In this document: piece after piece, positions 1 through 64,000 of the stretch
Layout: each line of letters starts with the position of its first letter
How positions within the stretch are numbered: the first letter of the stretch is position 1
Assembly (NCBI RefSeq): GCF_003718735.1
Contig: NZ_CP033460.1
Coordinates: 1,240,001 to 1,304,000, forward strand
Direction: 5' to 3'
Source of the DNA: Staphylococcus debuckii
GTDB lineage: Bacteria > Bacillota > Bacilli > Staphylococcales > Staphylococcaceae
Length of the DNA stretch: 64,000 nt
The notes under the pieces: model-generated
What the model was told of the DNA's origin: nothing
The model's database searches: none
The model's input: only the letters and a program-made list of their open reading frames with translations
Made by a program: the position numbers and the translations under genes

Positions 1-2205
1 CCAGTTTATTGGTCTCCATCAAGTGAATCGTCGTTGGCTGAAGCGGAAATCGAATATCACGACAAACGCTCACCATCTATCTATGTGGCATTTGATGTTA
101 AAGACGGTAAAGGTGTCGTTGATGAGGATGCGAAATTCATCATCTGGACAACTACACCTTGGACATTGCCTTCAAACGTAGCTATCACTGTACATCCTGA
201 CTTGAAATACGGTCAATATAATGTCAATGGTGAAAAATATGTCGTAGGCCAAGACTTAGTGGAAGAAGTAGCTGAAGAATTAGGTTGGGACAAAGAAGCA
301 ATCCAACTTGAAAAAGAATTCACAGGTAAAGAATTAGAATATGTGGAAACACAACATCCATTCATCGACCGTGTATCATTAGTTATCAACGGATTACACG
401 TTACAACAGATGCAGGTACTGGTGCCGTGCATACAGCTCCTGGACACGGGGAAGATGACTATATTGTCGGCCAAAAATACGGCTTGCCAGTTATCAGCCC
501 GTTAAATGATAAAGGGGTCTTCACTGAAGAAGGCGGTCAATTTGAAGGTATGTTCTATGACAAAGCCAATAAAGCTGTAACAGACTTACTTAAAGAAAAC
601 GGCAGTCTCTTAAAATTAAAATTCATCACACATAGTTACCCACATGACTGGCGTACGAAAAAACCAGTGATCTTCCGTGCAACACCACAATGGTTTGCTT
701 CAATCAGCAAAGTCCGTCAAGATATCTTAGATGCGATTGAAGATACACACTTCAAAGTCGATTGGGGTAAAACACGTATCTACAATATGATTCGTGACCG
801 TGGTGAATGGGTAATTTCACGTCAACGTGTATGGGGTGTGCCTCTTCCAGTATTCTATGCTGAAAATGGCGACATCATCATGGACAAAGAAGTCATCTAT
901 CATGTAGCAAACTTATTTGAAAAATATGGTTCAAATGTATGGTTCGATCGTGAAGCGAAAGATTTATTGCCAGAAGGATTTACACATCCAGGCAGCCCTA
1001 ACGGTGAATTTACAAAAGAAGAAGATATCATGGACGTGTGGTTCGACTCAGGTTCATCACACCGCGGTGTATTAGAAACACGCCCTGAATTATCATTCCC
1101 AGCTGACTTGTACTTAGAAGGTAGTGACCAATATCGTGGTTGGTTTAACTCATCTATTACAACTGCTGTAGCAACTCGTGGCCAATCTCCATACAGAATG
1201 TTATTATCACACGGCTTCGTAATGGATGGCGAAGGTAAGAAAATGAGTAAATCATTAGGTAACGTTATCGTTCCAGACCAAATCGTGAAACAAAAAGGTG
1301 CAGATATCGCACGTTTATGGGTAAGTAGTGTTGACTATTTAGCAGACGTTCGTATCTCTGACGAAATCTTGAAACAAACTGCAGATGTCTATCGTAAAAT
1401 CCGTAATACATTACGTTTCATGTTAGGTAACGTGAATGATTTCAATCCTGAAACAGGTGCAGTACCTGAAGCGGAATTATTAGAAGTAGACCGTTATTTA
1501 TTGAACCGTTTACGTGAATTCACAGAAAGTATCATCAACCACTATGATAATTTCGACTACTTGAATATTTATCAAGAAGTTCAAAACTTCATCAACGTGG
1601 AATTAAGTAACTTCTACTTAGACTATGGTAAAGATATCTTGTACATTGAAAAACAAGATTCTCATAAACGCCGCAGTATGCAAACTGTGCTTTATCAAAT
1701 CTTAGTCGATATGACTAAATTATTAGCACCAATTCTTGCACATACTGCTGAAGAAGTTTGGTCATACATTCCTCACGTTAAAGAAGAAAGTGTGCACTTA
1801 GCTAATATGCCGGAAGTAGTTAAACCAGATGAAGAATTACTTGAAAAATGGAATACCTTCATGAAATTACGTGACGATGTGAACCGTGCATTAGAAGAAG
1901 CGCGTAATAACAAAGTAATCGGTAAATCATTAGAAGCGAAAGTAATCATCGGCAGCAACGAAAGCTTTGATGCAGCTGATTTCTTAAAAGACTTCGAGAA
2001 TTTACATCAACTCTTTATCGTGTCACAAGTTGAAGTGGAAGATAAAGTAGAAGATGGTACTGAATACTATCATGGCGACATTAAAGTCGTACACGCTGAT
2101 GGCGAAAAATGTGAAAGATGCTGGAACTACAGTACTGAACTTGGCTCAGTTAATGGTTTAGACCATTTATGCCCACGTTGCCAAGGCGTTGTAGCTGACT
2201 TATAA
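1..2205 (+). CDS. ileS: Isoleucyl-tRNA synthetase, 3' part (5' end outside the window)
   Basis: Charges tRNA-Ile with isoleucine in the cytoplasm (class Ia synthetase). The frame is open from base 1, so the gene begins upstream and 734 C-terminal residues are present. The CP1 editing domain shows [11 protein letters not shown] and the [11 protein letters not shown] motif, which hydrolyses mischarged Val-tRNA. KMSKS is at 1240-1254. An anticodon-binding helical domain follows, and the C-terminus has a four-Cys zinc site (CERC and CPRC) ending just before the stop. The HIGH motif and any T-box leader lie outside the window. The protein closely resembles staphylococcal IleS of the housekeeping, mupirocin-sensitive type. 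I see no frameshift. Confidence 0.98.
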
Positions 2206-2227
2206 TCTAAGTGATTTTTTTAAAAGA

Positions 2228-2272
2228 AGCAGGAACTGGGACAATATTTTGCCCCAGCTCCTGCTTTTTTCT
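2228..2272 (+). terminator. Intrinsic terminator of ileS
   Basis: An inverted repeat AGCAGGAACTGGGAC / GCCCCAGCTCCTGCT is followed by a run of T. It sits 22 bases after the ileS stop. The same stem family recurs after pknB (44572-44615), so it looks like a dispersed staphylococcal terminator element. Confidence 0.9.
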
Positions 2273-2412
2273 TTTCGACACATTTAAGTAAATAATTAGA
2301 GAACATATGAGCGCCTTAGAAGTAATTAAAAGCAAAAATAGTTATAATTAAAATTACTTGTGCACAGAAAAACGAAAAATTATAAATAGAACTGAACGAA
2401 AGGAGATTAATC

Positions 2413-3207
2413 TTGACGGAGTATAAAAGAGACCATTATCCAAACGGTGTAACCTTAAATGTCAGAGATAAAGAAGCATTGAAACCGTTCTATGAAGATA
2501 TGTTAGGCTTCACAGTAATGAACGAAACATATACTTCGATTCAATACGAAGTAGGCGATTCAGGGCACCGAATTACATTAAGACAATTAGATCATGGTAG
2601 GGAGCCCTTAGTTTCTGAAGCGGGACTATTCCATATTGGAATTAAATTACCAACACATGCAGATTTAGCAGACTTAATGGCACATTTAACAGAACAAGAT
2701 ATTGTGATTAACGGCGCTGAACATGATGTCAGTACTTCTATATATTTGAGCGATCCAGAAGGTAACGGCTTTGAATTTTATGCAGATTTGCCAGAAGAAA
2801 CTTGGAATTATGATAAAGAAGACCGTGTCATTATGGATACGAGACCATTATATGCTTCCAAATTGATGAATTTAAGAACGCATAAAGATTGGGAAACTTT
2901 ACCGCCTGATACGAAAATAGGAAATGTACATCTAAAAACGATTCGTTTGAAAGAAGTAAAAGACTTCTATTTAAAATATTTTGGTTTAGCAGAATCTTCT
3001 TATGTAAACTCTTCATCACTTTTTATGGCTTCTGGTGGATACCATCATCATTTAGCTGTAAATCATTGGATGTCGAGCATGAAACGTATGGAAAGCTCAG
3101 AAACTTATGGCTTAGCCTATGTAGATTATCACTATCCAGAAACTGCACATAAATGGATTAAAGGACCTGATGGCATTGAGTTTAGATTTAATTATTTAGG
3201 AGCGTAA
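2413..3207 (+). CDS. Two-module VOC (glyoxalase/extradiol dioxygenase-like) protein, CatE type
   Basis: A 264-residue protein built of two vicinal-oxygen-chelate repeats (about residues 8-130 and 165-262). It resembles the CatE/YfiE ring-cleavage dioxygenase group. The TTG start is chosen for the AAGGAG at 2399-2404 just upstream. Likely second and third metal ligands are visible in each half (His in LFHIGIKL and Glu in NGFEFYAD; His in YHHHLAVNH and Glu in IEFRFNY). The first-strand His usual in VOC metal sites appears replaced by Gly (NGVTLNV) and Asn (GNVHLK). Enzymatic activity is therefore uncertain. It lies between ileS and a CHAP gene with its own upstream gap and is 13 bases from the next gene. 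The substrate is unknown. Confidence 0.8.
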   Translation: MTEYKRDHYPNGVTLNVRDKEALKPFYEDMLGFTVMNETYTSIQYEVGDSGHRITLRQLDHGREPLVSEAGLFHIGIKLPTHADLADLMAHLTEQDIVINGAEHDVSTSIYLSDPEGNGFEFYADLPEETWNYDKEDRVIMDTRPLYASKLMNLRTHKDWETLPPDTKIGNVHLKTIRLKEVKDFYLKYFGLAESSYVNSSSLFMASGGYHHHLAVNHWMSSMKRMESSETYGLAYVDYHYPETAHKWIKGPDGIEFRFNYLGA

Positions 3208-3219
3208 AGAGATAAATTA

Positions 3220-3711
3220 ATGAAAAAATTAATAAAGATAGCTGTGTTGCTGTTGATTTTCGGAGGTGCTGTATTCTTTTTCTATGAAAATAAAAATGAA
3301 GTAGCGAAATGGGTGGAGCAATTGAAGCCCGATCCGATGCGCAACAATACGTATGAAAAAGGACAGTGCACGTATTATGTATTTGATAAAGTGAAAAAAG
3401 ATGGCAATTTAATCAGCAACCGTTGGGGTGACGCAGAAAATTGGGCTAAAGATGCTAAAAAAGACGGATATGTGGTCAATCATCAACCCGCCGTGCATGC
3501 TTTAATGCAGACGTCAAGAGGTAAAATAGGTCATGTAGCTTATATTGAGCGTGTAAATAAAGACGGTTCCTTTGATGTGACAGAAATGAATTATATTAAA
3601 CCTTACAAAGTCTCTTCACGTCCCATTACTGCAGAAGAAGCCAAGACTTATGAGTATATTCATCCTAAAAAGAATCCCAAAGCAGAAGATGAAAAAAGCA
3701 AAAATAATTAA
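3220..3711 (+). CDS. Membrane-anchored CHAP-domain protein (putative peptidoglycan amidase/endopeptidase)
   Basis: A 163-residue protein with one N-terminal hydrophobic segment (about residues 4-23, after MKK), which is either an uncleaved anchor or a signal peptide. A CHAP domain fills the rest. The catalytic Cys is in KGQCTYYVF, the His in GKIGHVAYIE, and a likely Asn/Glu in EMNYI. CHAP domains cleave peptidoglycan amide bonds, so the protein probably acts at the outer membrane face or wall. The Lys-rich C-terminus has no sorting signal. No strong ribosome site precedes the ATG. It is 12 bases after the VOC gene and may be translated by coupling. The biological role is not recognised. Confidence 0.8.
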   Translation: MKKLIKIAVLLLIFGGAVFFFYENKNEVAKWVEQLKPDPMRNNTYEKGQCTYYVFDKVKKDGNLISNRWGDAENWAKDAKKDGYVVNHQPAVHALMQTSRGKIGHVAYIERVNKDGSFDVTEMNYIKPYKVSSRPITAEEAKTYEYIHPKKNPKAEDEKSKNN

Positions 3712-3716
3712 TAGTG

Positions 3717-3743
3717 TTGGTTCGAATAACAATTTGTTATAAT
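3717..3743 (+). promoter_or_regulatory. Candidate promoter for lspA-rluD
   Basis: TATAAT at 3738-3743 is preceded by TGT (extended -10) with TTGGTT at 3717-3722. The spacer is only 15 bases, so the -35 assignment is weak. Confidence 0.45.
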
Positions 3744-3813
3744 ATAACATGTTGTAAAGAACATACGGAGAATCGTTGAATCAGATAAATTGTATTTCTC
3801 CGGGGAGGAACGC

Positions 3814-4296
3814 ATGAAAAAACCATATTTTGTTAGTATCACATTGTTTATCACCATTGCTATTTTAGTTTTAGATCAAGTGACTAAAGCAGTTATTGCA
3901 AAGTCGATGGCAGTGGGTGATTCTTATACAGTGATACCTAAATTTTTGTATATTACTTCACATCGTAATAATGGGGCAGCCTGGGGAATTTTAAGTGGAA
4001 GAATGAGCTTCTTCTTTATTGTAACTATTGTTGTCTTAGGACTATTAGTCTTCTTCTATATCAAAGAAGCGAAAGGCAATTTCTTAATGCAAGTAGCTAT
4101 TAGTCTATTATTTGCAGGTGCGTTAGGCAACTTTATCGATCGCATGCTGCATGGTGAAGTAGTGGATTTTATTGATACTAAAATTTTCAGTTACGATTTT
4201 CCAATCTTTAACGTTGCAGACTCGAGTTTAACGATTGGTGTGATTCTGGTATTAATCGCCTTATTATTTGACTCCCGCAAGTCGAAAGTTCAGTAA
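3814..4296 (+). CDS. lspA: Lipoprotein signal peptidase II
   Basis: An aspartic membrane protease that removes the signal peptide from diacylglyceryl-modified prolipoproteins. It has 160 residues and four predicted membrane helices. Catalytic Asp residues are in GNFIDR and FNVADS, and the NNGAAWG motif is present. The ATG at 3814 follows GGGGAGGAA by a good distance; an upstream in-frame TTG at 3790 would add only a non-conserved tail and was rejected. The gene is 12 bases upstream of the pseudouridine synthase gene, a pairing conserved across Firmicutes, and the two are probably co-transcribed. Confidence 0.97.
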   Translation: MKKPYFVSITLFITIAILVLDQVTKAVIAKSMAVGDSYTVIPKFLYITSHRNNGAAWGILSGRMSFFFIVTIVVLGLLVFFYIKEAKGNFLMQVAISLLFAGALGNFIDRMLHGEVVDFIDTKIFSYDFPIFNVADSSLTIGVILVLIALLFDSRKSKVQ

Positions 4297-4308
4297 AGGA
4301 GTATTTAT

Positions 4309-5226
4309 ATGACAGAATTTAACTATGAAATAACAGAAGCTGAGCAAGCTGGTCAGCGTATAGATAAGCTGTTGCCAGAATTTAATTCGGATTGGTCTCG
4401 AAGTCAAATTCAAGATTGGATCAAAGAAGATTTGGTAACAGTGAATGGTAAGAAAGTAAAAGCAAATCACAAAGTGAAATTGAATGATAAGATTGAAGTG
4501 ACAGAAAAAGAGACAGTTGAAGCGGACATCAAACCTGAAAACTTAAATCTTGATATCTACTATGAAGATTCAGATATTGCAATTGTGTACAAACCTAAAG
4601 GCATGGTAGTGCACCCGTCACCGGGTCATTATACAGGCACATTGGTTAATGGCCTCATGTATCAAATTAAAGATTTATCAGGCATCAATGGTGAAATTCG
4701 TCCAGGTATCGTTCATCGTATTGATAAAGATACGTCTGGACTTTTAATGGTCGCGAAAAATGATATTGCACATCGTAATTTAGTGGAACAATTGATGGCT
4801 AAAACAGTAACTAGAAAATACACTGCTTTAGTACACGGCAATATTCCGCATGATTACGGCACAATTGATGCGCCGATTGGTCGAGATAAAAAAGACCGCC
4901 AATCAATGGCAGTTGTTGATGACGGTAAAGATGCGGTGACACACTTCAATGTCTTAGAACGCTTCAAAGACTATACTTTAGTAGAATGTGAACTAGAAAC
5001 AGGTCGTACGCACCAAATTCGTGTGCATATGAAGTATATTGGCCATCCATTAGTCGGAGATCCAAAATATGGTCCGAAGAAAACAATGGATATCGGCGGT
5101 CAAGCATTGCATGCAGGCGTAATTGGTTTCGAACATCCTGTTACAGGTGAATATATTGAACGCAAAGCAGACTTGCCAGATGACTTCAAACAAGTATTAG
5201 AAGATATAAGATTGAGAGAAGCGTAA
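4309..5226 (+). CDS. rluD: RluD-family ribosomal large-subunit pseudouridine synthase
   Basis: Isomerises uridines in 23S rRNA to pseudouridine. It has 305 residues: an N-terminal S4 RNA-binding domain (about 14-75) followed by the RluA/RluD catalytic domain with the catalytic Asp in HRIDKDTSG and the RTHQIRVH motif. AAAGGAG precedes the ATG and a strong terminator follows the stop. It is the second gene of the lspA operon and corresponds to B. subtilis YlyB. The exact modified position cannot be read from the sequence. Confidence 0.93.
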   Translation: MTEFNYEITEAEQAGQRIDKLLPEFNSDWSRSQIQDWIKEDLVTVNGKKVKANHKVKLNDKIEVTEKETVEADIKPENLNLDIYYEDSDIAIVYKPKGMVVHPSPGHYTGTLVNGLMYQIKDLSGINGEIRPGIVHRIDKDTSGLLMVAKNDIAHRNLVEQLMAKTVTRKYTALVHGNIPHDYGTIDAPIGRDKKDRQSMAVVDDGKDAVTHFNVLERFKDYTLVECELETGRTHQIRVHMKYIGHPLVGDPKYGPKKTMDIGGQALHAGVIGFEHPVTGEYIERKADLPDDFKQVLEDIRLREA

Positions 5227-5231
5227 AAATA

Positions 5232-5275
5232 ATCCCTTGAATTCAGTTAGAGAATACTGAATTCAAGGGATTTTT
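5232..5275 (+). terminator. Intrinsic terminator after rluD
   Basis: A perfect 15-bp stem ATCCCTTGAATTCAG / CTGAATTCAAGGGAT (5232-5246 and 5257-5271) is followed by TTTTT. Confidence 0.93.
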
Positions 5276-5280
5276 GTATA

Positions 5281-5307
5281 AAAAAAGTCTTACTGACACA
5301 GTAAGAC
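5281..5307 (-). terminator. Minus-strand hairpin terminator with no known gene behind it
   Basis: A perfect 9-bp stem GTCTTACTG / CAGTAAGAC (5287-5295 and 5299-5307) has a 3-base loop. Read on the minus strand it is followed by seven U. It would end a minus-strand transcript arising to its right, yet no convincing gene is there. Confidence 0.6.
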
Positions 5308-5483
5308 GTTAGCATTTAAACTACATTTTCGTTTTAAGCTTGTTTTAACTTATTTATGATCTTTTAGAATGAAGTAGAACATTAAAGCAGAAACCGCCTG
5401 CTGACCTAGAGTTTTAGAATTATAATCTTTTAGAATTTAAAAATTAATATGATTATCTGCACTTCTTGAAACTTTAAACATAC
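5308..5483. other. Gene-free intergenic stretch, possible small RNA locus
   Basis: There is no credible protein gene on either strand. An imperfect 17-bp direct repeat, TTATGATCTTTTAGAAT at 5354-5370 and TTATAATCTTTTAGAAT at 5420-5436, is spaced 66 bases apart. A short minus-strand open stretch reads TLGQQAVSALMFYFILKDHK but has no usable start or ribosome site. The stretch is bounded by terminators facing outward on both strands. I infer a small RNA or a decayed gene. Confidence 0.35.
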
Positions 5484-5530
5484 AAGTTCTTTATTTATCT
5501 TTTAAAAGATAGGTAAAGAGCTTGTTTTTT
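5484..5530 (+). terminator. Plus-strand hairpin terminator in gene-free region
   Basis: A long stem, AAGTTCTTTATTTATCTTTT (5484-5503) against the following 20 bases (5504-5523), pairs throughout with G-U wobbles. It is followed by GTTTTTT. No annotated plus-strand gene ends here, because rluD is already terminated at 5275. Confidence 0.65.
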
Positions 5531-5609
5531 AGCTAATTCAAGTCGTAGCAATACATAATTTTATTATGTAAACCGCACCAACCAACCACCTCACCCCCAA
5601 AATTTCTCT

Positions 5610-5637
5610 TTGACTTTTCTTTAATCTATGGTAAACT
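5610..5637 (+). promoter_or_regulatory. Candidate promoter of the pyr operon
   Basis: TTGACT (5610-5615), a 16-base spacer, then TAAACT (5632-5637) preceded by TGG, which resembles an extended -10. It lies about 40 bases upstream of the PyrR-binding motif, as expected for an attenuated leader. Confidence 0.6.
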
Positions 5638-5664
5638 TATTACAGTTTAATAAAGAAATCGTAA

Positions 5665-5699
5665 GTCTTTAATTGAGAGTACCGAGATGCTCCGAAGAC
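5665..5699 (+). promoter_or_regulatory. PyrR-binding anti-antiterminator hairpin, pyrR leader
   Basis: AGTACCGAGATGCT at 5678-5691 matches the known PyrR RNA consensus ARUCCNGNGAGGYU at 12 of 14 positions. It sits in a hairpin with GAG/CTC inner and GTCTT/AAGAC outer arms. Downstream, 5718-5725 pairs with 5743-5750 and 5760-5770 pairs perfectly with 5791-5801, giving alternative structures ahead of the terminator at 5823. By family knowledge, PyrR with UMP stabilises this hairpin and so favours termination. Confidence 0.75.
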
Positions 5700-5822
5700 A
5701 GGAAGTTTCAACAAGTGTAGTTAGAACAAATGTATCTACGCCTCTAACTAGACTTGGGTCATTATACCTAAGCAGACTTGTAAACAGTAGTAGGTATAAT
5801 GGATTCTGACAGGAATCGGATT

Positions 5823-5858
5823 CCCGTGTCTCTCAATGAGAAGACACGGGGTTTTTTT
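5823..5858 (+). terminator. Attenuator terminator upstream of pyrR
   Basis: A CCCGTGTCT / AGACACGGG stem is followed by a run of seven T, 21 bases before the pyrR start. It is the termination arm of the first PyrR attenuator. Confidence 0.85.
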
Positions 5859-5878
5859 ATAGAAAGGTGAGGGCGAGA

Positions 5879-6406
5879 ATGTCAGAACGTATTGTGTTAG
5901 ATGAAGCAGCAATGAAACGTACGTTAACACGTATGGCGCATGAAATTTTAGAATACAATCGAGGAACGAAAGACCTTGTATTGCTCGGTGTGAAGACACG
6001 CGGTGAATTTCTAGCGAAGAGTATTCAAAGCAAGATTCAACAAATTGAAGATACAACTGTTCCGACAGGTACCATTGATATTACACAATTCAGAGATGAT
6101 TTAGAATTACCTACGCCAAAGATTTCAGAGAAGTCATTTGTGATAGATGTTGATATCACAGATAAAGTAGTCATCATCATCGACGACGTGCTTTATACTG
6201 GACGAACAGTCAGAGCTTCACTTGATGCGATACTCTTGCATTCACGTCCTCAGAAAATCGGATTAGCTGCTTTGGTAGACCGCGGTCATCGCGAACTTCC
6301 AATTAGAGCTGATTTCGTTGGGAAGAATATCCCAACTGCACGCGATGAAGCTGTTTCTGTATACGTTAAAGAAACAGACGGACGCAACGCAGTCATAATT
6401 AAATAG
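5879..6406 (+). CDS. pyrR: Bifunctional pyr operon attenuation regulator / uracil phosphoribosyltransferase
   Basis: Binds pyr leader RNA in the presence of UMP/UTP to promote termination, and also converts uracil plus PRPP to UMP. It has 175 residues, the usual length. The PRPP-binding loop is [14 protein letters not shown]. The start MSERIVLDE at 5879 follows AAAGGTGAGG at 5863-5872; an in-frame GTG at 5867 overlaps that ribosome site and was rejected. It is the first gene of the operon and lies behind its own attenuator. A second attenuator separates it from pyrP, so PyrR itself can be made while the downstream genes are repressed. Confidence 0.97.
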
Positions 6407-6417
6407 CCGTACCCTTT

Positions 6418-6574
6418 TAAATCAGTACGAGAGACTGACAAAGGATTTGATAAGAAGGCATTGAAAGATACTTGCATGACACGAGAGGTCAAGCGAGTTT
6501 CGGGTTAGCGAGCATCGTCTATATGCTTGAAACCTTAAGTTCAATGCACACACTTTCTTATCTCTCCCCTTAAG
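6418..6574 (+). promoter_or_regulatory. Second PyrR-type leader, between pyrR and pyrP
   Basis: Two PyrR-like loops are visible: AGTACGAGAGACT at 6424-6436 and GACACGAGAGGTC at 6478-6490. A long-range bipartite stem encloses the second: GATAAGAA (6449-6456) with TTCTTATC (6555-6562), and GCATTGAA (6458-6465) with TTCAATGC (6540-6547), all perfect. A terminator follows at 6575. I infer an antiterminator/terminator switch controlling pyrP and everything after it. Confidence 0.7.
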
Positions 6575-6611
6575 TCTCTTTGCCAGCTGATTGCTGTAAA
6601 GAGATTTTTTT
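6575..6611 (+). terminator. Attenuator terminator upstream of pyrP
   Basis: TCTCTTTGCCAGC pairs with GCTGTAAAGAGA (one mismatch region) and is followed by a seven-T run, 22 bases before the pyrP start. Confidence 0.8.
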
Positions 6612-6632
6612 CATGAAAGGAAGAAAAAGAGA

Positions 6633-7919
6633 ATGGAAAATGAACAAATGTTTGAACGTACTGTGAAACCAGTACTCGATGTGAATGAGAAACCGAAGCC
6701 TTCGCAATGGGCGTTCTTGAGCTTACAACATCTCTTCGCAATGTTCGGTGCCACAGTATTAGTACCATTCCTGACAGGATTGCCGATTTCAGCAGCGCTT
6801 CTTGCATCAGGTGTCGGAACATTATTGTACATTTTAATTACCAAAGCGATGATTCCAGCGTATCTCGGATCTAGCTTTGCCTTTATTACACCGATTATTA
6901 CAGGACTAAGCACACACAGCTTAGGGGATATGCTTGTCGCACTCTTCATGAGTGGTGTCATGTACGTCATTATCGGAATTTTGATTAAGTTAAGCGGCAT
7001 CGGTTGGTTGATGCACTTGCTGCCACCTGTAGTAGTTGGACCGGTCATCATGGTTATCGGTTTAAGCTTAGCACCGACAGCAGCCAACATGGCCATGTTT
7101 GAAAATAGCGCAGACATGAAAGGCTACAATGTCACATACTTGATTGTTGCGATGATTACTTTAATCACAACATTAGTTGTACAAGGTTACATGAAAGGTT
7201 TCTTCTCATTGATTCCAGTATTAATCGGAATCATAGTCGGATATATCGCAGCGACAATCTTAGGTATTGTAGATTTCAAACCCGTCATGAAAGCCTCATG
7301 GTTAGATTGGCCGCACATTTACTTGCCATTCAAAGATTACACACCAAGTTTCCACATGGGATTGATACTGTTGATGCTCCCAATTGTATTTGTCACAGTC
7401 AGTGAACATATTGGACATCAAATGGTCATCAACAAAATCGTTGGACGTAACTTCTTTGAAAAACCAGGATTGCACCGATCAATCATCGGTGATGGTGTTT
7501 CAACAATGTTTGCGAGCTTAATCGGTGGACCGCCAAGTACAACATACGGTGAGAATATCGGCGTGCTGGCGATTACAAAGATTTACAGTATCTATGTAAT
7601 CGGCGGAGCTGCAGTCATTGCAATCATCTTAGCCTTTGTCGGTAAGTTCACAGCATTGATTTCATCTATCCCAACTCCAGTAATGGGCGGGGTATCCATT
7701 CTCTTATTCGGTATTATCGCTTCAAGCGGCTTAAGAATGCTGGTTGAAAGCAAGGTAGATTTTTCGGAAAATCGTAACTTAGTAATTGCCTCAGTCATCC
7801 TAGTCGTAGGAATCGGTAACTTAATGTTCGATATCCACGGCGTGAAAGTAGAAGGAATGGCATTAGCAGCATTGTCAGGCATTGTTTTGAACTTAATTTT
7901 ACCTAAAGCTAAAGCGTAA
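6633..7919 (+). CDS. pyrP: Uracil permease (NCS2 family)
   Basis: Imports uracil across the cytoplasmic membrane by proton symport. It has 428 residues with about 14 hydrophobic segments. Family signatures include QHLFAMFGATVLVP near the N-terminus, and SEHIGHQ with GGPPSTTYGENIG in the central substrate-binding helices. The ATG follows AAAGGAAG. It lies directly behind the second attenuator and 45 bases before pyrB. That gap holds no further terminator, so pyrP and pyrB appear to share one control point, unlike B. subtilis, which has a third attenuator there. Confidence 0.97.
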   Translation: MENEQMFERTVKPVLDVNEKPKPSQWAFLSLQHLFAMFGATVLVPFLTGLPISAALLASGVGTLLYILITKAMIPAYLGSSFAFITPIITGLSTHSLGDMLVALFMSGVMYVIIGILIKLSGIGWLMHLLPPVVVGPVIMVIGLSLAPTAANMAMFENSADMKGYNVTYLIVAMITLITTLVVQGYMKGFFSLIPVLIGIIVGYIAATILGIVDFKPVMKASWLDWPHIYLPFKDYTPSFHMGLILLMLPIVFVTVSEHIGHQMVINKIVGRNFFEKPGLHRSIIGDGVSTMFASLIGGPPSTTYGENIGVLAITKIYSIYVIGGAAVIAIILAFVGKFTALISSIPTPVMGGVSILLFGIIASSGLRMLVESKVDFSENRNLVIASVILVVGIGNLMFDIHGVKVEGMALAALSGIVLNLILPKAKA

Positions 7920-7952
7920 AAAATTTAAAATAAAAATTTATCCAAATCTTAG

Positions 7953-10134
<2,182 letters not shown>

Positions 10135-10140
10135 TTTAAT

Positions 10141-11247
10141 ATGTTGGCAAAACGATATCTTGTATTTGAAGATGGTTCTATATACGAAGGCAGAAAGCTT
10201 GGATCAGATCATTTAACTAAAGGCGAAATTGTCTTTAATACGGCAATGACGGGTTACCAGGAAACGATTTCCGACCCGTCTTATACAGGCCAAATTATCA
10301 CTTTCACTTATCCGTTGATTGGTAATTATGGTATTAACAGAGATGATTTCGAATCTCTTGTACCGACATTAAACGGAGTGGTGGTGAAAGAAGCAAGTAC
10401 GCATCCAAGCAATTTCCGCAAGCAGAAAACATTTGACGCAGTCTTGAAAGAATTCGATATTCCTGGAATTTGTGGTGTAGATACACGCAGTATCACTCGC
10501 AAAATCCGTCAACACGGTGTTTTGAAAGCTGGTTTCGCAGACCATGCAGAAGATATTCCAGAACTTATCGAATCATTAAAACACTTTGAACTGTCTCGCG
10601 ATGAAGTTCCTACTGTATCGACGAAAACACCTTATGTATCAACTGGCTTTGATTTAAGCGTCGTTTTAGTAGACTTCGGAAAGAAACAAAATATCGTTCG
10701 AGAATTAAATGCGCGTGGTTGTAACGTCACAGTAGTGCCTTATAACACATCAGCAGAAGAGATTATTCGGATGGCGCCAGATGGAGTTATGTTATCTAAT
10801 GGACCGGGCGACCCTGAAGATGTGCCTGAAGCGATTGAAATGATTAAAGGTATTCTAGGCAAAATACCATTCTTCGGTATCTGTCTCGGCCACCAATTAT
10901 TTGCCTTATCCCAAGGTGCAACCTCATTTAAAATGAAGTTCGGACACCGCGGGGCAAATCATCCGGTCAAAGATTTAGCCACAGGAAAAGTGGCTTTAAC
11001 GAGTCAAAATCACGGTTATGCGATTGATGTTGACTCAATTGAACCTACAGATTTAGAAGTGACACATATTGCTCTCAATGATCAGACAGTTGAAGGCTTA
11101 AAACATAAAACGCTCCCTGCCTTTTCAGTACAATATCATCCAGAAGCATGCCCAGGACCTACTGATTCAAATTATTTATTCGACCAATTTGTCTCTATGA
11201 TGAATGAATTCAAAGCGAATGAGAAGGAGCGTTACACAAATGCCTAA
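10141..11247 (+). CDS. carA: Carbamoyl-phosphate synthase, small (glutaminase) subunit
   Basis: Releases ammonia from glutamine and channels it to CarB. It has 368 residues: an N-terminal CPSase small-chain domain and a C-terminal class I glutamine amidotransferase with the catalytic Cys in [11 protein letters not shown] and His in [17 protein letters not shown] lies upstream of the ATG. Its end overlaps the carB start by 8 bases. Being inside the pyr operon, it is the pyrimidine-linked (PyrAA-type) enzyme; no arginine genes are nearby. Confidence 0.98.
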
Positions 11248-14200
11248 GAATAATGAGATTAAAACAATTTTAGTAATTGGCTCTGGTCCGATTATTATCG
11301 GACAAGCAGCCGAATTTGATTATGCTGGAACGCAAGCTTGTCTTGCTTTGAAAGAAGAAGGTTACAAAGTAATTCTGGTCAACTCTAATCCAGCTACGAT
11401 TATGACGGATAAAGAGATTGCTGATAAAGTGTATATCGAACCTTTAACACATGATTTTATTGCACGTATTATTCGTAAAGAACAACCTGATGCATTACTA
11501 CCGACTTTAGGCGGACAAACAGGTTTGAATATGGCGATTCAATTGTATGATAGCGGCGTGTTAGAAGCCAATAATGTGCAATTATTAGGAACAAAGTTAA
11601 GTTCTATTCAACAAGCTGAAGACCGTGAATTGTTCCGCAGTTTGATGAATGAGTTAGATGTTCCGGTACCAGAAAGTGATATCGTCAACACTGTCGAGCA
11701 AGCCTTTGCATTTAAAGAACAAGTGGGTTATCCACTCATCGTGCGTCCTGCTTTTACAATGGGCGGTACTGGCGGTGGTATTTGTCACAATGATGCAGAA
11801 TTGAAAGAAGTCGTGACAAATGGCTTGCATTATAGTCCGGCTACACAATGTTTAATTGAAAAATCAATTGCAGGATTTAAAGAAATTGAATACGAAGTCA
11901 TGCGCGATAAAAATGATAATGCCATTGTAGTATGTAATATGGAAAATATCGACCCAGTCGGTATTCATACAGGTGACTCCATTGTAGTAGCACCGAGTCA
12001 AACACTGACAGATGTGGAATACCAAATGTTGCGCGATGTATCGTTGAAAGTGATACGTGCTTTAGGCATCGAAGGGGGATGCAACGTACAACTTGCATTA
12101 GATCCCTATTCCATGAATTACTACATTATTGAAGTGAACCCGCGTGTTTCACGTTCATCCGCGCTTGCCTCTAAAGCTACAGGTTATCCAATTGCGAAAC
12201 TCGCAGCGAAAATTGCTGTCGGTTTAACTTTAGATGAAATGTTGAATCCAGTTACGGGGACTTCCTATGCCGCATTTGAACCGGCTTTAGATTACGTGAT
12301 TTCTAAAATCCCACGTTTCCCATTTGATAAGTTTGAAAAAGGAGAGCGTGTACTCGGCACTCAAATGAAAGCTACTGGCGAAGTAATGGCTATCGGCAGA
12401 ACTTACGAAGAATCATTATTAAAAGCGATTCGTTCATTAGAATATGGCGTACATCATTTAGGTTTACCAAACGGTGAAAGTTACGAATTAGACTACATAA
12501 AAGAACGTATCTTACAACAAGATGACGAACGTCTCTTCTTTATCGGAGAAGCGATTCGTCGCGGTACTACATTAGAAGAAATACATGAAATGACGCAAAT
12601 CGATTATTTCTTCTTAAATAAATTCCAACATATTATTGATATCGAACACGAATTAAAAGAACATAAAGGCGACATCGAATATTTAAAATATGCTAAAGAT
12701 TACGGTTTCAGTGATAAAGTCATTGCACATCGATTCGATATGACAGAAGATGAAGTGACTGAACTGCGTAAAGCTCACGACATTCATCCGGTGTATAAAA
12801 TGGTCGATACGTGTGCAGCCGAATTTGAATCTTCAACACCTTATTATTACGGCACTTATGAGAGAGATAATGAATCAGTAGTAACCGAGAAAGAGAAAGT
12901 CATTGTATTAGGATCAGGCCCAATCCGTATCGGTCAAGGGGTTGAATTCGATTACGCAACTGTACATGCAGTATGGGCGATTCAAAATGCAGGATACGAA
13001 GCGATTATAGTCAATAACAACCCAGAAACGGTGTCCACTGACTTCTCTATCTCTGATAAATTATACTTCGAACCTTTAACAGTAGAAGATGTAATGAATA
13101 TTATTGATTTAGAACAACCTAAAGGTGTAGTCGTGCAATTTGGTGGACAAACTGCGATCAACCTGGCGGAAAAGTTAGCTGAGAAAGGCGTGCGTATTTT
13201 AGGAACTTCTTTAGAAAACTTGAATCGTGCTGAAGACAGAAAAGAGTTTGAAGCATTACTCAATAATATACATGTACCGCAACCTAAAGGTAAAACAGCA
13301 ACCTCTCCAGCAGAAGCATTAGAAAATGCACGCGAAATAGGTTATCCGGTAGTTGTACGTCCTTCATATGTGCTTGGCGGACGCGCAATGGAAATTGTGT
13401 ACAATGATGCGGAACTTGAGAATTATATGAGAGAAGCGGTAAAAGCAAGTCCAGAACATCCGGTATTAGTCGACCGTTACTTGACGGGTAAAGAAATTGA
13501 AGTCGATGCTATCAGTGATGGCGAAACGGTGATTATTCCAGGAATTATGGAACATATTGAAAGAGCGGGTGTACACTCAGGCGACTCCATTGCAGTGTAT
13601 CCGCCGCAAACACTCACACCAGAAGATATCAACACTTTAGAAGATTACACAACGAAATTAGCAAAAGGTTTAGACATCATCGGCTTAATCAATATTCAAT
13701 TCGTACTTGCACATGATGGGGTGTACGTACTAGAAGTGAATCCTCGTTCAAGCCGTACAGTACCATTCCTAAGTAAAATCACTCATATCCCGATGGCTCA
13801 GTTGGCAATGCGCGCTATCTTAGATGAAAAGTTAAGTGACTTAGGATATCAACCTGGACTTCAACCTTATACAGAAGGTGTCTTTGTGAAAGCACCGGTA
13901 TTCAGTTTCAATAAATTAAAAAATGTAGACATTACTTTAGGACCTGAAATGAAATCTACAGGTGAAGTAATGGGTAAAGATTTAACGTTAGAAAAGGCGT
14001 TATTCAAAGGGTTGACTGCAAGTGGTGTAGAAGTTAAAGATCACGGAACAGTCTTAATAACAGTAAGCGATAAAGATAAAGACGAAATGGTTAAAGTAGC
14101 GAAACGTTTAAACGAAGTCGGCTATAAGATTTTAGCGACAGAAGGAACAGCTCAGAAACTTTCTGAACATCACATTCCAGTTGAAACAGTCGGTAAAATC

Positions 14201-14413
14201 GGTGGGGAAGACGACTTGTTGACACGTATCCAAAAAGGCGAAGTACAGATTGTCATTAATACGATGACAAAAGGGAAAACAATTGAAAGAGATGGATTCC
14301 AAATCCGTCGTGCTTCAGTTGAAAATGGTGTCCCTTGCTTAACTTCATTAGATACAGCCAATGCACTTACCAGTGTCATTGAAAGCATGACGTTTACAAT
14401 GAAACAAATGTAA
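11240..14413 (+). CDS. carB: Carbamoyl-phosphate synthase, large subunit
   Basis: Makes carbamoyl phosphate from bicarbonate, ammonia and two ATP. It has 1057 residues, the normal length. Two homologous ATP-grasp halves start near residues 1 and 545 (repeated GSGPI.IGQ motifs), and an MGS-like allosteric domain occupies about 930-1057. The start [10 protein letters not shown] at 11240 follows AAGGAGCG inside the carA end; a longer frame from 11204 runs through carA codons and was rejected. A 188-base gap follows before pyrK. Confidence 0.98.
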
Positions 14414-14420
14414 CAAAGCA

Positions 14421-14459
14421 GCTTTTAGAATCTTGCTTTTAACAGGAGATTCTAGAAGC
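14421..14459 (+). other. Stem-loop between carB and pyrK
   Basis: GCTTTTAGAATCT (14421-14433) pairs with AGATTCTAGAAGC (14447-14459) over 13 bp with one G-U. No T run follows, so it is not an obvious terminator. It may stabilise or delimit the upstream mRNA. Confidence 0.5.
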
Positions 14460-14536
14460 GCTTCGTTCTGTAAATACCAAAGTTGGAAGTGTAGATTTTT
14501 TTAAGAACAGACACATACATTTTACGGGAAATCATG

Positions 14537-14542
14537 TACAAT
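14537..14542 (+). promoter_or_regulatory. Possible internal promoter -10 before pyrK
   Basis: TACAAT preceded by TG (extended -10 type) lies about 60 bases before pyrK. I see no convincing -35, so pyrK-pyrD-pyrF-pyrE may have only a weak extra promoter. Confidence 0.3.
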
Positions 14543-14601
14543 AAAGAAAGCGAATCAATGAACGACAACCAAGTAATTTATATTGAAGGAGGATATTTGC
14601 G

Positions 14602-16279
<1,678 letters not shown>

Positions 16280-16280
<1 letters not shown>

Positions 16281-16984
16281 TGACAAATACAAACTTACCT
16301 TTACCGATTATTGCGCTTGATTTCGCAACAGCAGAAGAAGTAGAAAATTTCTTAGATTTATTTGATGAACCGTTATACATCAAAATTGGTATGGAACTTT
16401 ATTATCAAACTGGACCAGAATTAATCAACCGTATTAAAGATCGCGGACATCATCTTTTCCTAGATTTGAAATTGCATGATATTCCGAATACGGTTAAACA
16501 AGCGATGGCAGGACTCGGCCGTCTGAATGTGGATTTAGTGAATGTACATGCAGCAGGCGGAACTGAAATGATGCGCCAAGCGGTAGAAGGGTTACGCAGT
16601 GTCAACAAAGATACAAAGATTATTGCTGTGACACAGTTGACTTCTACAACTGAAGAAATGTTGAATAAAGAACAAAATATCCAAACGACTATTGAAGAAG
16701 CGGTATTGAATTATGCGAAACTCACTAAGCAAGCAGGATTAGATGGCGTGGTATGTTCTCCGTTAGAAGCGAAATTACTAACAGATGAACTTGGACCGGA
16801 ATTCTTGAAAGTCACTCCAGGTATCCGTCCAGCAGATTATGGTCAAGATGACCAAAAACGTATTACTACACCAGATGAAGCACGCAAGTTAGGCTCTACG
16901 CACATTGTAGTAGGACGTCCGATTACGCAAAGCGAGAATCCAGTAGAAAGTTATCATCAAATTAAAGAAAGTTGGTTAGGTTAA
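16280..16984 (+). CDS. pyrF: Orotidine 5'-phosphate decarboxylase
   Basis: Final step of UMP synthesis, decarboxylating OMP. It has 234 residues. The catalytic Lys-Asp-Lys-Asp array is in [12 protein letters not shown], with a phosphate-binding GIRP motif and VVGRPIT near the C-terminus. It shares one base with the pyrD stop and lies 1 base before pyrE. Confidence 0.98.
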
Positions 16985-16985
16985 T

Positions 16986-17597
16986 ATGTCAAAGAAAATT
17001 GCTCAATCATTATTAGATATCGGTGCAGTCGCACTTTCACCCAATGATTTATTTACATGGAGTTCAGGTATCAAATCACCGATTTATTGTGATAACCGTG
17101 TAACTTTAGGTTATCCAGCAGTTCGTAACGAAATTCGTGATGGTTTAATTGAATTGATTCAAGAACATTTTCCAGAAGCTGAAATCGTGTCTGGAACTGC
17201 GACAGCGGGCATTCCACATGCAGCTTTCATTTCTGAAAAATTAGAGATGCCGATGAGCTATGTACGTTCTAAAAGTAAAAGCCATGGTAAACAAAACCAA
17301 ATTGAAGGTGCGCCAAGTAAAGGCAAAAAAATTGTGGTTGTAGAAGATTTAATTTCTACAGGCGGTTCTTCATTAGTGGCTGCTGAAGCATTAAAAGAAG
17401 CAGGCGCTGAAGTATTAGGAGTGGTAGCCATCTTCACATATGGATTAGCTAAAGCTGATACAATGTTTAAAGAAGCAGATCTTCCTCTCTATACTTTGAG
17501 TAATTATAATGAATTAATTGACGTAGCAGAAGACGAGGGCAAAATTTCTACTGAAGATATTAAGTCTTTAGTTGAATGGCGCGATAATTTAGCATAA
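16986..17597 (+). CDS. pyrE: Orotate phosphoribosyltransferase
   Basis: Joins orotate to PRPP to give OMP. It has 203 residues, with the PRPP-binding loop [13 protein letters not shown] and the flexible catalytic loop around [13 protein letters not shown]. It lies tightly between pyrF and a small gene at the end of the operon. Confidence 0.98.
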
Positions 17598-17619
17598 GAT
17601 GTACTTGGAGGGGATGACC

Positions 17620-17811
17620 ATGTCCAAAACTGAAGTACATTCAACACAAAATCCATTTGCACATTTGAATAAATTTTTATCGGCAAATGAAGATTATCGA
17701 ACTCAAGAAGACAACCAAGAACAACTAGAGAATCAATGGTTATCAAACGAACATAGTAAAAATATTTTTAAAAAAGCAAAATCAGATATTAAAGATAAAG
17801 GTTATATTTAA
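17620..17811 (+). CDS. Small hydrophilic protein at the end of the pyr operon, function unknown
   Basis: A 63-residue, Asn/Gln/Lys-rich soluble protein with no membrane segment, which I do not recognise. The ATG at 17620 is chosen because GGAGGGG at 17607-17613 precedes it; in-frame starts at 17599 and 17614 lie before or against that site. It is 22 bases after pyrE and before the operon terminator, so it should be co-regulated with UMP synthesis. It contains no Cys or recognisable motif. Confidence 0.7.
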   Translation: MSKTEVHSTQNPFAHLNKFLSANEDYRTQEDNQEQLENQWLSNEHSKNIFKKAKSDIKDKGYI

Positions 17812-17824
17812 AAATTGAGGCATG

Positions 17825-17885
17825 ACAGTCCGAAGCAAGTTACTGGTTTAAAGAATCGGCAACTTGAGGCGGGCTGTTTTGTTTT
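17825..17885 (+). terminator. Terminator of the pyr operon
   Basis: Left arm ACAGTCCG...CAAGTT (17825-17841) pairs with AACTTG...CGGGCTGT (17861-17877) around a small internal loop. It is followed by TTTGTTTTT. Confidence 0.85.
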
Positions 17886-17892
17886 TCAGAAA

Positions 17893-17936
17893 TAAAAAAG
17901 CGAGAGCAGAACATTATTGAGTCCCAATCTCGCTTC
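17893..17936 (-). terminator. Minus-strand terminator after the 27-residue peptide gene
   Basis: On the minus strand an AGCGAGA / TCTCGCT stem is followed by TTTTTTATT. It lies 7 bases past the stop of the small ORF at 17943-18026, supporting that ORF as a transcribed unit. Confidence 0.8.
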
Positions 17937-17942
17937 AATCTA

Positions 17943-18026
17943 TTATCTAAGATACCATCTTACAAAGAGGTAGCCGAGCAATACGATTAATACCATAACG
18001 ATAATCGGCCAAATTAAATAAGACAT
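17943..18026 (-). CDS. 27-residue single-pass membrane peptide, function unknown
   Basis: ATG to TAA encodes 27 residues beginning MSYLIWPIIVMV and ending FVRWYLR. This gives one hydrophobic helix (about residues 4-21) with a positively charged C-terminal tail, so it is probably a membrane peptide. CTGGAGG lies 10 bases upstream of the ATG, and a dedicated minus-strand terminator follows immediately. An overlapping ATG nearer the ribosome site is in another frame. I do not recognise the family. It could be a toxin-like peptide or a subunit accessory peptide, but nothing here decides between them. Confidence 0.65.
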   Translation of the reverse strand: MSYLIWPIIVMVLIVLLGYLFVRWYLR

Positions 18027-18090
18027 GATTCATCAACCTCCAGTTGTATTATCTCGAATCGGCTTTTACTTATCAATTCATATTAAACGT

Positions 18091-18096
18091 ATTATA
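18091..18096 (-). promoter_or_regulatory. Candidate -10 for the 27-residue peptide gene
   Basis: TATAAT read on the minus strand, 65 bases upstream of the ATG, inside a near-palindromic ACTATACATAGTATA stretch. The -35 is poor. Confidence 0.4.
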
Positions 18097-18162
18097 CTAT
18101 GTATAGTAAGTTACATATACTGAAAAGGGTTTCGGTAAGCAAAATAGTAGGAGGGGATTTTT

Positions 18163-18564
18163 GTGCACATTCCAAAAGTTACGACTTTTTTAATGTTCGA
18201 CAATCAAGCGGAAGAAGCAATTGAATTATACACATCGCTCTTTGAAGATAGCGAAGTGATTTCTATGGTGAAATACGATGAATTCGGAAGCGGTGAAGTG
18301 GGTGCTGTACAACATTCGATTTTCCGATTAAAAGACCAAATTCTAATGGCAATTGATAATACTAACGGAACAGAAATTCCGATGAATCCATCTATTTCGT
18401 TATTTGTGACAGTAGATAATGCAATGGAAATGGAACGTTTATATAGCGGCTTGAAGAAAGGCGGCGCAATCTTGATGGCCAAGACTGAATTAGGGCCTTA
18501 TCGCGAATTTGCTTGGATTCAAGATCGTTTTGGAGTGAATTTCCAACTTGCTTTAATGGATTAA
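18163..18564 (+). CDS. PhnB/YjdN-like VOC superfamily protein
   Basis: 133 residues of the PhnB-like glyoxalase fold. It begins IPKVTTFLMFDNQAEEAIELY, typical of the family, and ends with a WIQDRFGVNFQL motif. The GTG start follows AGGAGGGG. Such proteins are often mis-named demethylubiquinone methyltransferases, and the true activity of this group is mostly unknown. It stands alone between the pyr operon and the capsule locus, with its own terminator. Confidence 0.8.
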   Translation: MHIPKVTTFLMFDNQAEEAIELYTSLFEDSEVISMVKYDEFGSGEVGAVQHSIFRLKDQILMAIDNTNGTEIPMNPSISLFVTVDNAMEMERLYSGLKKGGAILMAKTELGPYREFAWIQDRFGVNFQLALMD

Positions 18565-18573
18565 AATAGAGTA

Positions 18574-18618
18574 AGCGGGGGCTGAGACAAGATAATGTCT
18601 TAGCCCCCGCTTCTTTTT
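18574..18618 (+). terminator. Strong terminator before the capsule operon
   Basis: AGCGGGGGCTGAGACA pairs with TGTCTTAGCCCCCGCT and is followed by TCTTTTTT. The loop-side GAGACA/TGTCT core resembles the terminators after ileS and pknB. Confidence 0.93.
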
Positions 18619-18687
18619 TGGCTAATATTATATCATTACAGTCAATAATAATGTGTAATTATTTAATGATAAACAACTGGATATATT

Positions 18688-18693
18688 TATAAT
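18688..18693 (+). promoter_or_regulatory. Candidate -10 of the capsule operon promoter
   Basis: TATAAT lies 59 bases upstream of capA in an AT-rich gap. No good -35 is visible, which may mean activator dependence or simply a wrong assignment. Confidence 0.4.
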
Positions 18694-18751
18694 AGAAGTG
18701 TTTAGAGTAGTTTAAATGCATAATAAATAAATTTAGAGGATGAAGAACATC

Positions 18752-19411
18752 ATGGATAAAACATTAGATCTAAGTATTATATTTGCTGCTTTAAAGAAAA
18801 ATTTAAAATTGATTATTGGTCTGCCTATATTATTTTTGATTATTAGTACCTTAATAACTATGTTTCTTATAACGCCTAAATATACCTCATCTACCCAGGT
18901 TATCGTGACGCAAAAGAAAGTAGAACAGCAATTTCAAGCACAACAAACACAATCTGATTTGCAATTAATAAATACTTATGCTGAAGTGATTAAGAGTCCA
19001 AGAGTATTAGACACAGTTTCTGAAAGTTTAACACATCATTATTCAGGAAAAGAACTTGCCAAAATGATTTCTGTCAGTAATAAGTCAGAATCCAAAGTGT
19101 TGAATATCAGCGTGACTTCAACGCATGCTAATACTTCAAAAACGATTGCCAACACCACTGCTAAAGTGTTTCGAAAAGAAATCAAGAAAATCATGGATGT
19201 AGACAATGTTTCAGTATTGTCAAAAGCTGAAAAAGGAGAAAAAACCTCTCCGAATTTGTTAATTAACAGTGCTATAAGTTTCATCCTAGGTTTGGCTTTA
19301 GCCATAGTCTTTGCTTTTATTAGAGGAATTACTGATAAAAGAATTAAAGATGAAAAAGATGTAGAAGAATATTTAGAATTACCGGTTATTGGAACTATCA
19401 ATAGATTTTAG
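18752..19411 (+). CDS. capA: Capsule chain-length regulator / kinase activator (Wzz family)
   Basis: A polysaccharide co-polymerase of 219 residues. It has two membrane helices (about residues 21-41 and 170-192) flanking an extracellular domain that begins with the PKYTSSTQVIV motif. The cytoplasmic C-terminal tail in this family activates the partner CapB kinase. The start MDKTLDLS at 18752 was preferred over 18740, since TTAGAGGA lies at 18733-18740. It is the first gene of the capsule operon and 18 bases before capB. Confidence 0.92.
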   Translation: MDKTLDLSIIFAALKKNLKLIIGLPILFLIISTLITMFLITPKYTSSTQVIVTQKKVEQQFQAQQTQSDLQLINTYAEVIKSPRVLDTVSESLTHHYSGKELAKMISVSNKSESKVLNISVTSTHANTSKTIANTTAKVFRKEIKKIMDVDNVSVLSKAEKGEKTSPNLLINSAISFILGLALAIVFAFIRGITDKRIKDEKDVEEYLELPVIGTINRF

Positions 19412-19429
19412 AGGGGATTAAGAAGGAAA

Positions 19430-20125
19430 ATGAAGAATAAACGACTTAAGAATCATACACCATTAATTGCTCATACGAATCCTAAAACAGCTATCAGTGA
19501 AAAATTCAGAAGTCTTCGCACCAATATATTATTTTCAAACCCGGATAGACCCATCCATACTATTGTAGTGACGGCGGAGAAGCCGGGAGCAGGAAAAAGT
19601 ACAGTAGCAGCAAATTTAGCGATTGTCTATGCGCAAGCAGGATATAAAACACTGATTATTGACGGAGATATGCGTAAGCCTTCCTTACATTATTTGTTTA
19701 ATAGAGATAACCAAGTCGGTCTATCTTCGGCTATTATTAAGAGCGTTGAAGCGACAGATGCAGTACAAAGCACGGAAGTTGAATGGCTGGATATTTTAAC
19801 ATCTGGACCTACGCCGCCAAACCCTTCGGAATTAATCGGCTCAAAAAATTTCAAAGAAGTATATAAAACATTATTGCTGCACTATAATTTCATAGTCATT
19901 GATACACCGCCTGTTAATAGTGTCACAGATGCACAACTACTGGCAGAATATGGTCATAACGTCATACTCGTCATAGATGCAGAAGATAACAATAGAGATG
20001 AAGTTAAAAAGGGTAAGGAATTAATTGAAAAAACAGGTGCAAAAATCGTAGGAGTAGTAATGAATAAGGTCTCGGAAAAAGAGAGTCCAAGTTATTACTA
20101 TTATGGAGATGATAAAAATGATTGA
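19430..20125 (+). CDS. capB: Capsule tyrosine kinase (BY-kinase)
   Basis: A cytoplasmic bacterial tyrosine kinase that autophosphorylates and, with CapA, controls polymer length. It has 231 residues. Walker A is EKPGAGKST (Lys56), Walker A' is LIIDGDMRKP, and Walker B is FIVIDTPPVNS. A C-terminal tyrosine cluster (SYYYYG) supplies the autophosphorylation sites. AAGGAA precedes the ATG. It overlaps capC by 8 bases. Confidence 0.95.
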   Translation: MKNKRLKNHTPLIAHTNPKTAISEKFRSLRTNILFSNPDRPIHTIVVTAEKPGAGKSTVAANLAIVYAQAGYKTLIIDGDMRKPSLHYLFNRDNQVGLSSAIIKSVEATDAVQSTEVEWLDILTSGPTPPNPSELIGSKNFKEVYKTLLLHYNFIVIDTPPVNSVTDAQLLAEYGHNVILVIDAEDNNRDEVKKGKELIEKTGAKIVGVVMNKVSEKESPSYYYYGDDKND

Positions 20126-20891
20126 TATACATAATCATTTGTTAATAAATGTTGATGATGGAGCGCAAACAGATCAAGAAGCCATCCAACTTATTCAGCA
20201 AGCACAAGAAGAGGGAATAACAGGCATTATTGTTACACCTCATTATAGTAAACGGTATTCGAATTTTTTCGACCAAGTTGAGTTGAAAATAATAGAATTA
20301 TGTAACCTAAGAGAAGTAGAAAAGTCGAATATTAAAATATATCCTGGACAAGAAATTAGAATAAGTGGTGATTTGCTCGAAGACATTGATAACGAGAATG
20401 TTAAAGGTCTTAATTATTCAAAATATTTATTAATAGAATTTCCGCCTAATGAAGTGCCTCATTATACTAAGAAATTATTTTTTGATTTGCAGAATAAAGG
20501 TTATATTCCCATCATTGCCCATCCAGAACGTAATCTTGCAATTATGCAAGATATGAATTTGCTCTACGAATTAGTCAGTGCTGGGGCACTCAGTCAAGTC
20601 ACGTCATCCTCACTTGGAGGCTATTTTGGAAAGAATATACAGAAGGCTTCAATTAAGATGATCGAACATCATCTTGTGCATTTTATCGCTTCGGATGCAC
20701 ATCATGTCGGCTACAGGCCATTTATTATGCAGTCACTTTTTGAAGAGAAGAAATTAAAACCGCTTCACCATGATATGAAGCGACTGATCAGCAATGCTGA
20801 AGCTGTAATTGACAATCAACCAGTAACCAAAGAGCCGCCTTTACCACCTAAAGAGAAAAAGGGATTCAAAAGGTTTTCATTTTTAAAATAA
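20118..20891 (+). CDS. capC: Capsule tyrosine phosphatase (PHP family, CpsB/YwqE type)
   Basis: A manganese-dependent phosphatase that dephosphorylates the CapB tyrosine cluster. It has 257 residues. The metal-binding motifs of the PHP fold are intact: DIHNHLL at the N-terminus, TPHYS, HPERN and SDAHH. The ATG at 20118 follows GGAG at 20105-20108 within capB; an upstream frame from 20103 was rejected. The basic tail PKEKKGFKRF is unusual and longer than that of the second copy at 36265-36993. It is followed by a 59-base gap before capE, where S. aureus cap5/8 would have capD. Confidence 0.94.
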   Translation: MIDIHNHLLINVDDGAQTDQEAIQLIQQAQEEGITGIIVTPHYSKRYSNFFDQVELKIIELCNLREVEKSNIKIYPGQEIRISGDLLEDIDNENVKGLNYSKYLLIEFPPNEVPHYTKKLFFDLQNKGYIPIIAHPERNLAIMQDMNLLYELVSAGALSQVTSSSLGGYFGKNIQKASIKMIEHHLVHFIASDAHHVGYRPFIMQSLFEEKKLKPLHHDMKRLISNAEAVIDNQPVTKEPPLPPKEKKGFKRFSFLK

Positions 20892-20950
20892 ATTGAAAAT
20901 TGCAAATAATCGAGAATGCAACAAAGAAACTACAACAACAAGGTGATTTT

Positions 20951-21979
20951 ATGTTTGAAAATAAAATATTACTCATCACAGGAGGAACGGGTTCTTTTGG
21001 TAATGCTGTCATGAAACGATTTCTTGATAGCGAGATTAAAGAAATACGAATTTTCTCTAGAGATGAAAAGAAACAAGATGATATCAGAAAAAGATATCAT
21101 AATTCTAAACTGAAATTTTATATTGGTGATGTTCGCGAAAGAGAAAGTGTAGATAATGCAATGCGCGGAGTAGATTATGTCTTCCATGCAGCGGCGTTGA
21201 AACAAGTTCCGTCGTGTGAATTTTTCCCAATAGAAGCAGTTAAAACTAATGTGCTTGGTACTAATAATGTGTTAGAGTCTGCCATCCATGCAGGTGTGAA
21301 AAAGGTAATTTGTTTATCGACTGATAAAGCAGCATATCCCATCAACGCCATGGGAATTTCTAAAGCCATGATGGAAAAGGTGTTTGTGGCGAAATCTAGA
21401 AATATTGAAGATACAGATACAGTCATCTGCGGAACACGTTACGGGAATGTGATGGCTTCTCGTGGTTCAGTTATTCCATTATTTATAGAAAAAATTAAAA
21501 ATAAAGAACCTTTAACAGTAACAGACCCTTCCATGACTAGATTTTTAATGAGTTTGGAAGAAGCAGTAGAATTAGTCATACATGCATTTAAAAATGCAGA
21601 AAATGGCGATATTATGGTTCAAAAATCACCCGCTTCTACGGTAGGTGACTTAGCGCAAGCCTTGCTGGAATTATTTGAAGCGGATAATAAAATAAAAATC
21701 ATTGGAACACGTCATGGAGAAAAAAGAGCAGAAACACTATTAACTAGAGAAGAATATGCGCACGCTGATGATTTAGGTAATTATTATCGTGTACCAGCTG
21801 ATTCTAGAGATTTGAATTATAGTAATTATGTAGAAGAAGGCAGTCCGAAAATAACGGAAGCCTACGAATATAACTCTGACAATACACGAATATTGAATGT
21901 CGAAGAGATTAAAGAGAAATTATTAACCTTAGATTATGTACGCAGAGAATTAGCAGAAATAAATAATACATCAAGATAG
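20951..21979 (+). CDS. capE: UDP-GlcNAc 4,6-dehydratase / 5-epimerase
   Basis: First enzyme of UDP-N-acetyl-L-fucosamine synthesis: dehydrates UDP-GlcNAc and inverts C5. It has 342 residues, the same as S. aureus CapE. The NAD(P) motif is TGGTGSFG, and the active site carries Met in MGISK where most short-chain dehydrogenases have Tyr, a known CapE trait. The ATG at 20951 follows AAGGTG; a longer frame from 20900 lacks conserved residues. It is very similar to the S. aureus protein and forms a block with capF and capG. Confidence 0.96.
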   Translation: MFENKILLITGGTGSFGNAVMKRFLDSEIKEIRIFSRDEKKQDDIRKRYHNSKLKFYIGDVRERESVDNAMRGVDYVFHAAALKQVPSCEFFPIEAVKTNVLGTNNVLESAIHAGVKKVICLSTDKAAYPINAMGISKAMMEKVFVAKSRNIEDTDTVICGTRYGNVMASRGSVIPLFIEKIKNKEPLTVTDPSMTRFLMSLEEAVELVIHAFKNAENGDIMVQKSPASTVGDLAQALLELFEADNKIKIIGTRHGEKRAETLLTREEYAHADDLGNYYRVPADSRDLNYSNYVEEGSPKITEAYEYNSDNTRILNVEEIKEKLLTLDYVRRELAEINNTSR

Positions 21980-21988
21980 GTGAAGAAA

Positions 21989-23101
21989 ATGAAAGCAATT
22001 GCTGTAACAGGTGCAAATGGTTTTGTAGGTAAAAATTTAGTAGCAGATTTAAATTTAAATGATGATTATAAAGTGTTGCCGATTACGAAAGCAACGCCTT
22101 TGCAAGAACGTGACCAATATTTAAAACAAGCTGATTTTATTGTGCATCTTGCGGGCGTCAATCGTACTGAAGATGACACTGAGTATACTCAAGGCAATGT
22201 GTATCTTTTACAAGAGTTATTAGGAGTGATTCAAGAAAATCCTAAGCATCCGACTATTCTTCTTTCATCTTCAATTCATGCTGCAAATGATACACCTTAT
22301 GGCAGAAGTAAATTAGAAGCTGAAGAAGTGTTGGAAAAATTTGCTGAGGATAATGAGAATGAAATCTTGATTTACCGTTTCCCTAATTTATTTGGTAAAT
22401 GGTGTAATCCGGACTATAACTCAGTAGTAGCAACATTTTGTTATCATATTTCCAGAAATGCTGAAGTAAGTGTTCACGATTCAAATGTCCAATTAACACT
22501 GAATTATATTGATGATGTCGTAGCTGAGATTGAACGTGCGATTAAAGGAAATCCTACTTTATTAGATAACAAGCCGACTGTTCCGAACGTTTTACGAATC
22601 ACTGTCGGAAATCTAGTGAAGAAAATTAAAGCATTTAAACAATCTCGAGAAAATCTAACTGTGCCGCATCTCGCTGATCCACTTGAAAAAGCTTTATACA
22701 GTACGTATTTAAGTTATTTACCTGAAGATGACTTCAGCTATATGCTTCCGATGCACACAGATGATAGAGGCAGCTTTACAGAATTTATTAAGACAGTTGA
22801 CCACGGCCAGGTCTCTATTAACGTTTCTAAACCAGGCGTTACTAAAGGCAACCATTGGCATCACACTAAGGTTGAAAAATTCTTAGTCGTATCAGGAAAA
22901 GGAGTAATCCGCTTCAGAAACATCAGAAGTAATGAGATTATCGAATACTTTGTAACGGGCACACAATTAGAAGTTGTAGACGTACCAGTAGGTTACACAC
23001 ATAATATTGAAAACTTAGGTGACAGTGATTTGATTACAGTAATGTGGGCTAACGAACCATTTAATCCTGCCAATCCTGACACTTACGCTTTAGAGGTCTA
23101 A
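21989..23101 (+). CDS. capF: UDP-2-acetamido-2,6-dideoxy-hexulose reductase/epimerase
   Basis: Second enzyme of the UDP-L-FucNAc path. It has 370 residues with two domains: an N-terminal short-chain reductase (TGANGFVGKN; S..YGRSK) and a C-terminal cupin (about 255-370) with the metal site in KGNHWHHTKVEKF. Together they epimerise C3 and reduce C4. The ATG at 21989 follows ATAGGTGA; an in-frame GTG at 21980 overlaps that site. Two bases separate it from capG. Confidence 0.96.
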   Translation: MKAIAVTGANGFVGKNLVADLNLNDDYKVLPITKATPLQERDQYLKQADFIVHLAGVNRTEDDTEYTQGNVYLLQELLGVIQENPKHPTILLSSSIHAANDTPYGRSKLEAEEVLEKFAEDNENEILIYRFPNLFGKWCNPDYNSVVATFCYHISRNAEVSVHDSNVQLTLNYIDDVVAEIERAIKGNPTLLDNKPTVPNVLRITVGNLVKKIKAFKQSRENLTVPHLADPLEKALYSTYLSYLPEDDFSYMLPMHTDDRGSFTEFIKTVDHGQVSINVSKPGVTKGNHWHHTKVEKFLVVSGKGVIRFRNIRSNEIIEYFVTGTQLEVVDVPVGYTHNIENLGDSDLITVMWANEPFNPANPDTYALEV

Positions 23102-23103
23102 TT

Positions 23104-24228
23104 ATGAGCAAATTAAAATTAATGACTATTGTTGGAACAAGACCAGAAATTATCCGTTTGTCTGCAACGATTAAAGCCTGTGACCAATATTTCAATCAAG
23201 TCTTAGTGCATACCGGACAAAACTATGATTACACGTTAAACGAAGTTTTTTTCGAAGAGCTAGAGCTGCGTGAGCCAGACTACTTTTTAGAAGCGGTCGG
23301 CAAAGATTTAGGTGAGACAATGGGTAATATTATTTCTAAATCTTATGAAGTATTAGCTAAAGAGAGACCAGACGCATTATTGATTCTTGGTGATACAAAC
23401 AGCTGTTTATCTGCAGTAGCGGCCAAACGTTTAAAGATTCCCGTGTTTCATATGGAAGCGGGAAATCGCTGCTTTGATCAGAATGTACCTGAAGAAATCA
23501 ATCGTAAAATCGTGGATCATGTCAGCGATGTGAATTTGCCTTATACCGAACACAGTCGCAGATATTTACTAGATGAAGGGTTTAAAAAAGAAAATATTTT
23601 CGTAACAGGTTCACCGATGCGTCAAGTTCTAGAAGAATATCAAGAAAAAATTAATCACAGCAAAATATTATCTGAATTGGAATTAGAACCTCAACGTTAT
23701 ATTTTAGTTTCTGCACATCGTGAGGAAAATATTGATAATGAAAAGAATTTTAATTCTCTAATGCAAGCAATAAACAACATCGCAGAGCGGTACCAATTAC
23801 CGGTAATTTATTCGACACATCCGCGTAGCTGGAAGAAAATCGAAGAACGTCAATTTAAATTCCATCCGCTAGTGAAACAACTTAAACCATTTGGATTCTT
23901 CGATTATAACTATTTGCAGAAGAATGCATTTGTGGTGCTTTCTGATAGCGGTACATTATCTGAAGAATCTTCTATTTTAAAATTTCCTGGTGTGTTAATT
24001 AGAACTTCAACAGAACGCCCGGAAGTCTTAGATAAAGGAACAGTGGTGGTCGGAGGTATTACCTTTGAAACCATTACACAATCGGTGGAACTTGCCCGTC
24101 ACATGCAAGATAATAACGAACCTTATGTAGGTGCGCTTGATTATAAAGATACAAATGTAGCACAAAAAGTCGTTAAAATCATTCAAAGCTATACAGATAT
24201 TATTAATAGAAATACATGGAGAAAGTAA
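23104..24228 (+). CDS. capG: UDP-N-acetylglucosamine 2-epimerase-type enzyme, CapG
   Basis: Last step giving UDP-L-FucNAc by C2 epimerisation. It has 374 residues of the WecB/CapG fold. Visible motifs are GTRPEIIRL, HTGQNYDY, GDTNS, HMEAGNRCFDQ with EEINR, SAHREEN and SDSGTLSEES. AGAGGTC precedes the ATG. Placement after capE and capF argues for the FucNAc path over ManNAc synthesis. Confidence 0.94.
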   Translation: MSKLKLMTIVGTRPEIIRLSATIKACDQYFNQVLVHTGQNYDYTLNEVFFEELELREPDYFLEAVGKDLGETMGNIISKSYEVLAKERPDALLILGDTNSCLSAVAAKRLKIPVFHMEAGNRCFDQNVPEEINRKIVDHVSDVNLPYTEHSRRYLLDEGFKKENIFVTGSPMRQVLEEYQEKINHSKILSELELEPQRYILVSAHREENIDNEKNFNSLMQAINNIAERYQLPVIYSTHPRSWKKIEERQFKFHPLVKQLKPFGFFDYNYLQKNAFVVLSDSGTLSEESSILKFPGVLIRTSTERPEVLDKGTVVVGGITFETITQSVELARHMQDNNEPYVGALDYKDTNVAQKVVKIIQSYTDIINRNTWRK

Positions 24229-24235
24229 GCTGCTT

Positions 24236-25522
24236 ATGAAGATAAAAGTTAGGCTATTAACATCAATTCTAGAATATTCATTAATTGTAGCGATTTTTAT
24301 TTTGAGTCTAATCAATAATTATTTACTTATCTTTAGTTTGCTTTTAGGAACATTTTATATTTTCAAAGGTAGAATAGGTTTCCTAAAACTAACCACCCTC
24401 ATTACTATTCGTTATCTGATATCACCTGCGCTTGATCATAGCACATTGCCAACTGTGATGGTGGGTTATAAATTCGGAGTGCTCTTTATCTTTGGAAGTT
24501 TGATTGTGATATATTTTCGTAAAAAAATATTACAGAATAAAATATTGACGAATTTTATTTTTGTAACGATGACGGTTTGGGTCTTGTATATTATTTTCGG
24601 TGTTTCTCATTTGAACTCAATAATTTTAATTTTAGGTAAGAGTTTCGCCTATTTTTATACACTTATTATTATTGTGGCAGTGCTAGGTATAACAAACGAA
24701 ATAAAACGCTTTATGATTTGGTTTTCGTTTATTTTAAGTTTCGTAATTTTAGGTTCTTTAATTTATATACGTCACCCTATAGGTTATTTACTAAATGGTT
24801 TTTCTTTTCAAGGAATATTAAATCATCCTAATTTATTCGGAGTATTTATGACGCTCGCTTTAACTTTAATAGTCGTCAACTTATTTAAATTCAAGCAATA
24901 TAAACTATTTTATATCTTTATATTGATAATTGGAATTACGGAATTATTCTTATCAAATTCCAGAACTGCAGTATTGGCATTACTGTTATCTTTAGGTGTA
25001 ATGTTCATTATTTCCCGTATCAGTCTAGGCAAGAAATTATTGTTATTCACAATAGCTTTACTGGGAAGTTTTATTATTTTAGTAGTACCAAACATAAATG
25101 AGTATGTATTAGGGTTTATTCAGAAAGGGCAATCGAGCAGCCAAGTATTATATTCTAGATATATTCAAATTGATTATGTGAAATGGGGATTGGAACATGC
25201 ACCATTTTTCGGTTCTGGTTTTGGTGTGCCTTTAAATAACAGTAGTTTAGCTTTGGCATCTACAACCTTTGAAGCAGGGAATCTCTTATTTGGATTAATT
25301 ATTTACACTGGAATTATCGGAACGTTAATATACTTATTTTATTTAATATATGTAGGTACATTATCTTTTAAAAAATCAGGCATCGCTTTTACACTTTTTG
25401 TAGCCACACTTTTTGTAAATATTGGTGAAATGATTATGTTTAGTCCTAATAGCTTAGGTATTATGTGCTATATCTTTTGGGGGATTTTCTTAAAAGAAGG
25501 GATGACTCAATATGAACAATAA
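24236..25522 (+). CDS. wzy: Capsular polysaccharide polymerase, Wzy-like membrane protein
   Basis: 428 residues, almost wholly hydrophobic, with about 11-12 predicted membrane helices. A larger outer loop (about residues 290-345) contains GSGFG, and NHPNLFG with SNSRTAV are typical of O-antigen ligase/polymerase proteins. Wzy joins lipid-linked repeat units on the outer face. The sequence is poorly conserved in this family, so the assignment rests on topology and on position between the sugar-nucleotide genes and the flippase. GGAG precedes the ATG. It overlaps the next gene by 11 bases. Codon use is more AT-rich than in capE-G. Confidence 0.75.
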   Translation: MKIKVRLLTSILEYSLIVAIFILSLINNYLLIFSLLLGTFYIFKGRIGFLKLTTLITIRYLISPALDHSTLPTVMVGYKFGVLFIFGSLIVIYFRKKILQNKILTNFIFVTMTVWVLYIIFGVSHLNSIILILGKSFAYFYTLIIIVAVLGITNEIKRFMIWFSFILSFVILGSLIYIRHPIGYLLNGFSFQGILNHPNLFGVFMTLALTLIVVNLFKFKQYKLFYIFILIIGITELFLSNSRTAVLALLLSLGVMFIISRISLGKKLLLFTIALLGSFIILVVPNINEYVLGFIQKGQSSSQVLYSRYIQIDYVKWGLEHAPFFGSGFGVPLNNSSLALASTTFEAGNLLFGLIIYTGIIGTLIYLFYLIYVGTLSFKKSGIAFTLFVATLFVNIGEMIMFSPNSLGIMCYIFWGIFLKEGMTQYEQ

Positions 25523-26810
25523 ATATCGTTTGAATGTAATATTATCTGCAGTTTTTACAATTGCAGCATTAATTGCTAATTTTTTATTGTATCGTTCATC
25601 TCATTACTTTTTGAAAAATGAACAATTATATGGCGTTTGGCTGGTTATTTTATCTATTATTTCTTGGTTTTATATCTTAGATTTCGGTATTTCTAATTCA
25701 TTGAGAAATAAATTGACAGAAGCGATTAAATTAAATGATCGCCCTCTGCAACAACGCTTAATCGCAACAAGTTATTTGATAATGCTGATACCGACTGTAG
25801 TTTTAATCGGAGTAGGGCTATGTGTCAATTATTTTGTTAATTGGGCAGAGTTATTGAATGCAACACATCACCAATTTGAAATTAATGTAATGGTGAAAAT
25901 TGCTTTTGTCCTATTTCCTATAATTTTCTATCTGAATACGATTACTTATATTTATCATGCGTTCTTTAAATCTTATATAGTAAATGCGATTCAATTCTTT
26001 AATTTATTTATCAGCAGTGTCGTCATATTCTTTTTAGCACCTTCTTTTGAAGGAAATTTAATTATTATGGCGCTTGCTTATTTTGCGATTAATATTTTGG
26101 TTTATCTGATATTTACTTGGGATTTTATTCGGAAGTCTCATTTTAATATAGTTTCTATAAAATATTTCGATAAATCATTGATTAAAGATTTGCTTTCAAT
26201 GGGAATTGCGTTCTTTTTATTAGACATTGCTAGTTTGTTTCTATTGAATTCAGGACCTATACTGATCAGTTACTTTTTTAATCCAGAATATTCGGTAGTG
26301 TTTCAGTTACCTTATAAGCTGTTGAGTATATTCCTAACAGTTTCAACTATTTTCTTGTCACCTTTATGGACACTCGTGATTAATTACTACGTAGCTAATG
26401 ATTTGAAATCTATTCAGAGTATCAATAAAAAGATTGCTGTGTATTTATGTGGGTTAATTATTATAATCTTAATTTCTACTTTATTTATTAATGAAGGAAT
26501 TTACTTATGGATTGGACATAATTATCATATTAAGATCACAACTATTTTACTTATTGCATTTATAGTAATACTATCCATTATTGCGCATACATATAAAACT
26601 TTATTGAATGCTATAAGTAAGATTTATATTCAAGTTGTATTTTATGGATTGTCATTAATCATAACTCTAAGTTGCATGAAAATATTCTTAATTGATCATG
26701 ATGGGAATCTCGAAGCATTTTTATGGTCTTTAATTATAGGTATGCTCTTTTCAAGCGTTATGCTGCCTGTGGTTTATTATAGATTTCTGCATAAAATGAA
26801 AGGACAGTGA
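25512..26810 (+). CDS. wzx: Polysaccharide repeat-unit flippase, Wzx-like (MOP superfamily)
   Basis: 432 residues with about 12-14 membrane helices across the whole length. The N-terminus shows the Wzx/MATE-like FGISNSLRNKL motif after the second helix. By context it flips undecaprenyl-linked oligosaccharide across the membrane for Wzy. It is translationally coupled to the polymerase before it (11-base overlap) and to the glycosyltransferase after it (GTGA overlap). AT-rich composition suggests acquisition with its neighbours. Confidence 0.8.
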   Translation: MNNKYRLNVILSAVFTIAALIANFLLYRSSHYFLKNEQLYGVWLVILSIISWFYILDFGISNSLRNKLTEAIKLNDRPLQQRLIATSYLIMLIPTVVLIGVGLCVNYFVNWAELLNATHHQFEINVMVKIAFVLFPIIFYLNTITYIYHAFFKSYIVNAIQFFNLFISSVVIFFLAPSFEGNLIIMALAYFAINILVYLIFTWDFIRKSHFNIVSIKYFDKSLIKDLLSMGIAFFLLDIASLFLLNSGPILISYFFNPEYSVVFQLPYKLLSIFLTVSTIFLSPLWTLVINYYVANDLKSIQSINKKIAVYLCGLIIIILISTLFINEGIYLWIGHNYHIKITTILLIAFIVILSIIAHTYKTLLNAISKIYIQVVFYGLSLIITLSCMKIFLIDHDGNLEAFLWSLIIGMLFSSVMLPVVYYRFLHKMKGQ

Positions 26811-27850
26811 TTATTATAAAAATTTTAGTATTAGATTATGCCAGTGATAAAGGCGGCGCTAATAGAATTTCTAAATATATAAATGATGAAATGCTTAACG
26901 ATACTAAAAATCATTGGTTGCTCATTACTAGTGTTTTTCAGCCGATTGAAAATAGCAGAGTAAAGAATATCAGTGTGCCTTGGATTAAAAAGAGTTTGTT
27001 GAGTCGTTTATGGTTTGAAAAAGTTATTCTACCTCAAATAATTAAAAACTTCGGGCCGGATGTAGTTTTTTCGTTGCAAAATTTAAAAACAAAGGCATTT
27101 AAAGGTTCGCAAGTTGTTTATTTGCATCAGTCACTGCCTTTCGTCAATTATCCATTAAAGAGCAAGTTTAATGGAATTGCAAAGTTAAAAATAAAACTAT
27201 TAAGCCGATTAATTAAAAAAGATGTAAAAACTACTGATTTAATACTTGTGCAAACACAATTTATGCTTGATCAAGTGAAAAAATATAATAAAAATGTAGT
27301 GCAAGTTATGCCGAAGTTATTTAATCATCATAGCGATACTACTCATAAAGCGAATGATTTTATTTACCCAACAAGCGCTCAGAATTATAAACGATTTGAC
27401 TTAGTTGAACAAATTGCAGAAATGATTAAAAAGAAGCAACTGAAAATGCGCATTTTATTAACTTTAGAAGGCAATGAGAATAAAAATTTAGTGCGCTTAA
27501 AACAAAAGACTAGTGCAGAAAAATTACCAATTGAGTTTATTGGTTATCAAGATCAGAAGCAATTAAAAGAATTATATAAAACACATAATTTGTTATTCAC
27601 TTCTGAAATTGAAAGCTTAGGATTACCTTTAATCGAAGCGATGCATTTTGGATGTAAGATTTTGGCTTATGATATCCCTGTAACTAGAGAAGTATTAGGT
27701 GATTACCCGTACAAAGTATTGTTTCAATCTGAAGATATAGAAAATAGCATGCAAGTATTTTATAAAGGTTTAACAACGCCTAGTAAAGGGCATGATATAG
27801 AACCAACGTCACTACTGAAAGTACTTAGAGAAAATCATCTTATAGATTAA
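26807..27850 (+). CDS. Glycosyltransferase, GT-B fold (GT4-like)
   Basis: 347 residues. The C-terminal donor domain shows the family signature ESLGLPLIEAMHFGCKI (E-x7-E), and the N-terminal domain starts ILVLDYASDKGGANR. It is a retaining glycosyltransferase that should add one sugar to the lipid-linked repeat unit at the inner membrane face. The GTG start overlaps the flippase stop (GTGA) with AAAGGA upstream. Donor and linkage cannot be read from the sequence. Confidence 0.8.
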   Translation: MIIIKILVLDYASDKGGANRISKYINDEMLNDTKNHWLLITSVFQPIENSRVKNISVPWIKKSLLSRLWFEKVILPQIIKNFGPDVVFSLQNLKTKAFKGSQVVYLHQSLPFVNYPLKSKFNGIAKLKIKLLSRLIKKDVKTTDLILVQTQFMLDQVKKYNKNVVQVMPKLFNHHSDTTHKANDFIYPTSAQNYKRFDLVEQIAEMIKKKQLKMRILLTLEGNENKNLVRLKQKTSAEKLPIEFIGYQDQKQLKELYKTHNLLFTSEIESLGLPLIEAMHFGCKILAYDIPVTREVLGDYPYKVLFQSEDIENSMQVFYKGLTTPSKGHDIEPTSLLKVLRENHLID

Positions 27851-27866
27851 CAACGGAGTTTAGCTT

Positions 27867-29057
27867 ATGACAAAACAAAATATTTTATTTATTACGCAAT
27901 ACTATGAGCCAGAACCATTTATCATTTCTGAAGTAGCAGAAAGTTTGGTGGCTCAAGGCAACAATGTAACAGTTCTAACAGGATTACCGAATTATCCAGA
28001 AGGCAAAGTTTATCCAGGGTATCATGCAGGCCATTTTTCCGAACAGGGAATACAACTTATCAGATTGAAAATCAGACCAAGAAAGCAAGGTAAAGTTAAT
28101 TTATTCTTGAACTACTTATCCTACGCTTTCCAAGCTTCTAGAAAAGTTTTAACTTTTGGCAATGAATTTGATGTAGTATATGTATATCAATTGTCTCCAA
28201 TATTACTCGCTATTCCAGGAATTATTTATAAATCAATACATAAAAAGAAATTAGTGTTGTATTGTTTGGATTTATGGCCGCAAAGCTTAATTTCAGGAGG
28301 AATCAAGCCGGGTTCTTTTGTCTATAATTGTTTCTTAGGTATTAGCCGTTATATTTATAGAAGGGCAGATATCGTTCAAATCAGCAGTAAGTCTTTCGAA
28401 AAATATTTTAAGAAAGAAATTAAAAAGGTGAAAGTACTGAGATATCAACCGCAATTTGCGGACGATTATTTCCTGCAATCTTTGCCAGATGAAAAGGTAG
28501 AGGAAGATAAAACGCATACTCATATTTTGTTTGCTGGAAATATCGGACATTTGCAGTCACTAGAAACGTGGATAGAAGCGGTCGCATTACTAAAAGATTC
28601 TAACTTAATTCTTGATGTGGTAGGCGACGGCTCTCATTTTGAAGCGATTAAAGAAAAAGTACAAAAATATCATTTAAATGATAAAGTAATCTTACATGGA
28701 AGAAAACCGAAAAGTGAAATGCCGATATATTATCAACAAGCAGATGCACTGGCTGTGTCATTGATAAATGATGAAGTAATTTCTTATACATTGCCGGGTA
28801 AAGTTCAAACTTATATGGCAAGTAAAAAACCAATTATAGCATCTATAAATGGTGAAGCTGCAGATATCATCAGAACAGCTGAATGTGGTTTGGTTAGTCC
28901 GGCAGAAAACGCGGAATTATTAGCGGAAAATATGAGAAAATTTATAGAAATCAGTCAAGCGGATAAAGACAGAATGGCAGATAATGGAGTCGACTATTAT
29001 TTGAAACATTTCACTAAAGCAGATTTTGTACGTAGATTAATAGAAGATTTGCAATAG
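27867..29057 (+). CDS. Glycosyltransferase, WbuB/CapL-like (probable FucNAc transferase)
   Basis: 396 residues, GT-B fold, GT4 family. The N-terminus ITQYYEPEPFIISEVAE and the LYCLDLWPQSL motif are typical of WbuB-type FucNAc transferases; the C-terminal donor domain has LPGKVQTYMASKKPI. It resembles S. aureus CapL, which transfers FucNAc, and the operon makes UDP-FucNAc. The specific donor is inference. It is the last gene of the capsule operon and ends just before the shared hairpin at 29057-29093. CGGAG precedes the ATG. Confidence 0.8.
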   Translation: MTKQNILFITQYYEPEPFIISEVAESLVAQGNNVTVLTGLPNYPEGKVYPGYHAGHFSEQGIQLIRLKIRPRKQGKVNLFLNYLSYAFQASRKVLTFGNEFDVVYVYQLSPILLAIPGIIYKSIHKKKLVLYCLDLWPQSLISGGIKPGSFVYNCFLGISRYIYRRADIVQISSKSFEKYFKKEIKKVKVLRYQPQFADDYFLQSLPDEKVEEDKTHTHILFAGNIGHLQSLETWIEAVALLKDSNLILDVVGDGSHFEAIKEKVQKYHLNDKVILHGRKPKSEMPIYYQQADALAVSLINDEVISYTLPGKVQTYMASKKPIIASINGEAADIIRTAECGLVSPAENAELLAENMRKFIEISQADKDRMADNGVDYYLKHFTKADFVRRLIEDLQ

Positions 29058-29093
29058 AAAAACGGGGTTGGAACAAACATGTTCCAATCCCGT
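29057..29093 (-). terminator. Terminator of rqcH, shared by convergent capsule operon
   Basis: A perfect 14-bp stem at 29062-29075 and 29080-29093. The U run TTTTT follows only on the minus strand, so it best terminates rqcH, whose stop is 3 bases away. It also sits 5 bases after the capsule operon and may stop that transcript less efficiently. Confidence 0.85.
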
Positions 29094-29095
29094 TG

Positions 29096-30805
29096 TTATG
29101 CTTTCTGAGCATTATTTTTCATCTCTTGAATTTTATCGTAATCCGGTGTTGCGTACAATGTTTTTTGATTATCATAAGTTACAAAACCAGGTTTTGCACC
29201 TGAAGGTTTATGCACATTACGGATTTCAGTATAATCTACCGGAACTTGTGCAGAATTACCTGCTTTCGAGAAGTAGGCGGATAACATAGCCGCTTCTTCC
29301 ACTGTCGTTTCACTCGGTTCATCTGCAAAAATCACCACATGTGAACCCGGAATGTCTTTTGTATGGAACCACAAATAACCCTTTCGCGCTTTCTTATTCG
29401 TCAGATAATCATTCTGTTTATTATTCTTACCAACATAAATTAAATCGCCATCTGAAGATAAATAGGTCTGCAATTGAATTTGCGGCTGTTTCTTTTTCTT
29501 GCGGTTCTGACGTTGTTTCATGAACCCTTGTTCGGCCAACTCTTCGCGGATTTCGTCAATATCTTCAACAGTGATATGCGTCAACTGCTGTTCGATAGAC
29601 TCAAAATAGTCAATATTTTCTTCAGTCAATTGAATTTGTCGTTCCAATTCATGTTCGCGCGTTTTTAAACGATTATACTGTTTGTAATAGTACTGCGCAT
29701 TTACAGAAGGAGATTTCGTTGGATCTAAAGGAATCGTCACTTCTTCGCCTGTATAATAATTTTGCGTAGTCAGTGACTCGTCACCTTGTTGAATACGGTA
29801 AATATTCGCTGTAATGAGCTCGCCGTACAATTGTTCTGTTTCTTTAGATTGCGTACCTTCATATTCAGCATGCAATTTCGTCAGCTTATTACGGCTTTTC
29901 TGTAATTGTTGCTGCACAAATTTAACTAAATCATTCGCACGCTGTTTCACACGTTCGCGTTCGCCACGAGCATCATAGAAACGATCTAGCAGCTCATCTA
30001 GGGAGTCGTACACAACACTGTCATCGTCAAATTGTTTTAAGCGCATGAAATAGAAGTCTTCTTTTCCGGTTTCGTGATTTTTATGAAAAATCGGTACAGG
30101 CTCTAATTTGGTTTCTGCCATGACTTCGTCGTAAGCAGCCGGCAAGGTTTCAGAAGTCATAAACTGACGGCGCTCGGTAATCTCTTTAGTAATCAGTGGG
30201 CTGAACCCTTCAAAGTTTTGTAATAATTGCCGCGCCACATTTCCTTGGTTGAAATCAATGTATTTGAGCACTTCTTGCCCTGTGACTTCATAAGGATTCA
30301 TTTTATTTTGAGTAGGCGGCGCCTCGTATTTGAAACCAGGCATCACCGTACGATACTGATTCGTATTCGGAGTCAGATGCTTGAATCCTTCTATAATCTT
30401 GCGTTCATTATCAACTAAGATTAAATTACTATGTTTACCCATGATTTCTAAGATAACAGTACGATAAATTTTATCGCCGAGTTCATCCGTACTTTGAATA
30501 TCAATTTCAATATGTCTGTCATTGCCGATTTGGCGGACGTCTTGAATAATCCCTCCATCTAAATGTTTGCGGAAGACGCGCGTAAACATCGGCGGTTCAA
30601 AGGGATTATTATATTTCTTATGAGTAATGTGCATACGTGAAAAATTGGAATGGATGGAAAGTAATAATTGATGGTTCTTTCGGTTCTGACGTACAACCAT
30701 AATAATGGTATCATTATCAGGCTGATTGATTTTATGAATGCGTCCACCTTTTAGGAACTGAAGTTCTTCAACCATCTTTCTAGTAAAAAGGCCATCATAA
30801 GCCAT
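29096..30805 (-). CDS. rqcH: Ribosome quality control protein RqcH (NFACT family)
   Basis: Binds stalled 50S-peptidyl-tRNA and recruits tRNA-Ala to add C-terminal alanine tails. It has 569 residues: NFACT-N with the conserved Asn-Asp-Arg at residues 95-97 (GNDRHIEID) needed for tRNA handling, helix-hairpin-helix, two coiled-coil arms (about 275-330 and 370-430) and NFACT-R (about 445-560, FHTKDIPGSHVVIF). Formerly called fibronectin-binding protein FbpA/YloA. The start MAYDGLF at 30805 gives better spacing from AAAGGTGG than the ATG at 30811. It is transcribed against the capsule operon and divergently from gmk. Confidence 0.94.
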   Translation of the reverse strand: MAYDGLFTRKMVEELQFLKGGRIHKINQPDNDTIIMVVRQNRKNHQLLLSIHSNFSRMHITHKKYNNPFEPPMFTRVFRKHLDGGIIQDVRQIGNDRHIEIDIQSTDELGDKIYRTVILEIMGKHSNLILVDNERKIIEGFKHLTPNTNQYRTVMPGFKYEAPPTQNKMNPYEVTGQEVLKYIDFNQGNVARQLLQNFEGFSPLITKEITERRQFMTSETLPAAYDEVMAETKLEPVPIFHKNHETGKEDFYFMRLKQFDDDSVVYDSLDELLDRFYDARGERERVKQRANDLVKFVQQQLQKSRNKLTKLHAEYEGTQSKETEQLYGELITANIYRIQQGDESLTTQNYYTGEEVTIPLDPTKSPSVNAQYYYKQYNRLKTREHELERQIQLTEENIDYFESIEQQLTHITVEDIDEIREELAEQGFMKQRQNRKKKKQPQIQLQTYLSSDGDLIYVGKNNKQNDYLTNKKARKGYLWFHTKDIPGSHVVIFADEPSETTVEEAAMLSAYFSKAGNSAQVPVDYTEIRNVHKPSGAKPGFVTYDNQKTLYATPDYDKIQEMKNNAQKA

Positions 30806-30904
30806 TGTCATCAGCCACCTTTAATAGTTTCGTTGTACTTAATACGTTCTTATTATTGTATCATGCGAAGTAAGAGTTGACACGTACAGGGCTTGTACAG
30901 AATT

Positions 30905-30934
30905 TTGCATGTGGCATCTATACAACTTTATAAT
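30905..30934 (+). promoter_or_regulatory. Candidate promoter of gmk-rpoZ
   Basis: TTGCAT (30905-30910), an 18-base spacer, then a perfect TATAAT (30929-30934), about 50 bases before gmk. A further TTGACA at 30877-30882 has no good partner. Confidence 0.6.
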
Positions 30935-30982
30935 AGATATGGTATCATTATATAATACAACAATAGCTTAGAGAGGTCGTAA

Positions 30983-31608
<626 letters not shown>

Positions 31609-31609
<1 letters not shown>

Positions 31610-31839
31610 TGTTATACCCACCGCTTAACCAACTGACTTCAAAAGTAAGTTCAAAATATTTAATCGCTACAGTGGCAGCCAAACGCGCACGTGAATTATA
31701 CGACAAACCAGACACAGCACTTTTAGAAAAGTACCATTCAGTGAAAACTGTAGGTAAAGCTTTAGAAGAAATTGCTGATGGCAAAATCACTCCAATTGAA
31801 CCAGAATTGAATGAAGGCGAATTTGAAACTAAAGACTGA
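31609..31839 (+). CDS. rpoZ: RNA polymerase omega subunit
   Basis: A small subunit that stabilises beta-prime during polymerase assembly. It has 76 residues, with the conserved SKYLIATVAAKRARELY helix and the downstream KTVGKALEEI segment. Start and stop overlap with gmk indicates coupling. A bidirectional terminator follows. Confidence 0.96.
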
Positions 31840-31850
31840 TAGCTTTAAAA

Positions 31851-31889
31851 ATACCGTAAAAGTTGGCATTTGACTTTTACGGTATTTTT
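31851..31889. terminator. Bidirectional terminator between rpoZ and the thioredoxin-like gene
   Basis: A perfect stem ATACCGTAAAAGT / ACTTTTACGGTAT, with T runs on both strands, serves the two convergent genes. Confidence 0.92.
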
Positions 31890-32202
31890 ATATCATTTTC
31901 AGCTGTTCCATAGAACGTTTCAGTTTTTCAAAATCGATAATACGAGCTTGACGATGGAACTCTTTGCCATTTTTAAATAGAATCACGACAGGTGAGGTGA
32001 AGAGGGAAAGTTGTCCGGCTGCTTCAGGCATTTGATTCACTGTAATTTGTACAGCTGGTAAATTTATCTCTTCGACTAATGCTTGGACTCTGGGTTGATC
32101 TGCATGACAAACGGTACAGCCGTCAGACATTACAAATAACAGTAATTTCTCATTAGTATTGATTTCTGTTTGCAAGGATTCATAGGTCGTGAGTGTTTTC
32201 AA
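31888..32202 (-). CDS. Thioredoxin-fold protein (YtpP-like)
   Basis: 104 residues of thioredoxin fold with a CxxC redox motif (SDGCTVCHAD) and a cis-Pro in FTSPVVILF. It is probably a cytoplasmic thiol-disulfide protein. The TTG start at 32202 is chosen because AGAAAGGAC lies 8 bases upstream and the downstream residues match the fold; the longer open frame to 32388 has no ribosome site and is not thioredoxin-like. It is divergent from coaBC with 213 bases between, where both promoters must lie. Confidence 0.8.
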   Translation of the reverse strand: MKTLTTYESLQTEINTNEKLLLFVMSDGCTVCHADQPRVQALVEEINLPAVQITVNQMPEAAGQLSLFTSPVVILFKNGKEFHRQARIIDFEKLKRSMEQLKMI

Positions 32203-32415
32203 CTTGAGCAGTCCTTTCTTTTTAATCTGAAGATAGATTACTGAATCCAGACTCAATTTACAATCAATTTGATTTGCAAAGCAAAGGACTTTTTTTTCAG
32301 ACAGTGTTAAAATAATGTGTGAACTTAAAAATGAGACGTGCGATGTCATATCCATGCGCTCATTTTTTCTTGTAAAGTACGTATACATATAAAGGACTCA
32401 TGGAGGCAAAAGTCT

Positions 32416-33630
32416 ATGAAAAATATTCTATTGGCAGTCTCAGGAGGCATTGCAGCCTATAAAGCCATCGATTTAACAAGTAAATTAACACAAAGCGGAT
32501 ATGAAGTGCGTGTCATGTTGACAAATCATGCACAGGAGTTTGTCACACCGCTTGCTTTTCAAGCCATCAGTCGTAATCCGGTGTACACAAGTACCTTTGT
32601 GGAAGAAAACCCAGCAGAAATCCAACATATTGCATTAGGAGATTGGGCAGATGCAGTAATTATTGCGCCCGCCACTGCGAATGTGCTCGGTAAATTAGCG
32701 AACGGCATTGCAGACGATATGGTAACTTCTACCTTATTAGCTACAATAGCACCTAAATTTGCTGCACCTGCAATGAATGTGCATATGTATGAAAATCCAC
32801 GTGTGCAGCACAATATGAAAGTATTAGCGCAAGACGGTTATCGTTTCGCAGAACCTGGTGAAGGATTCTTAGCTTGTGGTTATGTCGCGAAAGGCCGTAT
32901 GATGGAGCCTTTAGATATTATGGCATTTGTGGAACAAGAGATGAATGTTTTGAATAAGGCGCCTAAACAGGGACAGGACGTTTCTTGGTATAGTGACAAG
33001 AATGTACTCGTCACTGCTGGACCGACTGTAGAAGTCATTGACCCAGTCCGTTACGTTTCTAATCGCGCTTCTGGAAAAATGGGATATGCGATTGCCGATG
33101 CCTTACAAAAAAGAGGTGCTCATGTCGCATTGGTCAGCGGACCAACGTATCTGACACCACCAGAGAATGTGGAATTCGTCCCTGTAACAAGTGCTGAAGA
33201 TATGTTTGAAGCGGTCAAAACACGATATGATGCACAAGATATGGTGTTTAAATCAGCAGCCGTTTCTGATTATAAGCCAGCCGACCAATTAGAACATAAA
33301 ATGAAAAAACAAGACGGCGATTTATCGATTACATTTACTCGAACACAAGATATTTTGAAATATTTAGGAGATCATAAAGCACATCAGAAACTCATTGGTT
33401 TTGCAGCTGAAACCCAAGATGTGGAAAAATATGCGAAAGATAAATTAGAACGTAAAAATGCCGATGTAATTATTGCAAATAATGTCGGAGATACTTCAAT
33501 CGGATTCAATTCTGATGATAATGAAGTGACACTCTTTTTCAAAGAAGATGAAGCTGTCAGTATTGAGAAAGGGAAGAAACAGCAACTTGCTGAACGAATT
33601 TTAGATGAATTAGAACGTAGGTGGAAATAA
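32416..33630 (+). CDS. coaBC: Bifunctional phosphopantothenoylcysteine decarboxylase / phosphopantothenate-cysteine ligase
   Basis: Two steps of coenzyme A synthesis. It has 404 residues: CoaC (about 1-185) with the flavin motif SGGIAAYKA, PATANVLGKLANGIADD, PAMNVHMYENP and the Cys in ACGYVAKGRM; CoaB (about 190-404) with VTAGPTVEVIDPVR and NRASGKMG. The ATG at 32416 follows GGAGG at 32402-32406; the open frame upstream is untranslated leader. It lies 1 base before priA. Confidence 0.97.
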   Translation: MKNILLAVSGGIAAYKAIDLTSKLTQSGYEVRVMLTNHAQEFVTPLAFQAISRNPVYTSTFVEENPAEIQHIALGDWADAVIIAPATANVLGKLANGIADDMVTSTLLATIAPKFAAPAMNVHMYENPRVQHNMKVLAQDGYRFAEPGEGFLACGYVAKGRMMEPLDIMAFVEQEMNVLNKAPKQGQDVSWYSDKNVLVTAGPTVEVIDPVRYVSNRASGKMGYAIADALQKRGAHVALVSGPTYLTPPENVEFVPVTSAEDMFEAVKTRYDAQDMVFKSAAVSDYKPADQLEHKMKKQDGDLSITFTRTQDILKYLGDHKAHQKLIGFAAETQDVEKYAKDKLERKNADVIIANNVGDTSIGFNSDDNEVTLFFKEDEAVSIEKGKKQQLAERILDELERRWK

Positions 33631-33631
33631 T

Positions 33632-36040
33632 ATGATAGCAAAGGTTATCGTTGATGTCCCAGCAAAGAATGTAGACTTTTCCTTTGATTATTTAATACCA
33701 GAACGGCTCGCACCCATTATTCAAGTTGGCGTGCGGGTCATTGTTCCCTTTGGACCCAGAACGATTCAAGGGTATGTCATGGAAATTGCTGAGGAAGCAG
33801 ATCCAGAGTTAGATTTAGCAAAATTAAAAGAAATTAAAGAGATTCAAGATATTAAACCAGAATTAACACCGGAATTGGTAGATTTAAGCGAATGGTACGG
33901 CAAGTATCATGTGACGAAACGAATTTCTATCTTAGAAGCTATGTTGCCGAGTGCTATTAAAGCTAAATATACGAAAGTATTTGAGATGGTAGAAGACGAA
34001 TTGATTCCTGAAGATTTGCTGAAAAAATTTGACCGTGAAGGCCATTATGCGTATAAAGCAGCACAACAAAATGGCGATTTAGATCGCTTAGTGCCATTAA
34101 TGGAGGAAGACGCAGTTCGAGAGGTTACGCTGCTGTCGCAAAATACTAAGAAGAAAACCCAGCGTGCGATTCGAATTTCACCTGAACACAATCCTGATGA
34201 TGTATTAGCGATGTTAGAAAAACATCCTAAACAATATGATGTGTATGTCTATTTACTAGATGAACAAAATCGAGATGTACCTTTAAAGGAAATCGAAGAA
34301 GCCGGCTTGTCGCAGTCTAGTGTAAAAACTCTAGAGAAAAATGGCTTTGTAGAAAAATACGATGCGATTGTAGAACGTGATCCTTATGCATCTCGTGTCT
34401 TTGAACAAGAAGAAAAACGCCAATTGACGCCTGGTCAGCAAGAAGCTTATGATGCGATTAAAAAAGTGATTGATGAAGAAAAACAAGAAACTTTCTTATT
34501 GCATGGTGTAACCGGTTCAGGTAAGACCGAAGTTTATTTGCAGACGATTGAAGCGGTGTTGCAACAAGATAAGCAAGCCATGATGTTAGTACCTGAGATT
34601 GCTTTGACACCGCAAATGGTCTTACGCTTTAAAAAACGCTTCGGTGATGAAGTGGCTGTCTTGCACTCTGCTTTATCTAAGGGTGAACGTTATGATGAAT
34701 GGCAAAAAATTCGTGACGGCCGTGCACGTGTCAGTGTCGGCGCTCGTTCAAGTGTCTTTGCGCCTTTTACCAATTTAGGCATGATTATTATTGACGAAGA
34801 ACATGAGGCGACTTATAAACAAGAGGACTATCCCCGCTATCACGCGAAAGATATTGCGCTCTGGCGTTCTGAATATCATCAGTGTCCTTTGATATTAGGC
34901 AGTGCAACGCCAAGTTTAGAAACTTATGCCCGTGCTGAAAAAGGGGTGTATCGTTTATTGAGTTTACCAGAGCGTGTGAACAATCAACCGCTTCCCGTAA
35001 TCAATATTGTAGACATGCGTGAGGAATTGGCGGAAGGGAATCGCTCGATGTTCTCAACTTCTCTACGTGCAGCGATTGAAGAACGACTCGCACGCAATGA
35101 ACAAATTGTCTTGTTCTTGAATCAGCGTGGCTATTCATCCTTTGTGCTCTGTCGTGATTGCGGCCATGTTCCGCAATGTCCGAACTGCGATATTTCATTG
35201 ACTTACCACAAATCGAGCGACCAATTAAAATGTCACTATTGCGGTTATCAAGAAACACCGCCGAATAAGTGTCCTAATTGTGAGAGTGAACACATCCGCC
35301 AAATGGGTACCGGCACGCAAAAAGTAGAAGAATTGTTGAATCGGGAATTCGAAGATGCCAAAATCATTCGGATGGATGCGGATACGACATCACGAAAAGG
35401 TGCGCATGAGAAGTTTTTAAATGACTTTGGCGAAGGAAAAGGTGACATTTTATTAGGAACACAGATGATAGCAAAAGGTCTGGATTTCCCAAATATCACC
35501 TTAGTCGGCGTATTAAATGCCGATACTATGTTGAACTTGCCTGACTTCAGAGCGAGTGAGCGCACGTTCCAATTGCTGACACAAGTTTCAGGCCGTGCTG
35601 GACGTCATGAAAAAGAAGGTGAAGTAATCATACAAACGTATAATCCGGATCACTATGCGATTCAAGATGTTCAGCTGAATGATTATTTATCTTTCTATCA
35701 CAAAGAAATGAAATATCGTCAAATCGGCAAATATCCACCTTATTATTTCTTGATCAACTTCACGATTTCTCATGTGAACATGAAAGAAGTCATGCAAGCG
35801 GCCAACCATGTGCATCAAATCTTATTACAGCATTTAACAGATCGTGCTTTAGTGCTAGGTCCATCACCAGCTGCTTTAGCACGGATTAATCGAGAGTACC
35901 GCTTCCAAGTATTAGTAAAATATAAAAGTGAACCCGAATTGCATAAAGCATTACAGTATTTAGATGATTATTATCATGAGAAATATCTTAAAGATAAACT
36001 GTCGTTGAAGATAGATATTAATCCCTATATGATGATGTAA
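33632..36040 (+). CDS. priA: Primosomal replication protein N' (helicase)
   Basis: Restarts stalled replication forks by recognising branched DNA and loading the replicative helicase. It has 802 residues: a 3'-DNA-binding and winged-helix N-terminal half, helicase lobes with Walker A GVTGSGKTEVY and IIDEEHE, and a zinc module with four CxxC pairs (CRDC, CPNC, CHYC, CPNC) around residues 508-550. AGGTGG precedes the ATG. Directly after it the conserved staphylococcal order is interrupted by the accessory patch at 36100-37770. Confidence 0.97.
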   Translation: MIAKVIVDVPAKNVDFSFDYLIPERLAPIIQVGVRVIVPFGPRTIQGYVMEIAEEADPELDLAKLKEIKEIQDIKPELTPELVDLSEWYGKYHVTKRISILEAMLPSAIKAKYTKVFEMVEDELIPEDLLKKFDREGHYAYKAAQQNGDLDRLVPLMEEDAVREVTLLSQNTKKKTQRAIRISPEHNPDDVLAMLEKHPKQYDVYVYLLDEQNRDVPLKEIEEAGLSQSSVKTLEKNGFVEKYDAIVERDPYASRVFEQEEKRQLTPGQQEAYDAIKKVIDEEKQETFLLHGVTGSGKTEVYLQTIEAVLQQDKQAMMLVPEIALTPQMVLRFKKRFGDEVAVLHSALSKGERYDEWQKIRDGRARVSVGARSSVFAPFTNLGMIIIDEEHEATYKQEDYPRYHAKDIALWRSEYHQCPLILGSATPSLETYARAEKGVYRLLSLPERVNNQPLPVINIVDMREELAEGNRSMFSTSLRAAIEERLARNEQIVLFLNQRGYSSFVLCRDCGHVPQCPNCDISLTYHKSSDQLKCHYCGYQETPPNKCPNCESEHIRQMGTGTQKVEELLNREFEDAKIIRMDADTTSRKGAHEKFLNDFGEGKGDILLGTQMIAKGLDFPNITLVGVLNADTMLNLPDFRASERTFQLLTQVSGRAGRHEKEGEVIIQTYNPDHYAIQDVQLNDYLSFYHKEMKYRQIGKYPPYYFLINFTISHVNMKEVMQAANHVHQILLQHLTDRALVLGPSPAALARINREYRFQVLVKYKSEPELHKALQYLDDYYHEKYLKDKLSLKIDINPYMMM

Positions 36041-36101
36041 TAACGACACAGAAACACTGTAATATCAGTTTTTTTAGGATCTCAAGCCTTCTGATTTTCG
36101 G

Positions 36102-36123
36102 TTTGGGGGCAATTTGGGGGCAA
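36102..36123 (+). repeat. Tandem 11-bp repeat downstream of priA, possible integration scar
   Basis: TTTGGGGGCAA occurs twice in perfect tandem (36102-36112, 36113-36123), 61 bases after priA. The G-run stands out from the AT-rich surroundings. Comparable G-rich repeats are seen at the ends of phage/island integrase genes, so a leftover attachment site is possible. No integrase is present. Confidence 0.45.
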
Positions 36124-36264
36124 AATAAAATTATTTTTAAATGGATAAGTGACTATTTAGAAAGTGATACAAGCTCTTCAGATAGTTGCTTGTTCATTTT
36201 TTTACCCATTAATAATTGGGTAAATAATAATGAAATGATGAAGTGTGAGGAGAGGAAGGATAGT

Positions 36265-36993
36265 ATGATTGATTTGCACAACCACATTATTTATAACATT
36301 GACGACGGTGCAAAGGATATAGAGGAATCGATTGAAATGGCTAAAGCAGCACAAGCAACAGGTGTTGATAAAATCATAGCTACCCCACATTATAAAACAA
36401 ATTCATTTATGTCAGATAAAGATGAAATCATACATAAAATTGAAACATTAAATCAGCGATTGCAGAACTTAAATATAAATGTTGAAGTGAAAGGTGGCCA
36501 AGAAATTCATATTGAACCCTATACACTTGATTATTTAGAAAAAGGTCAGCTGCTTTCTTTAGCGGACAGTCAGTATTACTTTCTAATCGAGCCGCCGTTC
36601 AAAGGGTTCCCAAATTTTATTGAAACCACTATAGATGGCTTTATTCAAGAAGGCCTGCAACCAGTAATTGCGCATCCTGAACGTAATGATTATATAAGAA
36701 GTCATCCTGAAATGTTAGATAAGTTAGTGAAAAAAGGTTGCTTATTGCAAATGAATGCTGCGTCTGTGCTTGGAGATTATGGACCATTAATCGAAAAGAC
36801 CGCACAATATATGATTGAAAATAAGAAATTTCATCTAATCGGCAGTGATGCACATAATTGCAATAACCGTGTATTCTGCATAGATCAATGTTATGAGAGA
36901 ATTAACGATGAAGCGTTTCAAAATTATATCAAAACCAATACTGAAAAAGTATGGGAAGGTAATAAAAAGATAGATAATATGCAGTATTTTTAA
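36265..36993 (+). CDS. Second PHP-family tyrosine phosphatase, CapC/YwqE paralogue, orphan
   Basis: 242 residues with all PHP metal motifs intact (DLHNHII, TPHYK, HPERN, SDAHN). It is a paralogue of capC at 20118-20891 and starts with the same MID.HNH.L layout, but has no kinase or co-polymerase gene beside it. The ATG at 36265 follows GAGGAAGGAT. The open frame to 36103 runs through the tandem repeat and has no ribosome site. It may act on the CapB kinase of the nearby capsule operon or on another BY-kinase. It stands next to the possible integration scar and is probably accessory. Confidence 0.85.
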   Translation: MIDLHNHIIYNIDDGAKDIEESIEMAKAAQATGVDKIIATPHYKTNSFMSDKDEIIHKIETLNQRLQNLNINVEVKGGQEIHIEPYTLDYLEKGQLLSLADSQYYFLIEPPFKGFPNFIETTIDGFIQEGLQPVIAHPERNDYIRSHPEMLDKLVKKGCLLQMNAASVLGDYGPLIEKTAQYMIENKKFHLIGSDAHNCNNRVFCIDQCYERINDEAFQNYIKTNTEKVWEGNKKIDNMQYF

Positions 36994-37029
36994 ATTAAGA
37001 TTTTACTAACCTCTGGTACCTTTCTCATG

Positions 37030-37035
37030 TATAAT
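37030..37035 (+). promoter_or_regulatory. Candidate extended -10 promoter
   Basis: TGTATAAT immediately upstream of the small membrane protein gene; the -35 is weak. The distance to the ribosome site is only about 10 bases, so the leader would be very short. Confidence 0.45.
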
Positions 37036-37057
37036 GTTTAATTAAGAGGTGATAAGA

Positions 37058-37375
37058 ATGATCGTTCTTAAAACGCTGATTATTTTGTTTTCAGTCTTTA
37101 ATTTTTTACAAGCCATATTATTATTAACAAAAAATGTGATGATGCCGAAGAGTACATTAGTTTTATTAATTATCGGAAGTATCTTATTAGATATCGGCGC
37201 TATTATTTATCCATTTACAGCTGCTGTTACATTATTAGTGCTTGGCTTGGCTGCCATTCAAATTGGTATAATTCTTTATCAAAAATTATTCAGACATAAA
37301 ATTTACTATTTAGAACAAAGTGTCAGATTCGTAATTAATATTTTAATTATCGTAGCATATATTGTTTTAAGATAA
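37058..37375 (+). CDS. Small multi-pass membrane protein, function unknown
   Basis: 105 residues with four hydrophobic segments (about 4-22, 30-50, 53-72, 85-103) and few charged residues. I do not recognise a family. The ATG at 37058 follows AAGAGGTGAT; an in-frame GTG at 37049 lies inside that site. It has its own probable promoter and a bidirectional terminator, so it is a single-gene unit. Confidence 0.7.
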   Translation: MIVLKTLIILFSVFNFLQAILLLTKNVMMPKSTLVLLIIGSILLDIGAIIYPFTAAVTLLVLGLAAIQIGIILYQKLFRHKIYYLEQSVRFVINILIIVAYIVLR

Positions 37376-37410
37376 TTCATGTAGATGATCTGAATTTACA
37401 TTCAATTTTA

Positions 37411-37460
37411 AAACGCACTTGCTGAACAACTATCAAGTTGTCTCAAACAAGTGCGTTTCT
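37411..37460. terminator. Bidirectional nested hairpin terminator
   Basis: Outer stem AAACGCACTTG / CAAGTGCGTTT encloses an inner ACAACT / AGTTGT hairpin. T-rich tails on both sides serve the convergent genes at 37058 and 37479. Confidence 0.75.
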
Positions 37461-37478
37461 TGCGTTTAATTATTCTTT

Positions 37479-37769
37479 TTATTTACTCAATAAATTAGTA
37501 TTAACGGCGTCGAATCCTTTGTCAGAAATTCGAATGTTGGTTACTTTTTCGCCATCCCAATTGCCTTCAATATAACCTTTTTCCCACAAAACTTTACTGT
37601 TTTCCAAGAATTCATCTAAATCCTTATCACAGAAATAATCTTCTTGGAGTGAGTATTGATCTTTAAAGTCATTTGCTTCTTCAGGCGTCGAGCCGTGGTT
37701 AATCTTTTCAGTATAATATTTATATAAAACTGCAACCACAAATGCCTGGTCTCTATTGATATCATCCAA
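37479..37769 (-). CDS. Small acidic protein, function unknown
   Basis: 96 residues, acidic and soluble, rich in Asp/Glu/Lys with a C-terminal IRISDKGFDAVN segment reminiscent of winged-helix ends, though this is weak. The TTG start follows GGTGGTGAAGA by 9 bases. It is convergent with the membrane protein gene and shares its terminator. I do not recognise the family; a YjcQ-like phage-type winged-helix protein is one possibility. Confidence 0.6.
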   Translation of the reverse strand: MDDINRDQAFVVAVLYKYYTEKINHGSTPEEANDFKDQYSLQEDYFCDKDLDEFLENSKVLWEKGYIEGNWDGEKVTNIRISDKGFDAVNTNLLSK

Positions 37770-37958
37770 GAATCTTCACCACCTTAAATCTATACCCGTA
37801 TAAATTGAAACTTTATACAATATCTATGTTATACCCGTTTTAAGCAATTTTGAACCACTGTCACAAGCTTGTAAGAATTGTAGATTTACTAAGGGCTATC
37901 GCTTTTCTCTCTTATTTACGCTATAATATAAGGATGAATTTTTTAAGGAGACGATAAA

Positions 37959-38447
37959 ATGGCAGTGAAACAATTAGTACCGGCAAATAGTTCGAAGTTG
38001 CGCGAACGTGCAGATGAAGTAAAAAAGTTTGATAATAATTTAAAACAGTTATTATTAGATATAGAGGATACTTTGTACGAAACTGAAGCTTCTGCATTAA
38101 GTGCCCCGCAAATCGGTGTTTCACTGCAAGTCGCTATCATTGATATGGAAGCGGAAGGCTTGTTGCAGTTGATTAATCCGACGATTGTGCGACAATCTGA
38201 TGAAACAGTGACAGACTTAGAGGGCAGTGTTTCATTTCCGGATGTGTTCGGGACGGTAGAACGCAATCAGATGATAGTTGTTCAAAGTTACGATTTACAC
38301 GGAAATAAGGTAGAATTAACTGCATACGATGATGTTGCACGTATGCTTCTGCATATTGTTGATCAATTGAACGGCATTCCTTTTACGGAAAAAATAGAAA
38401 AGCAATTAACTGAAGAAGAATTGGAGGCGTATTTAGAAGATGAGTAG
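37959..38447 (+). CDS. Peptide deformylase-like protein lacking catalytic ligands
   Basis: 162 residues of deformylase fold in front of fmt, where many bacteria have def. The substrate-loop motif is degenerate (ALSAPQIG), the metal Cys of EGCLS is Ser90 (EGSVS), and HExDH is HIVDQ at 132-136, keeping only the first His and losing the catalytic Glu and second His. It should therefore not bind the usual metal or deformylate. The fold and operon position are kept, suggesting a non-catalytic role. A genuine deformylase must be encoded elsewhere. TTAAGGAG precedes the ATG and a -10 TATAAT lies at 37922-37927. It overlaps fmt by 8 bases. Confidence 0.88.
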
Positions 38448-39372
38448 AGTAATATTTATGGGAACACCTGATTTCTCAACTAAAGTATTAGAGATGTTGA
38501 TAGCTGAAGAAGACGTGATTGCAGTGGTGACACAGCCTGATCGCCCAGTTGGACGTAAACATGTGATGACACCTCCACCGGTGAAAAAGGTCGCATTAGA
38601 AAACGGTATTGAAGTGTATCAACCAGAGAAAATTGCTCAATCAGACGACCTTCAAACGTTAATTGATATGAAACCAGATTTAATTGTAACTGCTGCGTTC
38701 GGCCAAATTTTACCAGAGTCATTATTAGATGCACCGAAATTAGGCGCGATTAATGTGCATGCTTCTTTACTGCCGAAATATCGTGGCGGTGCACCGATTC
38801 ATCAAGCTATTATCGATGGAGAAAAGGAAACAGGCGTTACCATCATGTATATGGCGCCTAAATTAGATGCAGGTGATATTATTTCACAACAAGCTATTGC
38901 GATTGAGTCTTCTGATAATGTGGAATCCATGCATGATAAATTAAGTTTCTTAGGTGCAGACTTATTGAAAAAAACATTGCCTGAAATCATCAATGGAACG
39001 AATGAGCGTATCGATCAAGATGACGCTAAAGCGACATTTGCTTCTAATATTAGCCGTGAAGATGAACGTATTGATTGGACGCAATCAGCAGAGCAAATTT
39101 ATAATCATATCCGCGGTTTGTCTCCGTGGCCGGTAGCTTATACGAAACTAGAAGATAAGAATATGAAACTTTTTGCAGCGCGTATTGAAGAAGGTAAAAA
39201 TGGCAATCCTGGCGAAATTCTAGAAACGACTAAAAAAGCTATGATTGTCGGTACAGGTTCTGAGGATGCGATTGCTTTGACTGAAATTCAGCTTTCAGGT
39301 AAGAAACGTATGCCGACTGCTAATTTCTTGAGCGGCTATCAAGAGGACTTAGTCGGGAAGGAATTAAAATAA
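38440..39372 (+). CDS. fmt: Methionyl-tRNA formyltransferase
   Basis: Formylates initiator Met-tRNA using 10-formyl-tetrahydrofolate. It has 310 residues. The N-terminal Rossmann domain starts MGTPDFS, the active site is in [18 protein letters not shown] with PKLDAGDII, and a C-terminal OB-type tRNA-binding domain follows. It overlaps the deformylase-like gene and shares a base with rsmB. Confidence 0.97.
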
Positions 39373-40679
39373 TGCAGAATGTGAGAACCTTAGCGTTTGA
39401 AACCTTAGAAGCAATTTTTCAAGATAAAGCTTATAGCAACTTAAAGTTGAATGAAGTATTGAAAGCGAATGATTTAAGCAGAGCGGATAAGAATTTGCTT
39501 ACAGAGTTAGTGTATGGAACAATCAAGAGAAAATTAACGCTTGAATATTATTTGAAACCCTTTGTACAAACGAGAATTAAAGGATGGATGCGTTATTTAC
39601 TGTGGATGAGCATTTATCAATATCAATATTTGGACAAAGTTCCGGATCACGCCATTATTAATGAAGCCGTTGAGATTGCTAAGACACGTGGCGGTTTGCA
39701 TAACAGTAAAGTAGTCAATGGTATCTTGCGCAATATGATGCGTTCTGAATTGCCTAATCCTGCTGATATCAAAGATGACAAACAACGTCTTTCTATTATG
39801 TATAGTGTGCCGAAATGGATTGTGAAGCAATGGATGACGCATCATGGTTTAGAAACAACCGAGCGTATTGCGGCTGCAATGCTTGAACGTCCTGGACAAA
39901 CAGTGCGCGTTAATCTTACACGTAAATCAGTAGCACAAGCGACACAACAATTAGAAGACGAGGGTTATACGGTCGCTCAAGATGCAGATATTGATTACTG
40001 TCTGCATATTTCAGGGCGACCTGTAGTCGAAAGCCGTGCGTTTAAAGATGGTATTGTATCGATTCAAGATAAAAGTTCAATGTTTGTGGCGCAAATCTTA
40101 GCACCGGCTGAGGGTGAAAGTATCTTAGATGCTTGTAGTGCTCCGGGCGGTAAAGCTTGTCAAACAGCGGAATTGCTGGATGGAAGCGGACATGTAGATG
40201 CTACAGACATTCACGAACACAAGATAGACTTGATTGACCATAACATTCGTAAATTACGCTTGAAAAATATAACAGCCTTCCAACACGATGCTACAAAACC
40301 TTATCAAAAAGTATATGATAAAATTTTAGTGGATGCACCGTGCAGCGGTTTAGGTGTGTTACGCCATAAACCAGAAATCAAATACGCACAAACACCTAAC
40401 ACTGTAGATGATTTAGTCACTTTACAATTAGAAATCATGAATAATGTTAAAGATTTTGTAAAGCCGGGTGGCACTATCGTCTACTCAACATGTACAATAG
40501 AACAGATGGAGAACGAAAATGTGATTTATACATTTTTAAAACAAAACAAAGACTTTGAATTTGAACCATTCTCACATCCAAGAACAGGAGAGGAAGTAAA
40601 AACTTTACAAATCTTGCCGCAAGACTTTAACTCAGATGGTTTCTTTATTACAAAGATTAGAAGAAAGGAAAATAAGTAA
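39372..40679 (+). CDS. rsmB: 16S rRNA m5C967 methyltransferase
   Basis: Methylates a cytosine of 16S rRNA (Sun/Fmu family). It has 435 residues: an N-terminal NusB-like RNA-binding domain (about 1-130) and a C-terminal SAM methyltransferase with [10 protein letters not shown], the PC cysteine in [11 protein letters not shown] and the catalytic TC cysteine in [12 protein letters not shown]. Stop and start overlaps join it to fmt and rlmN. Confidence 0.96.
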
Positions 40680-41773
40680 TGATAACTACTCAAAAGAAGA
40701 AAAAGAATCGTTTTCTTCCAGATTTTGATAAACAATCAATCTATTCATTGCGTTACGAAGAAATGCAAGATTGGTTAGTAGAACACGGCCAACAGAAATT
40801 CAGAGCAAAGCAAATATTCCAATGGCTTTATGAAAAACGTGTCTACAGTATTGATGAAATGACCAACTTATCTAAAGACTTGCGCGAGGTATTAAAAGAT
40901 AACTTTACAATGACCACTTTGGAGACCGTTGTAAAACAAGAAAGTAGAGACGGTACCATTAAATTCTTATTTGAATTACAAGATGGCTATACGATTGAAA
41001 CAGTATTGATGCGTCATGAGTATGGAAATTCAGTATGTGTGACCACACAAGTAGGTTGCCGTATCGGTTGTACCTTCTGTGCGTCTACACTTGGCGGCTT
41101 GAAACGTAATTTAGAAGCAGGCGAAATTGTTTCTCAAGTCTTAACAGTACAAAAAGCCCTTGATGAGACAGACGAACGTGTCTCTCAAATCGTAATTATG
41201 GGAATTGGGGAACCTTTCGAAAACTATGATGAAATGATGGACTTCTTGAAAATCGTTAATCATGATAACGGCTTGAATATCGGTGCACGCCATATAACAG
41301 TCTCAACTTCTGGCATTATTCCGCGTATTTATGACTTTGCGGATGAAGATATCCAAATTAATTTCGCAGTGAGTCTGCATGCGGCTAACGATGAAATCCG
41401 TTCTAAATTAATGCCGATCAACCGTGCTTATTCTATTGAGAAATTGATGGAAGCGATTCAATATTATCAAGAAAAAACGAATCGCCGTATTACCTTTGAA
41501 TATGGTTTGTTCGGCGGTGTAAACGATCAATTAACGCATGCACGTGAACTTGCACATTTAATTCAAAATTTGAATTGTCATGTCAACTTAATCCCAGTAA
41601 ACCATGTTGCAGAACGTAATTATGTGAAAACACCGAAAGAAGATATTTTCAAATTTGAAAAAGAACTCAAACGACTTGGTATTAATGCAACAATCAGACG
41701 TGAGCAAGGCTCAGACATTGATGCAGCTTGTGGACAATTGAGAGCGAAGGAACGTCAAGTAGAAACGAGGTAG
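40679..41773 (+). CDS. rlmN: 23S rRNA m2A2503 / tRNA m2A37 methyltransferase (radical SAM)
   Basis: A radical SAM enzyme that methylates C2 of adenine. It has 364 residues. The [4Fe-4S] cluster Cys are in CRIGCTFC, a SAM-binding GEP motif is in MGIGEPFEN, and the methyl-carrying catalytic Cys is in DAACGQLR near the C-terminus. This is the housekeeping RlmN, and I see no features of the Cfr resistance enzyme. Confidence 0.95.
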
Positions 41774-41779
41774 AATCCT

Positions 41780-42523
41780 ATGCTAAACGCACAATTTTTT
41801 ACAGACACAGGACATCATAGGGAAAAGAATGAAGATGCAGGCGGCGTATTTTACAACCAAACCGAACAGCAATTGCTCATTTTATGTGATGGAATGGGCG
41901 GGCATAAAGCCGGCGAGGTTGCGAGTCAATTTGTGGTCAATAGAATTCAAGAATTATTCGAAGAAGAAAATCTTGTTGAAGAAGACCAAGCAGAAGATTG
42001 GCTGCGCGCAACACTGCAGAAAATTAATAGAGAATTATACCACTATGCTTCTACAAATGAAGCATATCGCGGCATGGGCACAACAGCTGTAGCAGCGCTT
42101 GTCTTTGATAATCGCGTGGTGATCGCCAATATTGGCGATTCACGTGCTTATTTAGTGAACAGTCGCAGTATTGAACAAATTACGAGCGATCATTCTTTTG
42201 TTAACCACTTAGTGATGACAGGCCAAATTACTGAAGAAGAAGCATTTACACATCCTCAACGTAATATTATTACGAAAGTGATGGGGACGGATAAAATGGT
42301 GATTCCAGATGTTTATATTAAGCGTATTAATTTTTATGATTACCTTTTATTGAACTCTGACGGTTTAACAGATTTCGTACGTCCAAATACCATACAAACG
42401 CAGTTATCAGAACCGCTTCCTCTAGAAGAACAAGGAGAGACACTCTTGAATCTAGCGCAAGAGTATCACTCTACGGATAATGTCAGCTTCGTATTAGCTG
42501 AAATAGAAGGTGACAAGGTATGA
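41780..42523 (+). CDS. stp: PP2C-type Ser/Thr phosphatase
   Basis: Removes phosphate from PknB and its substrates. It has 247 residues. The metal-binding motifs of PP2C are intact: DGMGGHKAGE, GDSRAYL, NSDGLTDFV and STDNVSFVL. It overlaps pknB by 4 bases (ATGA), so phosphatase and kinase are co-expressed. Confidence 0.96.
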   Translation: MLNAQFFTDTGHHREKNEDAGGVFYNQTEQQLLILCDGMGGHKAGEVASQFVVNRIQELFEEENLVEEDQAEDWLRATLQKINRELYHYASTNEAYRGMGTTAVAALVFDNRVVIANIGDSRAYLVNSRSIEQITSDHSFVNHLVMTGQITEEEAFTHPQRNIITKVMGTDKMVIPDVYIKRINFYDYLLLNSDGLTDFVRPNTIQTQLSEPLPLEEQGETLLNLAQEYHSTDNVSFVLAEIEGDKV

Positions 42524-44562
42524 TGATCGGTTCAATAATCAATGAGCGATATAAAATTGTTGAGTTTCTTGGCGGAGGCGGCATGAGCAATGTCTACCTC
42601 GCTGAAGATTCAATTCTCAATCGCAAAGTTGCTGTAAAAATGATTCACATTGCACCACATGAAAAAGAGGAAATGATTCGCCGCTTTGAACGAGAAGTAC
42701 ATAATACCTCTCAGTTATCACATGAAAATATCGTCAATGTGATTGATGTTGGAGAAAACAATGAATATTTTTATTTGGTAATGGAATATATCGAAGGACC
42801 TACCTTATCTGAATATATTAAGACGCATGGGCCGCTCAGTATTGAGACTGCAATTAACTTTGCAGAACAAATTCTGGACGGGATTCAGCATGCCCATGAA
42901 GCGGGAATTGTACATAGAGATATAAAGCCGCAAAATATTTTAGTCGATCGTCATAAAACCTTGAGAATACTAGATTTCGGTATTGCAAAAGCTTTAAGCG
43001 AAACGGCTATGACGCAAACGAGTCATGTTCTGGGCACAGTACAATATCTATCCCCAGAACAAGCGAGAGGCGAATCTACAGATATGACTACCGATATCTA
43101 TTCAATCGGTATCGTACTCTATGAAATGTTAGTAGGAGAACCGCCGTTTACAGGTGAAACTGCGGTAAGTATAGCGATTAAACATATTCAAGACGCCATG
43201 CCTAATGCGACAGATCAACGTCCAGAAATACCACAGGCGCTTAGTAACGTCATTTTAAAGGCTACGGAAAAGAATAGAAATGACCGCTATCAAGATACAG
43301 AGAGTATGAAAAGAGATTTAAGCAGTGTACTTAAAAATTCAAGAGCGAACGAATCAAAGTACGTGTCTGAGGAAGCCGCTGCAAAGACGATTGAAATTGA
43401 TAAGGATGCGATTGCTAAGCAAGCGAGTCCTGGACCCGAAGCACAACGCAATGCATCGAAACAAGAAGCAGAACCGTTGAATGAAACGATGCAGATTCCT
43501 ATTGTGGAACAACAGAAATTCCAAGGAGGAGAAGGTCCGATTTATGAAATGCCGAAGAAAAAACGCTCGAAGAAGAAAAAGTTTTTCTTCGCACTCATCT
43601 TCTTCTTTTTACTTGCTGGTCTGATTACATTCTTAGCGTTCGGTATGTTTGGAGATAAATACATTGAGACGCCTGATTTAAGAGGGAAATCTGAAGCCCA
43701 AGCGCAGCAGATATTAAAAGAACATCATATCAAAGTTGGGAAAACAACTAGAGCGTACAGCGATAAATATCAGGAAAATCAAATCGTCACTACTGATCCT
43801 GCGCCTGGCAAACGTGTTGCAGAGCATGGAACAGTCAATATCGTACTTTCAAAAGGGCCTCAAAAAGCGCATATGCCTAACTTATATGGTATGACAAAGG
43901 CAGACGCTTTGGACGCCTTGAAGAAACTCGGATTTAAAAATATCTCAATTAATCAAGAATACTCTAAAACTAAACTTGAGCGCGGCTTGATTGAAAATCA
44001 AAATATCTCAGCTGATGCTTATGTGCCAATCAAAGATACAAATATCGTATTGACCGAATCTCTAGGGATTAAACAAGTTTATGTAAAAGACTATACAGGC
44101 GAGTCCTATGACAAAGCTTCTAAAGAACTTATGCAAAAAGGCTTGAAGCCTGTAAAAGAGAAAGAAGAAAAAAGCGATAAAATTGAAAAAGGCAAAATTA
44201 TATCTCAATCACCTACAAGTAAGTCTGTAGATGAAGATTCAACCGTGACCTTTGTGGTATCGTCAGGTAAAGAAGACAGTTCAGACAGTGAAAAAGATGA
44301 AGGTAAATCAGCAAGTTCTGATGACGTTAAACAAGTGACCGAAACGGTTAAGGTGCCTTATTCTGGAAAAGACGGCGATAGTCAGAAAGTAGAAGTCTTT
44401 GTACGTGATAAAGAACATCCAGGTACTTCATCTTCACAAACTTATAATATTACAAGCAGCCGTTCAGTTTCGATTCCTTTAAAAATAGAAAAAGGCAAAA
44501 CTGCGGGTTATACAGTGCGTGTGGATGATAAAATCGTAGCCGATAAAGATGTCGGATATTAA
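42520..44562 (+). CDS. pknB: PASTA-domain Ser/Thr protein kinase
   Basis: A membrane kinase that senses muropeptides/lipid II and tunes wall synthesis and division. It has 680 residues: a cytoplasmic kinase domain (about 1-275) with LGGGGMSNVY, Lys40, HRDIKPQN, DFGIAKAL and a Thr-rich activation loop; a juxtamembrane linker; one membrane helix (about 352-374) after a Lys-rich stop; three PASTA repeats (about 377-580); and a Ser/Asp-rich stretch followed by a C-terminal Ig-like extension as in staphylococcal PknB. A second ATG at 42523 is equally possible. Confidence 0.96.
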   Translation: MMIGSIINERYKIVEFLGGGGMSNVYLAEDSILNRKVAVKMIHIAPHEKEEMIRRFEREVHNTSQLSHENIVNVIDVGENNEYFYLVMEYIEGPTLSEYIKTHGPLSIETAINFAEQILDGIQHAHEAGIVHRDIKPQNILVDRHKTLRILDFGIAKALSETAMTQTSHVLGTVQYLSPEQARGESTDMTTDIYSIGIVLYEMLVGEPPFTGETAVSIAIKHIQDAMPNATDQRPEIPQALSNVILKATEKNRNDRYQDTESMKRDLSSVLKNSRANESKYVSEEAAAKTIEIDKDAIAKQASPGPEAQRNASKQEAEPLNETMQIPIVEQQKFQGGEGPIYEMPKKKRSKKKKFFFALIFFFLLAGLITFLAFGMFGDKYIETPDLRGKSEAQAQQILKEHHIKVGKTTRAYSDKYQENQIVTTDPAPGKRVAEHGTVNIVLSKGPQKAHMPNLYGMTKADALDALKKLGFKNISINQEYSKTKLERGLIENQNISADAYVPIKDTNIVLTESLGIKQVYVKDYTGESYDKASKELMQKGLKPVKEKEEKSDKIEKGKIISQSPTSKSVDEDSTVTFVVSSGKEDSSDSEKDEGKSASSDDVKQVTETVKVPYSGKDGDSQKVEVFVRDKEHPGTSSSQTYNITSSRSVSIPLKIEKGKTAGYTVRVDDKIVADKDVGY

Positions 44563-44571
44563 ATAGGTGAG

Positions 44572-44615
44572 AGCAGGAGCTGGGACAAAATGATGTCTCA
44601 GCTCTTGCTGTTTTT
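44572..44615 (+). terminator. Terminator after pknB
   Basis: AGCAGGAGCTGGGACA pairs with TGTCTCAGCTCTTGCT and is followed by GTTTTT. It is almost the same sequence as the ileS terminator at 2228. Confidence 0.92.
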
Positions 44616-44740
44616 AAAGGCACAGTAGCTATCTGGATAATCAAAGTACCTAGCTACGTTCCATTTACCTTTATATTTCTCATATTCCTAAGAACATATA
44701 AATTGATATCGATATTTTCGTTAAATAGCCAAACCTTTGA

Positions 44741-44746
44741 TATAAT
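44741..44746 (+). promoter_or_regulatory. Candidate -10 of rsgA-rpe-thiN
   Basis: A perfect TATAAT lies about 39 bases before rsgA; the best -35 (TTCGTT) is poor. Confidence 0.5.
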
Positions 44747-44784
44747 GAGGAGAAGAATACGAACGTAATAAGAGAGGTGTCTCG

Positions 44785-45660
44785 GTGAGAACAGGACGTA
44801 TAATTAAGTCGATAAGCGGTGTCTATCGTGTGGATGCAGATGGTGAAATGTTTGATACGAAACCGCGCGGCTTATTCCGCAAGAAGAAATTTTCCCCGAT
44901 TGTGGGAGATATTGTTGATTTTGAAATTGAAAATGTCACAGAGGGTTATATACAGCATGTACATGAAAGACGAAACGAGTTGAAGCGTCCGCCTGTGAGC
45001 AATATAGATCATCTTATTATAGTGATGAGTGCGGTTGAGCCTGATTTTTCAACGCAATTGGTAGATCGATTTTTAGTTATTGCGCATTCATATGGATTGA
45101 ACCCCCGCATTATTGTAACTAAAAAAGATATGACTTCAGAAGAACAAATTCAACGCATAGAACAGTATCTAGTAATCTATCGCAATATTGGATACTCTAC
45201 ACAATTTGTCGGCAAAGATGATAATATCGAAGCCATCTTTGATGCGTGGGGAAGTGGACTAGCCGTGTTGAGCGGTCAATCCGGGGTCGGAAAATCTACT
45301 TTGCTGAATGCTTATCAACCCGACTTATCATTAGAAACTAACCAAATTTCAAAATCGCTTAATCGAGGAAAGCATACAACGCGTCATGTTGAGTTATTTG
45401 AACGTAAAGATGGCTTTGTTGCGGATACGCCTGGATTCAGTGCCCTTGATTTTGATCACATTCAAAAGGATGAAGTGAAAGATTATTTTTTAGAAATACA
45501 AGAATATGGACAAGCATGCAAATTTCGTAACTGCAATCATATTAGGGAACCGAAATGCAATGTCAAAGCGCAAGTTGAAGCGGGCAATATTGCACAATTT
45601 CGTTACGACCACTATGTGCAGCTCTTCGAGGAAATTGCAAATCGAAAGGAAAGATATTAA
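44785..45660 (+). CDS. rsgA: Ribosome small-subunit GTPase RsgA
   Basis: A circularly permuted GTPase that checks late 30S maturation. It has 291 residues: an N-terminal OB domain, then G motifs in permuted order ([19 protein letters not shown]) and a C-terminal zinc site (CKFRNCNH...CNVK). The GTG start follows AGAGAGGTG. It shares a base with rpe. Confidence 0.97.
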
Positions 45661-46313
45661 TGGTTAAAGTATACCCATCGCTGTTATCAGCTGACTTTTT
45701 AAATTTGAAAGCAGAATTAGAATCTTTAGAGAAAGCCGGAGTAGACGGTGTGCATTTTGATGTGATGGACGGTCAGTTTGTACCGAATATTTCTATTGGA
45801 TTACCGATACTAGAAGCGGTCAACGCTGGTACTGATTTAACAATAGATGTACATTTGATGATTGAAGACCCTGAAAATTTCATTCCAGAATTTGCGGCTA
45901 AAGGGGCGGATATGATTTCAGTACATGCTGAAGCGACGCCGCATATTCATCGCGCTATTCAACTTATTCATGCACACGGTGCTAAGGCTGGTGTAGTGAT
46001 TAATCCTGGTACATCAGTGGCCATGATTGAACCGATTCTGCATGATGTAGATTATGTGCTGATTATGACAGTGAATCCTGGCTTTGGCGGACAAGCATTT
46101 ATTTCGCAAAATATTGATAAGGTCAGTGCGTTGCATGCTTTTAAAGAAAAGCATCATCTAGACTTTGATATTGAAGTAGACGGCGGTATTAATGAAGTGA
46201 CCGCTGAACAATGTGTGGATGCAGGTGCCACAATGTTAGTAACAGGTTCCTATTTCTTTAAACAAGATGATTACAGCAAGGTTGTTAAAGCCTTGAAAAG
46301 ACAAGATAATTAA
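45660..46313 (+). CDS. rpe: Ribulose-phosphate 3-epimerase
   Basis: Interconverts ribulose 5-phosphate and xylulose 5-phosphate in the pentose phosphate path. It is a 217-residue TIM barrel. The metal and phosphate motifs are DVMDGQFVPN, DVHLMIEDP, MTVNPGFGGQ and VDGGIN. It is start-stop coupled to rsgA. Confidence 0.97.
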   Translation: MVKVYPSLLSADFLNLKAELESLEKAGVDGVHFDVMDGQFVPNISIGLPILEAVNAGTDLTIDVHLMIEDPENFIPEFAAKGADMISVHAEATPHIHRAIQLIHAHGAKAGVVINPGTSVAMIEPILHDVDYVLIMTVNPGFGGQAFISQNIDKVSALHAFKEKHHLDFDIEVDGGINEVTAEQCVDAGATMLVTGSYFFKQDDYSKVVKALKRQDN

Positions 46314-46337
46314 GTAATTGAACGGCAGGTGATGGGC

Positions 46338-46979
46338 ATGAAAATCAATTTATTATGTGGGAATCGCAATCTTCCTGAAAAAATATTACAGACCAAAGCA
46401 GATGAAGCATGGGGCGGAATTGACCGTGGCGCGTTAATCTTAGTACAACAAAATATCCAACCCGTCTTCTCATTAGGAGACTTTGATTCTGTGAATGATA
46501 CTGAACGTTTAGAACTCAAAGAAAAATTAGATATCCATCCCGTTAAAGCTGAGAAGGCGGATACTGATTTAGGACTAGGCGTAGCAGAAGCGGTTGCACG
46601 CGGTTATGATGACATTTCAATTTATGGAGCAACGGGCGGTAGATTAGATCATTTCTTAGGGGCGTTGCAACTTTTGCAAATTCCGGATTATTTAGAAAGA
46701 GGCATAAAGGTTTCACTCCTAGATGACCAAAATGAAATTACTTATTTAAAAAAAGGGATTCATCGCGTAGATAAAAAGACGGCCGTTCCTTACATTTCAT
46801 TTATACCTGCGAAGGAAGATACGATTATTTCGTTAAGAGGATTTAAATATCCTTTAGACCAAGAGAAGCTGTATCAAGGTTCAACTTTAACCATTTCTAA
46901 TGAAATAGAGGAACCTGTAGCAGAGATTGAAATTGAAGTCGGTGCCTTAATTTGTATACGCAGCCATGATAACCGATAA
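46338..46979 (+). CDS. thiN: Thiamine pyrophosphokinase
   Basis: Transfers pyrophosphate from ATP to thiamine. It has 213 residues, with the catalytic motifs GDFDSVND, DTDLGLGVA and GATGGRLDH. The ATG at 46338 is preferred because GGCAGGTG at 46324-46331 overlaps the earlier in-frame GTG/ATG. It is the last gene of the rsgA operon. Confidence 0.95.
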   Translation: MKINLLCGNRNLPEKILQTKADEAWGGIDRGALILVQQNIQPVFSLGDFDSVNDTERLELKEKLDIHPVKAEKADTDLGLGVAEAVARGYDDISIYGATGGRLDHFLGALQLLQIPDYLERGIKVSLLDDQNEITYLKKGIHRVDKKTAVPYISFIPAKEDTIISLRGFKYPLDQEKLYQGSTLTISNEIEEPVAEIEIEVGALICIRSHDNR

Positions 46980-46983
46980 ATGA

Positions 46984-47030
46984 AAAAGGATGAAACAATT
47001 TTGAGTTGAATTGTTTCATCCTTTTAATTT
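46984..47030. terminator. Bidirectional terminator between thiN and the convergent unknown gene
   Basis: A perfect 17-bp stem AAAAGGATGAAACAATT / AATTGTTTCATCCTTTT with T-rich tails on both strands. Confidence 0.92.
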
Positions 47031-47060
47031 GGTTCAAAGAACATTAATCATACCTCACGT

Positions 47061-47423
47061 TCAGCAATATAGTGCAGTCATTTCTGCGTCGTACGTTTCT
47101 TCTGGCATAATCGCACTTTTACGTTTTATACCGATGTCTTCTCTGATAATACCGTTTCTAGTTTTAGAATATTTTTTTACTTTCGCTTTGAATTTAACAC
47201 GTTGATGCAAGAAGTCCTCAGCCAATGCATAATACTTATTTTTCTCATGCAGCCACAGATGATCGGTTTCGATGCCGTTAATCGTCACATCTTTTAACAA
47301 AATTTTGACATTTGATTTTGTGGTACTATAACGATCAAGTTTGTTAATGAGCATCACTTCTTTAATGACTCCAGTCACCGTAGCTTTTTTGTTGAGAAGC
47401 GGTTTAAGTTCTGTACGCGACAT
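47061..47423 (-). CDS. Conserved-looking basic protein, possible OB fold, function unknown
   Basis: 120 residues, basic, predicted mostly beta. The pattern KKATVTGVIKEV ... NVKILLKDVTING ... VKFKAKVKKYSK resembles an OB-type nucleic-acid-binding barrel, which is inference only. AAGAGGTG precedes the ATG and a bidirectional terminator follows. It lies beside rpmB on the same strand, but a terminator separates the two. I do not recognise the family. Confidence 0.65.
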   Translation of the reverse strand: MSRTELKPLLNKKATVTGVIKEVMLINKLDRYSTTKSNVKILLKDVTINGIETDHLWLHEKNKYYALAEDFLHQRVKFKAKVKKYSKTRNGIIREDIGIKRKSAIMPEETYDAEMTALYC

Positions 47424-47561
47424 TTCAGCACCTCTTTTCTAAGTGAACTACTTTTATCATAGCATGTTAATAAAGAAAAGTCGGTTAAAATGATTTGAAT
47501 AATCTGAAAACTAAATAAATATTATTAATGCATTCAATTTATTTATAAAAAATATACACAT

Positions 47562-47596
47562 AAAAAAACGACCCGCCACATACGAGTCGTTTTTTC
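47562..47596 (-). terminator. Terminator of rpmB
   Basis: On the minus strand AACGAC(TCG) / (GCG)GTCGTT is followed by TTTTTTT, 15 bases after the rpmB stop. The remaining 47424-47561 is AT-rich with nothing else recognisable. Confidence 0.85.
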
Positions 47597-47610
47597 TGTG
47601 CATATATTTA

Positions 47611-47799
47611 TTAAACTCTAGTAACTTTACCAGATTTTAAAGCACGTGCAGAAACCCAAACTTTTTTAGGTTTTCCGTCTACTAGGATTCTAACTTTTTG
47701 AAGGTTAGCATTCCATCTACGTTTCGTAGAGTTTAAAGCGTGTGAACGACGATTTCCAGTCGATGCTTTACGACCTGTTACGTAACATTGTTTACCCAT
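47611..47799 (-). CDS. rpmB: 50S ribosomal protein L28
   Basis: A structural protein of the large ribosomal subunit. It has 62 residues, near-identical to the staphylococcal protein. The start MGKQCYVTG follows AAAGGAGG; an upstream in-frame ATG at 47829 lies before the ribosome site. It has one Cys only, so it is the zinc-independent form. It is transcribed alone, divergently from yloU-fakA. Confidence 0.97.
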
Positions 47800-47852
47800 G
47801 AAAGTACCTCCTTTAATAAATATAAACACACTGACTTATGATATACTTTGTA

Positions 47853-47881
47853 AATTTAACACATTTAGAGCGAAATAGCAA
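47853..47881 (-). promoter_or_regulatory. Candidate promoter of rpmB
   Basis: On the minus strand TTGCTA, a 17-base spacer and TAAATT preceded by TGT (extended -10). Confidence 0.5.
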
Positions 47882-47940
47882 TAAAAAATTATAGCCATAG
47901 AAGTTGTTTTCAGTTATTCTATACAAAGTAGAAAGTATGA

Positions 47941-48133
47941 TATAATTCTTAAATGTGTATGTATGCGTTTTATCTACGCTGCATGTATTGGGAAGATAAA
48001 CGAATACAGGGTTTGCCAAACAATCCGGCATATTAAATAAAGGCATAGAACGCGGTTTCATTATATAATAATAGTAATGATTGTAAGCCTTTATCCAGCA
48101 GCTTACCATACCTATCTTAAGGAGGAACAAATA
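47941..48133 (+). promoter_or_regulatory. Promoter -10 and long 5' leader of yloU-fakA
   Basis: TATAAT at 47941-47946 would start transcription about 180 bases before the gene, within a 334-base gene-free stretch between rpmB and yloU. The leader holds weak stems: GTTTTATCT with AGATAAAC (47967-48001) and TGCC with GGCA (48014-48030). A second TATAAT-like box lies near 48063. No known riboswitch was recognised. Confidence 0.4.
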
Positions 48134-48508
48134 ATGACATTAGAAATTAACAATGAATACGGCAATATTGATGTTTCGAACGAAGTGATAGCTTCTGTAG
48201 TAGGCGGTAAAGCCGTAGAATGTTATGGTATTGTCGGAATGGCATCTAAACATCAAGTCAGAGACGGCATAGCTGAAATCTTAGGACAAGAGAATTATGC
48301 ACGCGGCATTGTTGTGCGTTCTAGTGATGCAGCAATCGATGTTGATATGTATATTATTGTGAGCTATGGTACCAAAATTTCTGAAGTTGCTAATAATGTG
48401 CAATCAACAGTTAAATATACTTTGGAAAAGACTTTGAGTTTGAAAGTAAATTCTATAAATATCTATGTACAGGGTGTACGTATAAATAATTACGGCAAGA
48501 AACATTAG
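48134..48508 (+). CDS. yloU: Asp23/Gls24-family protein YloU
   Basis: 124 residues of the Asp23/DUF322 family, small cytoplasmic or membrane-associated proteins tied to envelope stress. The family motifs VVGGKAVECYGIVGM and DVDMYIIVSYGTKI are clear. The ATG at 48134 follows AAGGAGG; an open frame from 48077 is leader. It always pairs with the fakA-type gene, 12 bases downstream here. Its molecular role is not established. Confidence 0.88.
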   Translation: MTLEINNEYGNIDVSNEVIASVVGGKAVECYGIVGMASKHQVRDGIAEILGQENYARGIVVRSSDAAIDVDMYIIVSYGTKISEVANNVQSTVKYTLEKTLSLKVNSINIYVQGVRINNYGKKH

Positions 48509-48520
48509 GAGGAACACATA

Positions 48521-50164
48521 ATGATCAGCAGAATAGATGGTAAATTATTTGCCGATATGGTAGTTCAAGGGGCACAAAATTTATCAAATAATGCAGAAAT
48601 CGTGAATTCATTAAATGTTTATCCCGTTCCAGATGGCGACACGGGAACAAATATGAACTTGACGATGACTTCTGGGAGAGAAGAAGTCGAACAAAATGCA
48701 TCTCAACATATCGGCGCTTTAGGAAAAACTTTCTCTAAAGGCCTATTAATGGGTGCACGCGGAAATTCAGGCGTTATCTTATCACAAATTTTCAGAGGTT
48801 TTTGCAAACATATTGAAGATGCAGAGTCAATCGATGCGCAAGTTTTAGCAGAAAGCTTTGAAGCGGGTGTCAATACAGCTTACAAAGCAGTCATGAAACC
48901 AGTAGAAGGGACAATTTTAACCGTGGCAAGAGAATCAGCAGCTGCAGGTGTAGAAAGCGCTCAGCAGACAGAAGATTGCCAAGAAGTTTTAACAGCAATT
49001 ATCACAAAAGGCGAAGAAGGACTTGAAAATACACCTAATCAACTTCCAGTATTGAAAGAAGTAGGTGTAGTCGACAGCGGCGGTAAAGGTTTGCTTTGTG
49101 TTTACGAAGGCTTTTTGAAAGCGATGAAAGGTGAGAAAGTAGAAGCGACTTCACCTAAATTGGACACAGAAACTTTCGTGAATGATGATCATGATTTCCA
49201 TGGCGTCATCAACACAGAAGATATCGTGTACGGCTACTGTACTGAAATGATGGTGCGTTTCGGTAAAGATAAGAAACCTTTTGATGAAAAAGAATTCCGT
49301 GAAGATATGGCCCAATTCGGAGATTCCCTTTTAGTTATTAACGACGACGAAATTGTGAAGGTGCATGTGCACTCAGAACATCCTGGTGATGTCTTCAACT
49401 ATGGACAGCAATACGGCGAATTAATTAAGCTGAAAGTTGAAAATATGCGTGAACAACACCGTAACGTTGTGAATAAAGAGAAATCAAAAGAAGAAAAAGC
49501 TGAACCTGTTGAAACGGCAATTATTGCGATTTCTATGGGCGATGGAATTTCTGAAATCTTCAAATCCATGGGTGCCACTTCTATTATTAATGGCGGTCAA
49601 ACGATGAATCCATCTACTAACGATATTGTGAAAGCCATTGAAGAATCTGGCGCTAAAAAAGCCATTATCTTGCCAAATAATAAAAATATTCAAATGGCGA
49701 GCGATCAAGCTGCTGAGATTGTAGATATTGAAACTGTAGTAATTCCGACTAAGTGGGTCCCACAAGGTATTGCCGCATTATTCCAGTATCTTCCAGATGC
49801 TTCATTAGAAGATAACAAAGCAACAATGACTGAAGCAATCGAACATGTTCAATCTGGCGCGATTACTAATGCTGTACGTAATACTACAATTGATGGCATT
49901 GATATTAAAGAAGGAGAATTTATGGGGCTTAAAGAAGGTAAGATTGTCGTAAGCAATCCGACTCAATTAGAAGCTTCTAAAGTACTGCTTTCAAAAATGG
50001 TTCAAGAGGACAGCGAAATCGTGACAATTTTAACTGGTGAAGATGCAGAAGCTGAAACGACAGAAGCATTAACAGACTGGTTAGAAGCTGAATATCCTGA
50101 TGTTGAAATAGATGAACAAGTAGGTTCACAACCTATTTATCCGTATTTATTCTCAGTTGAATAA
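48521..50164 (+). CDS. fakA: Fatty acid kinase, ATP-binding subunit
   Basis: Phosphorylates fatty acids presented by FakB, feeding exogenous acids to PlsX/PlsY, and affects virulence regulation in S. aureus. It has 547 residues: an N-terminal DAK2 kinase domain with [14 protein letters not shown] and [12 protein letters not shown], a middle domain, and a C-terminal domain (about 330-547) that binds FakB. It is very similar to S. aureus FakA (YloV). No fakB gene is in the window. Confidence 0.94.
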
Positions 50165-50183
50165 TGAATACTTTCATATTTAA

Positions 50184-50219
50184 ATTCACTTGGAGTTTTG
50201 TACTCTGAGTGGATTTTTC
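50184..50219 (+). terminator. Terminator after fakA
   Basis: CACT-TG-GAGT pairs with ACTC-TG-AGTG and is followed by GATTTTT. Confidence 0.75.
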
Positions 50220-50346
50220 TGTATAAAAGGGGATTATTTATTTTTTTATAATTTTTAGATTCGTACCTTGAAGAGATGCTAATTGAAATGGATGGATAAT
50301 ATAAGGGTTTGAATTTTTACAATAATCAAAATTTAAAGGGGTTAAT

Positions 50347-51012
50347 ATGAAATTTAAAAGTGTATTTGAAATTATTGGTCCGACAATGATAGGGCCGTCT
50401 TCTTCTCATACAGCAGGTGCTGTGAGAATAGGCCATGTTGCTAGTGCTTTATTCGGAGAACTACCAGAACGCGTTGATATATATTTGTATGGCTCATTTA
50501 TGGAAACTTATCGAGGTCACGGTACTGACGTAGCTTTAGTTGGAGGTTTACTTGGCTACGATACAGATGACGAACGCATTATCACCAGTTTAGCAACCGC
50601 AGCAGAACAAGGAATGTCTATCGAATTTATTGAAATGCAGGAAGAAAAGAAATATCCGAATACGGTAGTGTTGGATTTGCAAAAAGCAGATAAACAACTT
50701 TCAATAGAAGGTGTTTCGATTGGCGGAGGTAAAATTGAAATTACTGCCATCAATAATTTTCCAATCAGCTTGAGTGGCGATTATCCTGCTTTACTCGTCT
50801 TTCATCAAGATACTTTCGGAACTATAGCCAATGTAACACGCATACTTGGCAACGACAGTATCAATGTGGGAGCCATGCAAGTGAATCGTAAAGAAAAAGG
50901 TGATTCAGCATTGATTATGTGTGAATTAGATGAAAAACCAAATGCTGCAATCATTAACGAAATACGTCAAGTCACTGGGGTGACAGCTGTCTTCTTGATG
51001 GAAAACAGCTGA
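50347..51012 (+). CDS. sdaAB: L-serine dehydratase, beta chain
   Basis: With the alpha chain it deaminates L-serine to pyruvate. It has 221 residues: the SDH beta domain with GPSSSHTAGAVRIG and a C-terminal ACT domain (about 148-221) that senses serine. AAAGGGG precedes the ATG. It lies 15 bases before sdaAA. Confidence 0.95.
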   Translation: MKFKSVFEIIGPTMIGPSSSHTAGAVRIGHVASALFGELPERVDIYLYGSFMETYRGHGTDVALVGGLLGYDTDDERIITSLATAAEQGMSIEFIEMQEEKKYPNTVVLDLQKADKQLSIEGVSIGGGKIEITAINNFPISLSGDYPALLVFHQDTFGTIANVTRILGNDSINVGAMQVNRKEKGDSALIMCELDEKPNAAIINEIRQVTGVTAVFLMENS

Positions 51013-51027
51013 GTCGGAGGAACAAAT

Positions 51028-51897
51028 ATGTTTAAAACTATAGAAGAACTCATACACAGATGCGAGAAAGAAAATAAAGTTATCTACGAAATTATGCTTG
51101 AACAAGAAATGCATGTAACTGGAGCATCAGCTGATGAAATATACGCTGGCATGAGTCATCATTTCCAAACGATGGAAAATGCAATAGAGCAAGGATTAGA
51201 TGGCGTTTCATCAGTAACGGGACTGACAGGCGGAGATGCTGTTTTAATCCGCAAATATTTAGAAAGCGGGCAAGCGTTATCAGGACCGATACTGTTAGAT
51301 GCAGTAAGTAAAGCTGTGGCGACTAATGAAGTAAATGCTGCAATGGGGAAAGTTTGCGCTACTCCTACGGCAGGTTCAGCAGGTGTAGTTCCTGGCGTGC
51401 TCTTCGCCATCAGACACCGCTTCAATCCCACTCAAAAAGAAATGTTGAACTTTTTACTTACTGCAGGAGCGTTCGGATTTGTAATTGCTAATAATGCATC
51501 TATTTCAGGTGCAGCAGGGGGCTGTCAAGCAGAAGTAGGCGCAGCTGCTGCTATGGCTGCGGCTGCCACGGTCGAAATGGCTGGCGGCACACCGCAACAG
51601 TCGGCTGAAGCTTTTGCAATTTGCATGAAGAATATGCTAGGTTTAGTATGTGACCCAGTAGCGGGACTGGTTGAAGTGCCTTGTGTGAAACGTAATGCAG
51701 CAGGGGCTTCAAATGCAATCGTGTCAGCGGATATGGCACTTGCAGGTGTATCATCGCGTATTCCGGCCGATGAAGTGGTAGGCGCAATGTACCGTATCGG
51801 TCAAACGATGCCTTCAGCGCTTCGAGAAACGGGACGCGGCGGTTTAGCTGGCACACCAACCGGCCAACGCTTAAAACAACAAATATTTGGTGATTAA
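51028..51897 (+). CDS. sdaAA: L-serine dehydratase, alpha chain (iron-sulfur)
   Basis: The catalytic chain carrying an oxygen-labile [4Fe-4S] cluster. It has 289 residues. Cluster and active-site Cys are in [24 protein letters not shown] and [16 protein letters not shown] precedes the ATG. It is one base from recG, so serine catabolism and recG may be co-transcribed. Confidence 0.95.
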
Positions 51898-51898
51898 T

Positions 51899-53956
51899 AT
51901 GTCTAAAGTCAATCTCATTGATCAACCTTATGCGTTAGATCAAATAAAGGGTTTAGGACCCAAACGCATTGCAGTATTAAATGAATTAAATATATATAAT
52001 GTAGAAGATTTAGTGCTCTATCTGCCAGTTCGCTATGAAGATAATAGTATTGTAGATTTGAATGAAGCAGAGGATCAATCCACCGTGACAGTGACCGGCG
52101 AAGTTTATTCTACGCCCACTGTCGCTTTTTTTGGCCGCAACCGGTCTAAAGTAACAGTGCATCTCTTGATTAATAACATCGCCGTCAAAGCAGTCTTTTT
52201 CAATCAGCCTTATCTAAAAAAGAAAATCAATCTGCATGACCATGTAACCGTGAAAGGTAAGTGGAACCGCGGAAAACAAGAAATTAATGGTATGCGTATG
52301 TTTACGACAGGTTCAGAAGATCTGCAAAATGCTGACGGAGAACAATTAGACCCCGTTTATCGTATCAAAGAAGGCATTAAACAGAAGACGATGCGTGATA
52401 TTATCCGCAAAGTATTGGATGATATTGAAATTCGTGAATGGCTGTCTGAAGATTTGCGTGAAAAATATAAATTAGAATCACTTGCCACTACCATTCGTGC
52501 CTTGCACTATGCTGACAATAAGAAAGCTTTACTGAAAGCACGCCGTACCTATGCTTTTACAGAACTGTTCTTATTCGAATTGCGGATGCAATGGTTGAAC
52601 CGCTTAGAAAAAGCCAGTGATGAAGCCATTGAAATCAATTATGATTTAGAGCAGGTCAAACAATTTATTGAGGATCTGCCTTTTGAATTGACTGATGCAC
52701 AAAAGCACAGTGTGAATGAAATCTTTAGAGACTTGAAAGCACCGCTGCGCATGCATCGTTTGTTGCAAGGTGATGTAGGCTCGGGTAAAACAGTCGTAGC
52801 TGCGTTATGTATGTTTGCCTTGAAAACAGCGGGTTATCAATCTGCTTTAATGGTGCCTACTGAAATCTTAGCGGAACAGCATGCTGAAAGTCTGACAGAA
52901 TTGTTTGGCGACCGCATGAACGTAGCACTGTTAACTGGCTCTGTGAAAGGCAAGAAACGTCGTTTACTCTTAGAACAACTTGAAAATGGAACTATAGATT
53001 GCTTGATAGGCACACATGCGTTGATACAAGACGATGTGTCCTTTAATAACGTCGGACTCGTCATCACAGATGAACAACATCGTTTCGGTGTCAATCAAAG
53101 ACAAGCACTGCGTGAAAAGGGTGCAATGACAAATGTCTTATTTATGACAGCGACACCGATACCTAGAACCTTAGCTATTTCAGTATTCGGTGAAATGGAT
53201 GTTTCCTCTATTAAACAATTGCCTAAAGGACGGAAGCCTATTAAAACCATGTGGGCGAAACATGAACAATATGACGTCGTCTTAAATCAAATGACTTCAG
53301 AGTTGGAAAAAGGACGGCAAGCATATGTCATTTGTCCTTTAATTGAGAGCTCTGAACATTTAGAAGATGTCCAAAATGTCGTCGCATTGTATGAATCACT
53401 AGAAGAACATTATGGTGCAGGTCGAGTCGGCTTATTACATGGTAAAATGCCAGCTGATGAAAAAGATGAGGTCATGCAACGCTTTAATCGTCATGAAATA
53501 GATATTTTAGTCTCCACTACTGTAGTAGAAGTAGGTGTGAACGTACCGAATGCTACATTTATGATTATCTATGATGCAGATCGTTTCGGCTTATCAACCT
53601 TACACCAATTACGTGGTCGAGTCGGCCGTAGTGACCATCAAAGTTATTGTGTATTGATTGCTTCACCTAAAACAGAAACCGGCATTGAGCGTATGAATAT
53701 TATGACTCAGACTACAGACGGTTTCGAATTAAGTGAACGGGACTTAGAAATGCGTGGGCCAGGCGATTTCTTCGGAGTGAAACAAAGCGGTCTGCCAGAT
53801 TTCTTAGTTGCTAATATTGTTGAAGATTATCGAATGCTAGAAGTAGCCAGAGATGAAGCGGGCGAATTGATACAATCCGGAAGATTCTTTACAGATGAGT
53901 ATGAAGTATTGCGCAATTTTGTCGAAGAGAATTTACTGCATACCAGCTTTGATTAA
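51899..53956 (+). CDS. recG: ATP-dependent DNA helicase RecG
   Basis: Remodels stalled forks and branch-migrates Holliday junctions. It has 685 residues: a wedge/OB domain (about 50-150), helicase lobes with Walker [12 protein letters not shown] and DEQHRFG, and a C-terminal TRG region after [13 protein letters not shown]. The ATG at 51899 follows TTTGGTGA; the frame from 51887 extends into sdaAA. Confidence 0.97.
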
Positions 53957-53990
53957 AATTATTTCTGTCCCGCTCCCGATGTGTTTTTTG

Positions 53991-54020
53991 TTGAGCATTT
54001 TTAAGAGAAAATGATATGAT
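53991..54020 (+). promoter_or_regulatory. Promoter of the fapR-plsX-fabD-fabG operon
   Basis: TTGAGC (53991-53996), an 18-base spacer, TATGAT (54015-54020). The FapR operator begins 13 bases downstream, overlapping the expected start of transcription. Confidence 0.65.
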
Positions 54021-54032
54021 ATGTAAGGAGTC

Positions 54033-54049
54033 TTAAGACTTGGTACTAA
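54033..54049 (+). promoter_or_regulatory. FapR operator
   Basis: TTAAGACTTGGTACTAA is a 17-bp near-palindrome matching the known FapR box TTAGTACCTRRTACTAA at 14 of 17 positions. It sits just after the -10, so bound FapR would block the promoter until malonyl-CoA releases it. The left half-site is the weaker one. Confidence 0.85.
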
Positions 54050-54069
54050 AATTAGGGAGGGAGAGAGAA

Positions 54070-54633
54070 ATGAAGTTGAAAAAACAAGCACGACGAGATG
54101 CAATCAAGGAACAATTACAACAGAACCCCTTTATGACTGACAATGAACTAAGCGACTTATTTTCAGTAAGTATCCAAACCATACGCTTAGATCGGACTTA
54201 CTTAAAAATTCCAGAATTAAGGAAACGTATTAAATCAGTAGCAGAACACAATTATAAGCACATCCGAGCGATTGAAGGCAATGAAATCATCGGTGATTTG
54301 ATTCGTGTAGAACCTAATGTGACAGCAGAATCTTTAATTTATATTACTGAAGATTCTGTCTTTACACGAAATGATATTGCGCGCGGGCATATTTTATTTG
54401 CTCAAGCCAATTCTTTATGCGTAGCTTTGATTCAAAAGAATATGGTGCTGACACGAGACAGCCAAGTGAGTTTTTTAAGACAAGTCAAGTTGCATGATAC
54501 GGTGCATGCTTTCGCACAAGTAACAGATTTCGGTAAAAAGTATATTACTGTGGCGGTATCGTCATATGTAAAAGATAAATGTGTATTTAAAGGTACATTC
54601 AAAATGTATTATTATAGCGAGGAGGAATCATGA
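54070..54633 (+). CDS. fapR: Fatty acid and phospholipid synthesis repressor FapR
   Basis: Represses lipid synthesis genes and is released by malonyl-CoA. It has 187 residues: an N-terminal helix-turn-helix (about 22-48, [21 protein letters not shown]) and a C-terminal hot-dog effector domain with [12 protein letters not shown]. The ATG at 54070 follows AGGGAGGGAG; the open frame from 54040 starts inside the operator. It is autoregulated through the box at 54033 and is the first gene of its operon. Confidence 0.95.
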
Positions 54634-54634
54634 T

Positions 54635-55615
54635 ATGGTGACATTAGCCATTGACATGATGGGTGGAGATGACGCACCTGGTATCGTACTAGAAGCGGTA
54701 GAGAAAGCGTTGAATGACTTCCCAGATTTACATATTATTTTGTTCGGAGATGAAAAGCAGTGCAATATTAAACATTCACGCTTAGAATTCCGTCATTGCT
54801 CAGAAGAAATTGAAATGACAGATGAACCTGTACGCGCCATTAAACGTAAGAAAGATAGTTCAATGGTCAGAGCGGCACAAGCAGTCAAAGACGGTGAAGC
54901 TTCAGGTTGCGTTTCAGCAGGAAACACAGGCGCTTTGATGTCTGCTGGATTATTTATTGTCGGCCGTATTAAAGGCGTAGCACGTCCAGCACTTGTGGTT
55001 ACTTTGCCGACAGTTTCAGGTAAAGGCTTTACTTTCTTAGACGTAGGCGCTAACTCAGATGCTAAACCTGAACATTTATTACAATATGCGCAGCTGGGTA
55101 ATATCTATGCGGAAAAAATCCGCGGTATTGGCGCGCCGAAAGTAGCGTTATTGAATATCGGTACAGAACCGAAGAAAGGTAACAGCTTAACTAAAGAAAC
55201 TTATCAATTAATGAGCGCTGATCCATCATTCCATTTTTCAGGCAACGTAGAAGCTAAAACATTAATGGAAGATGCAGCGGATGTAGTAGTGACAGACGGA
55301 TTTACAGGCAACATGGTCTTGAAGAATCTTGAAGGCACTGCGAAATCTATCGGTAAGATGTTCAAATCAACTTTACTAGGCAGTGTGAAAAATAAATTAG
55401 CTGCCTTAATCTTGAAAAAAGATTTAAGTGAAGTGATGAAAAAAATGGATTACGCAGAATATGGCGGTTCTGTATTGCTCGGCTTAGATGGTATCGTAGT
55501 CAAGGCACACGGCAGCTCGAACGCCAGAGCCTTTTATTCAGCCATTCGCCAAGCTAAAATCGCAGGAGAAGAACGTATTGTAGAAATAATGAGAGAAACG
55601 GTAGGTGAAGCATAA
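54635..55615 (+). CDS. plsX: Phosphate acyltransferase PlsX
   Basis: Converts acyl-ACP to acyl-phosphate for phosphatidic acid synthesis, and links to FakA products. It has 326 residues starting [16 protein letters not shown], with [12 protein letters not shown] and [14 protein letters not shown] typical of the family. GGAGGAATC precedes the ATG at 54635; a GTG at 54638 is an alternative. One base separates it from the fapR stop, and its stop shares a base with the fabD start. Confidence 0.96.
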
Positions 55616-56541
55616 TGGGCAAGACGGCCATTATTTTTCCTGGACAAGGTGCACAAAAAGCCGGTATGGCAAAAGATTTATACCAAGTTGATGCACAAGC
55701 GACAGAAATCCTAGATCAAGCACAACAAGCAGTAGACTTTGACTTATTGGAAACGATGTTCACAGATGCAGATAACACGCTAGGAGAAACAGAGAATACG
55801 CAACCCGCATTGTTGACACATAGTATTGCTTTATTGAAAGCTTTGGAAAACGTTGACGCAGATTATACAATGGGACATAGCTTGGGAGAATATTCTAGTT
55901 TAGTTGCAGCTAAAGTGCTTTCTTTTGAAGACGCAGTTAAAATCGTGCGTAAAAGAGGCGAACTGATGGCACAAGCATTTCCGAGCGGTGTCGGCAGTAT
56001 GGCAGCGGTACTTGGCTTAGATTATGATGAAGTAGCTAGAATTTGTGAAGAATTGTCTGAAGAAGATTCAATTATCGAACCTGCCAATATCAATTCACCG
56101 GGTCAAATTGTAGTTTCAGGTCATAAAACAGCTATCGACCGCATTGTCGAACAAGGTAAATCACTAGGTGCGAAACGTGTGTTGCCATTAAATGTTTCTG
56201 GTCCGTTCCACTCATCTATGATGCAAGTGATTGAAAAAGACTTTGAAGATTATATTAATCAATTCGAATGGCATGATGCTGAAATTCCAGTAGTACAAAA
56301 TTATCATGCGCAAGCAGAAACAGATGCAGAAGTCATTAAACAAAATATGGTGAAACAACTTTACTCACCAGTTCAATTTATCAAATCAACAGAATGGTTA
56401 ATCGATCAAGGTGTCGACCACTTTATCGAAATCGGACCTGGCAAAGTATTGTCTGGTTTAATCAAGAAAATCAACAGAGATGTTAAATTAACTTCGATTC
56501 AAACACTCGAAGATGTTAAAGGATGGAATGAAAATGAGTAA
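55615..56541 (+). CDS. fabD: Malonyl-CoA:ACP transacylase
   Basis: Loads malonyl onto ACP for fatty acid elongation. It has 308 residues. GQGAQKAGM forms the oxyanion loop, the catalytic Ser is in GHSLGEYS, and the catalytic His is in SGPFHSSMM. It overlaps fabG by 14 bases. Confidence 0.97.
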
Positions 56542-57271
56542 AAGTGCATTAGTAACAGGTGCTTCTAGAGGTATCGGCCGTAGTATTGCATTGCAATTAG
56601 CGGATGAAGGCTATAATGTAGTAGTCAATTATGCCGGTAATACAGAGAAAGCAGAAGCAGTTGTGGAAGAAATCAAAGGCAAAGGTGTGGACGCTTTTGC
56701 GATTCAAGCTAACGTAGCGCATCCTGATGAAGTTAAAGAAATGATTCAAGAAGTTGTTTCGAAATTCGGTTCATTAGATGTTCTCGTCAATAATGCAGGT
56801 ATCACACGTGACAACTTATTAATGCGTATGAAAGAGCAAGAATGGGATGACGTAATTGATACGAACTTGAAAGGTGTCTTCAACTGTATCCAAAAAGCGA
56901 CACGTCAAATGATGAAACAACGCAGTGGTGCTATTATTAACTTAACAAGTGTAGTAGGCGCAGTCGGCAACCCTGGACAAGCGAACTACGTAGCCACTAA
57001 AGCAGGTGTTATCGGCTTAACGAAAACAGCAGCTCGTGAACTTGCATCACGTGGTATTACTGTGAATGCAGTAGCGCCAGGTTTTATTGTTTCTGACATG
57101 ACTGATGCTTTGAATGACGATCTTAAAGAACAAATGAAATCTCAAATTCCGCTCGCTCGTTTCGGTGAAGACACAGATATTGCAAACACTGTTGCTTTCT
57201 TAGCTTCTGACAAAGCTAAATATATTACTGGACAAACGATCCATGTCAACGGCGGCATGTTTATGGAATAA
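56528..57271 (+). CDS. fabG: 3-oxoacyl-ACP reductase
   Basis: NADPH-dependent reduction of beta-ketoacyl-ACP. It has 247 residues and a short-chain dehydrogenase fold. [10 protein letters not shown] binds the cofactor, NNAGITRDN follows, and the catalytic Ser-Tyr-Lys are in NLTSVVG and NYVATKAG. The start at 56528 (MKMSKSALV) mirrors the S. aureus N-terminus; 56534 gives slightly better spacing from AAAGGA and cannot be excluded. Confidence 0.95.
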
Positions 57272-57405
57272 TTCCCTTTTTAATTAGCATAATTTGATAG
57301 AAGTAGTGCGATTACACTAATTTATGGGTAAACCTACTTGTATTATTGATAATAAAATGGGAAAATAATAGAGTCGTATAGGCTTGTTAAAGGAGGTGAA
57401 TCGAC

Positions 57406-57639
57406 GTGGAAAACTTCGATAAAGTTAAAGATATCATCGTAGACCGTTTAGGTGTAGATGCTGACAAAGTAACTGAAGATGCATCTTTCAAAGATGATTT
57501 AGGCGCTGACTCACTTGACATCGCTGAATTAGTGATGGAATTAGAAGATGAATTCGGTGCTGAAATCCCTGATGAAGAAGCTGAAAAAATCAATACAGTT
57601 GGTGACGCAGTTAATTTCATCAACAACCTTGATAAATAA
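57406..57639 (+). CDS. acpP: Acyl carrier protein
   Basis: Carries growing acyl chains on a 4'-phosphopantetheine at Ser36 ([10 protein letters not shown]). It has 77 residues and is highly acidic. The GTG start follows AAAGGAGGTG. A 134-base gap separates it from fabG, so an extra promoter is possible, though none is clear. Confidence 0.98.
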
Positions 57640-57649
57640 TGAAAATATT

Positions 57650-57686
57650 ATCTGAGTCGTCTCTTTCAGCGACTCAGATTTTTCTT
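57650..57686 (+). terminator. Terminator after acpP
   Basis: A perfect ATCTGAGTCG / CGACTCAGAT stem is followed by TTTTCTTTT. Confidence 0.93.
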
Positions 57687-57770
57687 TTGTTTTAAGACAA
57701 ATTCACGTAAAATGAGTAACATAGACAGAGTATAAATTCCTATATTGATAGAAAAAAAGGAGGTCTTTTT

Positions 57771-58499
57771 TTGACCAATCACAAGAAAGAAGCATTACTT
57801 CAAAATTTCAATAAGAAATTTGCGGATAAAATGCAAATGCTAAATTTAAACTACGATAATTTACCTCTTTACCAACAAGCATTTTCACATTCAAGCTTTA
57901 TCAATGATTTCAACATGAATCGTCTCGACCATAATGAACGTTTGGAATTTCTTGGAGATGCGGTATTAGAATTGACGGTTTCACGCTATTTATTCGATAA
58001 GTATCCAGAATTACCAGAAGGCAACTTAACTAAAATGCGCGCGACAATTGTATGTGAACCCTCACTTGTAATATTTGCGAATAAAATCCACTTAAACGAA
58101 CTTATCTTATTAGGAAAAGGTGAAGAAAAAACAGGAGGACGCACTAGACCTTCATTAGTGTCAGATGCCTTTGAAGCCTTTGTAGGCGCTTTATATTTAG
58201 ATCAAGGTCTAAAAGCAGTTTGGCAGTTCGCAGAAGAAGTCATCTTCCCGCATGTAGAAGATGATAAACTGATGGGAGTAGTGGATTTCAAAACACAATT
58301 CCAAGAATTAATTCACCGTCTCAGCAAAGGAAATGTAACCTATCGCTTAATTCATGAAGAAGGACCAGCGCATCATCGTCTGTTCACTTCAGAAGTATTA
58401 TTAGAAGATGAAGCTGTAGCGACAGGCCAGGGCAGAACCAAGAAAGAATCAGAGCAAAAAGCTGCTGAAAAAGCATACAATACTATGAAAAAGCAATAA
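57771..58499 (+). CDS. rnc: Ribonuclease III
   Basis: Cleaves double-stranded RNA in rRNA processing and antisense regulation. It has 242 residues: a catalytic domain with [14 protein letters not shown] and [13 protein letters not shown] (metal-binding Glu/Asp), then a dsRNA-binding domain (about 170-240, with [14 protein letters not shown]). The TTG start follows AAGGAGG at good spacing; the gene's N-terminus is variable in the family. It lies 42 bases before smc. Confidence 0.96.
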
Positions 58500-58541
58500 G
58501 TCACAGATTGTCAGAACAGGAATAAGGAGAAAGAAAATAGC

Positions 58542-61500
58542 ATGGTTTATTTAAAATCAATCAATGCCTTCGGTTTCAAATCGTTTGCGGAACAGACTGA
58601 GGTTAATTTCGACCAAGGCGTGACGGCAATCGTAGGCCCGAACGGCAGCGGCAAGAGTAATATCACTGATGCAATCAAATGGGTGCTCGGTGAACAATCA
58701 GCCAAATCCTTACGTGGTTCGAAGATGGAAGATATTATTTTTTCCGGCGCAGAACATCGTAAAGCACAAAATTATGCTGAAGTACGTTTGAAATTGGATA
58801 ATCATGCACATCAATTAAATGTTGATGAAGATGAAATTATCGTAACACGCCGCCTATATCGCAGCGGTGAAAGTGCGTACTATTTAAATAATGACCGCGC
58901 ACGTTTAAAAGATATCATTGAGCTCTTCTTGGATTCAGGATTAGGCAAAGAAGCGTTCAGTATTATTTCTCAAGGACGTGTAGATGAAATCTTAAATGCG
59001 AAACCCGCTGATCGTCGACAAATCATTGAGGAATCGGCAGGGGTTTTAAAATACAAGAAACGTAAAGCAGCTTCTGTTCAAAAACTAGATCAAACGGAAG
59101 AGAATTTAACACGTGTGGAAGATATTCTGTACGATTTAGAAGGCCGTGTAGAACCGTTGAGAGAAGAAGCAGCAATTGCTAAAGAATATCAGCATCTCTC
59201 AAGCGAAATGAAAAAGAGTGATGTACTTGTCACTGTTCATGATATTAACGATTATCAAGAGGCCATTCAAAAAGCAGACGAACAGTTGAATATACTGAAG
59301 AGTCAACAAGCGCAAAAAGAAGCAGACAAGACCTCTTATTCTAAAACATTGACCAAATATAAAGCAGAGTTGAATCAACAGAATGATGATATTGAACGTT
59401 TGAATTATGAGTTGGTACAGACAACTGAAGCCGCTGAAAAATTAGCGGGTCAATTAAATGTCTTAGAAGAACGTAAAAAGAACCAATCGCAAACGAATGC
59501 ACGTTATGAAGAAGAACAAGCAGCTTTAGAACAACAAAAGTTACAATTAGAAACTGAGCGACAAGAGGCTGAAGCAGCTCAAGATGAACTTGTACGCAGA
59601 CAAAAAGAACTTGCCGGCGAAATTAAAGGTTTAGAAGACAAATTATATATCAATGATACAGATCATGATGAAGAATTAGAAAATATTAAAAATCAATACT
59701 ATGACATCATGTCTGAACAATCCGAAGTGAATAACGACATCCGCTTCTTAGAACGTACTATCGAAGAAAACGAAGCGAAACAATCAAGATTAGACAGCCG
59801 TTTATTAGAGGCGTTCAATCAATTAAAATCAATCCAATCAGAAATTACAGAAATTGAACAACAATACCAAGTACGCCAACAGACTTTTAAACAGTTAGAG
59901 GCTGAACTGCAAACCTGTGAAGAAAAGCTTGCAGCTGCTAAAAATCAACAAACTGCAGAAGAAGAAAGACTTTATCAAGCATATCGCTATAATGACAAGT
60001 TGAAGGCTAAAATTGAAAGTTTATCAAGTCGTGAAGAAGATTATACTTATTTCTTCAACGGAGTTAAACATGTCTTGAAAGCAAAGGACAAAGAGTTGTC
60101 GGGCATTCATGGAGCGGTAGCTGAGGTCATTGAAGTTCCTTCAAATTTAACGACTGCCATTGAGACTGCATTAGGTGCCTCCATGCAGCATATCATTGTA
60201 GATAATGAAAAAGATGGTCGCCAAGCAATTCAATTTTTAAAACAAAATCATTTAGGCAGAGCAACCTTCCTACCACTGAATGTCATTCAAGCCAGATATC
60301 TGAATCAAGAAATCAAGATGACTGCAGCGCAAGCAGAGGGTTATATTGGAATCGGTGCTGAATTGATTCATACCCAACCTCAATATAATAACGTGATTGC
60401 CAACTTATTAGGTACTACGATTATTGTGGATGATTTGAAGCATGCCAATGAATTAGCGCGAGCGATTCGTTATCGTACACGTATCGTGACGTTAGAAGGG
60501 GATATCGTAAACCCAGGCGGCTCTATGACAGGCGGAGGCCAACGTCAGACCAAAAGCATCTTAGCGCAGAAAGATGAACTTGCACAACATCGAGAGCAGT
60601 TGAAGCAATATGAGCAGCAAACGGCGCAATTCGAGCAAGAAGTGCAGCAAATTAAAGAAACGGCTAATCAATATAGCGAAGATTATTTAGAAATCAGCCA
60701 GCGGTATAATCTTGAAAAACAAAGTATGCATGATTTATCTTTAGAATTGGATCGCTTAAAGACGAGTGAATCACATATTAAAAGTGAACATGAAGAATTT
60801 GAATTTGAGAAGAATGACGGTTATCAAAGCGAAACCAGCCGTCAAACGCTAAAAGACAAAGAGTTACAAAAACAAGCGTTAGCAGACAAACTAGCAGAAT
60901 TAGAAAAGCAAATTGAAACATTAACTAAGCTTTCAAAAGAAGGTAAAGAAAGTTCAACACAACTGCAACAACAATTGCATCAGAAACAATCAGATTTAGC
61001 AGTCTTGAAAGAACGTATTAAGACAGGACGTGAGCAGTTAACACGCTTAGATAAGCAACGTGAACAAAATCGCCTACAACAAGAAAAATTGGCAGAAGAT
61101 ATTCAATTATTTAATTCTGATGAAGTGACAGGCCAGAAAGCTTTCGAAACGATTCAAGCAGACATTGAAGTGAAAAAGGAAGAAAAAACAGCCTTAAGCA
61201 GCCGTTTAGCAGAGTTGAAAGAACAACGTCAAGCCACTAATGCAGAAATTGAAGAATACGATGCCTTACTTCAAGAAGCGCATCGCGATATCCTATCTAT
61301 AGAAAATAGTTATCAAGATATCAAAGCAGAACAGTCTAAATTAGATGTACTGATTGACCATGCGATGGATCACTTAACTGAAGATTATCATCTGACTTAT
61401 GAAGCGGCACGCGAATTATACGAACAAGATGAGCCAATTGAGGCATTGCGTAAAAAGGTCAAACTGACTAAAATGTCGATTGAAGAACTCGGGCCAGTGA

Positions 61501-62111
61501 ACTTAAATGCGATTCAACAATTTGAAGAAGTCAATGAACGCTATACTTTCTTAGACGAACAGCGTACTGATTTGCGTGAAGCGAAAGCAACGTTAGAACA
61601 AATTATTAAGGAAATGGACGAAGCAGTGATTGATCGCTTTAAAACGACTTTCCATGCTGTCCAGGGTTATTTTTCAGAAGTGTTCAAATCACTATTCGGC
61701 GGGGGTCAGGCAGAACTGCGCTTAACGGATGATGATTACTTAACTGCCGGGGTAGATATTATTGTACAGCCGCCCGGTAAGAAATTGCAGCATCTTTCAT
61801 TGTTAAGCGGCGGTGAACGTGCACTAAGTGCGATTGCGCTACTCTTTGCTTTATTGAAAGTCCGTTCAGCTCCATTTGTTATACTAGATGAAGTAGAAGC
61901 GGCATTAGATGAAGCCAATGTGATTCGTTATGCGAATTATTTGAAGCAACTATCAGAGAAGACACAATTTATTGTGATTACGCATAGAAAAGGAACAATG
62001 GAAGCGGCAGACCGTTTGTATGGTATTACGATGCAAGAATCAGGTGTCTCTAAACTGGTTAGTGTGAACTTAAATACGATAGATGAAGTGTTGAAGGAGG
62101 AAGAAAAATGA
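58542..62111 (+). CDS. smc: Chromosome segregation SMC protein
   Basis: The condensin ATPase that organises and segregates the chromosome with ScpA/ScpB. It has 1189 residues: an N-terminal ATPase half with GPNGSGKSNI, a long coiled coil, a hinge (about 515-675) containing the GGSMTGG motif, a returning coiled coil, and a C-terminal half with the signature LSGGERALSAIAL and Walker B FVILDEVEAALDEANV. AAGGAG precedes the ATG. It overlaps ftsY by 4 bases. Confidence 0.98.
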   Translation: MVYLKSINAFGFKSFAEQTEVNFDQGVTAIVGPNGSGKSNITDAIKWVLGEQSAKSLRGSKMEDIIFSGAEHRKAQNYAEVRLKLDNHAHQLNVDEDEIIVTRRLYRSGESAYYLNNDRARLKDIIELFLDSGLGKEAFSIISQGRVDEILNAKPADRRQIIEESAGVLKYKKRKAASVQKLDQTEENLTRVEDILYDLEGRVEPLREEAAIAKEYQHLSSEMKKSDVLVTVHDINDYQEAIQKADEQLNILKSQQAQKEADKTSYSKTLTKYKAELNQQNDDIERLNYELVQTTEAAEKLAGQLNVLEERKKNQSQTNARYEEEQAALEQQKLQLETERQEAEAAQDELVRRQKELAGEIKGLEDKLYINDTDHDEELENIKNQYYDIMSEQSEVNNDIRFLERTIEENEAKQSRLDSRLLEAFNQLKSIQSEITEIEQQYQVRQQTFKQLEAELQTCEEKLAAAKNQQTAEEERLYQAYRYNDKLKAKIESLSSREEDYTYFFNGVKHVLKAKDKELSGIHGAVAEVIEVPSNLTTAIETALGASMQHIIVDNEKDGRQAIQFLKQNHLGRATFLPLNVIQARYLNQEIKMTAAQAEGYIGIGAELIHTQPQYNNVIANLLGTTIIVDDLKHANELARAIRYRTRIVTLEGDIVNPGGSMTGGGQRQTKSILAQKDELAQHREQLKQYEQQTAQFEQEVQQIKETANQYSEDYLEISQRYNLEKQSMHDLSLELDRLKTSESHIKSEHEEFEFEKNDGYQSETSRQTLKDKELQKQALADKLAELEKQIETLTKLSKEGKESSTQLQQQLHQKQSDLAVLKERIKTGREQLTRLDKQREQNRLQQEKLAEDIQLFNSDEVTGQKAFETIQADIEVKKEEKTALSSRLAELKEQRQATNAEIEEYDALLQEAHRDILSIENSYQDIKAEQSKLDVLIDHAMDHLTEDYHLTYEAARELYEQDEPIEALRKKVKLTKMSIEELGPVNLNAIQQFEEVNERYTFLDEQRTDLREAKATLEQIIKEMDEAVIDRFKTTFHAVQGYFSEVFKSLFGGGQAELRLTDDDYLTAGVDIIVQPPGKKLQHLSLLSGGERALSAIALLFALLKVRSAPFVILDEVEAALDEANVIRYANYLKQLSEKTQFIVITHRKGTMEAADRLYGITMQESGVSKLVSVNLNTIDEVLKEEEK

Positions 62112-63373
62112 GCTTTTTTAAACGATTAAAAGATAAATTCTCTGGAAAGTCATCCGATGAAGAGAAAGAACTGAAAGATTTAGACCAAGAAGATCAAGAA
62201 TCTGAGTCCTCGAAGGAAGAATCAGAATCTAAAGCTGAACCGAAATCTACCTTGCCAGAAGATCAACCTAAAGAAGAGAAAAAAGAAGCGCCGAAAGATG
62301 ACTTTGATTTCGACGATGGTTTAATTTCTATTGAAGAATTTGAAGAAATTGAATCGCAAAAACTAGGTGCGAAATTCAAACAAGGTTTAGAAAAATCACG
62401 TGAGAATTTCCAAGAGCAATTAAATAACTTGATTGCACGTTATCGTACAGTAGATGAAGATTTCTTCGAAGCCTTAGAAGAAATGCTGATTACAGCAGAT
62501 GTCGGTTTCAATACCGTAATGGAATTAGTAGATGAATTACGTACAGAAGCTCAACGTCGCAATATTAAAGAAACATCCGACTTGAAAGAAGTTATCGTCG
62601 AAAAAATCGTTGAAATCTATGAACAAGAAGATGACCACTCAGAAGTCATGAACTTAGAAGACGGCCGTTTGAACGTCATCTTAATGGTAGGTGTCAACGG
62701 TGTCGGCAAAACAACAACAATCGGTAAATTAGCACATCGTTATAAAGCTGAAGGTAAAAAAGTAATGCTTGCAGCAGGAGATACTTTCCGTGCGGGTGCT
62801 ATTAATCAGTTGAAAGTATGGGGCGAACGTGTCGATGTTGATGTGATCAGTCAAAGCGAAGGTTCAGATCCAGCAGCAGTTATGTACGATGCGATTAATG
62901 CGGCTAAAAATAAAGATGTGGATATCTTAATTTGTGATACTGCAGGACGTTTGCAAAATAAAGCTAACTTGATGAATGAATTAGAAAAAATGAAACGTGT
63001 TATCGGCCGAGCAGTACCTGATGCACCGCATGAAGTATTGTTATGCTTAGATGCGACTACAGGTCAAAATGCTTTATCACAAGCGCGCAGCTTTAAAGAA
63101 GTGACGAACGTTACAGGTATTGTATTAACGAAATTAGACGGCACTGCCAAAGGTGGTATCGTCCTAGCAATTAGAAATGAATTGCATATTCCTGTTAAAT
63201 ACGTGGGTCTTGGTGAAAAACTCGACGACTTGCAACCATTCAACCCAGAAAGCTATGTTTACGGCTTATTTGCTGACATGATTGAAGAAACAGTCGACGA
63301 ATACAAAGAAGAACATGGTGAACCGGTTGAACGTGGAGAAGACGGCGAGGCATCATCTCATGAGCAAAAATGA
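62108..63373 (+). CDS. ftsY: Signal recognition particle receptor FtsY
   Basis: Docks Ffh-ribosome complexes at the membrane. It has 421 residues: an acidic Glu/Ser/Lys-rich A region (about 1-75), then the NG GTPase domain with [33 protein letters not shown] and [12 protein letters not shown]. The extended acidic C-terminal tail (after about 395) overlaps the start of ylxM by 14 bases. Confidence 0.97.
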
Positions 63374-63692
63374 TTTAGTTAAAACTTTGCGGATGAATTA
63401 TTTGTTTGATTTTTATCAAGCATTACTCACAAAAAAGCAGCGTAATTATTTAGAACTCTTTTACTTGCAAGACTACTCATTGAGTGAGATTGCAGATACA
63501 TTTGATGTGAGTCGGCAAGCAGTATATGATAACATAAGAAGAACTGGTGATTTAGTAGAAGATTATGAAACTAAATTAGAGCTGTATTCTAAATTTGAGC
63601 AGCGCCGTGAAATTTATAATCAAATGAAAGCATCTATTGAAGATCCGGATGCCTTGAAACGATATATTGAAGAACTAGAAGAATTAGAATAA
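63360..63692 (+). CDS. ylxM: SRP-associated HTH protein YlxM
   Basis: 110 residues, with a sigma-region-4-like helix-turn-helix ([20 protein letters not shown]) and a charged C-terminal helix. YlxM proteins sit between ftsY and ffh in Gram-positives and stimulate SRP GTPase activity in streptococci. The ATG at 63360 lies within the ftsY end; the longer frame from 63282 is the shifted ftsY reading. Confidence 0.93.
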
Positions 63693-63709
63693 TAAGGAGG
63701 TCACTTGGT

Positions 63710-64000
63710 ATGGCATTTGAAGGATTGTCCGATCGTTTACAAGCGACCATGCAAAAAATCCGAGGTAAAGGAAAAGTGACTGAAGCGGATATTAAAGCAA
63801 TGATGCGTGAAGTGCGTCTTGCATTGTTAGAAGCCGACGTTAACTTTAAGGTCGTTAAATCTTTTATCAAAACGGTTTCTGAACGTGCTTTAGGTTCAGA
63901 TGTAATGCAATCTTTGACACCTGGCCAACAGGTTATCAAGATTGTTCAAGATGAATTAACAGAATTAATGGGTGGCGAGAATTCCACTATTAATATGGCA
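63710..64000 (+). CDS. ffh: Signal recognition particle protein Ffh, 5' part (cut by window end)
   Basis: Binds signal sequences and 4.5S/scRNA and delivers ribosomes to FtsY. Only 97 N-terminal residues are present, starting MAFEGLSDRLQATMQKIRGK, which is the four-helix N domain. The GTPase and M domains lie beyond the window. AAGGAGG precedes the ATG, 17 bases after ylxM. Confidence 0.96.
   Translation, partial: MAFEGLSDRLQATMQKIRGKGKVTEADIKAMMREVRLALLEADVNFKVVKSFIKTVSERALGSDVMQSLTPGQQVIKIVQDELTELMGGENSTINMA

Follow-up and report, generated by a model that had tools for sequence, protein, structure and literature searches.

A Wzx/Wzy capsule operon of Staphylococcus debuckii with UDP-L-FucNAc genes, no initiator of its own and a clade-specific site

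Four positions at which tyrosines of the capsule enzyme CapE are phosphorylated have been mapped in S. aureus, as described in PMC6441080. According to PMC5560731, WecA, the initiator in E. coli and Shigella, is usually encoded outside the polysaccharide cluster, and WbuB, a known L-FucNAc transferase, is associated with FucNAc(1->3)GlcNAc. For the pneumococcal type 4 capsule, which contains fnl genes, E. coli WecA is described as compensating for the initiator (PMC4838161).

Gene content and CapE

The window, meaning the whole 64,000-nucleotide stretch of S. debuckii DNA analysed, contains ten intact ORFs, all in the same direction, at 18740-29057: capA, capB, capC, capE, capF, capG, wzy, wzx and two glycosyltransferase genes, gt1 and gt2 (Table 1). 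Together with the family matches, these bear out the initial annotation, which had read ten co-directional genes as a Wzx/Wzy capsule operon. The flippase, polymerase and Wzz/BY-kinase co-polymerase of such a capsule are all present, with Wzy_C marginal and Wzx recognised via homology. In the Pfam search the Wzx product has no match of its own; a number of its relatives have PF01943/PF01554. Gene junctions are tight, and a second terminator-like stem-loop at 18573-18612, between glyox and capA, leaves the operon bracketed on both sides. The ORFs of capC (20103-20891) and capE (20900-21979) have likely starts at 20118 (MIDIHNH) and 20951 (ATG), respectively. An Rfam scan of the window gave zero matches at the gathering threshold.

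Table 1. Features of the operon, its flanks and the orphan capC2 (window positions).
Feature	Position	Strand	Assignment	Evidence or context
glyox	18163..18564	+	Left flank	PF06983; adjoins rqcH in sampled staphylococci
capA	18740..19411	+	Wzz-type chain-length and kinase-activator protein	PF02706 (Wzz) E 1.2e-21; TIGR01006 under cut-off
capB	19430..20125	+	BY-type tyrosine autokinase	Pfam AAA_31/ParA-like; NCBIfam TIGR01007 249 bits, above cut-off
capC	20118..20891	+	PHP-type tyrosine phosphatase	PF19567 (CpsB_CapC) E 8e-54
capE	20951..21979	+	UDP-GlcNAc 4,6-dehydratase/5-epimerase	Polysacc_synt_2 and Polysacc_syn_2C; close to Cap8E
capF	21980..23101	+	UDP-sugar 4-reductase	PF14667 (Polysacc_synt_C) and PF01370 (Epimerase); Cap5F 2zkl E 2e-157
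capG	23104..24228	+	2-epimerase yielding UDP-L-FucNAc	PF02350 (Epimerase_2); TIGR00236 above cut-off
wzy	24236..25522	+	Polymerase	PF04932 (Wzy_C) E 1.3e-7, 31.9 vs cut-off 31.7 (barely over)
wzx	25512..26810	+	Repeat-unit flippase	Homology to relatives with PF01943/PF01554
gt1	26807..27850	+	Glycos_transf_1 glycosyltransferase; putative third-sugar transferase	PF00534
gt2	27867..29057	+	Glycos_transf_1 (WcaI-like) glycosyltransferase; putative L-FucNAc transferase	PF00534
Terminator-like site	29061..29094	.	Stem-loop	Gap between gt2 and convergent rqcH
rqcH	29096..30811	-	Right flank	
capC2	36265..36993	+	Orphan capC between priA and def	PF19567 E 4e-55

CapEFG had also been matched closely to the UDP-L-FucNAc enzymes of S. 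aureus, and this holds: of 333 residues aligned with the solved Cap8E of S. aureus, CapE shares 280 (84%), and CapF matches Cap5F. Among the 17 other genus genomes listed with adjacent capG and capF, capG identity to the window gene is 83-87% in 16 and 75% in G046. At all four positions of the CapAB-phosphorylated tyrosines of S. aureus CapE, the window CapE has Tyr. The other known phosphorylation target in S. aureus is CapM. As CapM is absent here, CapE is the likely phosphorylated control point, and CapA, CapB and CapC would govern activity and chain length.

Initiators in the genome and proposed priming in trans

Family searches of the ten operon genes found no initiating phosphoglycosyltransferase and no capD-, capM-, capN-, capO-, capP-type or acetyltransferase gene, confirming the earlier observation that capD is missing between capC and capE and that the locus lacks an initiator. 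An initiator hidden in gt1 or gt2 is ruled out, as Pfam and NCBIfam searches found neither PF02397 nor PF00953 in either gene. If the operon works, initiation therefore occurs in trans. The initial annotation had supposed that initiation is borrowed from another locus and proposed a genome search for CapM, CapD and TagO homologues. In the one-contig, 2.69-Mb genome this found the sole PF02397 transferase at 620 kb, a single full CapD-like dehydratase that lies beyond the window at 761 kb, and a TagO/WecA-type protein at 823 kb (TIGR02380 E 4.6e-44, under the model's own cut-off). The last is one of two PF00953 proteins, the second being read as MraY from its neighbour genes. Borrowing is supported in that candidate initiators are present.

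On balance, the locus is probably a complete Wzx/Wzy capsule operon producing an L-FucNAc-containing repeat and primed in trans, with TagO favoured. TagO would form GlcNAc-PP-undecaprenol, CapE, CapF and CapG would convert UDP-GlcNAc to UDP-L-FucNAc, gt2 would add L-FucNAc and gt1 a third, common sugar, after which Wzx would flip the unit and Wzy polymerise it. One initiator and two glycosyltransferases would fit a three-sugar repeat. TagO is favoured because a sister operon (capABC-EFG-wzy-wzx-GT-gt1) occurs in the G046 draft genome (~90 contigs, 99% complete), where two PF00953 proteins but no PF02397 and no CapD-like protein besides CapE were found, and because E. coli O15 has a FucNAc cluster that likewise lacks a cis initiator. 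A PF02397 gene of G046 may possibly have been overlooked, since the genome is a draft and the operon lies on a 16.9-kb contig. Between the window and G046, identity is 48% for Wzx, 40% for Wzy and 43% for gt1; Wzx and Wzy ought to fit the repeat unit.

The window shares with trans-primed FucNAc loci its fnlABC-type genes without a cis initiator. A FucNAc transferase of the WbuB class is absent from the operon, gt2 belonging to another class: it is 23% identical to the E. coli O15 glycosyltransferase beside a WbuC-family gene and 24% identical over 221 residues to the G046 glycosyltransferase. Its bit score is 110 to a S. massiliensis gene labelled CapL-like by position vs 375 to a Sporosarcina gt2-class gene. 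The WbuB/G046 class numbers 25. The gt2-class gene lies immediately 5' of capE in all 18 named loci having the class, and a gt1 homologue immediately follows capG in L033, L076 and L086.

Cis priming is the usual arrangement, which counts against TagO. PF02397 is present in cis at every one of the 18 named loci that include a glycosyltransferase of the gt2 class, and among capF loci of at least 21 kb PF02397 occurs in 51 of 60 and a match to the window genome's TagO in none of the 60, so that a cis initiator is the norm. The 18 loci also speak for the 620-kb transferase being borrowed from its own polysaccharide cluster, perhaps fed by the CapD-like dehydratase at 761 kb, with a 6-deoxy amino sugar as the first residue. 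This is rather unlikely, even though the genome offers no other PF02397 and all eight genomes of the clade discussed below have at least one. The 620-kb protein sits in a cluster with a glycosyltransferase and Wzy of its own and resembles the DegT-paired type. Nine capF loci encode a DegT homologue (at least 54%): their glycosyltransferase is of the WbuB/G046 class in seven, unclassed in two and of the gt2 class in none, and in eight of the nine PF02397 shows 44-53% identity to the 620-kb protein. The G046 draft, with its sister operon and no PF02397 found, likewise argues against such borrowing.

If TagO primes the operon, the capsule and wall teichoic acid of this species would have a common first lipid-linked sugar, TagO inhibition would strike both together, and control through CapM, as known from S. 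aureus, would be lacking. A shared teichoic acid starter would also suit a secondary cell-wall polymer or another glycan that is not a classical capsule, and location cannot be read from sequence. Such a product is nevertheless highly improbable, as the homology and order of capABC and capEFG agree with capsule loci.

The glyox-rqcH site and lone capC genes

The operon was initially placed between the pyr operon and rqcH. It does adjoin rqcH, but its left neighbour is the small PF06983 gene, so the exact site is glyox-rqcH. Nor is it a one-off insertion into an otherwise empty gap: this interval holds capC or more in 8/8 genomes of one clade, which very likely includes S. piscifermentans, and capC in 0/28 examined intervals outside the clade. 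For this clade the interval is a resident capsule site with variable content. The operon capC is only 66% identical to that of G049 although their rqcH genes are 99% identical. At this clade-specific site, the operon probably represents an exchanged allele. The locus illustrates how capsule type may shift through allele exchange at a resident site.

A wall-polymer cluster universal to the genus, which would have overturned the initial reading, is ruled out by distribution. In samples with one genome per species, capF was found in 19 of the 84 genus genomes, two of which have it in the pyrE-rqcH interval; Wzx is found in two of 108 family genomes. A plasmid-borne origin was rejected after a search of 72,556 plasmid records, in which Wzx had one match (Subdoligranulum, 26.7%) and CapG matched 259, the best at 62% and 257 below 60%.

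Sibling species in the clade carry capsule remnants at the site, capC always included. These remnants would suit an operon crippled by loss of its initiator and heading the same way, as would the relatives of the gt2 module, where PF02397 precedes gt2 with an ORF read as SDR-like between them in 15 of 18 loci. We regard this decay as improbable given ten intact genes, tight junctions and flanking terminator-like sites, and the identical initiator-less layout is intact in G046 at a different site.

The orphan capC2 is read as the remnant of a second capsule site beyond the rqcH-priA block, where the window retains no other capsule gene. Capsule genes occupy the priA-def place in G065 and lie directly 3' of priA in G063 and G064. 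A lone capC is likewise left at a third place, in G046/G080. In pairwise comparisons, capC genes from these sites have dN/dS values of 0.09-0.22, with 0.09 for capC2 vs G049. Tentatively, staphylococcal capsule operons may be gained and lost at a small number of fixed chromosomal sites, with the CapC tyrosine phosphatase tending to persist after loss, maintained by purifying selection. In that case CapC would do something independent of the capsule, such as restraining kinases encoded at other loci, and an orphan capC would mark a former capsule site. Against this reading, G062 has a lone capC that is interrupted, constraint is weaker on capC than on rqcH, and events are few. The recurrence of lone capC genes is the most novel part of these findings, and it makes the role of a capsule phosphatase without a capsule testable. 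Searches among open-licence papers turned up no title on this operon or on staphylococcal orphan capC genes, and PMC9778964, PMC6008420 and PMC5694512 had no bearing on the mechanism.

Comparison with known systems

The orphan tyrosine phosphatase of Streptococcus pyogenes reportedly belongs to a different family and is not CapC. Its gene is described as an orphan without a typical BY-kinase in PMC8689070, a likeness to orphan capC.

The S. aureus cap5/cap8 loci resemble the window operon in homologous capABC and capEFG, the latter encoding the UDP-L-FucNAc enzymes, in Wzx/Wzy layout and in conserved CapE phospho-site positions. They differ in chromosomal site, and the ten genes lack the capD/capN/capM set for D-FucNAc initiation and capO/capP for ManNAcA. 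The E. coli O15 O-antigen cluster (L168) shares wzx, wzy, fnlA-wbjC-wecB, two glycosyltransferases and the absence of an initiator from the stretch, but is a Gram-negative O antigen without capABC and with a WbuB-class glycosyltransferase. The E. coli O98 stretch (L169) also has no initiator; as a different reductase occupies the capF position, it is no FucNAc precedent.

The G046 sister operon (L165) has the order capA-B-C-E-F-G-wzy-wzx-GT-gt1, also without capD or an initiator, but adjoins genes read as V8/staphopain-like, and its other glycosyltransferase is of another class. Sporosarcina sp. HYO08 (L076) and a Fredinandcohnia onubensis MAG (L086) share the gt2-class gene directly 5' of capE and the gt1-like gene directly after capG. 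Unlike the window, both have PF02397 and an SDR-like ORF ahead of gt2 and a CapD-like gene in the locus.

The operon and its genes

All ten co-directional capsule genes claimed in the initial annotation were found intact. Pfam and NCBIfam assign CapA to Wzz, CapB to the BY-kinases, CapC to CpsB_CapC, CapE to Polysacc_synt_2 (FnlA-like), CapF to the WbjC type, CapG to the WecB type, Wzy to Wzy_C (barely above the cut-off), and the products of gt1 and gt2, which close the operon, to Glycos_transf_1. The remaining protein had no Pfam match of its own among the operon proteins searched, and is taken as the flippase Wzx, since several relatives of this protein bear PF01943 or PF01554. Of the 333 residues aligned between CapE and S. 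aureus Cap8E, 280 are the same, and CapF matches S. aureus Cap5F. The G+C content of wzy, wzx, and gt1 falls to 28-30%, against 37.4% window-wide, and terminator-like sites bracket the operon. The names pyrE, rqcH, gmk, coaBC, priA, and def are sequence readings rather than family-search results.

This is a real, compact FucNAc capsule operon lacking an initiating transferase, as first proposed; the sole PF02397 protein of the genome (a single contig of 2,691,850 bases) is encoded off-locus at 620 kb. The proposed genome-wide check for CapM, CapD, and TagO also located a CapD-like gene at 761 kb and a TagO-like gene at 823 kb.

Capsule-related features in the window, the S. debuckii genome, and related genomes
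Feature	Sequence	Positions	Content
Operon	window	18740-29057	
Terminator-like sites	window	18573-18612; 29061-29094	
Lone capC, second site	window	36265-36993	between priA and def
Second polysaccharide cluster	L004 (genome 616.9-623.8 kb)	10935-17827	DegT aminotransferase, ATP-grasp, SDR, PF02397, GT, Wzy; capABC not found in this stretch
CapD-like group	L163 (genome 759.5-763.5 kb)	5541-9463	full-length CapD-like dehydratase between Wzz-like and nucleotidyltransferase genes; no PF02397
Separate capABC	L164 (genome 2474-2476 kb)	8336-10458	adjoins biotin-synthase-like gene; no other capsule genes found within 19-kb stretch
G065, glyox-rqcH	L116	2825-5130	UDP-GlcNAc 2-epimerase and UDP-sugar dehydrogenase (Pfam), next to capC
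G065, priA-def	L198	5450-13125	GT, Wzy_C, Polysacc_synt flippase, and GT2 genes, capABC
G080, third place	L207	7004-7771	lone capC

A resident capsule site in one clade

One contig carries both pyrE and rqcH in 81 of 84 Staphylococcus genomes, and the 11,504-base gap between them in the window is the largest (median 1,973). The interval comparison called for initially found capF in this gap in just two of the 84, S. debuckii and G049, although 19 carry capF. The operon's Wzx occurs in 2/108 family genomes, S. debuckii and G046, the latter having a sister operon at another site. Relatives at 52-54% in a large protein set bear the names S. saprophyticus, S. equorum, and Mammaliicoccus species, so the Wzx family extends to strains beyond those 108 genomes.

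S. debuckii belongs to a clade of eight (with G049, G014, G018, and G062-G065) whose RqcH is at least 88% identical to that of the window, versus at most 80% in other genomes. The site between rqcH and glyox, a PF06983 gene on the pyrE side, is a resident capsule site in this clade: capC lies there in 8/8 members versus 0/28 examined intervals from outside. G049 has capC and a capF (51%), G014 and G018 capC alone, G063 capC, G062 an interrupted capC, and G064 capC plus an interrupted capB. The sugar genes beside capC in G065 are perhaps a remnant of another capsule type.

Between the window and G049, capC is 66% and rqcH 99% identical, with synonymous differences of 0.745 and 0.320, so one of the two capC alleles was probably exchanged. 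The G049 capC groups with those of G014 and G018 (72%), which points to that of the window. Counting against exchange, the window-G014 synonymous differences, both close to saturation, are 0.701 for capC and 0.708 for rqcH; as the former is not above the latter, the allele would have come from a close relative.

The far side of the rqcH-gmk-coaBC-priA block also bears capsule genes. A lone capC lies between priA and def in S. debuckii, G049, G014, and G018, and none was found there in G042, G012, or G006; none was seen in G062, where the stretch stopped at the contig end. Directly 3' of priA, G063 and G064 carry sugar genes together with capABC and PF02397, in stretches that stop short of def. 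The G065 priA-def capsule stretch has no PF02397 match and is possibly another locus primed in trans.

Candidate initiators in trans

S. debuckii encodes two PF00953 proteins. The protein encoded at 823 kb resembles WecA/TagO (TIGR02380, E 4.6e-44, 151 bits, under the model's own cut-off); the other is read as MraY from its neighbouring genes. On balance, TagO is somewhat favoured as initiator of the operon's polymer. G046, which has the sister operon, is the sole genome without a PF02397 found among the 19 capF-positive genus genomes; its genome search returned two PF00953 proteins and, beyond CapE, no strong PF02719 protein. The E. coli O15 stretch likewise has no initiator, and according to passages of PMC5560731 and PMC6467956, most E. 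coli and Shigella encode WecA away from clusters of this kind, and WbuB is a FucNAc transferase onto GlcNAc. These passages, E. coli O15, and the G046 inventory are counted toward TagO, as is a passage of PMC4838161 reporting that in E. coli WecA compensated for the pneumococcal type 4 initiator.

A PF02397 gene scoring 192-197 bits occurs in 8/8 clade genomes. Priming by the 620-kb PF02397 transferase is rather unlikely, with evidence on both sides from glycosyltransferase classes. The enzymes of 80 capF loci were classed by top phmmer score (gt2, at least 190 bits; WbuB/G046 and CapL-like, at least 150 bits), leaving 21 loci unclassed. In the gt2 class, the gene lies directly 5' of capE and accompanies a cis PF02397 in 18/18 loci. 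PF02397 is also present in 16/16 CapL-like loci (query included) and 17 of 25 WbuB/G046 loci, the other eight comprising three 21-kb loci and five on shorter pieces. Across loci of at least 21 kb (20 shorter ones excluded), 51/60 have PF02397 and 0/60 match the S. debuckii TagO. Gt2 is thus normally paired with PF02397, and its frequency in cis speaks against TagO priming. However, the 620-kb enzyme is of the DegT-paired type, and the nine capF loci with DegT at 54% or above comprise seven of the WbuB/G046 class, two unclassed, and none of the gt2 class. In locus L056, gt2 is directly 3' of PF02397 and no SDR or CapD-like ORF lies between capC and gt2, so gt2 does not necessarily act on a 6-deoxy sugar acceptor.

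A flippase in the 620-kb cluster is a guess, since the next ORF is split between stretches and its last 123 residues have no Pfam match. The 761-kb CapD-like gene occurs in 8/8 clade genomes, and the adjacent nucleotidyltransferase is read as galU. Of the separate capABC stretch, 3.3 kb is present in G018 at 83% DNA identity.

Lone capC genes and possible control through CapE

In G080, a lone capC occupies the place of the G046 sister operon (DNA identity 77% for capC, 74-75% for the downstream flank). The capE-to-gt1 stretch is missing, and other genes intervene upstream of capC; genes beside capC are read as V8/staphopain-like. The dN/dS of this capC is 0.115 (G080-G046), against 0.09 (S. 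debuckii-G049) and 0.11 (G014-G018) for the second-site capC. For G014-G018, site-1 capC gives 0.22 and rqcH 0.04. Values of 0.09-0.22 therefore suggest constraint on capC, though weaker than on rqcH. CapC occurs in 42/84 genus genomes. The lone-capC cases are partly non-independent because clade members share ancestry, and represent about three to four independent events. That capC was resident first, with operons assembled around it later, is less likely, as capC keeps its usual position 3' of capB. Reduction of capsule sites to capC alone is less expected than the initiator-less operon itself.

According to a passage of PMC6441080, CapM and CapE are phosphorylation targets of the S. aureus CapAB kinase, which activates both. 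With the first aligned Cap8E residue assumed to be number 2, the four mapped CapE tyrosines (76, 290, 293, and 329) are all Tyr in the operon CapE, so control via CapE can, judging from these residues, persist. Whereas both CapM and CapE are CapAB targets in S. aureus, the operon lacks CapM and keeps the CapE tyrosines.
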